In this document: positions 1-64,000 of the stretch, one piece after another
How the letters are laid out: each line of letters begins with the position of its first letter
How positions within the stretch are numbered: position 1 is the first letter of the stretch
Source: Streptomyces drozdowiczii
GTDB taxonomy: Bacteria > Actinomycetota > Actinomycetes > Streptomycetales > Streptomycetaceae
Direction: 5' to 3'
DNA: 64,000 nucleotides
NCBI RefSeq assembly: GCF_026167665.1
Contig: NZ_CP098740.1
Location: 5,270,001-5,334,000, forward strand
Notes under the pieces: model-generated
Seen by the model: only the letters and a program-made list of their open reading frames with translations
What the model was told of the DNA's origin: nothing
The model's database searches: none
Translations under genes and position numbers: made by a program

Positions 1-39
1 CAGGGGCGCGGTGGGGCGTTCCGGGCCGGTGAGGGATAG
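1..39 (+). CDS. C-terminal tail of an upstream gene, possibly trpE (partial)
   Basis: One frame stays open from the window edge and ends at a TAG (37-39) that overlaps the next GTG start by one base, giving a 12-residue tail. The tight junction suggests an upstream gene of the same operon. By synteny with S. coelicolor, from memory, this would be trpE, but twelve residues identify nothing. Confidence 0.3.
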   Translation, partial: QGRGGAFRAGEG

Positions 40-695
40 TGGAGTACGTGAGTGCCGTCCCCGTACCCCAGCCCCGTACCGAAGCCGCCGCCGCGCCCGA
101 CAGTGCGGGGAGCCGCCGCACCCTGGCCGCCGGCCTGCTCCTCGGGGCGGCCGGCGCGACCGTCGTCCTGCTCGCCTCCGGGCAGACCTGGGCCGAGGGC
201 AAGGCCCCCGTCGGCGGCGGCAGCCTCCCGCTGAGCGCCGACGGGCAGGACGTCACCGGACTCCCCGCCGCCCTCGCGATCGTCGGCCTGGCCGCCCTCG
301 TCGCCGTCTTCGCCGTACGCGGCGGCGGCCGGCGCGTGGTCGCCGGACTCCTCGCGCTCAGCGGACTCGGCGCCGCGCTCAGCGCCTTCATCGGCGCGTC
401 CGACAGCGGGGCGCTGGACGAGAAGGCCGCGCAGACCAGCGGCGACAGCGCGGCCACCATCACGGCCCTCAGCCACACCGCCTGGCCGTACGTCACGGCC
501 GTCGGCGGCCTGCTCATCCTGCTCGCCGGGCTGCTCGCCCTGCGCTACGGCAGCCGGTGGCCCACGATGTCCGGCCGCTACGAGCGCGACGGCACCCCCC
601 GCCCCCGCAAGGCCCCGCGCCCGCTCGACCCGGACCGGCCCGAGGATCTGTGGAAGGCCCTGGACCGCGGCGAGGACCCGACGCGCGAGGCATGA
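39..695 (+). CDS. Trp biosynthesis-associated membrane protein (Trp_oprn_chp family)
   Basis: A 218-residue integral membrane protein with four predicted membrane segments at about residues 29-48, 74-94, 100-120 and 152-170, and a basic, proline-rich cytoplasmic tail. This architecture and its place just upstream of trp genes match the actinobacterial family TIGR02234, which is named for its location in trp operons and has no known biochemical function. The GTG start at 39 overlaps the preceding TAG by one base, which suggests translational coupling. A second GTG three codons in (48) is an alternative start. The family call rests on topology and context, not on a catalytic motif. Confidence 0.8.
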   Translation: MEYVSAVPVPQPRTEAAAAPDSAGSRRTLAAGLLLGAAGATVVLLASGQTWAEGKAPVGGGSLPLSADGQDVTGLPAALAIVGLAALVAVFAVRGGGRRVVAGLLALSGLGAALSAFIGASDSGALDEKAAQTSGDSAATITALSHTAWPYVTAVGGLLILLAGLLALRYGSRWPTMSGRYERDGTPRPRKAPRPLDPDRPEDLWKALDRGEDPTREA

Positions 696-816
696 CCCCC
701 AGCTCACGTCCTACCCGCACGTACGGGACAATGACGGTGAGCTGGCACAGCGGCACGGGCCGTGGGCACAGCGACCCGAGCGATTCCAACAGCGCAACAC
801 CAACGAGGAGCAACTC

Positions 817-1065
817 ATGGCGGGCAGCAGCCACGGACACACCCCGGCCGCCTGGACCGGTGTCATCATCGCCTTCATCGGCTTCTGCGTCGCGGGCGTC
901 TTCATGGTCGCGGCCAACCCGGTCGGCTTCTGGGCCGGCATCGGCGTCGTCCTGCTCGGTGGTGTCGTCGGCCTCGCGATGAAGGCCGCGGGCCTCGGCA
1001 TGCCGAAGGAGTCGGCCGAGCTGACCGCCGCCCGCGCGCGCGCCGGCCAGGCGCAGACCTCCTGA
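817..1065 (+). CDS. Small HGxxPAAW-motif membrane protein
   Basis: An 82-residue protein with the N-terminal signature HGHTPAAW (residues 7-14), then two membrane segments (about 14-35 and 38-58) and a charged Ala/Arg-rich tail. The HGxxPAAW family is confined to actinobacteria, usually lies between the Trp-associated membrane protein and trpC, and has no known function. GAGGAG lies 8 bases before the ATG, which fixes the start. A strong hairpin follows the stop, so the gene can form its own transcription unit or end the trpE-side operon. Confidence 0.85.
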   Translation: MAGSSHGHTPAAWTGVIIAFIGFCVAGVFMVAANPVGFWAGIGVVLLGGVVGLAMKAAGLGMPKESAELTAARARAGQAQTS

Positions 1066-1083
1066 CCCCCGCACCACGTACGC

Positions 1084-1120
1084 CGGAAAGGCGCGGCCCG
1101 GACCGGGCTGCGCCTTTCCG
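1084..1120 (+). terminator. Hairpin terminator after the HGxxPAAW gene
   Basis: An 11-bp perfect stem (CGGAAAGGCGC / GCGCCTTTCCG) whose loop contains a further GCCCGG/CCGGGC stem. It lies 18 bases after the stop. No long U tract follows, as is usual in Streptomyces. Confidence 0.7.
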
Positions 1121-1276
1121 CGTCAGCGGCGACAATCACCGGGTGGACGCAACGCCAACCCCCTCCGCCGCCCCGTCGGACCCCGCCCCGGCCCCGCCGC
1201 CCTTCGCCCCCGTGCGGGCCCCCTCTTCCCCACGGCCCCCGCCGGCGCCTCGCGGCTGCGCCGGATCGCCGTCCCG

Positions 1277-1645
1277 GTGGGCGTGCTCGCCGCCGTCGTC
1301 GGCGCCTTCGGATACGTCGCCACCGTCGACCCGAACGAGCCCGGCCACTACCCCGTCTGCCCGCTGCTGCGGTTCACCGGCATCTACTGCCCCGGCTGCG
1401 GCGGCCTCCGCAGCGCCCACGACTTCGCCCACGGCGACCTGGCCGCCGCCTTCGGCGCCAACGCGCTCGCCGTCGTCGGCTACGGGATCTTCGCCGTGCT
1501 GTGGGCCGTCTGGCTGATCCGGGAGGCCCGCGGAAAGCCCCTGCGGATCGGACTGCGCCCGGCGCACTGGTGGGCGATCGGCGCCGTACTGCTGCTCTTC
1601 ACCGTCGTCCGGAACCTTCCCTTCGGCTCCGCGCTCGCCCCGTGA
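1277..1645 (+). CDS. DUF2752 membrane protein; N-terminus probably cut by a frameshift
   Basis: A 122-residue membrane protein with the DUF2752 hallmark CPGCGGLRS (Cys38 and Cys41) after another cysteine (Cys28), and two to three membrane segments. Its function is unknown. GTG 1277 lies inside the first membrane helix and has no convincing ribosome site. The reading frame is open further upstream with family-like residues ([14 protein letters not shown]) but no start codon. A GTG at 1143 in the neighbouring frame would give a normal proline-rich N-terminus and a 167-residue protein if one base were missing from a C run around 1219-1240. The domain is secure; the start is not. Confidence 0.72.
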
Positions 1646-1772
1646 AGTCCCAGGTAGTGGGACAGCCGGCGGCCGGATGCGGGCCCAGCGCCCTCCTGCG
1701 GATACCATCGGAGTGGCTGATCCTGTGGCCTGTTACGTTTTTTTGTCACCGTTCCGGAAGGGGGCCGCTCGC

Positions 1773-2582
1773 GTGAGTGTGCTCGACGAGATCATCGACG
1801 GCGTCCGCGCCGACCTCGCGGAGCGGCAGGCGCGCGTCAGCCTCGACGAGCTCAAGGAACGCGCCGCCCGCGCCCCCCAGGCCAAGGACGGCGTCGCCGC
1901 GCTGCGCGGCGAGGGCGTGCACGTCATCTGCGAGGTCAAGCGCTCCAGCCCCTCCAAGGGCGCGCTGGCCGCCATCGCCGACCCGGCCGCGCTCGCCGCG
2001 GACTACGAGGCCGGCGGGGCCTCCGTCATCTCGGTCCTCACCGAGGAGCGCCGCTTCGGCGGCTCGCTGGCCGACCTGGAGGCCGTCCGCGCCAAGGTCG
2101 ACATCCCGGTCCTCCGCAAGGACTTCATCGTCACCTCGTACCAGCTGTGGGAGGCCCGCGCCTACGGCGCCGACCTCGTGCTGCTGATCGTCGCCGCCCT
2201 CGAACAGGAGGCGCTGGTCTCCCTCATCGAGCGCGCCGAGTCCATCGGCCTCACGCCGCTGGTCGAGGCGCACGACGAGGAGGAGGCCGAGCGCGCCGTC
2301 GAGGCCGGGGCCCGGATCATCGGCGTCAACGCGCGCAACCTCAAGGACCTCAAGGTCGACCGCTCCACCTTCGAGCGCGTCGCCCCCGAGATCCCGGACC
2401 ACATCGTCAAGGTCGCCGAGTCCGGCGTCCGCGGCCCGCACGACCTGATCGCCTACGCCAACGCCGGCGCCGACGCGGTGCTGGTCGGCGAGTCCCTGGT
2501 CACCGGCCGCGACCCGCGGACCGCCGTCGCCGACCTCGTCGCCGCCGGCGCCCACCCGGCGCTGCGCCACGGACGGGGCTGA
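1773..2582 (+). CDS. trpC: Indole-3-glycerol phosphate synthase
   Basis: A 269-residue single-domain TIM barrel, the normal length for stand-alone TrpC. It converts 1-(2-carboxyphenylamino)-1-deoxyribulose 5-phosphate to indole-3-glycerol phosphate, the step before TrpA/TrpB. The catalytic-lysine segment [11 protein letters not shown] is at residues 53-63 (Lys56), LRKDFI and NARNLKDL strands follow, and the phosphate-binding ending [11 protein letters not shown] is present. The open frame extends upstream to 1677, but GTG 1773, preceded by GGAAGGGGG, gives the family-standard N-terminus. It heads the trpC-trpM-trpB-trpA group. The gap to trpM is only 7 bases. Confidence 0.97.
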
Positions 2583-2589
2583 CCAGGCC

Positions 2590-2754
2590 GTGTCCCTCCC
2601 GCACCCCGAGCCGATGAGCTGCGCCCTGCCCTCGTGGCACCGCGGCTGCCGGGCGCCCGCGCGCCGGGTGCACGGCCGGCGGGTGCGGTACGTGATCGGC
2701 GCCGAGCCCGGCCAGGTCAACGGCATGCGATGGCGCACGGGGCGCGCGCTGTAG
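2590..2754 (+). CDS. trpM: TrpM, small regulator of tryptophan biosynthesis
   Basis: A 54-codon GTG-started ORF begins 7 bases after trpC and is followed by a hairpin and then trpB. Its product is basic and rich in Arg and Cys/Trp (contains SCALPSWHRGC near residues 10-20 and ends MRWRTGRAL). Streptomyces trp clusters have a small conserved gene, trpM or trpX, at exactly this position. In S. coelicolor, TrpM has been reported to modulate tryptophan biosynthesis and development. The identification here rests on position, size and composition; I could not align it. It was found by reading the trpC-trpB gap, since it is too short for routine ORF filters. Confidence 0.75.
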   Translation: MSLPHPEPMSCALPSWHRGCRAPARRVHGRRVRYVIGAEPGQVNGMRWRTGRAL

Positions 2755-2767
2755 CCGAGCCCCGAAA

Positions 2768-2792
2768 CCGCCCCGGTCCCTGACCGGGGCGG
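2768..2792 (+). terminator. Hairpin between trpM and trpB
   Basis: An 11-bp perfect stem (CCGCCCCGGTC / GACCGGGGCGG) with a 3-base loop, 13 bases after trpM. It could terminate or attenuate transcription before trpBA. There is no U tract, so it may instead be an mRNA-stabilising or processing structure. Confidence 0.55.
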
Positions 2793-2852
2793 CGCTCCGC
2801 TCACGGCGCAGACGGTGCGACCACCCCTGTGACGACGAGGAGCACGTTCCGC

Positions 2853-4139
2853 ATGTCTTCCGACTTCTTCATCCCGGACCCGGAGGGTCTGATCCCCAGC
2901 GCCGAGGGCTACTTCGGCGCGTACGGCGGCAAGTTCATCCCGGAGGCGCTGGTCGCCGCCGTGGACGAGGTCGCCGTCGAGTACGAGAAGGCCAAGGCCG
3001 ACCCCGCGTTCGCCGCCGAGCTGGGCGAGCTGATGGTCCACTACACCGGCCGGCCCAGCGCCCTCACCGAGGTGCCCCGCTTCGCCGAGCACGCCGGCGG
3101 CGCCCGCGTCTTCCTCAAGCGCGAGGACCTGAACCACACCGGCTCGCACAAGATCAACAACGTGCTGGGGCAGGCGCTGCTGACCCGGCGCATGGGCAAG
3201 ACCCGCGTGATCGCGGAGACCGGCGCCGGACAGCACGGCGTCGCCACCGCGACCGCCTGCGCCCTCTTCGGCCTCGACTGCACCATCTACATGGGCGAGA
3301 TCGACACCCAGCGCCAGGCGCTGAACGTGGCGCGCATGCGGATCCTGGGCGCCGAGGTCATCGCCGTGAAGTCCGGCTCCCGCACCCTCAAGGACGCCAT
3401 CAACGAGGCGTTCCGCGACTGGGTCGCCAACGTGGACCGCACCCACTACCTCTTCGGTACGGTGGCCGGCCCGCACCCCTTCCCGGCGATGGTCCGCGAC
3501 TTCCACCGCGTCATCGGCGTGGAGGCCAGACGCCAGATCCTGGAGCAGGCCGGCCGGCTGCCGGACGCCGCCGTGGCGTGCGTCGGCGGCGGCTCCAACG
3601 CCATCGGCCTCTTCCACGCCTTCGTGCCCGACGCGGACGTCCGCCTCATCGGCTGCGAGCCCGCCGGACACGGCGTGGAGACCGGCGAGCACGCGGCGAC
3701 CCTGACCGCGGGCGAGCCCGGCATCCTGCACGGCTCGCGCAGCTACGTCCTCCAGGACGACGAGGGCCAGATCACCGAGCCGTACTCCATCTCGGCCGGT
3801 CTGGACTACCCGGGCATCGGCCCCGAGCACGCCTACCTCAAGGACGTGGGCCGGGGCGAGTACCGCGCCGTCACCGACGACGCGGCGATGCAGGCGCTGC
3901 GCCTGCTCTCCCGTACCGAGGGCATCATCCCGGCCATCGAGAGCGCGCACGCGCTGGCCGGGGCCCTGGAGGTCGGCAGGGAGCTGGGCAAGGACGGGCT
4001 GATCCTGGTCAACCTGTCCGGGCGCGGCGACAAGGACATGGACACGGCGGCCCGCTACTTCGGGCTGTACGACACCGACGCGGCCGTCGAGGCCGACGCC
4101 GACGGCGGGAACGCGGAGATCGAGGGGGACGCGCAGTGA
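2853..4139 (+). CDS. trpB: Tryptophan synthase beta chain
   Basis: A 428-residue PLP enzyme that joins indole and L-serine to give tryptophan, in a complex with TrpA. The PLP lysine lies in HTGSHKINN (Lys100), followed by ETGAGQHG and the phosphate-cup loop [14 protein letters not shown] about 10 bases upstream selects ATG 2853 over an earlier GTG at 2829, and the product then starts [12 protein letters not shown] as in other streptomycetes. The stop overlaps the trpA start (GTGA), consistent with equimolar synthesis of the two subunits. The last roughly 20 residues form an acidic Asp/Glu/Ala tail beyond the catalytic core, probably dispensable. Confidence 0.97.
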
Positions 4140-4948
4140 GCGGCAACATCGAACTGCTGAACAGCACGCTCGCCACCGCGCGGGCCGAGGACCGGGCCGC
4201 GCTCATCGCGTACCTGCCGGCCGGCTTCCCGACCGTCGACGGCGGCATCGAGGCCGTCAAGGCGGTCGTGGCGGGCGGTGCCGACGTCGTCGAGGTGGGG
4301 CTGCCGCACAGCGACCCGGTCCTCGACGGCCCGGTCATCCAGACCGCCGACGACATCGCGCTGCGCGGCGGCGTACGGATCGCCGACGTGATGCGCACGG
4401 TGCGCGAGGCCCACGAGGCCACCGGGGCGCCGATCCTCGTCATGACGTACTGGAACCCGATCGACCGGTACGGCGTCGAGCGGTTCACGGCCGAGCTGGC
4501 CGAGGCGGGCGGCGCCGGGTGCATCCTGCCCGACCTGCCGGTCCAGGAGTCCGCGCTGTGGCGCGAGCACGCGGGACGGCACGGCCTGGCCACCGTCTTC
4601 GTCGTCGCACCCAGCAGCAAGGACGAGCGGATCGCCACCATCACCGACGCGGGCTCCGGCTTCGTCTACGCCGCGTCCCTGATGGGCGTCACCGGCACCC
4701 GCGCCTCCGTCGGCGCGCAGGCCGAGGACCTGGTGCGGCGGACCCGGGCCACCACCGAGCTGCCGGTCTGCGTCGGCCTCGGCGTGTCCGACGCCGCCCA
4801 GGCAGCGGAGGTCGCCGGCTTCGCCGACGGGGTCATCGTCGGCTCGGCCTTCGTCAAGCGGATGCTGGACGCCCCCGACGAGGCGGCCGGGCTCGCGGGT
4901 GTCCGTTCACTGGCGGCCGAGCTTGCCGAAGGTGTTCGAAAGCGCTGA
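4136..4948 (+). CDS. trpA: Tryptophan synthase alpha chain
   Basis: A 270-residue TIM barrel that cleaves indole-3-glycerol phosphate to indole and glyceraldehyde 3-phosphate and channels indole to TrpB. The catalytic pair is visible as Glu53 in [11 protein letters not shown] and Asp64 in LDGP, with the ASLMGVTG loop and the phosphate-binding GLGVSD and GVIVGSA segments following. GTG 4136 overlaps the trpB stop by four bases. A near-perfect hairpin 32 bases after the stop ends the trp unit. Confidence 0.97.
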
Positions 4949-4980
4949 CACCTGGGGTAACCCGAACGGGTGGACCTCGG

Positions 4981-5010
4981 CCCGGGGAGGCACGCGAGTG
5001 CCTCCCCGGG
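4981..5010 (+). terminator. Terminator of the trpCMBA unit
   Basis: A 13-bp perfect stem (CCCGGGGAGGCAC / GTGCCTCCCCGGG) with a GCGA tetraloop lies between trpA and the thioredoxin-fold gene. TCGTTTG follows. Confidence 0.8.
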
Positions 5011-5023
5011 TCGTTTGCGCGGT

Positions 5024-5842
5024 GTGAGCGAGAAGAACGAACAGGGTAAGAGGGCCGCGCGAGACCGGCTGATCCAGCAGCGCGAGCAGGCGAAGGCGCG
5101 CGACCGCCGGCGCCGCACGCTGATCGTGTCCACGGCCGTGGTGGGGGTCCTGGGCCTGGCCGCCGTCGTCGGCGTGATCGCGGCGAACACCGACGGCAAG
5201 AGCGACAAGTCCAAGGCGTCCGGACCCGCCGTCGCGCCGTCCGGAGCGACCGGCAAGGACGCCCTGGCCATCCGGGTCGGCGCGGACGAGGCCCCGTCCA
5301 CCCTCACCATCTGGGAGGACTTCCGCTGCCCGGTCTGCGCCCAGTTCGAGACCGCGTTCCGCGACACGATCCACGAGATGGAGCGTGACGGCCAGATCAA
5401 GGTCGACTACCACCTCGCCACGATCATCGACGGCAACATGGGCGGCAGCGGCTCCCTCAAGGCGGCCAACGCGGCCGCCTGCGCGCAGGACGCCGGCAAG
5501 TTCTCCGCGTACCACGACGTGCTGTACAGCAACCAGCCGGCGGAGACCGACGACGCCTTCGGTGACAACGACAAGCTGATCGAGCTCGCCAAGAAGGTCC
5601 CCGGCCTGGACACGCCCGAATTCCGCGGCTGCGTCGAGGACGGCAAGCACGACGCGTGGGTGGAGAAGTCCAACAAGGCCTTCAGCGACGGCGGCTTCCA
5701 GGGCACCCCGACGGCCCTCCTCAACGGAGAGTCGATCTTCCCGAAGAAGGGCGACGAGCCGATCACCGTCGCCCATCTGAAGAAGTGGGTCGCCGAGGCC
5801 AACAAGGGCAAGAAACCGGCCACCCCCACGGCGACGCCGTAG
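5024..5842 (+). CDS. Membrane-anchored thioredoxin-fold (DsbA-like) protein
   Basis: A 272-residue protein with a short basic, glutamine-rich cytoplasmic N-terminus, one membrane anchor at about 32-54, a linker, and an extracytoplasmic thioredoxin-like domain (Thioredoxin_4/DsbA type) carrying a CPVC redox motif at 102-105. It probably catalyses disulfide formation or exchange in secreted proteins; the substrate is unknown. GTG 5024 gives the conserved KRAARDRL N-terminus, and an earlier in-frame ATG at 4970 falls in the trp terminator and is rejected. It has its own unit between two hairpins. An Ala/Thr/Pro tail ends the protein. Confidence 0.88.
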   Translation: MSEKNEQGKRAARDRLIQQREQAKARDRRRRTLIVSTAVVGVLGLAAVVGVIAANTDGKSDKSKASGPAVAPSGATGKDALAIRVGADEAPSTLTIWEDFRCPVCAQFETAFRDTIHEMERDGQIKVDYHLATIIDGNMGGSGSLKAANAAACAQDAGKFSAYHDVLYSNQPAETDDAFGDNDKLIELAKKVPGLDTPEFRGCVEDGKHDAWVEKSNKAFSDGGFQGTPTALLNGESIFPKKGDEPITVAHLKKWVAEANKGKKPATPTATP

Positions 5843-5905
5843 CCCGGCCGGCGGTGCCGAGGGGGCCGGTCGGGGGAATCGACGGCCCGCTCGTTACCCA
5901 GACGT

Positions 5906-5938
5906 TGCCGGGCGGGTTGTCCTACCTCCCGCCCGGCA
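5906..5938 (+). terminator. Hairpin between the DsbA-like gene and lgt
   Basis: An 11-bp perfect stem (TGCCGGGCGGG / CCCGCCCGGCA) around an 11-base loop ends 19 bases before the lgt ATG. It may terminate the upstream gene or form the lgt leader structure. Confidence 0.5.
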
Positions 5939-5957
5939 GGGTAGCGTCGACGCTGCC

Positions 5958-6890
5958 ATGAACCTTGCCTACATTCCCAGCCCGTCGACCGGCGTGATCG
6001 ATCTCGGACCGATCCCGCTCCGCGGCTACGCGTTCTGCATCATCATCGGTGTCTTCGTCGCCGTCTGGTTCGGCAACAAGCGCTGGGTCGCCCGAGGAGG
6101 CACCGCCGGCACCGTTGCCGACATCGCCGTCTGGGCCGTGCCCTTCGGGCTTGTCGGCGGCCGGCTCTACCACGTCATCACCGACTACCAGCTGTACTTC
6201 AGCGACGGTGAGGACTGGGTCGACGCCTTCAAGATCTGGCAAGGCGGCCTCGGCATCTGGGGTGCGATCGCGCTGGGTGCGGTCGGTGCGTGGATCGGCT
6301 GCCGCCGCCGCGGGATCCCGCTGCCGGCCTGGGCCGACGCCCTCGCTCCCGGCATCGCCCTCGCCCAGGCGTGCGGCCGCTGGGGCAACTGGTTCAACCA
6401 GGAGCTGTACGGCAAGGCGACCGACGTGCCGTGGGCGCTGAAGATCAGCGAGGGCCCGAACCGGGTGGCCGGCACCTACCACCCGACCTTCCTGTACGAG
6501 TCGCTGTGGTGCGTCGGCGTGGCCCTCCTGGTGGTCTGGGCCGACCGCCGCTTCAAGCTCGGCCACGGGCGGGCATTCGCGCTGTACGTCGCGGCGTACT
6601 GCGCGGGGCGCGCGTGGATCGAGTACATGCGCGTGGACGAGGCCCACCACGTCCTGGGCCTGCGGCTCAACGTGTGGACGGCGCTGATCGTGTTCGTGCT
6701 CGCGGTGACGTACATCGTGATCTCGGCGAAGGTCCGCCCGGGCCGCGAGGAGATCGTCGAGCCCCGGGCGCCGGAGTCCGCGGACGATGCGGACAAGGCG
6801 GACGAGGTCGAGGCGGGCGAGCCGGAGGCCGCGGAGGCGGACACCGATGCGCCGAAGGCGGACGGTACGGCCGAGGCCGCGAAGGGCTGA
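5958..6890 (+). CDS. lgt: Prolipoprotein diacylglyceryl transferase
   Basis: A 310-residue polytopic membrane enzyme that transfers diacylglycerol from phosphatidylglycerol to the lipobox cysteine of prolipoproteins, the first step of lipoprotein maturation. The family signature GRWGNWFNQE is at residues 140-149, with the conserved GGRLYHV segment near 67-73, the HPTFLYES motif and the late YMRVDE motif. About seven membrane segments are predicted. The C-terminus (from about 265) is a hydrophilic Glu/Asp/Ala tail longer than in E. coli, common in actinobacteria. A substrate encoded in this window is the liv binding lipoprotein at 59232-60464. Confidence 0.96.
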   Translation: MNLAYIPSPSTGVIDLGPIPLRGYAFCIIIGVFVAVWFGNKRWVARGGTAGTVADIAVWAVPFGLVGGRLYHVITDYQLYFSDGEDWVDAFKIWQGGLGIWGAIALGAVGAWIGCRRRGIPLPAWADALAPGIALAQACGRWGNWFNQELYGKATDVPWALKISEGPNRVAGTYHPTFLYESLWCVGVALLVVWADRRFKLGHGRAFALYVAAYCAGRAWIEYMRVDEAHHVLGLRLNVWTALIVFVLAVTYIVISAKVRPGREEIVEPRAPESADDADKADEVEAGEPEAAEADTDAPKADGTAEAAKG

Positions 6891-6909
6891 CGCCGCGCGC
6901 TAGCCGGGT

Positions 6910-6940
6910 AAGGGGCTGCCGAGATTCTCGGCGGCCCCTT
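6910..6940 (+). terminator. Terminator after lgt
   Basis: An extended inverted repeat (AAGGGGCTGCCGAGA / TTCTCGGCGGCCCCTT, one G:U pair) lies 20 bases after the lgt stop. Confidence 0.7.
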
Positions 6941-6953
6941 CGCCGTCGTTGGG

Positions 6954-7035
6954 TGTCCTCAATCGCCGGACGGGCTTGATTTTGCCGCTCGCCGTCGATG
7001 CGGGGGAAAACCAGCCCGTCCGGCGATTGAGGACA
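6954..7035. repeat. Dispersed intergenic inverted repeat, copy 1 (two arms)
   Basis: The arms at 6954-6976 and 7013-7035 are perfect 23-base reverse complements with core CCTCAATCGCCGGACGGGCT. They lie between the convergent lgt and citE-like genes and could fold into one long hairpin, a bidirectional transcript end. The same word recurs at 37575, 37608, 42434 and 42457, and in diverged form at 26173. Confidence 0.85.
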
Positions 7036-7058
7036 CAGCGGTCAGGTGGAGCGCCGGG

Positions 7059-7871
7059 TCACCGCTTCCGCTGGGCCAGCGCCAGCGTCCGCCGCGCCTG
7101 CGCAACCACGGCCGCGTCCACGAAGCGGCCGTCCGGGAGGGCCTGGGCGCCTGCCTGGTCGCGGGCCGCCTCCACGATCTCCCAGGCCGCTTCGACCTCC
7201 TGCGGCGTCGGGCGGTAGGCGCGTTCGATCACCGGGAGCTGGCGGGGATGGATCGCCGCCCGGCCCAGGAAGCCCAGGGCCCGGCCGTGCGCGCACGAGG
7301 ACCAGAGGCCGTCCAGGTCCCGGACGTCCGCGAAGACGGACTGCGTCGGCGGGGCCAGGCCGGCCGCGCGGGCGGCGACCACCACCCGGCTCCGCGACCA
7401 GTCGAGCCCCGCGTCCTCCCGTACGCCGAGGTCGGCGCGCAGGTCCGCCTCGCCCAGGGCGATGGCGCGGACCTGGGGGTGGGCGGAGGCCACCGAGTAC
7501 GCGTGCTCGATGCCGAGGGCCGACTCCAGCAGCGGGCACAGGGCCACCCCGGGGGCCCGCGCCGCGATGTGGTGGACGGACGCGGCATGGGTGATCTTCG
7601 GCAGCCGCAGCCCGCCGAGCCCCGGCAGCCCGGCCAGCGCCAGCACGTCCGCCTCGTCGTTGACCCGGACGTGCACCGGCGGCTCCGTGCCGGCCGGCGG
7701 GTCCGACAGCAGCTCCACCGTCGCGGCACGCGCGTACTCCTTGCGGTCGGGGGCGACCGCGTCCTCCAGGTCCACGATCACCACGTCCGCCCCCGAAGCG
7801 GCCGCCTTGCGCACGACGTCCGGCCGGTCACCGGGCACGTACAGCAGGGTGAGGGGGGCCGCCGCGCTCAC
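7059..7871 (-). CDS. CitE-like (HpcH/HpaI family) CoA-ester lyase
   Basis: A 270-residue TIM barrel of the CitE/malyl-CoA lyase group. It begins LLYVPGDRPD and has the Mg-binding signature VDLEDAV (34-39), a central CPLLESALG (metal-ligand Glu) and ALGEADL. Related enzymes cleave citramalyl-, malyl- or citryl-CoA thioesters. With no citrate lyase alpha or gamma subunit nearby, a stand-alone beta-hydroxyacyl-CoA lyase or thioesterase is more likely. GTG 7871 overlaps the CoA-transferase stop (GTGA), so the two are co-translated and probably form a transfer-then-cleave pair on one organic acid. It is the last gene of the minus-strand operon starting near 14770. Confidence 0.85.
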   Translation of the reverse strand: MSAAAPLTLLYVPGDRPDVVRKAAASGADVVIVDLEDAVAPDRKEYARAATVELLSDPPAGTEPPVHVRVNDEADVLALAGLPGLGGLRLPKITHAASVHHIAARAPGVALCPLLESALGIEHAYSVASAHPQVRAIALGEADLRADLGVREDAGLDWSRSRVVVAARAAGLAPPTQSVFADVRDLDGLWSSCAHGRALGFLGRAAIHPRQLPVIERAYRPTPQEVEAAWEIVEAARDQAGAQALPDGRFVDAAVVAQARRTLALAQRKR

Positions 7872-9067
7872 AGCACCCGCTCCGCCCGCAGCGCCGAGAT
7901 CTCGGGCCCGCTCAGCCCCAGCTCGGTCAGGATCTCCTCGGTGTCGGCCCCGTGCGGGCGGCCCGTCCAGCGGATCGCGCCCGGGGTCCGGGAGAGCCGG
8001 AAGAGGACGTTCTGCATCCGCAGCGGGCCCAGCTCCGGGTCGTCCACCTCGGTGACCGTGTCCAGCGCCCGGTACTGCGGGTCCTCCATGACGTCCCGTA
8101 CGTCGTGGATGGGCGCGATGGCGGCCTCCGCCTTCTCGAACGCGGACAGGGCCTCCTCCCGGCTGTGCCGGGCGATCCAGTGGCCCACGGCCTCGTCCAG
8201 CTCGTCGCTGTGCTCGGCGCGGGTGGCGCCCGAGGCGAACCACGGCTCCTCGATCAGATCCGCCCGCCCGACCAGCCGCATCACCCGCTCCGCGACGGAC
8301 TGCGCGGAGGTGGAGACGGCCACCCACTGCCCGTCCGAGGTGCGGTAGGTGTTGCGCGGGGCGTTGTTGCGCGACCGGTTCCCGGTGCGCGGCTGTACGT
8401 AACCGAGCTGGTCGTACCAGAGCGGCTGCGGGCCGAGCACGGTCAGGATCGGCTCGATGATCGCCATGTCGACCACCTGGCCCTCGCCGGTCCGGTCGCG
8501 CCCGGCGAGGGCGGCCATCACCGCGTACGCCGTGGCGAGCGCGGCGATCGAGTCGGCGAGGCCGAACGGCGGCAGGGTCGGCGGTCCGTCCGGCTCCCCG
8601 GTGATCGCCGCGAAGCCGCTCATCGCCTCGGCGAGCGTCCCGAAGCCGGGCCGGTGGGAGTACGGGCCGAACTGGCCGAAGCCCGTGACGCGCACCAGCA
8701 CCAGACGGGGATTGACCGCGTGCAGCTCGTCGGGGCCGAGGCCCCACCGCTCCAGCGTGCCCGGCCGGAAGTTCTCGATGATCACATCGGTGTCCGCCGC
8801 CAGCCGCAGCAGCAGGTCGCGGCCCTCCGGGGCGGAGAGGTCGAGCGTCAGATTGCGCTTGTTGCGGCCGAGCAGCTTCCACCACAGGCCCACGCCGTCC
8901 TTCGCGGGCCCGTGCCCCCGCGAGGGGTCGGGACGGACCGGATGCTCGACCTTGATCACCTCGGCGCCGAAGTCGCCCAGCATGGTCGCGCAGAGCGGGC
9001 CCGCGAAGAGCGTGGCGAGATCGACCACCCGCAGTCCGGTGAGCGGCGGCGCCGCGGGGGCGCTCAC
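7868..9067 (-). CDS. CaiB/BaiF family III CoA-transferase
   Basis: A 399-residue family III CoA-transferase that moves CoA between carboxylic acids as part of an interlocked dimer. It has the N-terminal GLRVVDLATLFAGP, FGAEVIKVEHP, and the candidate catalytic aspartate Asp172 in PFGLADSIAAL, aligned by position with the formyl-CoA transferase nucleophile. The acid substrate cannot be told from sequence. Four-base overlaps at both ends link it to ribokinase upstream and the CitE-like lyase downstream. Confidence 0.88.
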   Translation of the reverse strand: MSAPAAPPLTGLRVVDLATLFAGPLCATMLGDFGAEVIKVEHPVRPDPSRGHGPAKDGVGLWWKLLGRNKRNLTLDLSAPEGRDLLLRLAADTDVIIENFRPGTLERWGLGPDELHAVNPRLVLVRVTGFGQFGPYSHRPGFGTLAEAMSGFAAITGEPDGPPTLPPFGLADSIAALATAYAVMAALAGRDRTGEGQVVDMAIIEPILTVLGPQPLWYDQLGYVQPRTGNRSRNNAPRNTYRTSDGQWVAVSTSAQSVAERVMRLVGRADLIEEPWFASGATRAEHSDELDEAVGHWIARHSREEALSAFEKAEAAIAPIHDVRDVMEDPQYRALDTVTEVDDPELGPLRMQNVLFRLSRTPGAIRWTGRPHGADTEEILTELGLSGPEISALRAERVL

Positions 9068-9948
9068 GCGCCGTCGATTTCGCTGCGGTACGGCATGGAG
9101 ACCGAGGCGCCCGGTTTCTGTACGCAGAGCGCGGCGGCGGCCGAGGCCCAGGCGACGGCCTGCGGGATCGGGCGCCCCTCGCCGAGCGCCACGGCGAGGG
9201 TGCCGACGAAGGTGTCCCCGGCGCCGGTGGTGTCGACGGCGGTCACGTCCGGGGCCGGGAAGTGGATGGTGCGGCTGCCCCGGGCCGCGTACAGGCTGCC
9301 CTTCGAGCCGAGCGTGATGAGCACCGCGGGGACCTGGCCGAGCAGGATCTCCGCCGCCGCGTGCGGGTCGTCGTAGCCGGACAGCTCCGCGGCCTCGTGC
9401 TCGTTGGGGACCAGCAGGTCGACGTGGTCCAGGAGTTCGGAGGGCAGCTCCTGTACGGGGGAGGGGGTGAGCACGGTCCGTACGCCCTGGGCGTGGCTGG
9501 CGCGGGCGCCCTCGATCACGGCGGACATCGGCAGCTCCAACTGGAGCAGCAGCAGGTCCGCCTCGGCGATGGCGGCCACCTCGCCCGGTCCGAGTGCGGT
9601 CATGGTGCCGTTGGCGCCGGGGATGACCACGATCGCGTTGGAGCCCTTGGCGTCGACCACGATGTGCGCGGTGCCGCTGGGGCCCTCGGCGGTGTGCAGC
9701 AGATCGGTGTCGACGCCGGAGTGCTCCAGGTTCTCCCGCATCCGTACGCCGTACTCGTCGTCGCCGACCGCGCCGATCATCAGCACGTCACCGCCCGCGC
9801 GGGATGCGGCGACGGCCTGGTTGGCGCCCTTGCCGCCGGGGATGGTGCGGAACTCCCGTCCGGTGACGGTCTGACCGCGCTCCGGGGCGCGGTCCACGTA
9901 GGCCACAAGATCCATATTGGTGCTGCCGAGCACCGCGATTCTGGTCAT
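9064..9948 (-). CDS. rbsK: Ribokinase (PfkB family)
   Basis: A 294-residue PfkB-family sugar kinase. It has GGKGANQA (38-45, substrate and lid region), the anion-hole and catalytic motif DTTGAGDTF near residue 245, and the PNEHEAAELSG segment typical of ribokinases. It should phosphorylate ribose to ribose 5-phosphate. It lies directly downstream of the ADP-ribosylglycohydrolase genes with an ATGA overlap at 9945-9948, so free ribose or a ribose derivative released by those hydrolases is a natural substrate (inference). There is no ribose transporter nearby. Confidence 0.9.
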   Translation of the reverse strand: MTRIAVLGSTNMDLVAYVDRAPERGQTVTGREFRTIPGGKGANQAVAASRAGGDVLMIGAVGDDEYGVRMRENLEHSGVDTDLLHTAEGPSGTAHIVVDAKGSNAIVVIPGANGTMTALGPGEVAAIAEADLLLLQLELPMSAVIEGARASHAQGVRTVLTPSPVQELPSELLDHVDLLVPNEHEAAELSGYDDPHAAAEILLGQVPAVLITLGSKGSLYAARGSRTIHFPAPDVTAVDTTGAGDTFVGTLAVALGEGRPIPQAVAWASAAAALCVQKPGASVSMPYRSEIDGA

Positions 9949-11324
9949 GGGCGGAGTGCCTCCTCGTGGGTGAGCCGGTGGGTCAGGGCGGCCAGGGTGT
10001 CGAAGCCGGTCCCGTCGAAACCGGGGACGGACGTGGCGAGCCGGTTCTTCAGCGGGGTGGTCCACCGGTCGGGCAGCGCGTCCGGCCGCCCGGCGAGCAG
10101 TCCGGCGAGCGAACCGGCGGTCGCGCCGTTGGAGTCGGTGTCCCAGCCGCCGGACACCGCCTTGCAGATGGAACCGGTGAAGTCGCCGTCGGCGTGGGTG
10201 AGGGCGGCGGCCAGCAGGGCCGCGTTGGGCAGCACATGCACCCAGTGATACCTGCCGTACGCCGCGTGCAGCCGGTCCACGACCGTATCGAAGTCCCGCT
10301 CCTCGCGGGCCGCCGCGATACCGTCCCGTACCGCCGCCGCGAACCGCGAGCGCGGCGGCACCACGCGCAGGCCGGTGGCCAGGCAGCCGTGCACATCGGT
10401 CTCGCCTGCGGCCGCCTCGGCCAGTGCCGCCGCCGTGAACATCGCGCCGTACACGCCGTTCCCGGTGTGGGTGAGGACCGCGTCGCGGTACGCCTGCTCC
10501 GCCGCGCCCGCCGGGTCGCCCGGCCGGGTCCAGCCGTGCACGTCGGCCCGGATCTGCGCGCCGATCCACTCCCGGAACGGGTTCCGGTGCCGGGCCGTGT
10601 CCGGCGGCTCGATGCCGTCGAGCAGATTGCGGTACGCGATCCGCTCGGCCGTGAACGTACGCCCCGCGGGCAGCTCGTCCAGCCACAGCTCGGCCAGGTC
10701 CCCCGTGGTGAACGAGGTGCCGTGACGCTGGATCAGCAGCAGCGCGAGCAGGGGGTGGTTGAGGTCGTCGTCCTCGGGCATCCCGTCGATGTTCTCGGCG
10801 AGCGAGGTGGGCGCGGAGCGCCGGTTCCACGGATAGGTGGCGGCCAGCGGGGCGGGCAGGCCCCGGGCGGTGAACCAGGTGTCCAGCGGCCAGTTGCCGG
10901 TGGCCCGGGCCAGGGCGCGGATGCCCTCCAGCGGCAGCTTCTCGACCGGTTTGCCCAGCAGGCAGCCGGCGGCGCGGCCCAGCCAGGCGGCGTGCAGCCG
11001 GTCCCGGCCGGCCGGCCGCACGTCCCGGTCGTGCGGCCACTGCGGGCAGGCGGCCCTGATCTCGGCCAGGCCGTCCGGCTCGTCACCGGCCAGCGGGGAC
11101 TCCATCAGGGCGAGTTCGTCCAGGAGCCGTTCGGCGACCGCGCGCAGCCCGGGCGGGGCGCCGGGGGACGAGGCTCCGGCGCGCTCCGGGGCGGGGGAGC
11201 CGCCGGCCTCGTACCACCGGCGGGCGATGTCGCGCGCGTCGCGGCCGTCCTCGGCGGCCTGCCGCAGCTCGTGGCCCACCAGGTCCTCCGGCTGCACCCA
11301 GGTCACCCGCACCGCCGTGGTCAC
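9945..11324 (-). CDS. ADP-ribosylglycohydrolase family protein 1
   Basis: A 459-residue protein with an N-terminal helical extension of about 110 residues, then an ADP-ribosyl-glycohydrolase (DraG/ARH) fold. It belongs to the subgroup with GRAAGCLLGKPVE (116-128) where classical members have GDALG. It keeps an acidic EDDDLNHP metal motif near 183 and a full C-terminal GGWDTDSNGATAG motif, so both halves of the dinuclear site can form. Members hydrolyse ADP-ribosyl or related N-/O-ribosyl bonds; the target here is unknown. The GTG 11324 start overlaps the upstream stop by four bases. In-frame reading continues further upstream but is shadow sequence. Confidence 0.85.
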   Translation of the reverse strand: MTTAVRVTWVQPEDLVGHELRQAAEDGRDARDIARRWYEAGGSPAPERAGASSPGAPPGLRAVAERLLDELALMESPLAGDEPDGLAEIRAACPQWPHDRDVRPAGRDRLHAAWLGRAAGCLLGKPVEKLPLEGIRALARATGNWPLDTWFTARGLPAPLAATYPWNRRSAPTSLAENIDGMPEDDDLNHPLLALLLIQRHGTSFTTGDLAELWLDELPAGRTFTAERIAYRNLLDGIEPPDTARHRNPFREWIGAQIRADVHGWTRPGDPAGAAEQAYRDAVLTHTGNGVYGAMFTAAALAEAAAGETDVHGCLATGLRVVPPRSRFAAAVRDGIAAAREERDFDTVVDRLHAAYGRYHWVHVLPNAALLAAALTHADGDFTGSICKAVSGGWDTDSNGATAGSLAGLLAGRPDALPDRWTTPLKNRLATSVPGFDGTGFDTLAALTHRLTHEEALRP

Positions 11325-12523
11325 GGGGTGCCCGCCAGCGCGGCGAAGGCGGCCTCGTGGGCCCGGCGGGCGGCGGTGTCCCGGGCGAACGCCTCGCGGG
11401 CCACCTCGGCCAGGGTCCGGGCCGGGGCGCGCAGATCGAGGCGGCTGGCCTCCGCGACGGTGGCCGCCCAGTCGGCGGGGACGGCGCTCTCGCCGTGCAG
11501 GGCGCCCGCGAGCGCGCCGCTCATGGTGGCGATCGAGTCGCAGTCGCGGCCGTAGTTGACCGAGCCGAGCACCGACTGCCGGTAGTCCCCGTCGGCGGCG
11601 AGCAGCATGCCGAGGGCGACCGGCAGTTCCTCGATGGCGTGCAGCCGGGACGGGCGGCGGGCGCCGAGCGAGGGCGCGCGGTAGTCCGGGCCGACGGTGT
11701 CGAAGGGGGCGACGGCCGCGCGCAGCGGGACGAGCGCCGACTCGACGTCCCGGTGGCGGGATGCCGCCTCGCAGACGGCCTCGATCGCGGCGCGGGTACC
11801 GTCCTTGGCGAGGGCCAGGCACGCCTCCACGACCGTGGCGGGCGTCGCCCCGGGCGCGCAGGCCGCGGCGACCCCGGCCGCGAAGACGCCCGCCGCCTCC
11901 CTGCCGTAACTCGACTGGTGGGCGCCCGCGACGTCGATCGCCTCGGCGTACGCCGCCCGCGGATGGGCGGCGTTCACCAGACCGACCGGGGCCATGTACA
12001 TCGCCGCCCCGCAGTTGACGATGTTTCCGGAGCCCGCCTCACGCGGGTCGACGTGCCCGTAGTGCAGCCGGGCGACGATCCACTTCTCCGCGAGGAAGAC
12101 CCGCTGGAGCGGCAGCGCCTCGGCCTCCAGCTCGGGAATCCAGCGCGGTTCGCCGATCATCTCCGGTACGAGGTGGTCGGCGACCGCGTACGCGTCGAGG
12201 TGGCCGCGCACCTTCCCGTACACCCGGACCAGCGCGTGCGTCATCAGGGTGTCGTCGGTGACGTGCCCATCGCCCTTGTGGTACGGGGCGATCGGGCGGG
12301 CGGTCCGCCAGTCGTCGCCGTCCCAGGGGCCGACGATCCCGGTGATCCGGCCGCCGTGCCGGGCCGTGATCTGCTCCGGGGAGCGGCCCTCGACCGGGCC
12401 GCCCAGCGCGTCGCCGACGGCGGCCCCGACGAGGGCGCCGGCGATCCGGTCATCGAGCGTGGGCGTCGTGGCTGTCGTGGGGGAGGGGGACGTCGTGGGC
12501 GCCAGGGGCACGGTGGAAGTCAT
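11321..12523 (-). CDS. ADP-ribosylglycohydrolase family protein 2
   Basis: A 400-residue ARH-fold protein with all classical motifs: GAAVGDALGGPVEG (33-46), TDDTLM (89-94) and C-terminal NYGRDCDSIATMSGAL, which together hold the two catalytic metal ions. It is therefore likely an active hydrolase, on protein ADP-ribose, ADP-ribose derivatives or a nucleoside-like bond. ATG 12523 is preferred to GTG 12538 because it makes an ATGA overlap with the corrected end of the upstream paralogue, matching every other junction of this operon. A Thr/Pro/Ser-rich segment of about 22 residues precedes the domain. Confidence 0.87.
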   Translation of the reverse strand: MTSTVPLAPTTSPSPTTATTPTLDDRIAGALVGAAVGDALGGPVEGRSPEQITARHGGRITGIVGPWDGDDWRTARPIAPYHKGDGHVTDDTLMTHALVRVYGKVRGHLDAYAVADHLVPEMIGEPRWIPELEAEALPLQRVFLAEKWIVARLHYGHVDPREAGSGNIVNCGAAMYMAPVGLVNAAHPRAAYAEAIDVAGAHQSSYGREAAGVFAAGVAAACAPGATPATVVEACLALAKDGTRAAIEAVCEAASRHRDVESALVPLRAAVAPFDTVGPDYRAPSLGARRPSRLHAIEELPVALGMLLAADGDYRQSVLGSVNYGRDCDSIATMSGALAGALHGESAVPADWAATVAEASRLDLRAPARTLAEVAREAFARDTAARRAHEAAFAALAGTP

Positions 12524-13682
12524 GTCCGAATTGTCCACCCGTGGGGGCCGGTTCCGTGGCTGCCAGCCGCCCGGCGAGTTCCAGCAGATCCGTCCCGGCG
12601 AACCGGGGCAGTGCGCAGCCGGCCAGGGTCCGGCAGGTCTCGCGCCAGCCGTCGGGCACGGAGCCGATGGTCCCCAGCGCCCCGGTGAGCGCCCCGGCCA
12701 GGGCGGGTGCGGAGTCCGCGACCCGGGACAGGCAGGCCGCCGCGGGCACGGCCTGCGCGATGTCGCCCCGCGACGCGGTGGCCAGGGCGAGGGCGACCGG
12801 TACGGTTTCGGCGGCGGCGATCCCGTAGCTGTAGACGTGGTCCACGATCTGGTGCTCCAGGACCGGGACGAGCGCGAAGGCCCCGGCCCGTTCCCCGGCG
12901 AACTCCCGGGCGATCCGCACCGCGTGGGCCGCGTTGCGGGCGATCTCGGTGCCGTCCGGGAGCTGGGCGAGCGCGGCGGTCACCGCCGTGTCCACGTCCG
13001 CCCCGCCCAGCGCCTCGGCGCTCGCGGCGGCCATCGCCCGCGCCCCGTGCACCCCGTCGCCGTCCTGCGTGAAGCGCGCGTCGAACTCCGCGAGTTCCGC
13101 CGCCGCGTGCGGGTCGCCCGGGTGGACGACCGCCAGCACGGCCGCCCGTACGCACGCCGCGTCGTCGAAGTAGTGCGGGTTGTCGTGCCCGGTGGCGGGC
13201 GGCCGCAGCCCGGCCGCGAGGTTCCCGAGCCCGGCCCGCACCGAGATCCGTGCCCGCAGGGGCAGCACGGCCGCCTCCACCTCGGTCGCGCGCGCCGCGG
13301 CGGCGGCGACCTCGGCGGCGAGGGAGTTCCAGGCCCCGGCGACGGCGGCGCGGACGTGGGCGTCGCGCGGTGCGGTGCCGGCGCCCGCCCCGGCCCGGGC
13401 CCGCCCGGCCGCCGCCAGCACGGTCCCCGCCGCGAACGCCGCCCACTCGGCGTCGTCCGACGGCCCGAGCCGCAGCGGCTCGGGCGGCTGGTTGAGCGCG
13501 ATGGGCACGGGGAGCGTGGTCGTCGCGTTCTGCTCGGCGAAGGTGTCCAGCTCCCGGGTCAGCCGCCGGGTCCACTCCGGCATCCGCGCCGCCCGGTGCC
13601 GGGCCGCGGGCCAGCCGGCGGCGTCCCCGGCGGCCAGCCCGATGAGCAGCCCTTCGACGCGGGCGCGCCGGGTGCCGCTCAT
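12520..13682 (-). CDS. ADP-ribosylglycohydrolase family protein 3 (degenerate metal site; frameshift near its end)
   Basis: An ARH-fold paralogue beginning MSGTRRARVEGLLIGLAAGD. It keeps the N-terminal GD motif and an SDDAEW acidic pair. In the C-terminal motif, where paralogues have GRDxDS/T, it reads LSRVADSAPALAGAL, so the first metal-ligand Asp is Val. Catalysis may be impaired or altered, or it may be a partner subunit. As sequenced the frame runs on to 12450, overlapping the next gene by 74 bases. Adding one base to the G run at 12543-12547 (+ strand) ends it at 12520 with the residues HGWTIRT and an ATGA overlap, giving 387 residues. I take 12520 as the true end. Confidence 0.75.
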
Positions 13683-14770
13683 CGCCGCACCGCCCCTTCG
13701 CCACCGGGTTCTCCGTCCGCCGCCCCCGCCACCAGCAGGTCCGCCACGTCCGCTACGTGGTATCCCCGCATCGACGGCAGGCAGCTGCCGCGTACCGGGC
13801 CGATCGCGTCCGTCCAGAGGCGGGGGATCGCCGACGCGCCGTGCAGGGCGCCGGAGAGGGCACCCGCCACCGCGGCCGTCGTGTCGGCGTCGCGGCCCAT
13901 GTTGACCGCCATCAGCACCGCCGTACGGAAGTCGCCGCGCGCCGCCGCGAACGCGCCGAAGGCGAGGCCGACCGCCTCCGGGGCCAGGTCCGTCCAGGGG
14001 TAGCCGCCGACCACGACGGCCGAGCGGACCGCGCGTTCGCCGGTGAGGCGGTCGGGGTACGGGCGCTGGGCCGCCGTCACCGCGCGGCGCAGGGAGCGGG
14101 CCGTCCAGGAGTCCATGGGGACGACCGAGAGCGCGGCGGCGATCACCGAGGTGACCGAGGCGCCGGTCATCGCGGCGGCCACCCCGGCGGCCACCGCCTG
14201 GCCGCCGTAGATGCCCTCGCCCTCGTGGCTGACCCGGCCGTCGACCGCGACCAGCCGGGCCGCCTCGGCGGGGCGGCCGGCCGCGAAGACGCCGAAGGGC
14301 GCGGCCCGCATCGCCAGGCCGTCGCTCCAGGCGTGCCGGTGCTGGGCGGAGATCGGCGCGGCCAGGCCCCGGCGCAGGTTCTCCAGCGTGCCGCGCTCGC
14401 TGAAGCCCGCGCCCCGGAACGGCCCCTCGTCCAGGTCGGCGATCCACAGCCGCCAGGCCCGTTCGACATCGGTGACGGTGAGCTCCGAGCCGTGCCGGGC
14501 CAGCAGCAGCCCGGAGAAGATCGCGTACTCCGTGTCGTCGGTGCCCGCCGGGTCGTCGCTGACGAAGCCCTCGATCCGGCCCCAGCGGCGGCGGATCTCG
14601 GAGGGCCGCATGTTCTCCGCCGGGGCGCCGAGCGCGTCCCCGACCGCGAGGCCGAGCATCGCGCCCCGGCCTCGGTCGCGGGGCCCGCCCGGGGCCGGTT
14701 CGTCCGGAGGCGGTGCCGTCTGTGTGCCGCCCGCCCGCGGCGCCGTCGGATTTCCTGCGACCGTCTCCAT
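13679..14770 (-). CDS. ADP-ribosylglycohydrolase family protein 4
   Basis: A 363-residue ARH-fold protein and the first gene of the seven-gene operon. Motifs are complete: GLAVGDALGAPAENM (40-54), TDDTEY (77-82) and NMGRDADTTAAVAGAL near the C-terminus. ATG 14770 is chosen over an in-frame ATG at 14857 because the product then starts METVAGNPT with a short disordered leader before the domain; the longer form is possible. The stop overlaps paralogue 3 by ATGA. Its target bond is unknown. Confidence 0.85.
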   Translation of the reverse strand: METVAGNPTAPRAGGTQTAPPPDEPAPGGPRDRGRGAMLGLAVGDALGAPAENMRPSEIRRRWGRIEGFVSDDPAGTDDTEYAIFSGLLLARHGSELTVTDVERAWRLWIADLDEGPFRGAGFSERGTLENLRRGLAAPISAQHRHAWSDGLAMRAAPFGVFAAGRPAEAARLVAVDGRVSHEGEGIYGGQAVAAGVAAAMTGASVTSVIAAALSVVPMDSWTARSLRRAVTAAQRPYPDRLTGERAVRSAVVVGGYPWTDLAPEAVGLAFGAFAAARGDFRTAVLMAVNMGRDADTTAAVAGALSGALHGASAIPRLWTDAIGPVRGSCLPSMRGYHVADVADLLVAGAADGEPGGEGAVRR

Positions 14771-15051
14771 CGCGTCGACCCTTCGCTCGTACCGAGCCAG
14801 TACTCGTGCCTGTGGGATCCGTTCCACGCGGAGCCGCGACGAAGGCCGGTTATCCACACAAAAGGGCCACTCGGATGAAACCCTCCGGACAGCAAGGGAA
14901 GCCGTACCTATCCGGTTACGCAGGGTGGTAAGTACGGCCTGCCTTGCTGGCAGGAGCGATTTTTCGTGCGTATTTTCGATGGTGTCGAGCGGGGGCGGGC
15001 GGGCAGGAGGCCCGTCTCCGGAACACCCGGATCAGGGGAGAGGGATAAGCC
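14771..15051. promoter_or_regulatory. Divergent intergenic region, ARH operon / VIT1 gene
   Basis: This 281-base gap holds no credible gene. It should contain both promoters. A small hairpin CCTGCC-TTGCT-GGCAGG (14938-14954) followed by AGCGATTTTT resembles a short terminator or an operator on the VIT1 side. GGGGAGAGGG just before GTG 15052 is the ribosome site. No confident -35/-10 pair was resolved. Confidence 0.4.
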
Positions 15052-15786
15052 GTGGCCATCATCGAGACGGACGCCGTACTGCACGAGGCGCACCGGGACA
15101 ACCACACCCACCGTGACGTCAACGGCGGCTGGCTGCGTCCCGCGGTCTTCGGTGCGATGGACGGCCTCGTCTCCAACCTGGCCCTGATGACCGGCGTCGC
15201 CGGCGGCGACGTCTCGCACCGCACCATCGTGATCACCGGCCTCGCCGGACTGGCCGCCGGCGCCTTCTCCATGGCGGCCGGTGAGTACACCTCCGTCGCG
15301 TCCCAGCGCGAGCTGGTCGAGGCCGAGCTGGACGTCGAGCGGCGCGAGCTGCGCAAGCACCCCGTGGACGAGGAGCGGGAGCTCGCCGCGCTCTACGTCT
15401 CCCGGGGCGTCGAGCCCCCGCTCGCCCGCGAGGTCGCCCGCCAGCTCTCCCGCGACCCGGAGCAGGCCCTGGAGATACACGCCCGCGAGGAGCTGGGCAT
15501 CGACCCGGGCGACCTGCCGTCGCCCCTGGTCGCCGCCTTCTCCTCGTTCGGCGCCTTCGCGCTGGGCGCCCTGCTGCCCGTGCTGCCGTTCCTGCTGGGG
15601 GCGAGCGCGCTGTGGCCGGCCGTGCTGCTGGCGCTCGCCGGACTGTTCGGCTGCGGCGCCGTCGTGGCCCGGGTGACCGCCCGCAGCTGGTGGTTCAGCG
15701 GACTGCGCCAGCTGGCCCTGGGCGGCGCTGCCGCCGCGATCACGTACGGCCTGGGCGCCCTGTTCGGCGTGGCGGTAGGCGGCTGA
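15052..15786 (+). CDS. VIT1/CCC1 family metal transporter
   Basis: A 244-residue membrane protein of the vacuolar iron transporter family, which moves Fe2+ or Mn2+ out of the cytosol, probably in exchange for protons. Two membrane segments lie near 30-48 and 57-77, with the family segment FGAMDGLVSNLALMTG. A cytosolic Glu-rich metal-binding helical domain follows (about 80-150; REVARQLSRDPEQALE), then three more segments. GTG 15052 follows a purine-rich site. It is a single-gene unit, closed by a 16-bp hairpin. Confidence 0.88.
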   Translation: MAIIETDAVLHEAHRDNHTHRDVNGGWLRPAVFGAMDGLVSNLALMTGVAGGDVSHRTIVITGLAGLAAGAFSMAAGEYTSVASQRELVEAELDVERRELRKHPVDEERELAALYVSRGVEPPLAREVARQLSRDPEQALEIHAREELGIDPGDLPSPLVAAFSSFGAFALGALLPVLPFLLGASALWPAVLLALAGLFGCGAVVARVTARSWWFSGLRQLALGGAAAAITYGLGALFGVAVGG

Positions 15787-15800
15787 CCCCGCCTGCTTCG

Positions 15801-15843
15801 TACGCGTAACGGGCCGGTTCACGCAATCGGCCCGTTACGCGTA
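15801..15843 (+). terminator. Long hairpin after the VIT1 gene
   Basis: A 16-bp perfect stem (TACGCGTAACGGGCCG / CGGCCCGTTACGCGTA) with an 11-base loop, starting 14 bases after the stop. Confidence 0.8.
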
Positions 15844-16197
15844 TGCCATGCGTGTGACGTACGTCTTGGCCCGCGCCCCTGGGCACGGCCGCACCGCGCA
15901 CCGTAAAATGAGTCCCTATGCAGGGCTGCACATAAGTAGCCACTACCCGGCGGTTTCGTTTTCTCCGCCACCGGGCATGAGCCGTAGACACCGCAGGCAA
16001 CGACGCCTGCTCTCCGCGTCTCCCGGGCGCCGATCCTCCGACAGCGACCCACTCCACCGTCGTCGACGGTGTCCGCATGTTGGAATGGTTCATCCGCTTT
16101 TTGAGAAGCGCCCCATCATGTAATCTGCACGAAATTTCGCAGAGGGCCAACGTCGTCCCTCGGCACTGCATATGCCACGACGACGACGGGAGAGCCG
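15844..16197 (+). promoter_or_regulatory. gltB upstream region
   Basis: About 350 bases without a supported gene. Small open frames here lack ribosome sites. Near the gltB side the sequence is less GC-rich, with TTGAGA, TAATCT and a perfect CGAAATTTCG palindrome at 16130-16139 about 60 bases before the start, a plausible operator or promoter zone. GGGAGAG precedes ATG 16198. Confidence 0.35.
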
Positions 16198-20748
<4,551 letters not shown>

Positions 20749-20756
<8 letters not shown>

Positions 20757-22209
20757 CCCCAAGGGCTTCCTGACCACCGGCCGCGAGGTCGCGCAGACCC
20801 GCCCGGCCGGCGAGCGCGTCAAGGACTGGAACGAGGTCTACGTTCCCGGCTCGCTGCTCCCGATCATCAGCAAGCAGGCCGGCCGCTGCATGGACTGCGG
20901 CATCCCGTTCTGCCACAACGGCTGCCCGCTCGGAAACCTCATCCCCGAGTGGAACGACTACGCCTACCGCGAGGACTGGGCCGCCGCCTCCGAGCGGCTG
21001 CACGCCACGAACAACTTCCCGGAGTTCACCGGGCGGCTGTGCCCGGCGCCCTGCGAGTCGGCGTGCGTGCTCGGCATCAACCAGCCGGCCGTCACCATCA
21101 AGAACGTCGAGGTCTCGATCATCGACAAGGCGTGGGGCAACGGTGACGTGACCCCGCAGCCGCCGGAGCGCCTGTCCGGCAAGACCGTCGCCGTCATCGG
21201 CTCGGGCCCGGCCGGCCTCGCCGCCGCCCAGCAGCTGACCCGGGCCGGTCACACGGTCGCCGTCTACGAGCGCGCGGACCGCATCGGGGGCCTCCTCCGG
21301 TACGGCATCCCCGAGTTCAAGATGGAGAAGTCGCACATCAACCGCCGCATCGAGCAGATGCGCGCGGAGGGCACCAAGTTCCGCACCGAGACCGAGATCG
21401 GCCGGGACATCGACGCCGCGAAGCTGCGCCGCCGCTACGACGCCGTGGTCATCGCCGCCGGTGCCACCGTCTCGCGCGACCTGCCCGTCCCGGGCCGGGA
21501 GCTGAACGGCGTGCACTACGCGATGGAGTACCTGCCGCTCGCCAACAAGGTGCAGGAGGGCGACCTGACGGTCTCCCCGATCACCGCCGAGGGCAAGCAC
21601 GTCGTCGTCATCGGCGGCGGCGACACCGGCGCCGACTGCGTCGGCACCGCGCACCGCCAGGGCGCCCTCTCCGTCACCCAGCTGGAGATCATGCCCCGGC
21701 CGGGCGAGGAGCGGAACGCCAACCAGCCCTGGCCGACCTTCCCCATGCTCTACAAGGTCACCTCCGCGCACGAGGAGGGCGGCGAGCGGGTCTACTCCGT
21801 CTCGACCACCCACTTCGAGGGCGACGAGGACGGCAACGTCCAGGCCCTCCACCTGGTCGAGGTGGAGTTCAAGGACGGTAAGCTGGAGCAGAAGCCCGGC
21901 ACCGAGCGGGTCATCCCCGCGCAGCTGGTCACGCTCGCGATGGGCTTCACCGGCACCGACCAGGCCAACGGTCTGGTCCAGCAGTTCGGCCTGGAGCTCG
22001 ACGAGCGCGGCAACATCGCCCGCGACCAGGACTACGCGACCAACGTCGACGGCGTCTTCGTCGCCGGTGACGCGGGCCGCGGCCAGTCCCTCATCGTGTG
22101 GGCCATCGCCGAGGGCCGCTCCGCGGCACGCGGTGTGGACCGCTTCCTGACCGGAGCCAGCGCCCTGCCGGCCCCGATCCGCCCGACGGACCGTGCCCTG
22201 ACGGTCTGA
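20749..22209 (+). CDS. gltD: Glutamate synthase small subunit
   Basis: A 486-residue flavin/iron-sulfur subunit that passes electrons from NADPH to GltB. The N-terminus carries two clusters of cysteines for 4Fe-4S centres ([14 protein letters not shown] and CPAPCESAC). An FAD-binding [13 protein letters not shown] and an NADPH-binding [12 protein letters not shown] follow, and the family-typical [13 protein letters not shown] ends the fold. It starts eight bases inside gltB, so the two are translationally coupled. A strong hairpin follows. Confidence 0.96.
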
Positions 22210-22253
22210 TACGGCACCCAGACGTCCCGCACAACGGCGTGCGGAACTGAACG

Positions 22254-22295
22254 CGGCGCCTGCCCGTCCCCGACCGGACGATTCGGCAGGCGCCG
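22254..22295 (+). terminator. Terminator after gltBD
   Basis: An 11-bp perfect stem (CGGCGCCTGCC / GGCAGGCGCCG) with a 20-base loop lies between the convergent gltD and transporter genes. It could serve both strands. Confidence 0.72.
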
Positions 22296-22327
22296 TGGCG
22301 CGTCCTGGGACAGGTGGCGCCGGGGGC

Positions 22328-23547
22328 TCAGACGGTCAGCGCCAGCGCGCAGGTCGCCGCCGCCGTCGCCGTCACCGCGAGGACCAGACCGGTCAGCGCG
22401 AAGCGCCGTACCCCGATGCGCGTCCCCTGGAACCGGCACCGCTCGAACCACAGCAGCGTCGCCAGCGACCCCCAGGGGTGACCAGCGGGCCCGCGTTGAC
22501 CCCGATCAGCAGGGCCAGCAGCTGATGGTGGTTGCCCGCCGGAACGACCGCCTCGCCCGCCACGTACGCCGGGAGGTTGTTCAGTACGTTGGCGAGCCCG
22601 GCGCCCACCCCGGCGGTGCGCAGCATGCCCGCGAGGCCGTCGTCCGTGCCGAGCGCCCGCACCAGCAGCTCGTGCAGCCCGTGCGCGTTGACCGTCTCCA
22701 CCACCAGGAACATCCCCGGCACCAGGACCAGCAGCCGCCACGGGATCAGCGAGAGCCGCAGCTCCTCGCGCCGCCGCACCGCGTACGCCGCCACCACGAC
22801 CACCATCGCCACCAGCGAGGCCGACCACAGCGGCACGTCCACCACCAGGATCGCCAGCAGGAACCCGGCACAGGCCACCGAGCAGACCCCCAGCAGCACC
22901 CGGTCCTCGGGCGAGGGCACCGGCGGCGGGGTGTACGTGTCGGCGCCCCGCCGCCCCCGGCGCCAGTAGAAGACCCACAGGCACAGGGCCGTCATCGCGA
23001 TCGCGGCCAGCTGCGGCAGCCACATCACCCCGGCCAGACCGGCCGGGGACAGCGCCACCCGGTCCGCCGCCAGCAGATTGGTCAGATTCGATACGGGGAG
23101 CAGCAGGCTCGCCGTGTTGGCCAGCCACACCGTCGTCATCGCCAGCGGCACCGCCGCGATGCCCACCCGCCCGGCCAGCGCCAGCATCACCGGGGTGAGC
23201 AGCACGGCCGTCGTGTCCAGATTCAGGGTGATCGTGGTCAGCGAGGCGAACGCCACGCACAGCCCGAACAGCAGCGGATAGCGCCCCCGCCCGGCCCGCG
23301 CCACCCACGCCGCGACCACGTCGAAGACCTGCGCCCGTCCCGCCAGCTCCGCCAGCACGATCACCGTCGCCAGGAACGCCAGCAGCGGCCCGATCCGCCG
23401 CAGCTGGTCCTCGGCCGGACCGGAGGGCAGCAGCCCCGTCGCCGCGAAGACCACCCCGAGCAGGAGCAGCCCTCCGGCCAGCCAGTCCAGGGGATGCAGC
23501 CGCCGCACCAGGGCACGCGAGCGCTCCGTGAAGTGATCGTTCCGCAT
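22328..23547 (-). CDS. ArsB/NhaD (SLC13-like) ion transporter, one-base break near the C-terminus
   Basis: About 406 residues and ten or more membrane segments in the ArsB/NhaD ion-transporter superfamily. The repeated helix-hairpin features LNLDTTAVLLTPVML and VLNNLPAYVAG, followed by GVNAGPLVTPWGSLATLLW, are typical of arsenite/Na+ exporters. No arsR or arsC is adjacent, so the ion is open. The frame breaks after LVTP; one more G in the + strand run 22475-22478 joins it to the remaining residues ending CALALTV. ATG 23547 is the start. Confidence 0.8.
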
Positions 23548-23612
23548 GCGCTCATCGTGTCAGACCCGAATACCGGACAGAGGATGACGGGATTCTCCGG
23601 TTCCATGAGTCC

Positions 23613-24098
23613 ATGACCACCAGCACCTGGACCGACTTCCGCACCGCCGAGCCCGACTTCGCCGACACCGTGCGGCGGAGGTTCGCGCAGTACAAGCACC
23701 ATGTCCTCGCCACCCTCCGCAAGGACGGATCGCCCCGGCTCACCGGCCTGGAGGTGGACTTCTGGGAGGACGAGCCGCACCTCGGCATGATGCCGAACTC
23801 CCGCAAGGCCCTCGACCTGCGCCGCGACCCCCGCTTCTCTGTGCACGCCAACCCCGGCCCCGACGCCGAGATGGCCGACGGGGACGTCCGGATCTCCGGA
23901 CACGCCGTCGAGGTCACCGACCCCGCCGTCCTCGCCCGTTTCATCGAGGAGCGCACCCCGCCCGAGCCGTTCCACCTGTTCCGCGTCGAGCCCACCGAGG
24001 TGGTGCGGGTCGGCCTGGAGGGCGGCGACACCATCGTCATCAGCACCTGGCGTCCGGGCCGCCCGCTGCGCACGATCCGCCGGGGCAACGACGGCTGA
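23613..24098 (+). CDS. Pyridoxamine 5'-phosphate oxidase-fold (flavin/F420-type) protein
   Basis: A 161-residue split-barrel protein of the PNPOx-like superfamily (HHVLATLRKDGSPRLTGLEV, then a SRKALDLRRDPRFSVH segment typical of actinobacterial F420/FMN-binding members). Such proteins bind FMN, F420 or haem and act as small oxidoreductases; no substrate can be assigned. It is divergent from the transporter, with a 65-base promoter gap. Confidence 0.82.
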   Translation: MTTSTWTDFRTAEPDFADTVRRRFAQYKHHVLATLRKDGSPRLTGLEVDFWEDEPHLGMMPNSRKALDLRRDPRFSVHANPGPDAEMADGDVRISGHAVEVTDPAVLARFIEERTPPEPFHLFRVEPTEVVRVGLEGGDTIVISTWRPGRPLRTIRRGNDG

Positions 24099-24134
24099 CC
24101 GGACCGCCTCCCGACATCCGGCGGCAGCTCGTGC

Positions 24135-24508
<374 letters not shown>

Positions 24509-24531
24509 TTTTCGCCGGACGCGTACCTCGC

Positions 24532-24568
24532 AGCCGGGGCCCGCACCGTCAAGGTGCGGGCCCCGGCT
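24532..24568 (+). terminator. Hairpin between csp and helicase genes
   Basis: A 16-bp perfect stem (AGCCGGGGCCCGCACC / GGTGCGGGCCCCGGCT) with a GTCAA loop, about 28 bases before the helicase start. It would separate or attenuate the two genes. Confidence 0.75.
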
Positions 24569-24596
24569 CGTGCTGTCCCAGGAGGACAATCCCGAT

Positions 24597-26140
24597 ATGA
24601 CCCGCTCCGAACGCCAGGACCGTCCCGCCCGCAACCGCCCGTCCAGGGCGCGCGGCACGGACCGGGCACAGGCAACCGCACAGGGTTCCGGCAAGGGAAC
24701 CGGAAAGGCGTCGCCCCGTCGCAGGGCCACGCCGCCGCAGGGCGAATTCGCGCTGCCCGAGACCATCACCCCCGCACTGCCCGCCGTCGAGGCGTTCGCC
24801 GAGCTGGACATGCCCGCAGCCCTGCTGAAGACCCTTGCCGCGCAGGGCGTGACCGAGCCGTTCCCGATCCAGGGCGCCACGCTGCCCAACTCGCTGGCCG
24901 GCCGTGACATCCTCGGCCGGGGCCGCACCGGCTCCGGCAAGACCCTCGCCTTCGGCCTCGCGCTCCTGGCCCGCACCGCCGGCCGCCGCGCCGAGCCGAA
25001 GGCCCCCCTGGCCCTCGTGCTCGTCCCGACCCGCGAGCTCGCCCAGCAGGTCACCGACGCGCTGACCCCGTACGCCACCTCGGTCAACCTGCGCCTGGCC
25101 ACCGTCGTCGGCGGCATGTCGATCACCCGGCAGTCCGCCACGCTGCGGCGCGGCGCCGAGGTGCTGGTCGCGACCCCGGGCCGACTCAAGGACCTCATCG
25201 AGCGCGGCGACTGCCGACTGGACCAGGTCGCGATCACCGTCCTGGACGAGGCCGACCAGATGGCCGACATGGGCTTCATGCCCCAGGTCACCGCCCTGCT
25301 CAAGCAGGTCGAGGCCGACGGTCAGCGGATGCTGTTCTCGGCGACCCTGGACAAGAACATCGACCGCCTGGTCAAGATGTTCCTGACCGACCCCGTCGTG
25401 CACTCGGTCGACCCGTCCGCCGGTGCGGTCACCACCATGGAGCACCACGTCCTCCACGTCCTGGACGAGACCGACAAGAAGGCCGTCGCGACGCGGATCG
25501 CCGCCCGTGAGGGGCGCGTGATCATGTTCGTGGACACCAAGCGTGCCGCGGACCGCTTCGCCAAGCGGCTGCTCGCCAGCGGGGTACGCGCTGCCGCGCT
25601 GCACGGCGGGCGCTCGCAGCCGCAGCGCAACCGGACCCTGGACCAGTTCAAGAACGGCCAGGTCACGGCTCTCGTCGCGACGAACGTGGCCGCGCGCGGC
25701 ATCCATGTCGACGACCTCGACCTGGTCGTCAACGTGGACCCGCCCACCGACCACAAGGACTACCTGCACCGGGGCGGCCGCACCGCCCGGGCCGGGGAGT
25801 CCGGCAGCGTGGTCACCCTCGTCCTGCCCGACGAGAAGCGGGACATGACCCGGCTGATGCGCGACGCGGGCATCGCCCCGCGCACCACGCGCATCCGCTC
25901 CAGCGACGAGGAGCTGACCCGCATCACGGGCGCCCGTGAGCCGTCCGGCGTCGCGGTGGTCATAGAGGTCCCGCAGCCGACCCAGCCGAAGCCGAGGCCG
26001 GCGGGAGCCCGCTCGGGCAGCCGCGGGCGGGGCCGGGGGCCGGGGCGTCGCGCAGCGCCGGTGCGTCGCGGGGCGCCGGTGCCTCCAGGGGCGCCGGTGC
26101 GTCCAGGGGCACCGCGCAGCGCAGCCGCCGCGCCGCGTAG
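24597..26140 (+). CDS. DEAD-box RNA helicase (one-base break near the C-terminus)
   Basis: An ATP-dependent RNA helicase with FPIQGATLPNSLAG (Q motif region), GRTGSGKT (motif I), PTRELAQQ (Ia), LDEADQMADMGF (II), SATLD (III), and in the second RecA domain DTKRAADRFAKRLL, TNVAARGIHV and HRGGRTARAG (VI). An Arg/Gly-rich tail follows. GGAGGA precedes ATG 24597. As sequenced the frame runs to 26228 through a dispersed intergenic repeat. One extra G in the run 26035-26039 gives a Gly-Ala-Ser-Arg repeat tail ending SRRAA at TAG 26138-26140, which I take as the true end (514 residues). Confidence 0.88.
26055..26108 (+). repeat. Three tandem 18-bp units in the helicase tail
   Basis: Three adjacent 18-base units (GCGCCGGTGCGTCCAGGG with one to three differences). 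In the corrected frame they encode repeated GASR/GA hexapeptides, an RNA-binding-type tail that can vary in copy number. Confidence 0.8.
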
Positions 26141-26172
26141 CACTTCCGGGGGCGCTGCCCCCGGACCCCCGC

Positions 26173-26241
26173 TCCTCAATCGCCGGAGGGGCTTGATTTT
26201 GGCGACCGGTCACGTCGGAGGGGCTTGATTTGGCCCCTCCG
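26173..26241. repeat. Dispersed intergenic repeat, copy 2 (diverged)
   Basis: TCCTCAATCGCCGGAGGGG (26173 onward) is a variant of the family core, with AGGGG for ACGGG. A second half-unit folds as CGGAGGGGC-TTGATTT-GCCCCTCCG (26216-26241). GACCGGTCACGTC occurs twice, at 26204-26216 and 26248-26260. It lies between convergent genes. Confidence 0.7.
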
Positions 26242-26253
26242 GCGCCTGACCGG

Positions 26254-27138
26254 TCACGTCGTGCAATCCAGCACCGCGCGGCACAGCGCGCACCGCACCC
26301 GCACCCGTCCGCGCACGGGCACCCGGTTCCGCTGGTGGCAGACCGGGCACGGGAACGCCACCCGCAGCCCGTCCGCCGCCGCCTCGAAGGCGTACGACCC
26401 CTCGGGGCCCCCGGACGCGGCCCGCCGGTCCCGGGCGTACCGCCGCCGCCCCGCCCACCCCGCAGCCGTCAGCGGCGGCTGCCCCGCATCGCGCAGGGCC
26501 CGCGCCCGGCCCTCCGTGTACGCGGTGTACGCCTGCGGACTGGTGAACCACGGCGAGGGGTCCTCGCCGAACACCAGCGCCCGCTTGGCCAGCACGTACC
26601 CGAACTCCTCCGGCGTCAGGTACCCCAGCTTCTGGCTGGACGTCGCGTCCTCGCGGAACGCGTCGAGGAGCAGCCACCCCGCGCCCAGGTAGGCCGCCGC
26701 CGTGTCGGTGAGGATCTCGTTGTCGCGGGTGCCGGGGAACTCCAGGCCCAGCCGGTGCAGCAGGACATGCGCCACCTCGTGCGACAGGGCCGCGCCGATG
26801 TCCCGGCGATGGGTGCGGAAGCGGTCGTTCAGCTCCACGAAGTACTCCGGCCCCGCCGCGAGTTCGACGCTGCCCGCGTGCTCCATCGACCGGAACGCCA
26901 CGATCACCCGGGCGTCCGGCAGCCGGTAGTGGTGCACCATCGCCCGCGCCACCCGCTGCGCGCCCAGGTGCAGGTCGTCCGCGTCGGCGAACGCGGCGTC
27001 GACCGGGGCGAGGCTCGTCGCGAACCGCTGGACGCCGTCCGCCGACAGCCTCCGGTACAGGGCGGTGATCGCCGAGCGGACCGTCTCCAGATGCGGGAAA
27101 CCGTGCTCGACGGGGCTGCGGCGGAGGCCGTCCGGCAT
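26254..27138 (-). CDS. Putative zinc metallopeptidase with C-terminal zinc ribbon
   Basis: A 294-residue soluble protein with HEVAH at 120-124, followed by a conserved-looking NEILTDTAAAYLGAG segment (Glu141 as possible third ligand), so a zincin-type active site is likely. The C-terminus has a CxxC-15-CxxC pair (Cys264/267/283/286), a zinc ribbon that could bind nucleic acid or protein. There is no signal peptide or membrane anchor, so it is intracellular. I do not recognise a characterised homologue and the substrate is unknown. The arrangement resembles ImmA/IrrE-like regulatory proteases only in its motif. Confidence 0.7.
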   Translation of the reverse strand: MPDGLRRSPVEHGFPHLETVRSAITALYRRLSADGVQRFATSLAPVDAAFADADDLHLGAQRVARAMVHHYRLPDARVIVAFRSMEHAGSVELAAGPEYFVELNDRFRTHRRDIGAALSHEVAHVLLHRLGLEFPGTRDNEILTDTAAAYLGAGWLLLDAFREDATSSQKLGYLTPEEFGYVLAKRALVFGEDPSPWFTSPQAYTAYTEGRARALRDAGQPPLTAAGWAGRRRYARDRRAASGGPEGSYAFEAAADGLRVAFPCPVCHQRNRVPVRGRVRVRCALCRAVLDCTT

Positions 27139-27210
27139 GTCCGTACCCCCGCTCCTCGCTCCGGGCCCGACTCCTCACCAATGTAGACCGGGCAGGGCGT
27201 CCCGAGGTTG

Positions 27211-28989
27211 TCAGCCGGTACGCACCGGCAGACCCGGGCCCAGCTCCACGAACGGCGCGCCCGCGCCCTCCGTCTCCAGCACCCACACCTCGTTGACCCC
27301 GTCCCGCAGCACCGGACCCGGCACGTACAGCGTGTGCTGCGGGCCCGCCGCCCAGTACCGGCCCAGGCAGAATCCGTTCACCCAGACGAACCCCCGCGTC
27401 CAACCCGGGAGTTCGAGCCCCGCGTGGTCCGCCCCGGCCGCCAGTTCGAACGTGCCGCGGTACAGGCCCGTCCCGCCCTCCCCGCCGACCGGCGCGAACG
27501 GCACGCCCGCCACCGCGCCCGGCTCCTCGAACGCGTCCAGCCGCAGCGCCCGCGCCCGCACCCCGTGCAGATACTGGCGCTCGTGGAGCACGCCCCCGGT
27601 GATGCCCTTCGGCTCGCCCAGGCGCGGCCCGTAGTTGACCCGGCCCAGCGACTCCACCCACAGCTCCACATCGGCGGGCCCGGCCACCGGCTCCGCCAGC
27701 GCGGCGGCCCCCTCGCTCAGGACACCCCGGCGCACCCCGTCCACGTACACCACCGCACGGTCCCGCAGTCCCGCGACGGCCAGCGTGTACGGGCGGCGCG
27801 GACCCGGCACGGCGACCCGGTAGCGGACCAGGCCGCGGTCCACCCCCAGCTCCTCGAACGTCGGCGGCACCCCGGACTCCGCCGCCTCCTCGTCGCCCAG
27901 CGCCTCCAGCACCGTGTGCAGCGGCGCCCACTCGGTCAGCTCCGCCCGGACCGGGGCGGCGAGCCCGGCCGGCTCCGGCGGCAGCGGGGGCAGCGGGCCG
28001 TCCGCGTACCCGGCGAGGACCTTCCGGAACAGCCGGAACTTCTCCGTGGCCCGGCCGTACTCGTCGACCGGCGCGTCGTAGTCGTACGACGTCACCGTCG
28101 GCAGCAGCTCCTCGTCCTGGAGCGGCCCGGAGCGGTTCGCGCCCGCCCAGCCCGCGAAGTTGGTGCCGCCGTGCGCCATGTAGACGTTCACCGACGCCCC
28201 GCACTCCAGGATCTCCGCCAGCGCACCGGCCGCCTGCGCCGGATCGCGTACGACCGGCGGCGCGCCCCAGTGCTCGAACCAGCCGCACCAGAACTCCATG
28301 CACATCAGCGGACCCGACGCCTGGTGGCGGCGCAGCACCCGGAACGCCTCGCGGGCGCCCGAACCGAAGTTGGCGGTGGCGAGCAGGCCGGGCACCGAGC
28401 CGCCGGTGAGCATGTGGTCCTCCGGCCCGTCCGAGGTGAACAGCGGCACGTCCACCCCGTACGCGCGCAGCAGCTCCGCCACCCGGCGCAGATAGACCGC
28501 GTCGGTGCCGTAACTCCCGTACTCGTTCTCGGCCTGCACCATGATCACCGGGCCGCCGCGGCCGATCTGCCGCTCAGCGACCTGCGGCAGCAGCTCCGCG
28601 AACCAGGTCCCGACCGCGTCGAGATACCCCTCGTCGCGGGTCCGCACCCGCCGCCCGAACCGGCCGGTCACCCAGGCGGGCAGCCCGCCGTTCTCCCACT
28701 CCGCGCAGATGTACGGGCCCGGGCGCACGATCGCCCACAGGCCGGCCCGGTGCGCCGCGTCCAGGAAGCGGCCCAGCGCCCCGGTGTCCCGGAAGCGGCC
28801 GGGCCGGGGCTCGTGGAGATTCCACGGGACGTACGTCTCCACGCAGTTCAGGCCCATCGCCCGCAGCATCGCGAGCCGGTGGTCCCACTGGCCCTCGTGC
28901 ACCCGGAAGTAGTGCAGGGCCCCGGACAGCAGCCGTACGGGCTTCCCGTCGATCCGGAAGCCGTCGTCCCCGACGGTGAAGTCAGCCAT
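27211..28989 (-). CDS. Glycoside hydrolase family 35 beta-galactosidase
   Basis: A 592-residue GH35 enzyme. The N-terminal TIM barrel has GPYICAEWENGG, the acid/base region QAENEYGS (Glu156) and the nucleophile region MEFWCGWFEHWG (Glu232). C-terminal beta-sandwich domains include GFVWVNGFCLGRYW. It hydrolyses terminal beta-galactosides. No signal peptide is seen, so it probably acts in the cytoplasm on imported oligosaccharides or galactosides. ATG 28989 is divergent from an AraC regulator, the likely controller. No sugar transporter is adjacent. Confidence 0.92.
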   Translation of the reverse strand: MADFTVGDDGFRIDGKPVRLLSGALHYFRVHEGQWDHRLAMLRAMGLNCVETYVPWNLHEPRPGRFRDTGALGRFLDAAHRAGLWAIVRPGPYICAEWENGGLPAWVTGRFGRRVRTRDEGYLDAVGTWFAELLPQVAERQIGRGGPVIMVQAENEYGSYGTDAVYLRRVAELLRAYGVDVPLFTSDGPEDHMLTGGSVPGLLATANFGSGAREAFRVLRRHQASGPLMCMEFWCGWFEHWGAPPVVRDPAQAAGALAEILECGASVNVYMAHGGTNFAGWAGANRSGPLQDEELLPTVTSYDYDAPVDEYGRATEKFRLFRKVLAGYADGPLPPLPPEPAGLAAPVRAELTEWAPLHTVLEALGDEEAAESGVPPTFEELGVDRGLVRYRVAVPGPRRPYTLAVAGLRDRAVVYVDGVRRGVLSEGAAALAEPVAGPADVELWVESLGRVNYGPRLGEPKGITGGVLHERQYLHGVRARALRLDAFEEPGAVAGVPFAPVGGEGGTGLYRGTFELAAGADHAGLELPGWTRGFVWVNGFCLGRYWAAGPQHTLYVPGPVLRDGVNEVWVLETEGAGAPFVELGPGLPVRTG

Positions 28990-29113
28990 GGTGCCCGTTC
29001 TCCTGATGCGCGGAATGTCTCGGTCCAGCCTCAGCCCTGGCGTGCGGCCGGTCCATGGACAAAGATCTTGGCTGTTTGGACGCGCGTTGCCCGGACCGGG
29101 AGAGAGGGAGCCC

Positions 29114-29992
29114 ATGTACCACACCTGGATGCGCTTCTTCACGCCCAGCCCGCTCCACCACCGCCTCGGCCTCGTCTGCCTCGGCGTCGGCCTCCAGCAC
29201 GGCACCCTGCCGACCGTCGGGCCGCGCACCCTGGACCACCATGTGGCCGTCGTCGTCCACTCGGGCAGCGGCTGGTTCGCCGGGCCGGACGGGCGGCGGG
29301 TCCCGGTCACCGCGCCCAGCCTCATCTGGCTGACCCCGGGCACCCCGCACCACTACGGCGCCGACCCCGCGACCGGCTGGGACGAGAGCTTCGTCGACTT
29401 CACCGGGCCCGCCACCGCCACGTACACCGAACTCGGCTACATCGAGCCCGACCGCCCCCTGGTCCCCCTCGCCGACACCGCCGCCCCGCGCGCCGCGATC
29501 GGCCGGATGGTCCGGGCCGCCCGGCGCGGCAACCCGCTCCTGGAGGTCGAGACCGGGGCCGCCGTGCACGAACTCCTCGTCGCCCTGCGCCGGGCCCGCG
29601 CCGACGTCGGCCCGGACGGCGACCCGGTGCTCCAGGCGCTCGCCCGGGACGCCTTCCAGCCGCTGTCGGTCGCCGAGCACGCCGCCCGGCACGGGATGAC
29701 CTCGGCCGAACTGCGGACGGCGGTGCGCCGGGGCGCGGGATGCAGCCCGAAGGACTACCTCCTCACCATCCGGCTGGGACGCGCCAAGGAACTCCTCGCC
29801 ACGAGCGACCTGCCGGTCGCGGCCGTCGCCCGCCGCGTCGGCTACGACGACCCGGCCTACTTCTCCCGGCTCTTCGCGCGGCGCGTCGGCATCGCCCCGG
29901 TCCGCTTCCGCGAACAGCAGGGGCGTACGGTCCCGGGCGGCTGGAGCGACCGCGTCCCGGACCCCGAACACCCGCCGACGATCTCCTCGTAG
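29114..29992 (+). CDS. AraC-family transcriptional regulator
   Basis: A 292-residue regulator with an N-terminal cupin-type sensor domain (LIWLTPGTPHHYG near 75) and a C-terminal pair of helix-turn-helix motifs. The second carries AAVARRVGYDDPAYFSRLFA and ends GIAPVRFREQ, the AraC/XylS signature. ATG 29114 follows AGAGAGGGAG. Divergence from the GH35 gene across 124 bases suggests that it activates beta-galactosidase in response to a galactoside. Confidence 0.92.
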   Translation: MYHTWMRFFTPSPLHHRLGLVCLGVGLQHGTLPTVGPRTLDHHVAVVVHSGSGWFAGPDGRRVPVTAPSLIWLTPGTPHHYGADPATGWDESFVDFTGPATATYTELGYIEPDRPLVPLADTAAPRAAIGRMVRAARRGNPLLEVETGAAVHELLVALRRARADVGPDGDPVLQALARDAFQPLSVAEHAARHGMTSAELRTAVRRGAGCSPKDYLLTIRLGRAKELLATSDLPVAAVARRVGYDDPAYFSRLFARRVGIAPVRFREQQGRTVPGGWSDRVPDPEHPPTISS

Positions 29993-30011
29993 CCCCGTAA
30001 GCTCGCTGCCC

Positions 30012-30350
30012 ATGACCACGAACGACATCGACGCCTCCGTACGCGTCGAACTCGACCGGCTGCGCCAGAGCATCGACAACATCGACGCCGCCGTCGTCCA
30101 CATGCTGGCCGAACGCTTCAAGTGCACCCAGCAGGTCGGCCACCTCAAGGCCGCCCACCAGCTGCCCCCGGCCGACCCGGCCCGCGAGGCCCGTCAGATC
30201 GCCCGGCTCCGCGAGCTGGCGGAGAGCGCCCACCTCGACCCGGCCTTCGCCGAGAAGCTGCTCAACTTCATCGTCGCGGAGGTCATCCGCCACCACGAAC
30301 GCATCGCGGAGGAGTCCGCGAACGGCACGGAGGCGGCCGGGGGACGCTAG
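30012..30350 (+). CDS. Chorismate mutase (AroQ type)
   Basis: A 112-residue all-helical chorismate mutase that converts chorismate to prephenate for Phe/Tyr synthesis. LDRLRQSIDNIDAAVVHMLAER is the first helix, with the catalytic Arg, and KAAHQLPPADPAREARQI and LLNFIVAEVIRHHERI follow. The ATG is 19 bases after the AraC stop, so it may be read through from that gene. Confidence 0.9.
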   Translation: MTTNDIDASVRVELDRLRQSIDNIDAAVVHMLAERFKCTQQVGHLKAAHQLPPADPAREARQIARLRELAESAHLDPAFAEKLLNFIVAEVIRHHERIAEESANGTEAAGGR

Positions 30351-30386
30351 CCTCCCCGGCCGCCTCCGCGCGCCCACGCCCGCCCG

Positions 30387-31811
30387 TCAGGGCGAGATCT
30401 CCTCCAGCGGCCGGTTCGCCGTCTCCTCCGCCAGGGTGCCGGCGACCACCGCGCCGAGCACCGCCACCGCGGCGAGCATCACGAAGACCGCGACGACGCT
30501 GTCGTTCGCCGCGTAGACGAGGCCGACCAGGATGGGGCCGAGGATCACGCCCAGGCGGTTGACCGCGCCGCCGACGCTGCACCCGAGCGCCCGCATCCGG
30601 GTCGGATACAGCTCCGGCGTGTACAGGTACAGGCAGATGTTGGAGCCGAAGAAGCCGACCGCCGACAGCGAGGTCCAGATCAGCACCTGGACCGGGGAGC
30701 CGGCGCCCAGCGCGGCCAGGGTGAGCAGCAGGGCCGCCGAGGCGCCGAGGCAGATCGCGAAGACCTTGCGGCGGCCCAGGACGTCCACCGTGAGCGCCAC
30801 GATCAGGCAGCCGAGCAGCCCGGCGACCGAGGTCACCGTGGAGTAGAGCAGGGCGTCGGAGAGGCCGAGGCCGTACTCGTCCTTGTAGATGCTCGGCAGC
30901 CAGGACGTCACGCCGTAGTTCACGAAGTAGCCGGTGAACCAGATCGCGCCGACGACCAGCGTGCGGCGCCGGTAGCGGCCGGTGAACAGCCCGCGCAGGC
31001 CGGTCGCCGCCCGCTCCGCGTCGGTGGTGGCCGTTGCCTTCTCCGGGGTGCTCGCGGCGCGCGGCGCGGGCAGCGGCTGCCCCGTCGCGGCCGCCACCTT
31101 CGCCTCGATCCCGGCCATCACCGCTTCCGCCTCCGCGAGCCGCCCCCGGTCCGCGAGCCAGCGCGGGGACTCCGGGACGCGGCGCTGCACCAGGAAGGCC
31201 AGCAGGCCGGGGACGGCGGCGACCACGAACATCGTGCGCCAGCCCGCCGCCGGGACGACCCAGGCGGCGACCAGCGCGCCGACGGTGAGGCCCGCCGGAA
31301 AGACCAGTTCGTACAGCAGGACGAAGCGGCCGCGCTTGAAGCTGCGCGTGATCTCGCTGATGAAGGCCGCCGCCACCGGCACCTCGCCGCCGATCGCCAG
31401 CCCCTGCGCGAACCGCAGCGCCAGGAACGGGGTGAGCGAGGTGCAGGCGGTGAGGGCCAGGCTCACCAGGCCCGAAACGGCGATGCAGTACGCGATGACC
31501 TTCACCCGGCCGTAGCGGTCGGCCAGCCGCCCCGACAGCAGGGCGCCGACGAGCATGCCGACCGAGCCGACGGTCAGGACGGCCGTGGCGTCGCCGGTGC
31601 TCAGCTGCCACTCGTCGCGCAGCTCCGGCAGCGCGTAGGCGATCAGCAGCTGGTCGAACGCCTCGAAGAAGGTGACCACGCCCACGATCAGGCGGACGGT
31701 GACGTGCCAGCGGGAGGGCGGCAGCCGCTCGAACCGGGCCGCTATGGCGGTGCGGGTGGTGCCGGAGGGCGAGGGGCCCGGCGCGGCGTCCTGTGAGATG
31801 TCGGTGCTCAT
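30387..31811 (-). CDS. MFS transporter, likely aromatic-acid or organic-acid permease
   Basis: A 474-residue, 12-helix major facilitator permease with the loop 2-3 motif GRLADRYGRVK and the metabolite:H+ symporter-like segment FAQGLAIGGEVPVAAAF. ATG 31811, preceded by GGAGGA, is preferred to the longer reading frame. It is transcribed away from the aldehyde dehydrogenase gene across a 344-base regulatory gap with paired operator-like motifs, so it is most likely the importer for the catabolic cluster at 32156-42428. The substrate is not deducible. Confidence 0.87.
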   Translation of the reverse strand: MSTDISQDAAPGPSPSGTTRTAIAARFERLPPSRWHVTVRLIVGVVTFFEAFDQLLIAYALPELRDEWQLSTGDATAVLTVGSVGMLVGALLSGRLADRYGRVKVIAYCIAVSGLVSLALTACTSLTPFLALRFAQGLAIGGEVPVAAAFISEITRSFKRGRFVLLYELVFPAGLTVGALVAAWVVPAAGWRTMFVVAAVPGLLAFLVQRRVPESPRWLADRGRLAEAEAVMAGIEAKVAAATGQPLPAPRAASTPEKATATTDAERAATGLRGLFTGRYRRRTLVVGAIWFTGYFVNYGVTSWLPSIYKDEYGLGLSDALLYSTVTSVAGLLGCLIVALTVDVLGRRKVFAICLGASAALLLTLAALGAGSPVQVLIWTSLSAVGFFGSNICLYLYTPELYPTRMRALGCSVGGAVNRLGVILGPILVGLVYAANDSVVAVFVMLAAVAVLGAVVAGTLAEETANRPLEEISP

Positions 31812-31956
31812 CCAGGGTTCCTCCTGCTCCGCGGGGGCCCGGAGCGGTTGGGGGAGCCAGGTGTACGTGTATGCAGAGGCTGCGGTGGGCCGAGCGTACG
31901 GGTGGGGGAGCGGTACGCGGTGCCCGTGAGGCGGTGACATCGCCCACGAACCTCTG

Positions 31957-31983
31957 TAAGCACCTAGCTTCTTAGGGCTTAAG
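31957..31983. promoter_or_regulatory. Putative MarR operator, MFS side
   Basis: Contains CTAGCTTCTTAGGGCTTAAG. It nearly matches the opposite-side site (TTAGCTTTTTAG) and carries the AGCCCT core on the minus strand. Confidence 0.5.
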
Positions 31984-31984
31984 T

Positions 31985-32013
31985 TCTATCGGTCCGGGGG
32001 TGGCGGCCGTCAA
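31985..32013 (-). promoter_or_regulatory. Predicted MFS promoter (TTGACG-17-GATAGA)
   Basis: On the minus strand TTGACG (32008-32013) and GATAGA (31985-31990) are separated by exactly 17 bases. An operator-like motif lies just downstream of the -10 box. Confidence 0.6.
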
Positions 32014-32062
32014 GGGTCGGGGAGCAAAAGACTTTTTGCCCGAGCTTTTTGTCCAGGGGGGC

Positions 32063-32100
32063 TTGCGGGCCATTACTTAAGTGCTTAGCTTTTTAGCCCT
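32063..32100 (+). promoter_or_regulatory. Predicted ALDH promoter with putative MarR operator
   Basis: TTGCGG (32063-32068), 17 bases, then TAGCTT (32086-32091) form a weak promoter. GCTTAGCTTTTTAGCCCTGA overlaps the -10 box, and TTAGCCCT at 32093-32100 also occurs before the marR gene. The remaining parts of the 31812-32155 gap show nothing else I can support. Confidence 0.5.
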
Positions 32101-32155
32101 GAGGTACCGGCTCCGGCCGGACCGGGAACCGATCACGACCGCAGGAGGCCAACCG

Positions 32156-33640
32156 ATGCTTGCCGACGAGGTGTTGGTCGCCGGACAGTGGCGCCAGGGC
32201 CGGGGCGCCCCCATCGAGACCGTCGACCCGGCCACCGGCCAGGTCATCGCCACCGTGCGTGCCGCGTCCCTCGAAGACGTCGAGGAGGCCGCCGCCGCGG
32301 CGACCCGGGCCGCCCGGGAGCCCGCCTGGCGCGAGCTGCCCGCCCACCTCCGTGCCCGGCTGCTGCACCGCGTCGCGGACCTCGTCGAGCAGGACGCCGA
32401 CCGGCTCTCCGCGCTCCAGACCGCGGACACCGGCAAGTGCCGCACCGAGACCCGGGCCCTCGTGCTCAGCGCCGCCGGCACCTTCCGCTACACCGCCGCC
32501 GCCCTGGAGACCGCCGAGGACGCGCTCACCCCGGCCCGCGGCCCGTACCTCACGATGAGCGTCCACGAACCCATCGGCGTCGTCGGCGCGATCACCCCCT
32601 GGAACTCGCCGATCGCCAGCGACGCCCAGAAGCTCGCCCCCGCCCTCGCCGCCGGAAACGCGGTCCTCCTCAAGCCCGCCGAGTGGACCCCGCTCGTCGC
32701 CCTCGCGCTCGGCCGCCTGGTCCACCAGGCGCTCACCGAGGCCGGACTGCCGACCGCCCTGCTCTCCGTCCTGCCGGGCCGGGGCAGCGTCATCGGCGAC
32801 GCGATCGTCCGTCACCCGGCCGTCGGCAAGGTCACCTTCACCGGCGGCACGGAGACCGGCCGCACCCTCGCCCACGCCGCCGCCGACAAGCTGATCCCGG
32901 TCTCGCTCGAACTCGGCGGCAAGTCCCCGACGATCGTGCTGGAGGACGCCGACCTCGAACAGGCCCTCGCCGGCGTCATGTACGGGATCTTCTCGTCCAG
33001 CGGGCAGAGCTGCATCGCCGGTTCCCGCCTCTTCGTGCACCGCTCCCGCTACGAGGAGTTCCTCGGCGAACTCGTCGCCCGTACGGAGAAACTGCGCGTC
33101 GGCCCCGGCACCGACCCGGACACCCAGGTCGCCCCGCTGGTCCACCACCGCCACCGCGACAGCGTCGCCGCCTACGTCGACCTGGCCCGCGCGGAGGGCG
33201 CCACCGTCCGCTGCGGGGGAGCGGCCCCCGAGGGCGAGCGCTACCGGGACGGCGCCTACTACCTGCCCACCGTCCTGGACGGCCTGCCGAACACCGCCAG
33301 GGTCTGCCAGGAGGAGATCTTCGGACCGGTCCTGGTCGCCCTGCCCTTCGAGGACGAGGACGACCTCGTCGCCCAGGCCAACGACAGCGTCTACGGCCTG
33401 GCCTGCGGCATCTGGACCCGCGACCACGCCCGTGCCTGGCGGCTCGCCCGCCGCATCGACGCGGGCACCGCCTGGATCAACACGTACAAGCAGTTCAGCA
33501 TCTCCACCCCGTTCGGCGGGCTGAAGGACAGCGGCATCGGCACCGAGAAGGGCCGCGACCTCATCCGCGGCTACCAACGGCAGAAGTCCCTCTACTGGGC
33601 CACCGACACCACCCCGCTGCCCTGGGCCGCCGCCCACTGA
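32156..33640 (+). CDS. Aldehyde dehydrogenase
   Basis: A 494-residue NAD(P)-dependent aldehyde dehydrogenase. Catalytic Cys286 lies in SSGQSCIAGSR and the general base Glu252 in LELGGKSP; cofactor-binding ITPWNSP and FTGGTETG are present. GCAGGAGG before ATG 32156 fixes the start. It is the first gene of the plus-strand catabolic cluster. In that setting it most likely oxidises a ring-cleavage semialdehyde (as 2-hydroxymuconic semialdehyde dehydrogenases do) or an aromatic aldehyde. Confidence 0.93.
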   Translation: MLADEVLVAGQWRQGRGAPIETVDPATGQVIATVRAASLEDVEEAAAAATRAAREPAWRELPAHLRARLLHRVADLVEQDADRLSALQTADTGKCRTETRALVLSAAGTFRYTAAALETAEDALTPARGPYLTMSVHEPIGVVGAITPWNSPIASDAQKLAPALAAGNAVLLKPAEWTPLVALALGRLVHQALTEAGLPTALLSVLPGRGSVIGDAIVRHPAVGKVTFTGGTETGRTLAHAAADKLIPVSLELGGKSPTIVLEDADLEQALAGVMYGIFSSSGQSCIAGSRLFVHRSRYEEFLGELVARTEKLRVGPGTDPDTQVAPLVHHRHRDSVAAYVDLARAEGATVRCGGAAPEGERYRDGAYYLPTVLDGLPNTARVCQEEIFGPVLVALPFEDEDDLVAQANDSVYGLACGIWTRDHARAWRLARRIDAGTAWINTYKQFSISTPFGGLKDSGIGTEKGRDLIRGYQRQKSLYWATDTTPLPWAAAH

Positions 33641-33678
33641 CACCGCACGCGCCCCACCCACCCGAGCGGGAGGACCCC

Positions 33679-34626
33679 ATGCCCCACGACCACCCCCACG
33701 ACCGGCCGATAGCCCGGCTCCGCGCCCTGCGCTCCGTCGAACTCCACACGCCCGCCCTCACCGAGTCCGCCGACTTCTACGCCGAGGTCTGGGGCCTGGA
33801 ACCCGTCGAGCGCGACACCGACGCCACCTGGCTGCGCGGCACCGGCGAGGAACACCACGTCCTGCACCTCACCCGCGCCGACCGCAACGGCCTCGGCCGC
33901 ATCAGCTTCGCCGTCGCCACCCCCGCCGAGATCGACGAGGCCGCCCGCCGCCTCCTCGCCCGCGGCATCGTCCCCGTCGCCGGACCCGGCCCCCTCGACC
34001 AGGTCGGCGGCGGCTACGGACTCCGCTTCACCGACCCCGAGGGCCGGCTGATCGAACTCAGCGCCCAGACCCACGCCGTCACCCCGCGCGGCCGGGACGG
34101 CGCCGTCCCCGTCGGCGTCACCCACACCGTCCTCAACACCACGGACATCGACGCCGCCGTCGCCTTCTACACCTCCGTCCTCGGACTGCGCGTCTCCGAC
34201 TGGTCCGAGCACCAGATGGCCTTCCTGCGCTGCAACGCCGACCACCACTGCATCGCCTTCAACCAGGCCGAGTGGGCGTCCCTCAACCACGTCGCGTACG
34301 AGATGCCGTCCGTCGACCACTTCATGCGCGGCCTCGGCCGGCTCCGCCACCACGGCATCACCCCCCAGTGGGGGCCCGGCCGGCACGGCCCCGGCAACAA
34401 CACCTTCTCCTACTTCACCGATCCGGCCGGACTCGTCTGCGAATACACCTCCGAGGTCGCCCAGATCGTGGAGGACGCCTGGATCGCCAAGGTCTGGCGC
34501 CGCACCCCCGACCTCTCCGACCTCTGGGGCACCGCCGGACCGCCGTCCCCCGCCATCCGCCGCCACATGGCCGGTATCCCCGACCCCGGCCCCCTCACCA
34601 CCACCCCGGAAGAGGTGACCGCGTGA
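33679..34626 (+). CDS. Type I extradiol (meta-cleavage) dioxygenase, VOC family
   Basis: A 315-residue, two-module vicinal-oxygen-chelate protein. The second module carries a complete iron triad: His149 (GVTHTVLN), His204 (LNHVAYEM) and Glu255 (VCEYTSE), with the extradiol signature GRHGPGNNTFSYFTDPAG between them. It should cleave a catechol-type ring next to the two hydroxyls. Position between the ALDH and hydrolase genes fits the classic meta pathway. GGGAGG precedes ATG 33679. The stop overlaps the next gene (GTGA). Confidence 0.9.
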   Translation: MPHDHPHDRPIARLRALRSVELHTPALTESADFYAEVWGLEPVERDTDATWLRGTGEEHHVLHLTRADRNGLGRISFAVATPAEIDEAARRLLARGIVPVAGPGPLDQVGGGYGLRFTDPEGRLIELSAQTHAVTPRGRDGAVPVGVTHTVLNTTDIDAAVAFYTSVLGLRVSDWSEHQMAFLRCNADHHCIAFNQAEWASLNHVAYEMPSVDHFMRGLGRLRHHGITPQWGPGRHGPGNNTFSYFTDPAGLVCEYTSEVAQIVEDAWIAKVWRRTPDLSDLWGTAGPPSPAIRRHMAGIPDPGPLTTTPEEVTA

Positions 34627-35462
34627 CCACCGTCCTCCACCCCCGCCCGGACACCGCCGCCCGCCCCGGACCCGCCGTCCGCCGCGTCGCCCTCGTCGGC
34701 TGGGGCGCCATCGGCCGCGTCGTCGGCACCGCCCTCGCCGAGGGCCGCGTCCCCGGCGCCGAACTCACCTGCGTCATCGACAACCGGCCCCTGGTGGACG
34801 CCCCCGCGCCCCAGCTCTCCTTCGAGGACGCCCTCGCCGTCTGCGACCTCGTGGTCGAAGCCGCCGGCCAGGCCGTCGTACGGGAATGGGCCGAGCGCGT
34901 CCTCACCAGCGGCGCCGACCTGCTCATCGCCTCCACCGGAGCCCTGGTCGACCCCAAACTCACCGCCCGGCTGCGCGCCGCAGGGCCCGGCCGCGTCTAC
35001 TTCACCGGGGGCGCCGTCGGCGGGCTCGACCTCCTCCAGGCCGTCCGCGGCCTCGGCCCCCTCACCTCCGTCACCCTCACCACCACCAAGCTGCCCGCCA
35101 CCCTCCACCAGCCCTGGATGGACGAGGAACTGACGGACCGGCTGCGCACCACCACCGCACCCGTCGAGGTCATGCGCGGCACCGCCCGGGACGTCCCGGT
35201 GAAGTTCCCCAGGTCGACCAACGTCGCCGCCTCGGTCGCCCTCGCCACCGGCGACCCGGACCTGGTGGAGGTCGTCGTCGTCGCGGACCCGGACGCCACC
35301 CTCACCCGGCACGTCATCGAGGCGGCGGGCCCGCACGGCAGCTACCGCTTCGAGGTCGCCCACCGCCCCGACGCCGCCAACCCCGCCACCAGCCAGGTCG
35401 TCCCGCACGCCGTGCTCCGCAGCCTCGGCGCCGTCGTCGGACGGGCGGGGCAGATCCTGTGA
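34623..35462 (+). CDS. Aspartate dehydrogenase-like (DUF108) oxidoreductase
   Basis: A 279-residue NAD-binding protein with GWGAIG (26-31) and the overall layout of L-aspartate dehydrogenase/NadX: Rossmann domain, then TTTKLPATLHQPW and KFPRSTNVAASVALATGD. In NAD synthesis such enzymes make iminoaspartate, but no nadA or nadC is here. In a catabolic cluster a different amino- or oxo-acid substrate is more likely. GTG 34623 and the stop at 35462 overlap both neighbours by four bases, so it is made together with the dioxygenase and the hydrolase. Confidence 0.8.
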   Translation: MTTVLHPRPDTAARPGPAVRRVALVGWGAIGRVVGTALAEGRVPGAELTCVIDNRPLVDAPAPQLSFEDALAVCDLVVEAAGQAVVREWAERVLTSGADLLIASTGALVDPKLTARLRAAGPGRVYFTGGAVGGLDLLQAVRGLGPLTSVTLTTTKLPATLHQPWMDEELTDRLRTTTAPVEVMRGTARDVPVKFPRSTNVAASVALATGDPDLVEVVVVADPDATLTRHVIEAAGPHGSYRFEVAHRPDAANPATSQVVPHAVLRSLGAVVGRAGQIL

Positions 35463-36243
35463 CCGCCGGAATCCACACCCGCGAAGCCGGCGACCCGGAC
35501 GCCCCGCTCCTGCTCTGCCTGCACGGCATCGGCTCCTCCTCCGCCGCCTTCGCCCCCCAGCTCGACGGGCTCGCCGACCAGGTACGGGTCGTCGCCTGGG
35601 ACGCCCCCGGCTACGCGGACTCCGCCGACCCGGACCACGCCCCCGGCCTCGACGGCTACGCGGACACCGCCGCCGCCCTCATCCGCGAACGCGGCGGCCC
35701 CGCCCACGTCCTCGGCGTCTCCTGGGGCGGCGTCATCGCCCTCCGCCTCGCCGCCCGCCACCCGGACCTCGTCGCCTCCCTGATCGTCGCCGACTCAAGC
35801 CGGGGCTCCGGCACCGACCCGGACAGGGCGAAGGCCATGCGCGGGCGCGCCGAACAGCTCGCCGCCGAAGGGCCCGAGGCGTTCGCCGCCGCCCGGGGGC
35901 CCCGGCTCGTCTCGGACGGCGCACCCCCCGAACTCGTCGCCCGCGTCGTCGCCACCATGGCCGCCTCCGTCCGCGGCCCCGGCTACGGCTACGCCGCCGA
36001 CGCCATGGCGGACGCCGACCTCACCGACGACCTGCCCGCCATCACCGCACCGGCCCTCGTGCTCTGCGGCGAACAGGACACGGTCACCGGCACCGCCGAG
36101 TCCCAGGCCATCGCCGGGGCCTGGAGAAATCCGTCTACGTCACCCTCTCCGGCGCCGGACACCTCGCCAACCAGGAACGCCCCGAGGCGTTCAACGCCTG
36201 GGTCCGCGCCCACCTCCACGTCGTCGCCCGCGTACCCGCGTAA
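35459..36243 (+). CDS. Alpha/beta hydrolase, meta-cleavage-product type (one-base break)
   Basis: A serine hydrolase with LLCLHGIGSSS (oxyanion region), nucleophile Ser88 in GVSWGG, Asp in LCGEQDTVTG and, after the break, His in GAGHLANQERP. Such hydrolases follow extradiol dioxygenases and cut C-C bonds of ring-fission products. The frame breaks at 36116-36119. One more G there restores a 261-residue protein ending HVVARVPA at TAA 36241-36243. As sequenced, the catalytic His would be lost. GTG 35459 overlaps the upstream stop. Confidence 0.85.
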
Positions 36244-36286
36244 CGACGAACCCCCCACCCACCCCGAACGAACCCAGGAGCATCCC

Positions 36287-36808
36287 GTGCCCATCGACAA
36301 GACCCCGTACGAGAACAACGGCGACCTCGCGAAGTTCACCGACTCGCTCATCGCCACCAAGGACTCCCGCGAACCCGACTGGGACACCCTCTCCTTCCAG
36401 GAGAAGGCCGGCGCCCAGTACCGCCGCGCCCAGATCCGGTACGTCGGCTCCGGCGCCACCGGCAACCACGAGAGCGACAACCGCATCCTGCCCTCGGGCG
36501 GCTTCACCCTCTCCAACATGCTGCTCCCGCCGGGCGCCGAGGGCCCCGAGCACACCCACCACGACGTGGAGGAGGCGTTCTTCGTCCTGGAGGGGCAGGT
36601 CAGGGTCGGCATCCACCGGGGCGCCGACGAGACCGAGTACCGCACGCTCGGCTACCGGGACATGATCGTCGTCCCCGCCGGGGTGGCCCGCTCCCTGAAG
36701 AACGAGGGCGACACCGACGCCCTGTTCTGCGTCATCATCGGCACCCGGAAGCCGCAGGTGCCGACCTACCCCGAGCACTCGCCGATGCACGGCGTCACCC
36801 GCGACTGA
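36287..36808 (+). CDS. Cupin-domain protein
   Basis: A 173-residue single cupin with the metal motif EHTHHDVEEAFFVLEG and the second motif MIVVPAGVARSLKNEG. It may be a dioxygenase, isomerase or ligand-binding protein of the pathway; sequence does not decide. AGGAG lies about 8 bases before GTG 36287. The stop overlaps the next ATG by one base (TGATG). Confidence 0.83.
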   Translation: MPIDKTPYENNGDLAKFTDSLIATKDSREPDWDTLSFQEKAGAQYRRAQIRYVGSGATGNHESDNRILPSGGFTLSNMLLPPGAEGPEHTHHDVEEAFFVLEGQVRVGIHRGADETEYRTLGYRDMIVVPAGVARSLKNEGDTDALFCVIIGTRKPQVPTYPEHSPMHGVTRD

Positions 36809-37566
36809 TGGCCGCCGACGACACCTCCCGCACGGTCGTCGTCACCGGCGCCGGCCGCGGCCTCGGACTGGCCGCGGCCCGCCGGATCGGCGGCGACGGA
36901 CACCGCGTCGTCATCGCCGAACTGGACGAGGCCACCGGCCGTCAGGCGGCCGGGAAGCTCCGCGCCGACGGCATCACCGCGGACTACCACCCGCTCGACG
37001 TCGCCGACCCGGACTCCGTCGCCGCCCTCGCCGACACCCTCGCCGGTGACGGCAGCCGGCTGTACGGGCTGGTCAACAACGCCGGGCTGGCCAACGCGGT
37101 GGGCGGCAAGCCGTTCCACGAGATCGACGTCGAGGCGTGGGACCGCATCATGACGGTCAACGCGCGCGGGCCCTGGCTCGTCGCCCGCGCCCTCCTCCCG
37201 CTCATGCGGGCCCACGGCGTCGGACGCATCGTCAACCTCGCCTCGGACGCCGCGCTCTACGGCTCACCCCGGCTCGCCCACTACATCGCGTCCAAGGGCG
37301 CCGTGATCTCCCTGACCCGGGCGATGGCCCGCGAGACGGGCGACCTCGGCATCACCGTCAACGCGGTGGCGCCCGGCCTCACGGAGGGGGAGTCCGCCGT
37401 GGACATCCCCGCCGAACGCCACGAGCTGTACCGGCTGAACCGGGCGATCTCCCGCCCCCAGCAACCGTCCGACCTGGTCGGCCTCATCGCCTTCCTCATC
37501 GGCGAGGAGTCCGGCTACATCACGGGCCAGACGTTCGCCGTGAACGGCGGCTTCACGATGCAGTGA
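36808..37566 (+). CDS. Short-chain dehydrogenase/reductase 1
   Basis: A 252-residue classical SDR with TGAGRGLG (13-20), NNAG, and the catalytic Tyr159-xxx-Lys163 (HYIASKG); it ends GQTFAVNGGF. In the cluster it may rearomatise a cis-dihydrodiol made by the Rieske oxygenase. It starts one base inside the cupin stop. Two copies of the dispersed repeat separate it from the next gene. Confidence 0.9.
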   Translation: MAADDTSRTVVVTGAGRGLGLAAARRIGGDGHRVVIAELDEATGRQAAGKLRADGITADYHPLDVADPDSVAALADTLAGDGSRLYGLVNNAGLANAVGGKPFHEIDVEAWDRIMTVNARGPWLVARALLPLMRAHGVGRIVNLASDAALYGSPRLAHYIASKGAVISLTRAMARETGDLGITVNAVAPGLTEGESAVDIPAERHELYRLNRAISRPQQPSDLVGLIAFLIGEESGYITGQTFAVNGGFTMQ

Positions 37567-37574
37567 CGAACGAA

Positions 37575-37630
37575 AGCCCGTCCGGCGATTGAGGACAAGG
37601 CAGTTCAAGCCCGTCCGGCGATTGAGGACA
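37575..37630. repeat. Dispersed intergenic repeat, copy 3 (two direct arms)
   Basis: Two identical 23-base units in the same orientation (37575-37597 and 37608-37630; core AGCCCGTCCGGCGATTGAGG), so unlike copy 1 they cannot form the long hairpin with each other. They lie inside an otherwise tight operon. Confidence 0.85.
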
Positions 37631-37672
37631 CCCCACCACCGCCCGCACCCACCCACCCGCTAGGAGCCGCAC

Positions 37673-38467
37673 ATGGACCTCCAGCTGAAAGGCCACCGCC
37701 TACTCGTCACCGGCGGCAGCTCCGGCGTCGGCCTCGCCACCGTCCGCGCGCTCCTCGCGGAGGGCGCCCGCGTCGCCACCTGCGGCCGCCGCCCCGACGC
37801 CCTCGCCGCCGCCCTCGACGGCCTCGCCGGACCCGACACCCTCTACCACGCCCCCTGCGACGTCACCGACGAGGCCGCCGTACGCGCCTTCACCGACGCC
37901 GCCGCCGACCACTTCGGCGGACTCGACGGCCTCGTCAACAACGCCGGCGCCTCCCGGATGAAACCCTTCGCCGAGACCACCGCCGCCGACTGGCGCGAGG
38001 AGCTGGAGCTCAAGTTCTTCGGCGTCCTCAACCCGCTGCACGCCGCCCTGCCCCACCTCCGCGCCTCCGGCGCCGCCCGCGCCGCCTCCGTCGTCAACAT
38101 CAACGCGGTCCTCGCCAAGCAGCCCGAGACCCGGCTGATGACCACCAGCGCCGCCCGCGCCGGCATCCTCAACCTCTCCACCTCGCTGTCCAAGGAACTG
38201 GCCCCCGACGGCATCCGCGTCAACTCCGTCTGCCTCGGCCTCATCGACACCGGGCAGTGGGAACGCCGGTACGCCGCCTCCGGCTCCCCGCTGGACTACC
38301 CCGCCTGGCAGGCGGAACTCGCCGCCGTCCGGGGCATCGCCCTCGGCCGCCTCGGCAACGCCGACGAAGTCGCGTACGCCGTCACCGCCCTCCTCTCGCC
38401 CCGCGCCTCGTACATCACCGGCACCACCGTCGACGTCTGCGGCGGCGTCAACCGCGCGGTCGCGTAA
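37673..38467 (+). CDS. Short-chain dehydrogenase/reductase 2 with degenerate catalytic triad
   Basis: A 264-residue SDR fold with an intact cofactor motif TGGSSGVG (13-20), NNAG and a typical C-terminus (ASYITGTTVDVCGG). At the active site the expected Y-S-A-A-K is T158-S-A-A-R162, and the upstream catalytic serine position reads NINAV. Tyr, Lys and probably Ser are thus all replaced. It may be a non-canonical reductase, a binding or structural partner, or it may use another acid. TAGGAG precedes ATG 37673. Confidence 0.85.
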   Translation: MDLQLKGHRLLVTGGSSGVGLATVRALLAEGARVATCGRRPDALAAALDGLAGPDTLYHAPCDVTDEAAVRAFTDAAADHFGGLDGLVNNAGASRMKPFAETTAADWREELELKFFGVLNPLHAALPHLRASGAARAASVVNINAVLAKQPETRLMTTSAARAGILNLSTSLSKELAPDGIRVNSVCLGLIDTGQWERRYAASGSPLDYPAWQAELAAVRGIALGRLGNADEVAYAVTALLSPRASYITGTTVDVCGGVNRAVA

Positions 38468-38499
38468 CCCGTCCCCCAACCCCCTCAGGAGCACCCGAC

Positions 38500-40170
38500 A
38501 TGACCCGACCCAACGGCGGCGACCTGCTCGTCGAGACGCTACGCGGACTGGGCGTCGACACGGTGTTCGGCATCGTCAGCGTGCACAACCTGCCGCTCGT
38601 CGAAGCCGTCGACCGCGACCTGCGCTTCGTCCCCGTCCGCCACGAGGCCGCCGCGGTCAACGCCGCCGACGGCTACGCCCGCGCCACCGGCCGGCTCGGC
38701 TGCGCCCTCACCAGCACCGGTACGGGAGCGGGCAACGCGGCCGGCTCCCTCATCGAGTCCCTCAGCTCCGGCACCCCCGTCCTGCACGTCACCGGCCAGA
38801 TCGACAGCGCCTACCTCGGCTCCGGGCGCGGCTTCATCCACGAGACCAAGGACCAGCTCGGCATGCTCCGCGCGGTCTCCGCGCACGCCGTCACCGTCAC
38901 CGACGCCGAGAGCGCCGGCGACCTCCTGCGCGAGGCCGCCGCCCGCGCCCTGACCGCCCCGCACGGCCCGGTCAGCGTCGAGTGGCCCATCGACCTCCAG
39001 TTCGCCCCCCAGCGGCTCACCGGCACCCCCGTCCCCGCGCCCGCCACCCCGGCCCTGCCCGACCCGGCGCTCCTGGACGAGGCGGCCGCCCTGCTGTCCG
39101 CCGCCCGCCGCCCCCTCCTCTGGGCCGGCGGCGGCGCCAACACCGCCCGCCCCGAGGTCGCCGCACTCCTCGACGCCCTGAACGCCGGGCTCGTCACCTC
39201 CAACTCCGGACGCGGCGCCGTGCCCGAGTCCGACGAGCGGGTCCTCGGCAACTACGCCACCGCCCCGGCCGGCCGCGCCCTGCTCGCCGAGGCCGACGTC
39301 CTGCTCACCATCGGCACCCACTTCCGCTCCAACGAAACCGCCGACTACAGCCTCGGACTCCCCGCCACACACATCCAGATCGACCTGGACCCGGCCGCCC
39401 CCGGCCGCGTCCACCCGGCGACCGTCGCCCTCCACGGCGACGCCTCCGCCGTACTCGCCGCCCTCCTCGGCCGTGTCACCAGCGGGAGTACGGAGCCGAG
39501 CTGGCCCGGCCGCGTACGCGAGGCCCGTACCGCCGCCCGCGCCGCGCAGCGCCACGCCATCGGCCCGCAGGCCGCGATCAACGACGCGATACGCGACGCC
39601 TGCCCGCCCGGGTCCGTCATCGCCCGGGACGTCACCATCCCGTCCTCCACCTGGGGAAACCGGCTCCTGGAGATCACCGACCCGGCCACCAACGTCTTCC
39701 CGCGCGGCGGCGGCATCGGCCAGGGACTCGCCATGGGCATCGGCGCCGCACTCGGCCGCCCCGACACCCCCACCGTCGTCATCGCCGGCGACGGCGGCCT
39801 CGCCGTCCACCTCGGCGAACTCCTCACCCTCGCCCAGGAGAAGCCCGACCTCACCCTCCTCGTCTTCAACGACGGCGGCTACGGCGTCCTGCGCAACATG
39901 CAGGACAACCACTTCCCCCGCCGCTCCGGCGTCGACCTCACCACCCCCGACTTCACCCTGCTCGCCGCCGCCACCGGCCTCCCGTACGCCCGGATCGCCG
40001 CCGAGGCCGACGCCGGACCCGTCATCAAGGAAGCCGTCGCGACCCCGGGCCCCACCCTCGTGGAGATCGACCTCACCGCGCTCGGCCCGATGAACACCCC
40101 CTTCACCCCGCCCGTCAAACTCCCCGCCGCCGCCACCGGCACCCCCGCAGAAGGAGGCGACCCGTCATGA
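38500..40170 (+). CDS. Thiamine diphosphate-dependent lyase/decarboxylase (acetolactate synthase-like)
   Basis: A 556-residue, three-domain ThDP enzyme. The activating Glu49 lies in VPVRHEAAAVNAADG, and the ThDP/Mg motif begins GDGG at 430-433 and ends with Asn457 in FNDGGYG. The central domain resembles acetolactate synthase/benzoylformate decarboxylase. It could decarboxylate or ligate a 2-oxo acid from ring fission. TCAGGAG precedes ATG 38500. An ATGA overlap joins it to the reductase gene. Confidence 0.88.
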   Translation: MTRPNGGDLLVETLRGLGVDTVFGIVSVHNLPLVEAVDRDLRFVPVRHEAAAVNAADGYARATGRLGCALTSTGTGAGNAAGSLIESLSSGTPVLHVTGQIDSAYLGSGRGFIHETKDQLGMLRAVSAHAVTVTDAESAGDLLREAAARALTAPHGPVSVEWPIDLQFAPQRLTGTPVPAPATPALPDPALLDEAAALLSAARRPLLWAGGGANTARPEVAALLDALNAGLVTSNSGRGAVPESDERVLGNYATAPAGRALLAEADVLLTIGTHFRSNETADYSLGLPATHIQIDLDPAAPGRVHPATVALHGDASAVLAALLGRVTSGSTEPSWPGRVREARTAARAAQRHAIGPQAAINDAIRDACPPGSVIARDVTIPSSTWGNRLLEITDPATNVFPRGGGIGQGLAMGIGAALGRPDTPTVVIAGDGGLAVHLGELLTLAQEKPDLTLLVFNDGGYGVLRNMQDNHFPRRSGVDLTTPDFTLLAAATGLPYARIAAEADAGPVIKEAVATPGPTLVEIDLTALGPMNTPFTPPVKLPAAATGTPAEGGDPS

Positions 40171-41123
40171 CACCCGCCGAGGAGCCCCGGCTCGACCTGC
40201 TCGTCCACCGCATGACGTGGGAGGCCGACGGAGTCCTGAGCATCGAACTCACCCACCCCGAGGGCAAGCCCCTCCCCGCCTGGCGCCCCGGCGCCCACAT
40301 CGACGTCCACACCGGCGGCCACGTCCGCCAGTACTCCCTGTGCTCCGACCCCGCCGACACCACCCGCTGGCGCATCGGCGTCCTGCGCGAACCCGCCTCC
40401 CGGGGCGGCTCCGCCCACATCCACAGCGAACTCCGCCCCGGCCGGACCGTCCACGTCCAGGGCCCCCGCAACCACTTCGCGCTCGACCCCGACGCCCCCG
40501 GCTACCTCTTCGTCGCCGGCGGCATCGGCATCACCCCGCTCCTGGCCATGGCCCGCGAGGCCGCCCGCACCGGCACCCCCTGGCGGCTCGTCCACGGCGG
40601 CCGCACCCGCGCCTCCATGGCCTTCACCGCCGAACTCACCGCCCTCGCCGCACAGCCCGGCGGCAGCGTCGAGTTCATCCCCCAGGACGAACAGGGCCAC
40701 CCCGACCTCGACACCCTCCTCACCGGCCTCGCACCCGGCACCCAGGTCTACTGCTGCGGCCCCGAACCCCTCCTCGCCGCCGTCGAGGAACGCCGCCCCG
40801 ACGCCCGTACCGAACGCTTCGCCGCACCCGCCGCCGCACCCCGCGACGGCGAGGACACCGGCTTCGACCTCGTCTGCTCCCGCACCGGCCGCACCGTCGA
40901 GGTCGCCCCCGGCACCTCCGCGCTCGACGCCCTGGAGAACGCCGGCATCCCCGTCGCCTCCTCCTGCCGCGACGGGATCTGCGGCACCTGCGAGACCAAG
41001 GTCCTCGAAGGCACCCCCGACCACCGCGACTTCCTCCTCAGCGAGGACGAACGCGCGGCCGGCGCCTCGATGATGCTCTGCGTCTCCCGGTCCCGCACCC
41101 CCCGCCTCGTACTCGACCTCTGA
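40167..41123 (+). CDS. VanB/PDR-type oxygenase reductase (FMN + 2Fe-2S)
   Basis: A 318-residue electron-transfer protein with FMN-binding RQYSLCSDP (54-62), NAD-binding FVAGGIGITPLLAMA and YCCGPEPLL, and a C-terminal plant-type ferredoxin with Cys267/272/275 (CRDGICGTC) and a late MLCVS cysteine. This single-component reductase class (phthalate dioxygenase reductase, VanB) feeds electrons directly to a Rieske oxygenase, here the one at 41382. Confidence 0.93.
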   Translation: MTPAEEPRLDLLVHRMTWEADGVLSIELTHPEGKPLPAWRPGAHIDVHTGGHVRQYSLCSDPADTTRWRIGVLREPASRGGSAHIHSELRPGRTVHVQGPRNHFALDPDAPGYLFVAGGIGITPLLAMAREAARTGTPWRLVHGGRTRASMAFTAELTALAAQPGGSVEFIPQDEQGHPDLDTLLTGLAPGTQVYCCGPEPLLAAVEERRPDARTERFAAPAAAPRDGEDTGFDLVCSRTGRTVEVAPGTSALDALENAGIPVASSCRDGICGTCETKVLEGTPDHRDFLLSEDERAAGASMMLCVSRSRTPRLVLDL

Positions 41124-41143
41124 CCCGCCCGAAGGGAGCCGAC

Positions 41144-41374
41144 ATGACCGGCCCGACCAGCCCGCAGTACCTCGACCCGCACCAGGCCCGCACCGCCGAG
41201 CCCACCCCGTACGAGAAGAAGCTCGCCGCCGTGATCGAGGAGGTCTTCGGCGGCGGGGCCCACGACCTGCCCGGACTCGTCGCCGGACTCAACGCCCGCG
41301 ACCTGCCCGCCCCCGACGGCAGCCCCTGGACCGAGGACACCTTCCGCGCCGAGATGCGCCGACTGGGAGCGTGA
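41144..41374 (+). CDS. Small Rieske-associated protein (recombinase-like HTH domain)
   Basis: A 76-residue protein with PYEKKLAAVIEEVFGGG, HDLPGLVAGLNA and SPWTEDTFRAEMRRLG, the pattern of the small 'recombinase-like helix-turn-helix' proteins that I recall next to Rieske oxygenase genes in proteobacteria. It resembles the DNA-reading end of serine recombinases but has no catalytic domain. Its role is unknown; an oxygenase accessory or regulatory subunit is possible. GAAGGGAG precedes ATG 41144, and it ends 7 bases before the oxygenase gene. Confidence 0.75.
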   Translation: MTGPTSPQYLDPHQARTAEPTPYEKKLAAVIEEVFGGGAHDLPGLVAGLNARDLPAPDGSPWTEDTFRAEMRRLGA

Positions 41375-41381
41375 GACAGCC

Positions 41382-42428
41382 ATGACCACCGCCACCACCC
41401 CGACCCGGCCCTCCGAGGTCGCCCGCCCCGGCGACCGCACCGCCGACCGCCTCTTCGCCACCGGCATCCGCAACCAGTGGTACGCCGTCTGCCCCTCGGA
41501 CTTCGTGCCCGCCGGCGGCATGAAACGGCTCACCCTCCTCGGCGAGGAATGGCTCCTCTTCCGCCGCGCCGACGGCACCCTCCACATGCTGGAGGACCGC
41601 TGCCCCCACCGCGGCGCCCGCCTCTCCCTCGGCAAACACCTCGGCGACCGCATCGCCTGCTGGTACCACGGCGTCCAGGTCGACGGCACCGGCACCGTCG
41701 CCGCCGTCCCCGGCCTCCCCGGCTGCAACCTGGAGGGCAAGCAACTCGTCGCCGCCCCCCACCTCATCGAGACCGGCGGCGCGGTCCTCGCCTACTTCGG
41801 CGACCACGCCCACGCCGAACCCGTCCCGCTCACCCTGCCCGAACCCCTCACCGACCCCGGCACCTCGGCGTTCCTCTGCTACGCCGAGTGGAACGTCAAC
41901 TGGCGCTACGCCGTCGAGAACCTGCTCGACCCCATGCACGGCTCGTTCCTCCACCGCGACTCGCACAGCATGGCCGAGGGCCAGACCACCGCCCGCTTCC
42001 GCATCCGCGAGACCGAACGCGGCTTCTTCTTCGAGAAGACCGACCAGAGCGGCGTCAACTTCGACTGGGTCGAACTCTGCCGCACCGGCGTCGACTGGGT
42101 CGACCTCACCATCCCCTACCCGCCGACCGCCGGCCCCGGCGGACCCTTCGGCATCGTCGGCATGGCCACCCCCATCGACGAGGACCGCTGCGCCGTCTTC
42201 TTCTGGCGCTACCGCAAGGTCACCGGCTGGGAGCGCGACACCTGGCGCTTCCTGTACAAGACGCTCCTGGAGGACCGCCACTGGGAGGTCCTCGAACAGG
42301 ACCGCGTCATGCTGGAGGACCTGCGCGCCGACGCCGACCAGGCGGAGAACCTCTACCAGCACGACCTGGGCGTGGTCCGCGTCCGCCGCATGTACCGCAC
42401 GGAGGCGGAGTCGCAGGCGACGGCCTGA
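41382..42428 (+). CDS. Rieske non-haem iron oxygenase, catalytic subunit
   Basis: A 348-residue oxygenase of the phthalate/vanillate type. The Rieske cluster ligands are Cys74-x-His76 (CPHRG) and Cys93-xx-His96 (CWYHG). The mononuclear iron site has His186 and His191 in DPMHGSFLH, with the bridging Asp in NLLDP. It would hydroxylate or O/N-demethylate an aromatic substrate using electrons from the adjacent reductase. No small beta subunit is present, consistent with a homotrimeric alpha-only enzyme. It is the last gene of the plus-strand cluster. Confidence 0.93.
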   Translation: MTTATTPTRPSEVARPGDRTADRLFATGIRNQWYAVCPSDFVPAGGMKRLTLLGEEWLLFRRADGTLHMLEDRCPHRGARLSLGKHLGDRIACWYHGVQVDGTGTVAAVPGLPGCNLEGKQLVAAPHLIETGGAVLAYFGDHAHAEPVPLTLPEPLTDPGTSAFLCYAEWNVNWRYAVENLLDPMHGSFLHRDSHSMAEGQTTARFRIRETERGFFFEKTDQSGVNFDWVELCRTGVDWVDLTIPYPPTAGPGGPFGIVGMATPIDEDRCAVFFWRYRKVTGWERDTWRFLYKTLLEDRHWEVLEQDRVMLEDLRADADQAENLYQHDLGVVRVRRMYRTEAESQATA

Positions 42429-42433
42429 CCGAC

Positions 42434-42478
42434 GTCCTCAATCGCCGGCCACAACAAGCCCGTCCGGCGATTGAGGAC
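42434..42478. repeat. Dispersed intergenic repeat, copy 4 (inverted pair)
   Basis: GTCCTCAATCGCCGG (42434-42448) faces the complementary unit at 42457-42478 across a short loop, making a compact hairpin between the convergent Rieske oxygenase and marR genes, a likely bidirectional terminator. Confidence 0.82.
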
Positions 42479-42515
42479 ACCCCAGCGCCGGGATCCCGGC
42501 GCCCCCGCGGAGCGC

Positions 42516-43028
42516 CTACTCACCGCCCTCCGCCGACAGCACAGACCGCTCCAGCTTCCCCAGCAACCGCGCAAGCTCCACGCACTCCGCCTCCGACAGC
42601 CCCGCCAGCATCCGCCGCTCGTTCTCCAGATGCTCCGAGAACAGCGCGTCGATCAGCGACAACCCCTCGTCCGTCAGCCGCGAGTGCACCACCCGCCGGT
42701 CCTGCGGATCCCGCTCCCGCCGGATCAGCCCGTCCTTCTCCAGCCGGTCTATCCGCAGCGTCACGCCCGCCGAGCTGATCAGCCCGGAATCCGCCAGCTC
42801 GCCCGCCGTGCGCCGGAACGGCGCCCCCGCCCTGCGCAACGCCGTCAGCACGTCGAAGCCGGCCATCGAAAGCCCCTTGCGCTCCACCGGCCGCGAGATC
42901 GCCGTGCTGTACCGCAGGAACGCCCGGTGCAGCCGGCCGAAGACCTCCAGCGGAGCCGTATCCAGCTCCGGCCGCTCACGCCGCCAGTCCGCCACGATCG
43001 ACGCCACCGCGTCCGCCTGCTCCGCCAT
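42516..43028 (-). CDS. MarR-family transcriptional regulator
   Basis: A 170-residue winged-helix regulator (FDVLTALRRAGAPFRRTAGE, LISSAGVTLRIDRLEKDGLI, then the wing RDPQDRRVVHSRLTDEG). MarR proteins of this kind usually repress and are released by an aromatic ligand. GGAGGTG upstream selects ATG 43028 over GTG 43055. It is convergent with the catabolic cluster; a motif in its own promoter also occurs at the ALDH/MFS divergent promoter, so it is the likely controller of the cluster and of itself. Confidence 0.9.
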   Translation of the reverse strand: MAEQADAVASIVADWRRERPELDTAPLEVFGRLHRAFLRYSTAISRPVERKGLSMAGFDVLTALRRAGAPFRRTAGELADSGLISSAGVTLRIDRLEKDGLIRRERDPQDRRVVHSRLTDEGLSLIDALFSEHLENERRMLAGLSEAECVELARLLGKLERSVLSAEGGE

Positions 43029-43063
43029 CCCGGGCACACCTCCGTGCGGGTACACAATGGGGT

Positions 43064-43081
43064 AAGAATCTTAGCCCTCAA
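43064..43081. promoter_or_regulatory. Putative autoregulatory MarR operator
   Basis: AAGAATCTTAGCCCTCAA overlaps a TAAGAT -10-like box on the minus strand and shares TTAGCCCT with 32093-32100. Confidence 0.5.
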
Positions 43082-43155
43082 AGGACCCCGCACGGCCGTC
43101 CGCCCCCAGCGGAACCCGCCTGCGCGCCGCCCGGCCGATACGGCAGCATGTCCCC

Positions 43156-45656
43156 ATGTCCGTACTGACGCGCGATGAAGCGCAGGCCCGAGCCCAGATC
43201 CTCGACGTTCAGCGATACACCATCGAACTCGATCTCACCGCGGGGGAGGAGACCTTCGACTCCCGCACCGTGATCGAGTTCACCGCCCGCACGGCCGGTG
43301 ACACCTTCATCGAGCTCAAGCCGGCCACCCTGCGCTCGATCAGCCTCGACGGGCAGCCGCTGGACCCCGCGGACCTCACCGAGAACCGGTACCCCCTCAC
43401 CGGCCTCACCGAAGGACCGCACGAGATCCGCGTCGACGCCGCCATGCGCTACTCCCGCACCGGCGAGGGCATGCACCGCTTCACCGACCCCAGCGACAAC
43501 GAGACGTACGTCTACACCCAGCTCTTCATGGAGGACGTCCAGCGCGTCTTCGCCGCCTTCGACCAGCCCGACCTCAAGGCGGTCTTCGCGCTCACCGTCA
43601 CCGCCCCGAGGGCTGGACCGTCCTCGGCAACGGCGTCACCGAGCACACCGGCGACGGCCGCTGGACCATCGCCCCCACCCCGCCGCTCTCCACCTACCTC
43701 GTCGCCGTCGCGGCCGGCCCCTGGCACTCCGTGACCACCGAGCATGCCGGACTGCCCTTCGGCATCCACTGCCGCCGCTCGCTCGCCCCCCACCTCGACG
43801 CCGACGCCGACGAGATCCTCGACATCACCCGGGCCTGCTTCGACCGGTTCCAGGAGAAGTTCACCGAGCCGTACCCCTTCGACTCGTACGACCAGGCGTT
43901 CGTTCCCGAGTTCAACGCCGGCGCCATGGAGAACCCCGGACTCGTCACCTTCCGCGACGAGTTCATCTACCGCTCCGCCGTCACCGACACCGAACGCCAG
44001 ACCCGCGGCATGGTCATCGCCCACGAGATGGCCCACATGTGGTTCGGCGACCTCGTCACCCTCGCCTGGTGGGACGACATCTGGCTCAACGAGTCCTTCG
44101 CCGAGTACATGGGCTACCAGACCCTCGCCGAAGCAACCCGGTTCACCGACACCTGGGTCGACTTCGGCGTCGCCCGCAAGGGCTGGGGATACGACGCCGA
44201 CCAGCGCCCCTCCACCCACCCCGTCGCCCCCGACCCGGCCGACGTCCCCGACACCGCCTCCGCGCTCCTCAACTTCGACGGCATCTCCTACGCCAAGGGC
44301 GCCTCCGCCCTGCGCCAGCTCGTCGCCTGGCTCGGCGAGAAGGACTTCCTCGCGGGCATCAACACCCACTTCGCCCGCCACAAGTTCGGCAACGCCACCC
44401 TCGCCGACTTCATCGACAACCTCGCATCGGCCACCGACCGGGACGTCCACGCCTGGGCCCAGCAGTGGCTCCGCACCACCGGCGTCGACACCCTCGCCGC
44501 ACACACCACCGAGACCGACACCACCTGGTCGCTCACCGTCGACCACCGGGGCACCCGCCCCCACCGCATCAGCGTCGGCGCCTACGACCACAGCCTCGAC
44601 ACCCAGCACGGACCCACCCCCCTCGTCCTGCGCGAACGCTTCGACGCCGGCATCCCCGAGGAAGCCCCCGTCACCCGCCCCGGCCGCCGCCCCGCCCTCG
44701 TCGTCCTCAACGACGAAGACCTCACCTACGCCAAGGTCCGGCTCGACCCGCACTCCTGGAACACCGTCCTGGACAGCCTCTCCGGCATCCCCGACGCCCT
44801 CACCCGCGCCGTCGTCTGGAACTCCGCCCGCGACATGGTCCGCGACGGCGAACTCGCCCCCAGCACCTACCTCGAAGCCGCCCGCGCCCACCTCCCGTAC
44901 GAGACCGACCTCGCCCTCCTCCAAGGCGTCCTCGCCTTCGCGGACACCCAGGTCGCCGGCCGCTACACCGCCCCCGAGGACCGCCCCGCCGCCCTCGCCA
45001 CGATCACCTCCCTCTGCCGCGACCTCATCCGCCGCACCGAGGACGGCACCCACCCCGGCCTCCGCCTCACCGCCGTACGCCACCTCATCGACGCCGCCAC
45101 CCAGCCCGACACCATCCAGGGCTGGCTCGCCGACGACACCGTCCCCGGCGGACCCGAACTCGACCCCGAACTGCGCTGGCGCATCCTCACCCGCCTCGCC
45201 GTCCTCGGCGCCACCGACGAGACCGCCATCGACGCGGCCCTGGAGGACGACCCCAGCGCCACCGGCCAGGAAGGCGCCGCCCGCTGCCGCGCCGCCCTGC
45301 CCACCCCCGAGGCCAAGGCCGCCGCCTGGGACGCGATGTTCCACGACGACAGCCTCTCCAACTACCTCTTCACCGCCACCGCCCAGGGCTTCTGGCAGCC
45401 CGAACAGACCGACCTCGTACGCGCATACGTGCCCCGCTTCTATCCCGAGGCCGCCCAGCTCGCCGCCCGCCGGGGCCCCGCCATCGCCGAGGCCGCCGGC
45501 CGCCACGCCTTCCCCGCCCACGCCGTCGACGCCGACAGCCTCCGCACCGGCGAGGAAGCCCTGAACGACCCCGCCCTCACCCCCGCCCTCCGCCGCAAGC
45601 TCATCGACCAGATCGACGACCTGCGCCGCGCCCTGAACGTACGCAACGCCAACTGA
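43156..45656 (+). CDS. pepN: Aminopeptidase N, M1 family (one-base break)
   Basis: A zinc aminopeptidase of about 833 residues. The substrate-binding GAMEN motif is encoded at 43919-43933, and the zinc site HEMAHMWFGDLV with the downstream NESFAEYM glutamate at 44022 onward. The N-terminal beta domain is in frame from ATG 43156, then the frame breaks after LTVTAP. One more C in the run 43604-43607 gives EGWTVLGNG and continues to the stop at 45656. The C-terminal helical domain (ERAP1-like) is complete. It trims N-terminal residues from peptides in the cytoplasm. The gene is housekeeping and widely conserved, so real inactivation is unlikely. Confidence 0.9.
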
Positions 45657-45664
45657 CCCCACCC

Positions 45665-45705
45665 GTGCCCGGCCCGCCCCTCACCGCGAGGGGCGCGCCG
45701 GGCAC
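45665..45705 (+). terminator. Terminator after pepN
   Basis: An 18-bp stem with one mismatch (GTGCCCGGCCCGCCCCTC / GAGGGGCGCGCCGGGCAC) and a 5-base loop, 9 bases after the stop. Confidence 0.8.
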
Positions 45706-45875
45706 GCCCATACCACCGCAGCCCCTGGCAACACGCCCCCACCCGCGCCCCGCCACCCTTTCGAGTTCAGATCACCCGGTCCCCGGCCGCGCCACCCGAA
45801 ACCCGGACAAGCTGGCACGCACACCCATGCCCATGCCCGCCCCCGTCCCCGCGCGCCCGAAGGACCACCCGCCCC

Positions 45876-47278
45876 ATGCCCGTACCGCCCCTCGCCGGGT
45901 CCACCACCGGACCCGACGCCCTGCGCCCCCTCCTCGACACCGTCCTCACCGCCCTCGCCGAAGGCGCCCGACGCCGCGACGGCCCCCTCCCGCAGGCGGA
46001 CCCGACACCGTCACCCCGCGCACCCGCACCGCCCTCACCCCCCTCATCCCGGACCGGGGCACCGGCGCCCACCACGCCCTCGCCACCCTCGTCCAAGCCC
46101 TCACCGAAGGCGCCGCCGACCCCGCCGACCCCCTCTGCGCCGCCCACCTCCACACCCCGCCCCTCGCCCTCGCGGCCGCCGCCGACCTCGCCGCCTCCGC
46201 CCTCAACCCCTCCATGGACTCCTGGGACCAGGCCCCCGCCGCCTCCACCCTCGAAGCCGACACCACCGCCGCGCTCGCCGCCGAGGTCTACCCCCACCAC
46301 CCCGCACCCGACGCCCTCGTCACCACCGGCGGCACCGAGGCCAACCAACTCGGCCTCCTCCTCGCCCGCGAACGCCACGGCCCCGTCCAGACCATCACCG
46401 GCGCCAACGCCCACCACAGCTTCACCCGCGCCGCCTGGCTCCTCGGCCTCCCCGAACCCCTCACCGTGCCCGCCCCGAACGGCACCATCGACGTCCCCGC
46501 ACTCCACGAGACCCTCGCCCGCCACCACGCGCGGGGCCCCCTCCTCGTCACCGCCACCGCCGGCACCACCGACACCGGCCAGATCGACCCCCTCACCGAG
46601 ATCGCCGACCTCTGCGCCCGCCACGGCGCCGAACTCCACATCGACGCCGCCTACGGCGGGCCCCTCCTCTTCAGCCCCGCCCACCGCCACCGACTCGACG
46701 GACTCGACCGCGCCGACAGCGTCACCCTCGACCTCCACAAACTCGGCTGGCAGCCCGCCTCCGCCGGCATCCTCGCCGTCCCCGACCGCCACCACCTCCA
46801 CGCCCTCCACCACCAAGCCCCCTACCTCAACGCCGACGACGACACCGAAGCCGGCCTCCCCGACCTCCTCGGCCGCTCCCTGCGCACCACCCGCCGCCCC
46901 GACGTACTCAAGATCGCCGTCACCCTCCGGGCCCTCGGCCGCACCGGACTCGCCGACCTGGTCGACCGCACCTGCGCCGCCGCGCACACCCTCGCCGACC
47001 TCGTCACCGCCACCCCCGGCCTCGAACTCCACGACCGCCCCACCATCAGCACCGTCCTCTTCCGCCCCACCGGCGCCGACGACCACACCGTCGCCACCGT
47101 CCGCCGCACCCTCCTCACCCGCGGCCACGCCGTACTCGGCCGCACCCACGCCCACGGCCGCCTCTGGCTCAAGGCCACCCTCCTCAACCCCCACACCACC
47201 CCCGACGACCTCCACCGCCTCCTCACCCTCGTCACCCGGCTCACCGCCGAACTCAAGGAAGGCAGCACCCTCCGATGA
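45876..47278 (+). CDS. PLP-dependent decarboxylase, diaminobutyrate/lysine type (one-base break)
   Basis: A group II decarboxylase of about 467 residues. LNPSMDSWDQAPAAS, TTGGTEANQLGLLLARE, HIDAAYGGPLL (PLP-binding Asp) and the PLP lysine Lys289 in LDLHKLGWQPAS are all in the long frame. GAAGGA precedes ATG 45876. The first 37 or so codons are in a different frame, joined by one more C in 45983-45991. Enzymes of this type make cadaverine, diaminopropane or aromatic amines. The ATGA overlap with an amine N-hydroxylase points to hydroxamate siderophore precursors. Confidence 0.85.
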
Positions 47279-48677
47279 CCGCCGCCCCGGCCACCCCCGA
47301 CCCCCACCGCACCCACGACCTCACCGGCATCGGCATCGGCCCCTTCAACCTCTCCCTCGCCGCCCTCGCCCACGGCCTGCCCACCCCCTCACCACCGCCT
47401 TCTACGAACAGCGCCCCGCCTTCCACTGGCACCCCGGCCTCCTCATCGACGGCGCCACCCTCCAAGTCCCCTTCCTCGCCGACCTCGTCACCCTCGCCGA
47501 CCCCACCAGCCCCTGGAGCTTCCTCAACTACCAACGCACCCAGGACCGCCTCTACCCCTTCTACTTCGCCGAGCGCTTCCACATCCACCGCGCCGAATAC
47601 GACGCCTACTGCCGCTGGGTCAGCACCCAGCTCCCCGGCCTCCACTTCGGCCACCAGGTCGACGCCATCCGCTGGGACCCCCAGACCGCCCGCTTCGACG
47701 TCGACCACACCCAGCTCGACGCCCACGGCGAAGCCGCATCACTCGGCCGCACCCACACCCGCCACATCGCCCTCGGCATCGGCACCGAACCCCACATCCC
47801 CGACGCCCTCAAACCCCTCACCGACACCGGCACCGCCCCCGTCATCCACTCCGCCGACTACCTCCACCACCGCGACCGCCTCCTCCAGGCCCGCCACATC
47901 ACCGTCATCGGCTCCGGCCAGTCCGGCGCCGAGATCTTCCTCGACCTCCTGCGCGCCCGCCCCACCGGAAACGAAGGGCTCCACTGGCTCGCCCGCACCC
48001 CCGCCTTCGCGCCCATGGAGTACTCCAAACTCGGCCTCGAACACTTCACCCCCGACTACACCCGCTACTTCCACGACCTCCCCGAAACCGTCCGCGACAC
48101 CCTCGTCCCCCAGCAGTGGCAGCTCCACAAGGGCATCGACCACGACACCATCGCCGCCATCCACGACGAGCTCTACCGCCGCACCCTCCACGGCGGCTGG
48201 CCCGACGCCACCCTCACCCCCGGCGTCACCGTCCGCACCGCCGGACGCGTCGCCAACACCCGCGTCGAACTCCACCTCGAACACACCCAGCAGTCCACCC
48301 GCACCCGCCTCACCACCGACGCCGTCGTCCTCGCCACCGGCTACCGCGAACGCCCCCTCGACACCCTCCTCCACCACCTCGCCCCCCACCTCCGCCGCGA
48401 CGCCGCCGGCCGCCCCCGCGTCGACGCCCACCACCGCCTCGACCTCGGCCCCGCCGTCACCGGCCACATCTACGTACAGAACGCCGAACGCCACACCCAC
48501 GGCGTCGGCGCCCCCGACCTCGGCCTCGCCGCCTGGCGCAGCGCCACCATCCTCAACGACCTCACCGGCACCACCCCGTACCCCCTCCCGAAGCGCACCG
48601 CCTTCACCACCTTCGGCCTCACCCACCCCGCCATCCCCGCCCAACAACCCACCCTCGTCCCCCTCACCCGCCCCTGA
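47275..48677 (+). CDS. Lysine/ornithine N-monooxygenase family (SidA/IucD/PvdA), one-base break
   Basis: A flavin N-hydroxylase of about 467 residues. The FAD motif GIGIGPFNLSLA is at 18-29, NADPH-binding VIGSGQSGAEIFLDLL lies in the middle, and VLATGYRERPLD is in the C-terminal third. It hydroxylates the terminal amine of lysine, ornithine or cadaverine for hydroxamate siderophores. The frame breaks after AHGLPTP; one more C in the run 47384-47388 continues with LTTAFYEQRPAFHWHPG, a family-typical segment. No acyltransferase or NIS synthetase follows, so the pathway must be completed elsewhere. Confidence 0.87.
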
Positions 48678-48685
48678 CGCACAAA

Positions 48686-48733
48686 GGGCGGCCGCCCCAC
48701 CTCCCCGGAAAAGGGGAGGCGGAACGACCGCCC
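48686..48733. terminator. Bidirectional terminator
   Basis: A long imperfect stem (GGGCGGCCGCCCCACCTCCCC with GGGGAGGCGGAACGACCGCCC) around GGAAAA, between the convergent monooxygenase and nucleotidase genes. Confidence 0.75.
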
Positions 48734-48748
48734 GCACCGACCGCGCGC

Positions 48749-50560
48749 CTAGAACACCGGCACCCCGTCCCGCGTCAGCTTCCAGTCCACCGAAGCGAAC
48801 CCCGCCGGGTCCACCGAACCCTTCGCCTGCACCCAGGCGATGATCGTGTTCCGGATCTCCTCCGAATTCGCCCACAGCTGCTTCGCCGCCGGAACATGCG
48901 GGAAATTGCCGCCCCCGCTCGCCCGGTAGTTGTTCACCGCCAGCACGAACTGCGCCTTCGGATCGAGCGGCTTCCCCTCGAACGACAGATTCACGATCCG
49001 CGAACCCACCGGCTTCGCGATGTCGATCTCATACGTCAGACCCGACACCGCGTCGTAGTTGTAGTCCGGAGTGCTGTCCGCGTTCGTCAGCTTCTCCGGA
49101 TCCACCGGCGCACCCGCCGCCGTCTGCACGTAGTACTTCGCCGAGAACTCCAGGTAGTCCAGGATCTGAGCCCCCGTCACCAGACGCGCCTCCAGCGTGT
49201 TCTCGAACGGATACAGACCCGCCGCGTCCTTGATCGTCACGTTCCCGGCCGGAATCCGCGCCGTACGCGAGAAGCACGACGCCTGCGACAGCACCGGAAG
49301 CTCCGCGTACTCACCGCCCGCCAGCGCCGCCTTCACCGTCTCCGCCTGGACGACGTTGATCAGATCGATGATCGGCTCGTCCTTCCACGCCGCCTCCGCC
49401 GTCGTCATCTCCGACGCCGCCGTACCGATCACCTGGTTGACGTACGCCACGACCTTCTTGTGCTCGTCCGCCAGCAGCTTCGTGATCTTCCGGTCCTCGG
49501 CCGCCGTGTTCGAGTTCAGCACCCGCGAACCGGCCTTCTCGACCACCCAGCGGCCCTTCTCCCACACCATCTCGAAGTCGAACAGCGTCAGCCGCTGCCC
49601 CCACTTCAACGGCTCCGAGAGCACGACCTTCTTCCCGGTCTCCTTGTTCTCCACGAAGTACTCGGGAATCTCCAGGTGCGCGTGGCCCACCAGGATCGCG
49701 TCGATCCCCGGCACCTGCTCCGCCACCAGACCGGCCGCGTTCTCCACGTACGGGATCTGGTCCCCGTACGACGACGTCCCGCTGTTCCCCGAGTGCGCCG
49801 ACACGATCACCACGTCCGCACCCATCGAACGCAGCCGCGGCACATACTTCGCCGCCTGCTCCTCAAGACCCGGGAACACCATCTTCCCGCTCACATTCGC
49901 CTTGTCCCAGATCGCGATCCCCGGGTTCGTCAGCCCCAGGATCGCCACCTTCACATCACGCCCGTGCGGCGTACGCAGCTTCTTGATCACGTACGGCGCG
50001 AACGCCGGCCGCAACGTCTTCGCGTCCAGCGCGTTCGCCCCCAGCAGCGGGAAGTCGCACTGCTCCTCGAACTTCCGCAGCACCGGAATGCCGTAGTTGA
50101 ACTCGTGGTTCCCCAGCGCCGCCGCGTCATAGCCGATCGCGTTCATCGCCTGCGCCATCGGGTGCACCGGACCGCGCTTCGCCGTGATCGGGTCGATCTT
50201 CGCGTAGTAGTACGAGAGCTGCGTGCCCTGGATCGTGTCACCCGCGTCGATCATCAGGGTGTTGTGCCGGCCCTTCTCGCGCCGCACCTGCTCCACCAGC
50301 GTCGAGATCTTCGCCAGACCGACGTCGTTGTGGTCCTTGTCGTCGAACTCGGCGTCCGTGAAGTAGTCCCAGTTGAAGACGTTCCCGTGCAGGTCCGTCG
50401 TCCCCATCACGGTGAACGCGTACCGCTTCTGCGGACGCCCGTGACCATGACCGTGCCCGCGCCCGTGCGCCTCGGCGGGCGATGCGACGCCGCCCACCAC
50501 CACCGCGCTCGCGCCGGCCGCGGCCGATGTCCCCAGGAACGTCCTTCGGTTCAGCGGCAT
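48749..50560 (-). CDS. Tat-exported 5'-nucleotidase / 2',3'-cyclic phosphodiesterase family
   Basis: A 603-residue metallophosphoesterase. It has a twin-arginine signal (NRRTFLG, then a hydrophobic stretch to about residue 31) and a short His/Gly-rich linker. The calcineurin-like domain shows TDLHGN, DAGDTIQG, GNHEFN and the late GHAHLEIP, and a C-terminal 5'-nucleotidase domain follows (NNYRASGGGNFP). It dephosphorylates extracellular nucleotides, recovering phosphate and nucleosides. The His-rich linker may bind metal. GGGAGACG precedes ATG 50560. Confidence 0.92.
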   Translation of the reverse strand: MPLNRRTFLGTSAAAGASAVVVGGVASPAEAHGRGHGHGHGRPQKRYAFTVMGTTDLHGNVFNWDYFTDAEFDDKDHNDVGLAKISTLVEQVRREKGRHNTLMIDAGDTIQGTQLSYYYAKIDPITAKRGPVHPMAQAMNAIGYDAAALGNHEFNYGIPVLRKFEEQCDFPLLGANALDAKTLRPAFAPYVIKKLRTPHGRDVKVAILGLTNPGIAIWDKANVSGKMVFPGLEEQAAKYVPRLRSMGADVVIVSAHSGNSGTSSYGDQIPYVENAAGLVAEQVPGIDAILVGHAHLEIPEYFVENKETGKKVVLSEPLKWGQRLTLFDFEMVWEKGRWVVEKAGSRVLNSNTAAEDRKITKLLADEHKKVVAYVNQVIGTAASEMTTAEAAWKDEPIIDLINVVQAETVKAALAGGEYAELPVLSQASCFSRTARIPAGNVTIKDAAGLYPFENTLEARLVTGAQILDYLEFSAKYYVQTAAGAPVDPEKLTNADSTPDYNYDAVSGLTYEIDIAKPVGSRIVNLSFEGKPLDPKAQFVLAVNNYRASGGGNFPHVPAAKQLWANSEEIRNTIIAWVQAKGSVDPAGFASVDWKLTRDGVPVF

Positions 50561-50752
50561 CTCGTCTCCCACATTTCGGTTCACTTGGTGCGAAGTTCTG
50601 TCGTACGCCGTCCAACAACGCGCGTAGATAATCACCCACGCACCGCCCCCGGCAACACCCCCGGCAGGTTTCCGTTCCATGACCACACATCGACGGGACG
50701 CCGTCCGGCCGTGCACACCCCGGCTGTCACACCCGGATGCCAGAGTGGACCC

Positions 50753-51454
50753 ATGACCGACACCGCGCAGCCCTACGGCACCCCGGACCAGCCCCGCCTC
50801 GCCGTCCGCGGCGAAGCCCGCCTGGAAGTCGACCCCGAGATCGCCCGCCTCTCCATCACCGTCACCGCCCGCGGCAAGGACCGCCGCACCGCCCTCGAAG
50901 ACCTCACCCGGCGCAACGCCACCGTCCTCGAACTCGCCCGCACCTACGGAGACGCCGTCGAGAAGATCGAGACCGGCGCGCTCTCCATCCACCCCGAACT
51001 CGTCCAGCGCGGCCGCGACGAGAAGATCCGCGCCTACCACGGACGCGTCTACATCACCGCCGTCCTCAACGACTTCACCGCACTCGGTGAATTCGTCACC
51101 CGCGTCGGCGACCTGGAGATGACCCAGGTCAGCGGCCCCTGGTGGGCCCTGCGCCCCACCTCGCCCGCCCACGGCGAGGCCCGCCGCCAGGCCGTCCGCG
51201 AAGCCGTCCAGCGCGCCCGCGAATACGCCGGGGCGCTCGGCGCGGAGCTCGCCGCCCTGGTCGAACTCGCCGACATAGGCGCGGAGAACGCCGCCCCGCC
51301 GGTCGCGTTCGCCAGGACCGGCGGCTACGGCGCCCCGCCCCAGGCGCCCGGCGCCGCCGCCGGAGGACCGCCCGCCATCGACCTCGAACCGCAGCGCCAG
51401 ACCGTGTACGCGCAGGTGAACGCCCGCTTCACCATGACCCCGCCGAAACTCTGA
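50753..51454 (+). CDS. SIMPL (DUF541) domain protein
   Basis: A 233-residue SIMPL-domain protein (RLAVRGEARLEVDPEIARLS, GRVYITAVL, AREYAGALGAELAALVEL). No signal peptide is evident, unlike many Gram-negative members, so it is probably cytoplasmic. A Gly/Pro/Ala insertion precedes the last strand. Family members have been linked to oxidative-stress and signalling complexes; the role here is unknown. It is divergent from the nucleotidase. Confidence 0.82.
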   Translation: MTDTAQPYGTPDQPRLAVRGEARLEVDPEIARLSITVTARGKDRRTALEDLTRRNATVLELARTYGDAVEKIETGALSIHPELVQRGRDEKIRAYHGRVYITAVLNDFTALGEFVTRVGDLEMTQVSGPWWALRPTSPAHGEARRQAVREAVQRAREYAGALGAELAALVELADIGAENAAPPVAFARTGGYGAPPQAPGAAAGGPPAIDLEPQRQTVYAQVNARFTMTPPKL

Positions 51455-51544
51455 ATTCCCGGCTACGGGGACACCGGCGCGTGCTCATCCGAGCACGCCG
51501 CCGCACAATTCAACACTTGTCAATAACCCTTCATGCAAAGGTGG

Positions 51545-51582
51545 TTGGACAGTCATACAGAGCCAATTACCTACCCATAGGT
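51545..51582 (+). promoter_or_regulatory. Predicted pyk promoter and palindrome
   Basis: TTGGAC (51545-51550), 17 bases, TACCTA (51568-51573). A palindrome ACCTA-CCCA-TAGGT (51569-51582) overlaps the -10 box and could be an operator. Confidence 0.45.
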
Positions 51583-51600
51583 AAGGTCTAGGCTCGAACC

Positions 51601-53034
51601 ATGCGCCGAGCCAAAATCGTTTGCACCCTGGGACCCGCAACCGACTCATACGACCAGATCAAGGCCCTGGTCGAGGCGGGAATGGACATCGCCCGCCTCA
51701 ACCTCAGCCACGGCAGTTACGCCGAACACGAAGAGCGGTACCACCGCGTGCGCAAAGCGTCCGACGAGGCGCACCGCAGCGTGGGCGTCCTCGCCGACCT
51801 TCAAGGCCCGAAGATCCGCCTCGGGCGCTTCCGTGAGGGACCCGTACTCCTTGAACGCGGCGACGACTTCACCATCACCGTCGAGCCGATGGACGGCGAC
51901 CGCAACGGCTGCGGTACGACGTACAGCGGCCTCGCCGCCGACGTCACCCCCGGTGAGCGCATCCTGATCGACGACGGCCGCGTCACCCTAGAGGTCACCG
52001 AAGTCGACGGCCCCCGCGTCCGCACCACGGTGGTCGAGGGCGGCATGGTCTCCGACCACAAGGGCCTCAACCTCCCCGGTGTCGCCGTCTCCGTCCCCGC
52101 GCTCTCCGAGAAGGACATCGAGGACCTGCGCTGGGCGATTCGCACGGGCGCCGACATCATCGCCCTCTCCTTCGTCCGCAGCGGCCGCGACATCGAGGAC
52201 GTCCACCGCGTCATGGACGAGGAGGGCCGCCGCCTCCCGGTCATCGCCAAGGTCGAGAAGCCGCAGGCCGTCGAGAACATCGAGGACATCGTCGCCGCCT
52301 TCGACGGGATCATGGTCGCCCGCGGCGACCTGGGCGTCGAAATGCCGCTGGAGCAGGTCCCGATCGTCCAGAAGCGCGCGATCAAGCTCGCCAAGCGCAA
52401 CGCGAAGCCGGTCATCGTCGCGACGCAGATGCTCGACTCGATGATCGACAACTCCCGGCCCACCCGCGCCGAGGCGTCCGACGTCGCCAACGCGATCATC
52501 GACGGCACGGACGCGGTGATGCTCTCCGGCGAGACGAGCGTCGGCAAGTACGCGATCGAGACGGTCCGCACGATGGCCCGCATCGTGGAGGCGGCCGAGG
52601 AGGACATCCTCGCGAAGGGCCTCCCGCCGCTGACGGACCGGAACAAACCCCGCACCCAGGGCGGCGCGGTGGCCCGCGCGGCGGCGGAGATGGGCGACTT
52701 CCTCGGCGCGAAGTTCCTGGTGGCCTTCACGCAGAGCGGCGACACGGTGAAGCGGTTGTCGCGTTACCGCTCCCCGATCCCGCTCCTGGCCTTCACCCCG
52801 GACCCGGCCACGCGCTCCCAGCTGAACCTGACGTGGGGCGTCGAAACGTTCCTGGGCCCGCATGTGGACTCCACGGACGCGATGGTCGCCCAGGTCGACG
52901 AGGAACTCCTGAAGATCGGCCGCTGCCGGAAGGGCGACGTCGTGGTCATCACGGCCGGCTCCCCGCCGGGTGTCGCGGGCTCCACGAATCTGGTGCGCGT
53001 GCACCACATCGGCGAGGACGACAGCCCGAAGTAG
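51601..53034 (+). CDS. pyk: Pyruvate kinase
   Basis: A 477-residue glycolytic enzyme that converts phosphoenolpyruvate and ADP to pyruvate and ATP. It has IARLNLSHG, the catalytic-lysine segment VIAKVEKPQAVENIEDI, the Mg-binding DGIMVARGDLGVEMPLEQVP, and ATQMLDSMI. The C-terminal effector domain is complete. The start MRRAKIVCTLGPA is the family standard, with an AT-richer promoter region just upstream. Confidence 0.97.
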   Translation: MRRAKIVCTLGPATDSYDQIKALVEAGMDIARLNLSHGSYAEHEERYHRVRKASDEAHRSVGVLADLQGPKIRLGRFREGPVLLERGDDFTITVEPMDGDRNGCGTTYSGLAADVTPGERILIDDGRVTLEVTEVDGPRVRTTVVEGGMVSDHKGLNLPGVAVSVPALSEKDIEDLRWAIRTGADIIALSFVRSGRDIEDVHRVMDEEGRRLPVIAKVEKPQAVENIEDIVAAFDGIMVARGDLGVEMPLEQVPIVQKRAIKLAKRNAKPVIVATQMLDSMIDNSRPTRAEASDVANAIIDGTDAVMLSGETSVGKYAIETVRTMARIVEAAEEDILAKGLPPLTDRNKPRTQGGAVARAAAEMGDFLGAKFLVAFTQSGDTVKRLSRYRSPIPLLAFTPDPATRSQLNLTWGVETFLGPHVDSTDAMVAQVDEELLKIGRCRKGDVVVITAGSPPGVAGSTNLVRVHHIGEDDSPK

Positions 53035-53040
53035 GGCGGC

Positions 53041-53823
53041 TCAGTATTTCGGCCCGACGTGAGCGTCCATGAGAGCGACGGACGCCCGTCGGGCGACGGA
53101 GATGTTGAACGGGTCGCTGCCCCGGGCGAGCCTGGTCCATTCGACGCCTACGGCGGTGAGCGTGTCGCTGAAGAGCTTGCGGATGTCGTCCGACTTGTTG
53201 CTGAAGAAGTAGCGCGGGTACTCGTAGCGCTTCCGTTCGCCTCGGACGAGGCGGGTGGCCCAGTTGGTGATGCGGCAGCCATCGGAGTGGACAAGCCCTC
53301 GGATGAATTCCCACGGGTGAGCGTTCACGATCTCCTGCTGCCAGTGGGCCAGAGCGATGGTGCGGTCGTGCTTCTTGCCGGGACCATGCTGCGGGAACAG
53401 GCAGGGCCAGTGCCTGCTGTAGCTGGTCACTGCGACACACCCCTGCCTCTGCGCGAGATACACGGCGCCTGACGGATGGATGGCCGCGATAGCGTTGCGG
53501 CATTCTTCGATGAGACCCGGCCACGCGTCGGCACAGGCAATGCGCAAGTAATAGCCGAGGCCTCGCGGGTGCGCGCTGATACAGCCGTAGCCCAAGTACA
53601 GGCCCAGTAGGTACGAGTAGTTGGCGGGGTCACTGGGCGGGAAGGGCACGGGCGCACAGCGGGGGCATTCGGCGTGCCCCACGATGCGGGGCAGCGGCTC
53701 GATGCGCGTGAGCCAGGCGCGTATCGCGGCCCGCGAAATGCCGGTCTGCTTACTCACGGCGTTCTGGCTGAGGCCCTGATCGAGGAGGGCGAGCGCGTGC
53801 TTGTGTGTTTCCAGGTCGTACAC
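53041..53823 (-). CDS. HTH protein with LAGLIDADG-homing-endonuclease-like domain
   Basis: A 260-residue protein with an N-terminal helix-turn-helix (QGLSQNAVSKQTGISRAAIRAWL, 16-38), a CPRC pair (53-56), and two motifs of LAGLIDADG type: YLLGLYLGYGCIS (71-83) and FIRGLVHSDGCRI (173-185). In the first motif the usual metal-binding Asp is Tyr (LGYG); the second keeps Asp181. It is therefore more likely a DNA-binding regulator derived from a homing endonuclease than an active nuclease. It ends close after pyk (convergent) and starts 110 bases from a tRNA gene. Confidence 0.72.
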   Translation of the reverse strand: MYDLETHKHALALLDQGLSQNAVSKQTGISRAAIRAWLTRIEPLPRIVGHAECPRCAPVPFPPSDPANYSYLLGLYLGYGCISAHPRGLGYYLRIACADAWPGLIEECRNAIAAIHPSGAVYLAQRQGCVAVTSYSRHWPCLFPQHGPGKKHDRTIALAHWQQEIVNAHPWEFIRGLVHSDGCRITNWATRLVRGERKRYEYPRYFFSNKSDDIRKLFSDTLTAVGVEWTRLARGSDPFNISVARRASVALMDAHVGPKY

Positions 53824-53932
53824 ACGGCCGAGCCTGGTCGGAGCGTGATGCTCTGGGGGAAGAATGGCGGTGCAATCACACGATGGTGTGCATCAGCGGC
53901 ATTTCTCTGCGACCTTCGAATCGAAGGAAAAG

Positions 53933-54007
53933 TGCCCCGGGTCGGACTCGAACCGACACTGTATGGGTTTTGAATCCATCGCCTGCTGCCAATTGGGCTA
54001 CCGGGGC
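53933..54007 (-). tRNA. tRNA with CAA (Leu) anticodon but a short variable arm
   Basis: A 75-nt cloverleaf on the minus strand: acceptor GCCCCGG/CCGGGGC with discriminator A, D arm with GG, anticodon stem ATGGA/CCCAT (one A-C mismatch), loop TTCAAAA with anticodon CAA, a five-base variable region and T arm GTCGG-TTCGAGT-CCGAC. CAA reads leucine codon UUG, yet bacterial tRNA-Leu normally has a long class II variable arm, absent here. CCA is not encoded. A small CCTTCG/CGAAGG hairpin lies just downstream. Confidence 0.85.
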
Positions 54008-54105
54008 TGACAGAATCGAAGGTTTCCTCCGACCCGCTGCGCGACCACCATACCGCAGCTGGGTAGGCTCAAGGGAGCTGTACCTGCCCTGGACCAAGGA
54101 GCCCC

Positions 54106-54756
54106 GTGACCACCCCCGAGTCGCCCCAGCCCGTCGCCGATGACGACAAGTCGCACGTTCCGCCGCTGACGACCCGTGTCGTCATCGCCGAGGACGAGGC
54201 CCTCATCCGCCTCGATCTCAAGGAGATGCTCGAAGAGGAGGGGTACTCCGTCGTCGGGGAGGCCGGGGACGGGCAGCAGGCCGTCGAGCTGGCGCGGGAG
54301 CACAAGCCGGATCTGGTGATCCTCGATGTGAAGATGCCCGTGCTCGACGGGATCTCCGCCGCCGAGAAGATCGCCGAGGAGTCCATCGCGCCGGTGCTCA
54401 TGCTCACCGCCTTCTCGCAGCGCGACCTCGTGGAGCGGGCCCGGGACGCCGGGGCGATGGCGTACCTCGTGAAGCCGTTCAGCAAGAGCGACGTCGTACC
54501 GGCGATCGAGATGGCCGTGTCCCGGTTCTCCGAGCTGAAGGCCCTGGAGAACGAGGTCGCGGACCTCGCCCAGCGGCTGGAGACCCGGAAGCTGGTGGAC
54601 CGGGCGAAGAGCATCCTCCAGACGGACTACGGGCTGTCCGAGCCGGAGGCGTTCCGTTGGATCCAGAAGACGTCCATGGACCGCCGGCTGTCGATGCAGC
54701 AGCTCGCCGAGGCCCTGATCGCGGACGCCGAGGAGAAGAAGAAGGCCGCCGAGTAA
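54106..54756 (+). CDS. pdtaR: ANTAR-domain response regulator PdtaR
   Basis: A 216-residue two-domain regulator. The receiver domain has the acidic pair AEDEALIRLD, phospho-acceptor Asp in LVILDVKMPVLDG, and the conserved Thr and Lys (LTAFS, VKPFS). A coiled linker leads to the ANTAR domain (LVDRAKSILQTDYGLSEPEA), which binds paired RNA hairpins and prevents transcription termination. Its partner kinase PdtaS is not in the window. GTG 54106 follows CAAGGAG. Position beside pyk and liv genes matches other streptomycetes. Confidence 0.93.
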   Translation: MTTPESPQPVADDDKSHVPPLTTRVVIAEDEALIRLDLKEMLEEEGYSVVGEAGDGQQAVELAREHKPDLVILDVKMPVLDGISAAEKIAEESIAPVLMLTAFSQRDLVERARDAGAMAYLVKPFSKSDVVPAIEMAVSRFSELKALENEVADLAQRLETRKLVDRAKSILQTDYGLSEPEAFRWIQKTSMDRRLSMQQLAEALIADAEEKKKAAE

Positions 54757-54772
54757 CCCCGTACAGCACAGG

Positions 54773-54803
54773 AAAGGCCCGCGCCACGGAGGCGCGGGCC
54801 TTT
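54773..54803. terminator. Bidirectional terminator, pdtaR / livF
   Basis: A 13-bp perfect stem (AAAGGCCCGCGCC / GGCGCGGGCCTTT) with an ACGGA loop between convergent genes. A/T ends on both strands suit termination in both directions. Confidence 0.88.
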
Positions 54804-54820
54804 CTCGTACGCGTAGGCGC

Positions 54821-55532
54821 TCAGTCCTCGCCCAGGTACGCCTTGCGGACGGACTCGTCGTGGAGGAGGTCCGCCCCGGTGCCGGAGAGGACGATCTTGC
54901 CGATCTCCATGACGTGGCCCTGGTCGGCCAGCGACAGCGCGGCCTGGGCGTTCTGCTCGACCAGGAGGATCGTCGTGCCGGAGGCGCGGAGTTCGACGAT
55001 GGTCTCCATGATCTTCTGCATCATGATCGGCGAGAGGCCCATGGAGGGCTCGTCGAGCATGAGCAGCTTGGGCTGGGACATCATCGCCCTGCCCATGGCG
55101 AGCATCTGCTGCTCGCCGCCGGAGAGCGTCCCGGCGGCCTGCTTCCGGCGTTCCCCGAGGATGGGGAAGAGGTCGTAGGCGCGCTGGACGTCCTTCTCGA
55201 TGCCCGCCTTGTCGTTGCGGAGGTACGCACCGAGCAGCAGGTTCTCCGTGATCGTCAGCCGGGGGAAGATGTGGCGGCCCTCGGGGAGTGGGCGAGGCCC
55301 AGGGAGACGATCTTGTGCGCGGGGATGTTGGTGAGAGGTTTGCCCTCGAAGAGGATGCGGCCGCCCAGCGGTTTGAGCAGCCCGGAGAGGGTGCGCAGGG
55401 TGGTGGTCTTGCCGGCGCCGTTGGTGCCGATGAGGGTGACCACCTGGCCGGCTTCGACGGTGAACGAGATGCCCTTGACGGCTTCGATCTTGCCGTAGGC
55501 GACGCGGAGGTCCTCGACCTCCAGCAGTGCGG

Positions 55533-55536
<4 letters not shown>
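54821..55536 (-). CDS. livF: Branched-chain amino-acid ABC transporter ATPase LivF (one-base break)
   Basis: An ATPase of about 238 residues with Walker A GTNGAGKTTT and, in the second frame, LLMLDEPSMGLSP (Walker B) and ILLVEQNAQ (H-loop region). ATG 55536 overlaps the livG stop. The frame breaks after LGLAHSP; one more G in the + strand run 55283-55286 continues with EGRHIFPRLTITENLLLGAY and restores the normal length. It energises Leu/Ile/Val import with LivG, LivH and LivM. It is the last gene of the operon. Confidence 0.92.
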
Positions 55537-56414
<878 letters not shown>

Positions 56415-56418
56415 GGTG

Positions 56419-58197
56419 TTACGCCCCCGCCTTGGCGATGCCGGCGTCCGTCTCGTCGGACTTCCGGGGTGTGGGCACGTCGAGCTGGTCGTTCTCGTGG
56501 AATTCGAGCTGCTTCCTGCGGTCGGCGACCAGGCCCTCGGGCCGGAAGCGCATCAGGAGGACGAGCGCGATCCCGAAGAGGAACAGCTGGTAGTCCTGCA
56601 TGAACTGGAGCTTGGCCGGGATGAGGTAGAGCAGTGCGGCGCCGACGAAGGGTCCGCTGAGGGTTCCCATGCCGCCGAGGATGACGGCGGCGAGGAGGAA
56701 CGCGGAGTTCGGCGGCACGGAGCCGGCGAACTGGTACTGCTCGGGCGTCACGGTGTAGTTGACGTGTGCCTGTACGGTGCCGGCGAGGCCGGCGAGCGTG
56801 GCGCCGAGGGCGAAGGCGAGCAGTTTGAGCCGGAAGGCGTTGATGCCCATGGCGGTGGCGGCGGTCTCGTCCTCGCGGATGGCGACCCAGGCGCGGCCGA
56901 TGCGGGATTCCCCGGAGCGGCGGAAGACCAGGACGACGACGGCGGTGAAGACGAGCATCAGCAGGTAGTAGTTGGCCGGCCTGCTGAGGGTGAAGGGTCC
57001 GACATCGTGGCTGAGGGCGAAGTCGATCCCGAACAGGTTGAGGTCGGGGATGCTGGGGATGCCCTGGGAGCCGTTGGTGAGGTCGGGGCCGCTGTTGCCG
57101 TTGAGGGCGTTGACGGTGACGCGGAAGATCTCTCCGAAGCCGAGCGTGACGATGGCGAGGTAGTCGCCGCGCAGTCGCAGGGTCGGGGCGCCGATGAGGA
57201 CGCCGAAGATCATCGAGACGACGGCTCCGGTGAGGACGGCGGCCCAGAACGGGAACTTGACGCCGATCGCGGAGAGGGGTGCGCCGGAGACGAGGGCGGC
57301 GGTGTAGGCGCCGACGCCGAGGAAGGCGACGTATCCGAGGTCGAGGAGGCCGGCGAGGCCGACGACGACGTTGAGGCCCAGGGCGACGGTGGCGAAGATG
57401 AGGATGTTGACGCCGATGAGGGCGTATTCCGCGGTGTCCTGGGTGAAGGGGAAGCAGAGGGCGGCGACGAGGGCGGCCGCGAGGGTGACGTTGCGGTGTT
57501 TGGTGGTCAGCGCGGTGAGCCGGGCGATGAGTCCGGAGCGGTTGAGTGCGGTGACGGCGAAGCCCGCGGTGATGAGGAAGCCGATGAACTGTTCGGAGTC
57601 CTCGGTGGGGATGTCGATCCCGTAGGTGAAGACGTACAGCCCGAGGCCGAAGGCGACGGCGATGATGATGATTTCGGCCCAGCCCGGGAGGGCCTTGGCG
57701 CGGGGGGCCGACGGGGCGGCGAGGCTGTTGCGGAAGCGCTGCCAGGCGTTCGGTGCGGGGCCGTCCTCGGAGAGCGGGACGTCGTAGGGGAGGGCGAGGG
57801 AGGCGATGACGGCGACGAGTGCGCCGATGCCGCTGACCCAGGCTCCGGGTTCGAGGTTGACGACGCCGCCGAGCTCGTAGGAGATGGCGCCCATGGCGTA
57901 GCCGGTGGTGCCGAAGGTGGCGAGGGCCAGGAGGCGGACGGGGCTGTTGGTGCCGGCGGGGGTGAGCCAGCGCAGTCCGGGGATGCCGTAGCCGGTGAGG
58001 GCGAAGAGCAGGGTGAGGACCGCGCCGGTGAGGGTGAGGACCTGGAGGCCGCCGGGGTAGCCGGTGACGGTGAGGTCGCCGGGGAATTCGGAGGTCCAGG
58101 TCCAGGGGAGGAGTGTGCCGGCGAGTGCGGCCGCGGCGCCGGCGAGGGTGGCGATGCGGGCGGCGGGTGCGGGGGCGGGAAGGAGTGCGGTGGTCAT
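56419..58197 (-). CDS. livM: Branched-chain amino-acid ABC permease LivM with N-terminal membrane extension
   Basis: A 592-residue permease. The C-terminal half is a standard LivM (LNVVVGLAGLLDLGYVAFLG, then the EAA-type cytoplasmic loop RAWVAIREDETAATAMGIN). The first 240 or so residues add several more membrane helices not found in the E. coli protein. ATG 58197 is used; GTG 58206 three codons upstream would overlap the livH stop as GTGA and is equally plausible. It forms the channel with LivH. Confidence 0.92.
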   Translation of the reverse strand: MTTALLPAPAPAARIATLAGAAAALAGTLLPWTWTSEFPGDLTVTGYPGGLQVLTLTGAVLTLLFALTGYGIPGLRWLTPAGTNSPVRLLALATFGTTGYAMGAISYELGGVVNLEPGAWVSGIGALVAVIASLALPYDVPLSEDGPAPNAWQRFRNSLAAPSAPRAKALPGWAEIIIIAVAFGLGLYVFTYGIDIPTEDSEQFIGFLITAGFAVTALNRSGLIARLTALTTKHRNVTLAAALVAALCFPFTQDTAEYALIGVNILIFATVALGLNVVVGLAGLLDLGYVAFLGVGAYTAALVSGAPLSAIGVKFPFWAAVLTGAVVSMIFGVLIGAPTLRLRGDYLAIVTLGFGEIFRVTVNALNGNSGPDLTNGSQGIPSIPDLNLFGIDFALSHDVGPFTLSRPANYYLLMLVFTAVVVLVFRRSGESRIGRAWVAIREDETAATAMGINAFRLKLLAFALGATLAGLAGTVQAHVNYTVTPEQYQFAGSVPPNSAFLLAAVILGGMGTLSGPFVGAALLYLIPAKLQFMQDYQLFLFGIALVLLMRFRPEGLVADRRKQLEFHENDQLDVPTPRKSDETDAGIAKAGA

Positions 58198-58202
58198 CCG
58201 TA

Positions 58203-59132
58203 TCACGCCCTGTCCGCGACGCGTTCGCCGAGCAGGCCCTGGGGGCGCAGCAGCAGGACGACGATGAGGAGGGCGAAGGCCCACACGTCCTTCCAGGCGC
58301 CGCCGCCGAAGAGTTCCATGCCGGGGACGTCGCTCATGTAGCCGGTGGCGAGGGATTCGGCGACGCCGAGGACGACGCCGCCGAGCATGGCGCCGTAGAT
58401 GTTGCCGATGCCGCCGAGTACGGCGGCGGTGAAGGCCTTGAGGCCCATGAGGAAGCCCATGCGGAAGCCGATCTGGCCGTTCTTGAGCCCGTAGGCGACG
58501 GCGGCGACGGCGGCGAACGCGGCACCGATGGCGAAGGCCATGACGATGATGCGGTCGGTGTTGATGCCCATGAGCTTGGCGGTGTCGGGGTCCTGCGAGG
58601 TGGCCTGCATGCCGCGGCCGGCGCGGGTCTTGGAGACGAAGAGCCCGAGGGCGATCATGCAGACGGGGGCGGAGATGAGGACGAAGAGGTCACCGCGCTG
58701 GACGTGGGCGCCGAAGAGCTCGAAGGCGTCGCCCTTGAACTGCGGGAAGGGGTGGTCCTTGGTGGCGTCCGGGTACCACTTCCAGATGGCCTGCTGGAGG
58801 GCGAGGGAGAGCCCGATCGCGGTGATCAGCGGGGCGAGCCGGGGGGCGTTGCGCAGGGGCCGGTACGCGAAGCGTTCGGCGGCGACGCTGACGGCGACGG
58901 AGCATATGACGCCGCCGATGATCATGAGGGGGACGATAGCGAGGAGGTTGGAGCCGGCCGGCATCCAGAGGTACACGGTGAGAGCTCCGAAGCCTCCGAT
59001 CATGAAGATCTCGCCGTGGGCGAAGTTGATGAGCTGGATGATTCCGTAGACCATCGTGTAGCCGATCGCGATGAGTCCGTACATCGCGCCGAGGATGAGT
59101 CCATTGGCCAGCTGTTGCGGCAGTTCGTGCAC
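58203..59132 (-). CDS. livH: Branched-chain amino-acid ABC permease LivH
   Basis: A 309-residue permease with about eight membrane segments. LANGLILGAMYGLIAIGYTM starts the fold, INFAHGEIFMIGGF follows, and the ATPase-contact loop lies at SQDPDTAKLMGINTDRI. It is the first permease of the liv operon, separated from the binding-protein gene by a hairpin. Confidence 0.95.
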   Translation of the reverse strand: MHELPQQLANGLILGAMYGLIAIGYTMVYGIIQLINFAHGEIFMIGGFGALTVYLWMPAGSNLLAIVPLMIIGGVICSVAVSVAAERFAYRPLRNAPRLAPLITAIGLSLALQQAIWKWYPDATKDHPFPQFKGDAFELFGAHVQRGDLFVLISAPVCMIALGLFVSKTRAGRGMQATSQDPDTAKLMGINTDRIIVMAFAIGAAFAAVAAVAYGLKNGQIGFRMGFLMGLKAFTAAVLGGIGNIYGAMLGGVVLGVAESLATGYMSDVPGMELFGGGAWKDVWAFALLIVVLLLRPQGLLGERVADRA

Positions 59133-59165
59133 CGCAGGGCCTCCGTGGAGTGGTTCGGATATGGC

Positions 59166-59200
59166 ACCGCGCGGGAGTGCTCGTAGCGCTCCCGCGCGGT
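59166..59200 (-). terminator. Intercistronic hairpin, binding protein / livH
   Basis: A 12-bp perfect stem (ACCGCGCGGGAG / CTCCCGCGCGGT) 32 bases after the binding-protein stop. It would let the binding protein be made in excess over the membrane parts, by partial termination or mRNA stabilisation. Confidence 0.65.
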
Positions 59201-59231
59201 CTGGGGTCGTCGGTCGGGGCGTGCCCGGGAG

Positions 59232-60464
59232 TTACGGCTTGTAGGCCTCGCTGAGCTTGGAGACCCACTTGCCGCCGTCGACCTGGTAGGCGGTCATCAT
59301 GGTGTTGGTGGTGTCGCCGTACTGGTCGAAGGAGACCGGGCCGGTCACACCGTCGAACTTGACCTTGCCCATGGCGTCGAGCACCTTGGCGCGGGCGTCG
59401 TCGGGGAGCTTGCCGTCGTTCTCGGAGACGGCGAGCTTGACGGCCTCGATGATGGCCCAGGTGGCGTCGTAGGTGCCGCCCCCGTAGGCCTCGTAGGCGT
59501 CCTTGTAACCGGCGGTCTTGTAGTCCGCGATGAACTTCTTGGCGGAGTCGAGCTCTTCGACGGGCTTGCCGACGGAGGTGGCGATGTCGCCCTGGGCCTT
59601 CTTGTTGAGCTTGATGAAGTCGGCGCTGTACATGCCGTCGCCGCCCATGAGCGGGATCTGGACGCTGTCCTTGAGCTGCTGGCTCAGGGGCGCGCCGGCG
59701 GGGTACTCGCCGCCGTAGTAGACGGCCTTGGCGCCGGACTTCTTGACCTTGGTGACGACGGCGTTGAAGTCGCGGTCGTCGGGGTTGACGTGGTCGGCGC
59801 CGACGATCTTGCCGCCGAGGTCGGTGAAGGTCGCCTTGAAGGAGGCGGCGAGACCGGCGCCGTAGGGCTTCTGGTCGTCGATGAGGTAGACCTGCTTGAT
59901 CTTCGCGTTGTTGTACAGGTACTTCGCGGCGAAGGCGCCCTGGATCTGGTCCGTGGTGGCGGTGCGGAAGTAGGTCTTGAAGGGGCGCTTCTTGTCGCCG
60001 GTCTTCCAGTTGTCGCCCTGGGTCAGCTCGGTGCCGGTGTTGGCGGGCGAGACCTGGGTGAGGCCGGCGTCGTTGAGCGGCTTCTGCATCGACTGGGAGA
60101 CGCCGGAGTTCAGCGGGCCGACGACACCGACGACCTTCTTGTTGTCGATGAACTTCGTGGCGTTCTGCTGGCCGACGGAGGGCTGGGCCTGGTCGTCGAG
60201 CGGCTGCACCTCGAAGGTGATGCCGGGGACCGTCTTCTCCTTGTTCGCCGTCTTGGCGGCGAGGTCGGCGGAGTTCTTGATGCCGAGGCCGAGGGCGGAG
60301 AGGTCACCGGTGAGCGGCGCGTCGACGCCGATGACGACGGTCGTGTTGGAGCTGCCGCCGTTGCCGTCGCTCTTGTTGTCGTCGTCGCGCGACCCGCAGG
60401 CGGTGAGCGTCAGTGCACCGGTGGTGAGCACTGTGGTGAGGATGAGCAAAGAACGGTGTCGCAC
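59232..60464 (-). CDS. Branched-chain amino-acid ABC transporter substrate-binding lipoprotein
   Basis: A 410-residue periplasmic-binding-protein type I fold (Leu/Ile/Val-binding family). The lipoprotein signal has lipobox LTAC with Cys23, followed by an Asp/Asn/Gly/Ser-rich linker. The mature part begins TTVVIGVDAPLTGDLSALG and has GVVGPLNSGVS and the DDQKPYGAGLA loop. It is anchored outside the membrane by the Lgt pathway and delivers Leu/Ile/Val to LivHM. Confidence 0.93.
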   Translation of the reverse strand: MRHRSLLILTTVLTTGALTLTACGSRDDDNKSDGNGGSSNTTVVIGVDAPLTGDLSALGLGIKNSADLAAKTANKEKTVPGITFEVQPLDDQAQPSVGQQNATKFIDNKKVVGVVGPLNSGVSQSMQKPLNDAGLTQVSPANTGTELTQGDNWKTGDKKRPFKTYFRTATTDQIQGAFAAKYLYNNAKIKQVYLIDDQKPYGAGLAASFKATFTDLGGKIVGADHVNPDDRDFNAVVTKVKKSGAKAVYYGGEYPAGAPLSQQLKDSVQIPLMGGDGMYSADFIKLNKKAQGDIATSVGKPVEELDSAKKFIADYKTAGYKDAYEAYGGGTYDATWAIIEAVKLAVSENDGKLPDDARAKVLDAMGKVKFDGVTGPVSFDQYGDTTNTMMTAYQVDGGKWVSKLSEAYKP

Positions 60465-61041
60465 GAAAGGTCCTTTCCCTGGCGCGGCCTCCTCGCTTGA
60501 GGTGCCGTGTCGTTCGCCGGGCCGTACTGGGTTGGTACAGGGCCGTGCTTGCAGACGCGCCCGGCGGCGCGGTGACTGGCCGTGACTCTAAGGGCAGCGG
60601 TGGGGGTCGGGAGTGGTAGCGGCCAAGGATGTGACTGTCTTGTTATGCCCTTGAGCAAGGCTTGAGGTGGCTGGGCGGACATGTCCAGCTTTTTACCGGA
60701 CCGTGAAGTGACCGCAATGTGAGAACGCGCAGCTCTGCTAAGGGGCTTGAGGTGATCTTGCTGCTGTCGCCCGGCGGGGGCCCGGTGCGGGGGTGCGCGG
60801 GCGCGCCGAAGGGCCCGGTGGCTGCGGGGCCGGGCTGATCGCGTCGCGGCGGGGCGCTCCACCTCGGGCGTTGGTCACGCTGCGTGACGGTGGCGGGGGT
60901 GCGGCGACGGGGTGTGGTGGTGGGGGCGGGTGAGGTGTGGCAGATGAGTGGGCCATGGAACGGAGCGCCCGGTCAAGGGGATTGACGTCGTGCGCCGCTC
61001 AATTTCCTTGATCGCTCCGGTGGTTGTGCCCGGATATGCCG
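60465..61041. promoter_or_regulatory. Region upstream of the liv operon
   Basis: About 580 bases with no supported gene. Three direct copies of GCTTGAGGTG lie at 60495-60504, 60660-60669 and 60745-60754, and a perfect GGACATGTCC palindrome at 60677-60686. The less GC-rich stretch 60620-60740 probably holds the liv promoter, but no convincing -35/-10 pair was found. From about 60770 to 60950 the sequence is plain G-rich filler. Confidence 0.4.
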
Positions 61042-61073
61042 CTGCCCGGCCGTTTTGGGTCACGGCCGGGCAG
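61042..61073 (-). terminator. Terminator after the thioesterase gene
   Basis: A 12-bp perfect stem (CTGCCCGGCCGT / ACGGCCGGGCAG) with an 8-base loop, 24 bases past the thioesterase stop on the minus strand. Confidence 0.72.
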
Positions 61074-61097
61074 GGGGGGCGGTGCGGTGGTGCGGGG

Positions 61098-61568
61098 TCA
61101 GACGGCTTCGGGCGTGGGGGCGTCGCGCAGCAGGCAGGTGAGGCGCGCGGTGCAGACCCGCTTGTCGTGTTCGTCGGTGAGGACGATCTCGTACGTGGCG
61201 GTGGTGCGGCCGCGGTGCACGGGGGTGGCGGTGCCGGTGATGAGGCCGCTCCGTACCCCTCGGTGATGGGTGCAGTTCAGGTCGACGCCCACGGCGACCT
61301 TGGAGGGGCCGCCGTGCAGCATCGACCCGACGGAGCCCAGGGTCTCGGCGAGCACGGCGGAGGCGCCGCCGTGCAGGAGCCCGTACGGCTGGGTGTTGCC
61401 CTCGACCGGCATGGTGCCGACGACGCGCTCGGCGGAGGCTTCGAGGATGCGGACGCCCATGCGCTCGCCGAGGTGGCCGGCGGAGAAGAGGGCGGGCAGG
61501 TCGACGCCGAGCGCGGCGTACTCGTCGATGATCTCCTGGGGGAACGTGGGGGTGGTGTGCTCGCCCAT
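61098..61568 (-). CDS. Hotdog-fold acyl-CoA thioesterase (PaaI-like)
   Basis: A 156-residue hotdog thioesterase with QPYGLLHGGASAVLAETLGS, the family catalytic region (HGG and following acidic residue), and GVDLNCTHHRGVRSGLITG. It hydrolyses aryl- or acyl-CoA esters; aromatic CoA esters are usual for this branch. ATG 61568 is chosen over the longer open frame because the product then begins with a typical family N-terminus. No aromatic CoA pathway is adjacent. Confidence 0.85.
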   Translation of the reverse strand: MGEHTTPTFPQEIIDEYAALGVDLPALFSAGHLGERMGVRILEASAERVVGTMPVEGNTQPYGLLHGGASAVLAETLGSVGSMLHGGPSKVAVGVDLNCTHHRGVRSGLITGTATPVHRGRTTATYEIVLTDEHDKRVCTARLTCLLRDAPTPEAV

Positions 61569-61647
61569 GGGTCCGCCTTTCGTCTCGGTGCGGTGCTCGT
61601 ACGCGTCGTTCTTATGCGTCGTTCTTATCAGACGCCTGAGCGAGCGC

Positions 61648-63921
61648 TTAGCCCGCGGGCTCGAAGCGCACCACGACGGACTTGGAGGCGGGGGTGTTGC
61701 TGGTGTCGGCGGTGGAGTCGAGAGGGACCAGCACATTGGTCTCCGGGTAGTACGCGGCGGCGCAGCCCCGGGCGGTGGGGTAGTGGACGACGCGGAAGCC
61801 GGGGGCGCGGCGCTCCACCCCGTCCTTCCACTCGCTGACCAGGTCGGTGTAGGACCCGTCGGCCAGCCCGAGGGCCGCCGCGTCCTCCGGGTGTACGAGG
61901 ACGACGCGGCGGCCGCCCTTGATGCCCCGGTAGCGGTCGTCCAGGCCGTAGATCGTGGTGTTGTACTGGTCGTGCGAGCGCAGGGTCTGGAGCAGCAGCC
62001 GGCCCTCGGGCAGCTCGGGGAACTCGACGGGTGCGGCGGTGAAGTTGGCCTTGCCGGTGGCGGTGGGGAAGCGGCGGGAGTCGCGGGGGCCGTGCGGGAG
62101 GGTGAAGCCGCCGGGGTGCGCGATGCGCGCGTTGAAGTTCTCGAAGCCGGGGACGACCCGGGAGATGCGGTCCCGGATCGTCGCGTAGTCCTTCTCGAAC
62201 TCCTCCCAGGGCGTGCCGGATTCGGGCCCGAGCACGGCGCGCGCGAGACGGGCGACGATCGCGGGCTCGGAGAGCAGGTGGGGGCTCGCGGGGGTGAGGT
62301 TGCCGCGCGAGGCGTGGACCTTGCTCATGGAGTCCTCGACGGTGACGAACTGCTTGCCGCCCGCCTGGACGTCCTTGTCGGTACGGCCGAGGGTGGGCAG
62401 GATCAGCGCGCGGGCGCCGGTGACCGCGTGGGAGCGGTTGAGCTTGGTGGAGACGTGGACGGTGAGGCGCGCGTTGCGCATGGCGGCCTCGGTGACTTCG
62501 GTGTCGGGGGTGGCGGCGACGAAGTTGCCGCCCATCGCGAAGAAGACCTTGGCCTCGCCGTCGCGCAGGGCGCGGATCGCGCGGACCACGTCGTAGCCGT
62601 GGTGGCGCGGTGAGGTGATCCCGAACTCCTTGTCGAGGGCGTCGAGGAAGGCGGGCGCGGGCCGTTCGAAGATGCCCATGGTGCGGTCGCCCTGGACGTT
62701 GGAGTGGCCGCGCACGGGGCAGACGCCGGCGCCGGGGCGGCCGATGTTGCCGCGCAGCAGGAGGAAGTTGACGACCTCGCGGATGGTGGGCACGGAGTGC
62801 TTGTGCTGGGTGAGGCCCATGGCCCAGCAGACGACGGTGCGCTCCGAGGCCAGGACCATCGCCAGGGCCTCTTCGACGGCGGTGCGGTCGAGCCCGGTCG
62901 CGGCGAGCGTCGACTCCCAGTCCGCCTCGGCCGCTGCTGCGGCGAACTCCTCGTAGCCGTGGGTGTGTTCGGCGACGAAGGTCCGGTCGACGGCGCCCTC
63001 GGTCTCCAGGATCAGCTTGTTGAGGAGGCGGAAGAGGGCCTGGTCGCCGCCGATCCGGATCTGGAGGAAGAGGTCGTTGAGCGGGGTGCCCTTGAGCATG
63101 CCCTGCGGGGTCTGGGGGTTCTTGAAGCGTTCGAGACCGGCCTCGGGCAGCGGGTTCACCGAGATGATCTTCGCCCCGGCGGCCTTGGCCTGCTCCAGCG
63201 CGGAGAGCATCCGGGGGTGGTTGGTGCCGGGGTTCTGCCCGGCAATGATGATCAGGTCGGCGTGGTGCAGGTCCTCCAGGGAGACCGAGCCCTTGCCGAC
63301 GCCGATCGTCTCGGTGAGCGCGGAGCCCGAGGACTCGTGGCACATGTTGGAGCAGTCCGGCAGGTTGTTGGTGCCGAACTCGCGGGCGAAGAGCTGGAGC
63401 AGGAACGCGGCCTCGTTGCTGGTGCGCCCGGAGGTGTAGAAGACGGCCTCGTCGGGCGATGCGAGGGCGCCCAGCTCCTCGGCCATGATGGCGAAGGCCC
63501 GCTCCCAGGTGATGGCCTCGTAGCGGTCGGCGCCCTCCGGCAGGTAGACGGGCTGGGTGATACGGCCCTGCTGGCCGAGCCAGTAGCCGCTGCGCCCGGC
63601 GAGGTCGGAGACGGGGTGCTCGGTGAAGAAGTCCGGGGTGACCCGGCGGAGCGTGGCCTCCTCGGCGACGGCCTTCACGCCGTTCTCGCAGAACTCGGCG
63701 GTGTGCCGCTTGTCGCCCTCGGGCCAGGCGCAGCCGGGGCAGTCGAAGCCGTCCTTCTGGTTCACCTTGAGGAGGGTCCGCGCGGTGCGGCGCAGGCCCA
63801 TCTGCTGCTGGGCGACGCGCAGGCTCTGGGCGACGGCGGGCAGCCCGGCGGCGGAGTGCTGGGCCGGTCCGACCCGGGGGGCGTCCTGGACGGGGTCTCC
63901 TGCGGGCGGCTTGCTGGCCAT
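61648..63921 (-). CDS. FdhF/YdeP-family molybdopterin oxidoreductase
   Basis: A 757-residue protein of the formate-dehydrogenase-like FdhF/YdeP group. The N-terminus has a reduced cysteine set (CPGCAWP and FCENGV), not the full 4Fe-4S motif of classical formate dehydrogenases. Molybdopterin-binding segments follow (YTSGRTSNEAAFLLQLFARE, SNMCHESSGSAL, QNPGTNHPRML, RGHSNVQGDRTMG), and the cofactor-binding C-terminal barrel is complete. No signal peptide is seen, so it is cytoplasmic. The electron donor and acceptor are unknown. ATG 63921 is the start; the 79 bases beyond it hold only its upstream region. Confidence 0.9.
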   Translation of the reverse strand: MASKPPAGDPVQDAPRVGPAQHSAAGLPAVAQSLRVAQQQMGLRRTARTLLKVNQKDGFDCPGCAWPEGDKRHTAEFCENGVKAVAEEATLRRVTPDFFTEHPVSDLAGRSGYWLGQQGRITQPVYLPEGADRYEAITWERAFAIMAEELGALASPDEAVFYTSGRTSNEAAFLLQLFAREFGTNNLPDCSNMCHESSGSALTETIGVGKGSVSLEDLHHADLIIIAGQNPGTNHPRMLSALEQAKAAGAKIISVNPLPEAGLERFKNPQTPQGMLKGTPLNDLFLQIRIGGDQALFRLLNKLILETEGAVDRTFVAEHTHGYEEFAAAAAEADWESTLAATGLDRTAVEEALAMVLASERTVVCWAMGLTQHKHSVPTIREVVNFLLLRGNIGRPGAGVCPVRGHSNVQGDRTMGIFERPAPAFLDALDKEFGITSPRHHGYDVVRAIRALRDGEAKVFFAMGGNFVAATPDTEVTEAAMRNARLTVHVSTKLNRSHAVTGARALILPTLGRTDKDVQAGGKQFVTVEDSMSKVHASRGNLTPASPHLLSEPAIVARLARAVLGPESGTPWEEFEKDYATIRDRISRVVPGFENFNARIAHPGGFTLPHGPRDSRRFPTATGKANFTAAPVEFPELPEGRLLLQTLRSHDQYNTTIYGLDDRYRGIKGGRRVVLVHPEDAAALGLADGSYTDLVSEWKDGVERRAPGFRVVHYPTARGCAAAYYPETNVLVPLDSTADTSNTPASKSVVVRFEPAG

Positions 63922-64000
63922 GGTGCTCCCCTTCGAGCCGGCTGCGGGCCCCCGGGAGGTGTCTCGCGGGTCCGCCGTGGGTGTTTCCTTCTCCCTCTGA

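Follow-up and report, generated by a model that had tools for sequence, protein, structure and literature searches.

Kynurenic acid is a tryptophan waste product, and its breakdown by bacteria was characterized biochemically in the 1960s. Kynurenate is neuroactive and immune-active, is excreted by animals and is also made by plants and microbes. The kynurenate (quinoline) pathway of Pseudomonas, reportedly studied by Hayaishi and co-workers from 1961 onward, is known as enzyme activities. The route requires two dioxygenases (a ring dioxygenase and an extradiol 8,8a-dioxygenase), two dehydrogenases (for a dihydrodiol and for an aldehyde), a reductase and a 2-oxoacid decarboxylase. We know of no genes assigned to this pathway, and to our knowledge three or more of its enzyme activities are without sequences. 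Among actinobacteria, a thiamin enzyme occurs together with a Rieske dioxygenase and an extradiol dioxygenase in the lumichrome and riboflavin catabolic cluster of Nocardioides simplex (PMC12746152).

Here we analyzed a locus of Streptomyces drozdowiczii in a window of 64,000 nucleotides (contig NZ_CP098740.1), the window being the whole stretch of DNA that was analyzed. The first-pass annotation had placed a set of catabolic genes at this one locus, and Pfam and NCBIfam scans confirmed each component: MFS, ALDH, VOC, AspDH-like, alpha/beta hydrolase, cupin, two SDRs, ThDP, reductase, Rieske and MarR. All the enzymes named were located within 30387-43055, and the features of the locus are as follows.

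30387..31811, minus strand: MFS transporter, likely substrate importer (Pfam MFS_1, 2.5e-46; closest to the NCBIfam aromatic acid/H+ symporter model TIGR00895, at 232 bits below its cut-off of 418; start placed by ribosome-binding site; frame open to 31940)
31973..31988, no strand: operator-like palindrome TAGGGCTTAAGTTCTA in the divergent promoter region (pattern and placement counts)
32074..32085, no strand: second CTTAAG site, TACTTAAGTGCT (genome-wide pattern count)
32156..33640, plus strand: aldehyde dehydrogenase (ALDH; Pfam Aldedh, 541 bits, scanned from 32081; start ATG with AGGAGG)
33679..34626, plus strand: two-domain VOC extradiol dioxygenase (Pfam and NCBIfam scans; H149/H204/E255)
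34623..35462, plus strand: aspartate-dehydrogenase-like protein (AspDH; Pfam and NCBIfam scans, catalytic His)
35459..36243, plus strand: alpha/beta hydrolase (Pfam; one-base frameshift near 36115-36121 in the assembly)
36287..36808, plus strand: cupin, role uncertain (Pfam Cupin_2, 3.4e-11 on the fused frame)
36808..37566, plus strand: SDR1, proposed cis-dihydrodiol dehydrogenase (Pfam)
37673..38467, plus strand: SDR2, proposed lower-pathway reductase of the side-chain enone (NCBIfam NF005468, 334.8 bits, cut-off 266)
38500..40170, plus strand: ThDP enzyme, proposed 2-oxoacid decarboxylase (NCBIfam NF005470, 698 bits, cut-off 495)
40167..41123, plus strand: ferredoxin-type reductase (VanB/PDR-like), proposed electron supply to the oxygenase (NCBIfam matches to BenC, GbcB and others, all below cut-off)
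41144..41374, plus strand: PF20552 small protein, 76 aa (Pfam, 108 bits)
41382..42428, plus strand: VanA-type Rieske oxygenase, proposed kynurenate 7,8-dioxygenase (Pfam Rieske 6.7e-21, VanA_C 2.9e-11)
42516..43055, minus strand: MarR regulator, presumed repressor of the cluster (Pfam MarR, 4.1e-12)

Several gene calls were corrected. The 76-aa PF20552 gene had been overlooked, and the MarR frame starts at 43055, which is 27 bases beyond the right edge of the interval first noted (43028). The more likely starts predicted for the ALDH and MFS genes are 32156 and 31811, both with a good ribosome-binding site ahead of them. The one-base shift in the alpha/beta hydrolase gene puts the catalytic His out of frame and runs the frame on into the cupin, while intact copies of the hydrolase are present in four other loci (L015-L018). 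The shift may be either an assembly error or a real lesion.

Eleven genes are co-directional and the MFS gene is divergent, with the operator-like palindromes in the gap between. Pattern searches of the 7.39 Mb genome found AGNNCTTAAGNNCT at a single place, the reversed control pattern being equally rare, and TNCTTAAGNNCT also at a single place, with its control pattern at 9 forward and 6 reverse places. Among 50 Streptomyces loci, all 20 CTTAAG sites (20/20) lay no more than 400 bp upstream of ALDH. The MarR protein may bind these CTTAAG palindromes and together with them control the cluster. The earlier view that the genes form one ring-opening unit was supported, and the unit looks co-regulated as predicted from sequence.

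We then analyzed the distribution of the cluster. From 80 actinobacterial loci fetched, one (L079, shorter than 5 kb) was excluded from the count, leaving 79. The ALDH, VOC, hydrolase, cupin, SDR2, ThDP and Rieske genes were all together in 64 of these, and the other 15 lacked at least one core gene within the stretch, several of them being short or ending at a contig end. The arrangement, with its core set kept in 64/79 loci, is not due to chance. The cluster is also not peculiar to S. drozdowiczii: it was found in 36 to 37 of 394 sampled genomes of the host's taxonomic family, and close versions with some genes exchanged were present in records of Acinetobacter, Klebsiella, Burkholderia, Novosphingobium and Paracoccus. 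The extradiol dioxygenases of the Burkholderia, Caballeronia, Acinetobacter, Klebsiella and Novosphingobium clusters were only about 25% identical, and the Paracoccus, Nitratireductor and Pseudosulfitobacter clusters had a different, longer cupin, suggesting that substrates may differ among lineages. The Novosphingobium cluster has a Rieske gene and lacks SDR1.

The AspDH-like protein contains NAD-binding and Asp_DH_C domains and what we take to be the catalytic His, with the Asn two residues before it replaced by Thr. Its scores were below the NCBIfam aspartate dehydrogenase cut-offs (best two, 135.5 versus 206.6 and 132.1 versus 177 bits). AspDH was present in 56 of the 64 full clusters, and each of the remaining eight had a linked RidA (8/8), seven of them in or next to the locus and one at a distance of 11 kb. 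Two representatives of this RidA scored 82.5 and 62 bits with PF01042 (cut-off 27.3), and TIGR00004 gave 75.8 bits, below its cut-off of 106. We found no full-length AspDH anywhere in the eight genomes with an AspDH-less cluster, while 3/3 controls were positive. Since most of these genomes are drafts, with L073 labelled a complete chromosome, an AspDH gene could lie in a gap. The exchange of AspDH for RidA in eight genomes suggested that a ring-derived imine is likely formed in the pathway; the imine would seem to arise from another enzyme and to be cleared by AspDH or RidA alike.

The ThDP enzyme has acetolactate synthases, benzaldehyde lyase and benzoylformate decarboxylase among its PDB sequence relatives, and the cupin is distant from oxalate decarboxylases. 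Pfam and NCBIfam scans found no 2-oxopent-4-enoate hydratase or aldolase family among the cluster proteins. The earlier observation that the AspDH-like and ThDP enzymes lie outside the standard catechol meta pathways held. A ThDP enzyme and an ALDH in place of hydratase and aldolase are what the kynurenate intermediates require.

The expected Rieske and mononuclear-iron ligands were invariant in 7/7 aligned oxygenases, and in the dioxygenase H149, H204 and E255 were invariant in 9/9 aligned sequences, in agreement with the intact His-His-Glu site noted previously; these are presumably the metal ligands, the positions being assigned by motif. With this site and two VOC domains, the dioxygenase belongs to type I. 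Its score with the biphenyl-2,3-diol dioxygenase (BphC) model TIGR03213 was 80.1 bits, far below the cut-off of 366. The sole specifically named relative is a '2,3-dihydroxybiphenyl 1,2-dioxygenase' (P0102) of Rhodococcus rhodochrous, 74% identical over 95% of the S. drozdowiczii enzyme, whose name stems from biphenyl work and which may belong to the K37 BphC set of that species. Since this relative takes a bicyclic catechol by name, we counted it for kynurenate. For the oxygenase, the NCBIfam matches were limited to a 4beta-methylsterol monooxygenase model (55.7 bits, cut-off 600) and AndAc (24.5 bits), and the best-scoring PDB sequences, next to one called simply 'Rieske domain protein', were carbazole dioxygenase CarAa. 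No vanillate or phthalate NCBIfam model matched at E 0.001, although the broad Pfam domain VanA_C did (44.3 bits); these two substrates, whose use was to speak against a new pathway, are thus not indicated. PF20552, named 'recombinase-like HTH', adjoined the Rieske oxygenase in 36/36 family genomes scoring above the Pfam cut-off.

Gene content and order, conservation, the positions of the palindromes and the gene exchanges were observed directly. From these we infer, at a probability of about 0.5, that kynurenate (4-hydroxyquinoline-2-carboxylate), or a quinoline-2-carboxylate very close to it, is broken down by the cluster as a self-contained catabolic unit; the substrate and every reaction are part of this inference. 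For each of the reactions, from dioxygenation and dihydrodiol oxidation through extradiol cleavage and reduction to 2-oxoacid decarboxylation and aldehyde oxidation, a candidate family was present. In the proposed route, the MFS transporter would import kynurenate, and the Rieske oxygenase with its reductase and PF20552 partner would dihydroxylate the benzo ring at C7-C8. SDR1 would rearomatize the cis-dihydrodiol, and the VOC enzyme, as 7,8-dihydroxykynurenate 8,8a-dioxygenase, would cleave C8-C8a to yield a picolinate whose side chain is -CH=CH-CO-COOH. SDR2 may reduce the side-chain double bond (the two SDR steps being putative assignments), the ThDP enzyme may decarboxylate the 2-oxoacid, and ALDH may oxidize the 2-formylethyl aldehyde to 5-(2-carboxyethyl)-4,6-dihydroxypicolinate, a compound named in print as a tryptophan- or kynurenine-pathway metabolite. 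The alpha/beta hydrolase (a proposed pyridone-ring or C-C hydrolase) would act in a two-step hydrolysis to glutarate and 2-iminosuccinate, with the cupin perhaps catalyzing the second step or an isomerization; the atoms of the picolinate and 2 H2O add up exactly to those of glutarate and iminosuccinate. AspDH would convert 2-iminosuccinate to aspartate, and in other genomes RidA would hydrolyze the imine to oxaloacetate. Such an ending is compatible with the glutamate and alanine given as breakdown products in a review (PMC11354673). The acyl-CoA dehydrogenase beside the Pseudosulfitobacter cluster, which might have acted on glutarate, resembles glutaryl-CoA dehydrogenase less than it does other acyl-CoA dehydrogenases, and this counts against kynurenate. 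So do the lack of SDR1 in Novosphingobium, the deviating dioxygenases and cupins of other lineages, the Thr replacement and low model scores of the AspDH-like protein, the draft state of most AspDH-less genomes, and a Caballeronia Mo-hydroxylase that is not specifically of the quinoline type. Likewise on the negative side, no match to tryptophan dioxygenase or kynureninase was found near the cluster by tblastn with the genome's own two proteins (loci searched included L096-L100 and L103-L105); such linkage would support the kynurenate reading but does not define it.

More tentatively, these may be the missing genes of both kynurenate and xanthurenate mineralization, with an unrecognized ending in glutarate and 2-iminosuccinate, with interchangeable AspDH and RidA for imine removal, and with PF20552 as an obligatory small partner of the Rieske oxygenase and functionally no recombinase relative. 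In favor of the kynurenate reading itself, the Vibrio stretch that was fetched has no Rieske gene, SDR1 or PF20552, retains SDR2 and contains a flavin monooxygenase frame, a pattern that would follow if xanthurenate or another hydroxylated analogue joined the route at the same catechol.

It is somewhat unlikely that the same logic serves another fused N-heteroaromatic acid as substrate, be it xanthurenate, quinaldate, a 4-quinolone or a related alkaloid acid. All cluster patterns are compatible with any quinoline-2-carboxylate, in several loci the Rieske gene is replaced or joined by a flavin monooxygenase, and molybdenum hydroxylase genes, not specifically of the quinoline type, adjoin one Caballeronia paralogous cluster. 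A Rieske-only cluster as in S. drozdowiczii, however, is ill suited to an already hydroxylated substrate, and kynurenate is the only quinoline-type member known to us with a route through exactly these intermediates. It is improbable that the pathway opens the ring of an arylalanine-type aromatic, or of another aromatic with an amino side chain, with the hydrolase freeing aspartate for oxidation by AspDH. The C-C hydrolase-like protein would fit such a scheme, and AspDH can run in the oxidative direction, but no imine would then arise in the eight RidA genomes, the pentadienoate half would meet neither hydratase nor aldolase, and the ThDP enzyme and ALDH would be unexplained.

The name of the Rhodococcus relative points to a nitrogen-free bicyclic or biaryl substrate with AspDH and RidA incidental. 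The low biphenyl-diol model score argues against this, and the occurrence of AspDH or linked RidA in every full cluster does not look incidental, which makes this reading quite improbable. Least probable is an anabolic or detoxifying role, for example in natural-product tailoring: the host is a streptomycete and the cluster is sparse in its family, but Pfam scans found no biosynthetic core enzyme among the cluster genes, closely similar sets occur in Acinetobacter, Klebsiella, Paracoccus and Vibrio, and the cluster has its own importer. Of the original proposal of a nitrogenous substrate or an unusual side chain, the nitrogen was supported by the AspDH/RidA exchange, and its place is more probably a ring, adjacent to a carboxylate, than a side chain. 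The proposal of an undescribed pathway stood in part: the literature matches listed, from an incomplete collection, gave no gene-level description of the kynurenate route, but the proposed chemistry agrees with a pathway described by biochemists from about 1961 (PMC11354673).

If the kynurenate reading is true, a widespread gene set in records of soil actinobacteria, Acinetobacter, Klebsiella and Burkholderia would be recognizable as a kynurenate sink. Three or more enzyme activities would gain genes, for which genomes from gut, clinic and soil could then be screened. How cells handle a reactive imine could be read from the AspDH/RidA exchange as a natural experiment, and the poorly named Pfam family PF20552 gains a concrete context from its link to the oxygenase.

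The cluster shares with the Xyl, Hpa and Bph meta-cleavage pathways a Rieske or other oxygenase, a dehydrogenase, a VOC extradiol dioxygenase, an alpha/beta hydrolase and an ALDH, but lacks their hydratase, aldolase and tautomerase and adds SDR2, the ThDP enzyme, AspDH or RidA, the cupin and PF20552. It resembles VanAB vanillate O-demethylase and carbazole dioxygenase-type systems in its VanA_C domain and VanB-like reductase, whereas its oxygenase matches no vanillate NCBIfam model, has PF20552 beside it and lies inside a full ring-opening unit. The Nocardioides simplex lumichrome cluster likewise serves actinobacterial N-heteroaromatic catabolism with the same three enzyme kinds, but its thiamin enzyme decarboxylates a heterocycle carboxylate and its Rieske enzyme has alpha and beta subunits; the terms 'aspartate dehydrogenase' and 'aldehyde dehydrogenase' have 0 occurrences in that text (PMC12746152). 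For the Pseudomonas kynurenate pathway, the cluster offers one candidate gene per required activity, while the ending in iminosuccinate and glutarate with AspDH or RidA is a proposal drawn from the cluster.

Domain and family scans of the window, whose genome is one contig of 7.39 Mb, gave the following gene order for positions 30387-43055: MFS (-), ALDH, a two-domain extradiol dioxygenase (VOC), an aspartate-dehydrogenase-like protein (AspDH), an alpha/beta hydrolase, a cupin, two short-chain dehydrogenases (SDR1 and SDR2), a ThDP enzyme, a reductase, a small PF20552 protein, a Rieske oxygenase and MarR (-). All the components listed in the first-pass annotation were thus recovered within these limits. 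Two of the genes are used repeatedly below:

41144-41374, (+), 76-aa protein of the PF20552 family (Pfam name "recombinase-like HTH")
41382-42428, (+), VanA-type Rieske oxygenase

Since neighboring genes overlap by 1 or 4 bases (at 34623/34626, 35459/35462, 36808 and 40167/40170) and the widest intergenic space from ALDH to the Rieske gene is 106 bases, this run reads as a single predicted unit of eleven genes.

Genome contigs were then scanned with an alignment of seven oxygenases. At least 585 relatives were found, and the best 80, all actinobacterial by title, were kept; among these, the nearest loci were those of Streptomyces sp. SID9727 and RKAG290, with oxygenases 99% and 96% identical. 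With one stretch of less than 5 kb (L079) excluded, 79 of the best 80 loci were left for the conservation count, and ALDH, VOC, hydrolase, cupin, SDR2, ThDP enzyme and Rieske oxygenase occurred together in 64 of them. Within these 64 full loci, SDR1 was present in 64, the reductase in 63, PF20552 in 63, AspDH in 56, MarR in 44 and MFS in 37. The remaining 15 of the 79 lacked at least one of the seven core genes in the fetched stretch, several being short or reaching contig ends.

Closely similar annotated sets were found in Acinetobacter baumannii, Klebsiella pneumoniae, Novosphingobium, Paracoccus, Caballeronia NK8 and SBC1, Nitratireductor and Pseudosulfitobacter, and tblastn added Burkholderia arboris and two Cupriavidus; in Caballeronia M1242 a similar set was visible as far as the end of the record. 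A Variovorax ThDP match was set aside as not part of the present cluster type. In several proteobacterial versions, a ferredoxin and an FAD-dependent oxidoreductase replace the VanB-like reductase and IclR replaces MarR. The cupin of Paracoccus, Nitratireductor and Pseudosulfitobacter is longer and in another position, and ABC transporter genes separate PF20552 from the oxygenase there. An MFS and a SIR2-family gene divide the cluster of Novosphingobium resinovorum HR1a into two halves, and SDR1 is missing from it. In fetched stretches L078, L080-L088 and L091-L094, PF20552 and Rieske genes are still paired while reductase, cupin and AspDH are relocated, and in several of these the unit is flanked by two copies of RidA, an imine deaminase family.

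AspDH was missing from 8 of the 64 full loci. A profile search of those eight genomes, mostly drafts except that L073 is titled a complete genome, found no full-length AspDH and just two partial matches, each scoring about 20 bits; 3/3 control genomes gave a full-length match. Of the 64 full loci, 19 held RidA-family genes (PF01042), and these 19 include 6 of the 8 without AspDH, with RidA inside the locus. Of the other two, L069 has RidA directly past the locus end and L067 has a MarR-RidA pair that follows the oxygenase on its contig at a distance of about 11 kb downstream. The resulting comparison, 8/8 AspDH-lacking loci (6/8 before flank extension) versus 13/56 AspDH-bearing loci, is somewhat biased because flanks were extended for L067 and L069 alone and not for AspDH-bearing loci, and we claim no probability for these counts since the species are related. 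Because the AspDH-lacking genomes carry a linked RidA, AspDH does not seem to be the source of the pathway imine, which AspDH and RidA could each remove; this argues against the release of free aspartate. The catalytic histidine of AspDH is invariant (8/8 aligned), and the asparagine preceding it in solved AspDH enzymes is threonine in the window protein.

The gene logic, together with an imine beside a carboxylate, points to a putative substrate whose ring holds N-C(COOH)=CH-C(=O), which is the pyridone half of kynurenate (4-hydroxyquinoline-2-carboxylate). Delftia (Pseudomonas) acidovorans ATCC 11299b is a classical user of this compound. Kynurenate is degraded through the 7,8-dihydrodiol and 7,8-dihydroxykynurenate to 5-(3-carboxy-3-oxopropenyl)-4,6-dihydroxypicolinate, and then through the 5-(3-carboxy-3-oxopropyl)- and 5-(2-formylethyl)- compounds to 5-(2-carboxyethyl)-4,6-dihydroxypicolinate. 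The cluster offers one candidate gene for each of these steps. From the last compound, lactam hydrolysis and hydrolysis of the C4-C5 bond would yield glutarate and 2-iminosuccinate, an ending that balances with two waters by formula computation. 5-(2-Carboxyethyl)-4,6-dihydroxypicolinate is listed among tryptophan or kynurenine metabolites in two metabolomics papers (PMC10543884, PMC12007202). A review citing Horibata et al. 1961 states that certain pseudomonads form glutamate, alanine and organic acids from kynurenate (PMC11354673); these products fit glutarate and aspartate as precursors and do not prove them. Overall, we put the probability that the cluster is a kynurenate breakdown unit at about one half. 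The earlier suggestion of a nitrogen-containing or unusual side chain is narrowed: the AspDH/RidA pattern favors nitrogen, and a pyridone-type ring nitrogen beside a carboxylate is preferred to the side chain.

A 29.6-kb stretch of Vibrio nigripulchritudo retained cupin, hydrolase, VOC, SDR2, ThDP enzyme, AspDH and ALDH, and the Rieske, SDR1 and PF20552 genes were not found in that stretch. A flavin aromatic monooxygenase frame of 315 aa, shorter than the models, adjoins the retained genes. Of the 64 full actinobacterial clusters, 9 had a related flavin monooxygenase inside or close by (the L067 match being weak, about 30% identity), and such genes also lay close to the clusters of Caballeronia M1242, Nitratireductor and Cupriavidus. 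The Vibrio gene content and these further occurrences suggest that SDR1 goes with the Rieske step and SDR2 with the lower pathway. They also suggest that the same catechol is reached from a phenolic analogue of the compound taken by the Rieske enzyme; for kynurenate, this analogue is xanthurenate (8-hydroxykynurenate). The Novosphingobium cluster, which has the Rieske gene and no SDR1, does not fit the pairing of SDR1 with the Rieske step neatly.

PF20552 exceeded the cut-off in 36 of 394 genomes sampled from the window's taxonomic family, with three more below it. The oxygenase was matched in 37 of the 394, of which 36 were shared with PF20552, the two genes lying at most 50 bases apart in each; the single oxygenase-only genome held a fragment (residues 168-346). 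Phylum-wide, PF20552 exceeded the cut-off in 3 of 396 genomes, the same three that had the oxygenase, and two more fell below it. Because 36 family genomes pair both genes and the Vibrio stretch has neither, PF20552 is the predicted dedicated companion of this Rieske oxygenase; it may be one of its subunits, assist in its assembly or act as a regulator.

The set contains VOC proteins of two types, which share about 25% identity and coordinate the metal through the same ligands. Of 8000 candidate VOC relatives scored, 3557 had E values of at most 1e-20, and the best 120 of these carried general names, often shortened or missing, with the sole exception of an entry from Rhodococcus rhodochrous called 2,3-dihydroxybiphenyl 1,2-dioxygenase, to which the window VOC is 74% identical. 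Strain K37 of that species was reportedly the subject of a 2004 study. Base-level alignment of the hydrolase gene with those of relatives L015, L016 and L018 located a one-base difference from L015-L018 near 36115-36121, which throws the catalytic histidine (H235 in L015 numbering, invariant in 9/9 hydrolases) out of frame. The shifted frame continues into the cupin (35459-36808), and the L015-L018 copies are intact. An assembly error is plausible because the site adjoins a G run; if the frameshift is real, the pathway in this strain may be impaired.

With starts picked by ribosome-binding sites, 344 bases separate the likely MFS start (31811) from the ALDH start (32156), and a palindrome lies there:

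31973-31988, between the MFS and ALDH starts, palindrome TAGGGCTTAAGTTCTA

The pattern AGNNCTTAAGNNCT has one place genome-wide, which is weak by itself because the reversed control pattern was equally rare (one match on each strand). A second related site, at 32074, is the sole genomic place of its pattern, versus 9 and 6 control matches. Genomes of this kind generally contain few CTTAAG sites. Across 50 Streptomyces loci (942 kb), 20/20 CTTAAG sites lay within 400 bases upstream of ALDH. Of the 40 loci whose upstream sequence spans 250 bases or more, 17 carry the site and 23 lack it, so it is not universal. The stronger point is the placement of CTTAAG across loci and not genomic rarity. We infer that MarR binds the CTTAAG palindrome. 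An AT-rich palindrome, TAAGAATCTTA (43063-43073), spotted by eye and absent from the repeat-search listing, lies directly upstream of the MarR start and is perhaps a candidate autoregulatory site.

To the right of the cluster, two further features were found:

43156-45656, M1 aminopeptidase as two frames with a 4-base overlap (weak M1 N-terminal match just below cut-off, then M1 catalytic and ERAP1_C)
45827-48677, PLP-dependent decarboxylase, then a histamine N-monooxygenase-like frame (378 bits, below the cut-off of 700)

The former may reflect a further frameshift or a gene that is split. The latter pair resembles the opening of a hydroxamate siderophore pathway, but is followed by an opposite-strand cyclic-nucleotide phosphodiesterase as the next long gene.

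Several observations bear on the kynurenate assignment. In tblastn searches with the window genome's own tryptophan dioxygenase and kynureninase, no match was found near the clusters in the part of the fetched loci covered, including L096-L100 and L103-L105. An acyl-CoA dehydrogenase beside the Pseudosulfitobacter cluster scored 199.6 bits to one glutaryl-CoA dehydrogenase, 128 to that of Burkholderia and 291.6 to another acyl-CoA dehydrogenase, and the CoA-transferase fell short of the cut-off of the succinate-glutarate model (275 bits versus 750); a glutaryl-CoA dehydrogenase at this cluster was dropped as evidence. Caballeronia sp. NK8 pNK84 carries a second, partial cluster of Rieske, ThDP and VOC genes with a three-subunit molybdenum hydroxylase and an SRPBCC protein, and may encode a related N-heteroaromatic pathway. 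The best model matches of this hydroxylase, which was considered as a candidate quinaldate oxidase, are 4-hydroxybenzoyl-CoA reductase and xanthine dehydrogenase, with quinoline 2-oxidoreductase fourth among PDB sequences.

Among the literature matches listed, none assigned genes to the breakdown of kynurenate or gave an assignment for the present cluster, a weak result with most subscription journals outside the search. The description of the pathway as undescribed therefore holds for gene assignment in the literature searched, but the inferred chemistry matches the kynurenate route. The riboflavin/lumichrome cluster was rejected as an identity, its gene set being different, and the kynurenine gene set published for A. 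baumannii, in the available part of that paper, is KynU/KynB (PMC9162365), unlike the present cluster. The unit belongs to aerobic Rieske/extradiol catabolism, in a variant form.
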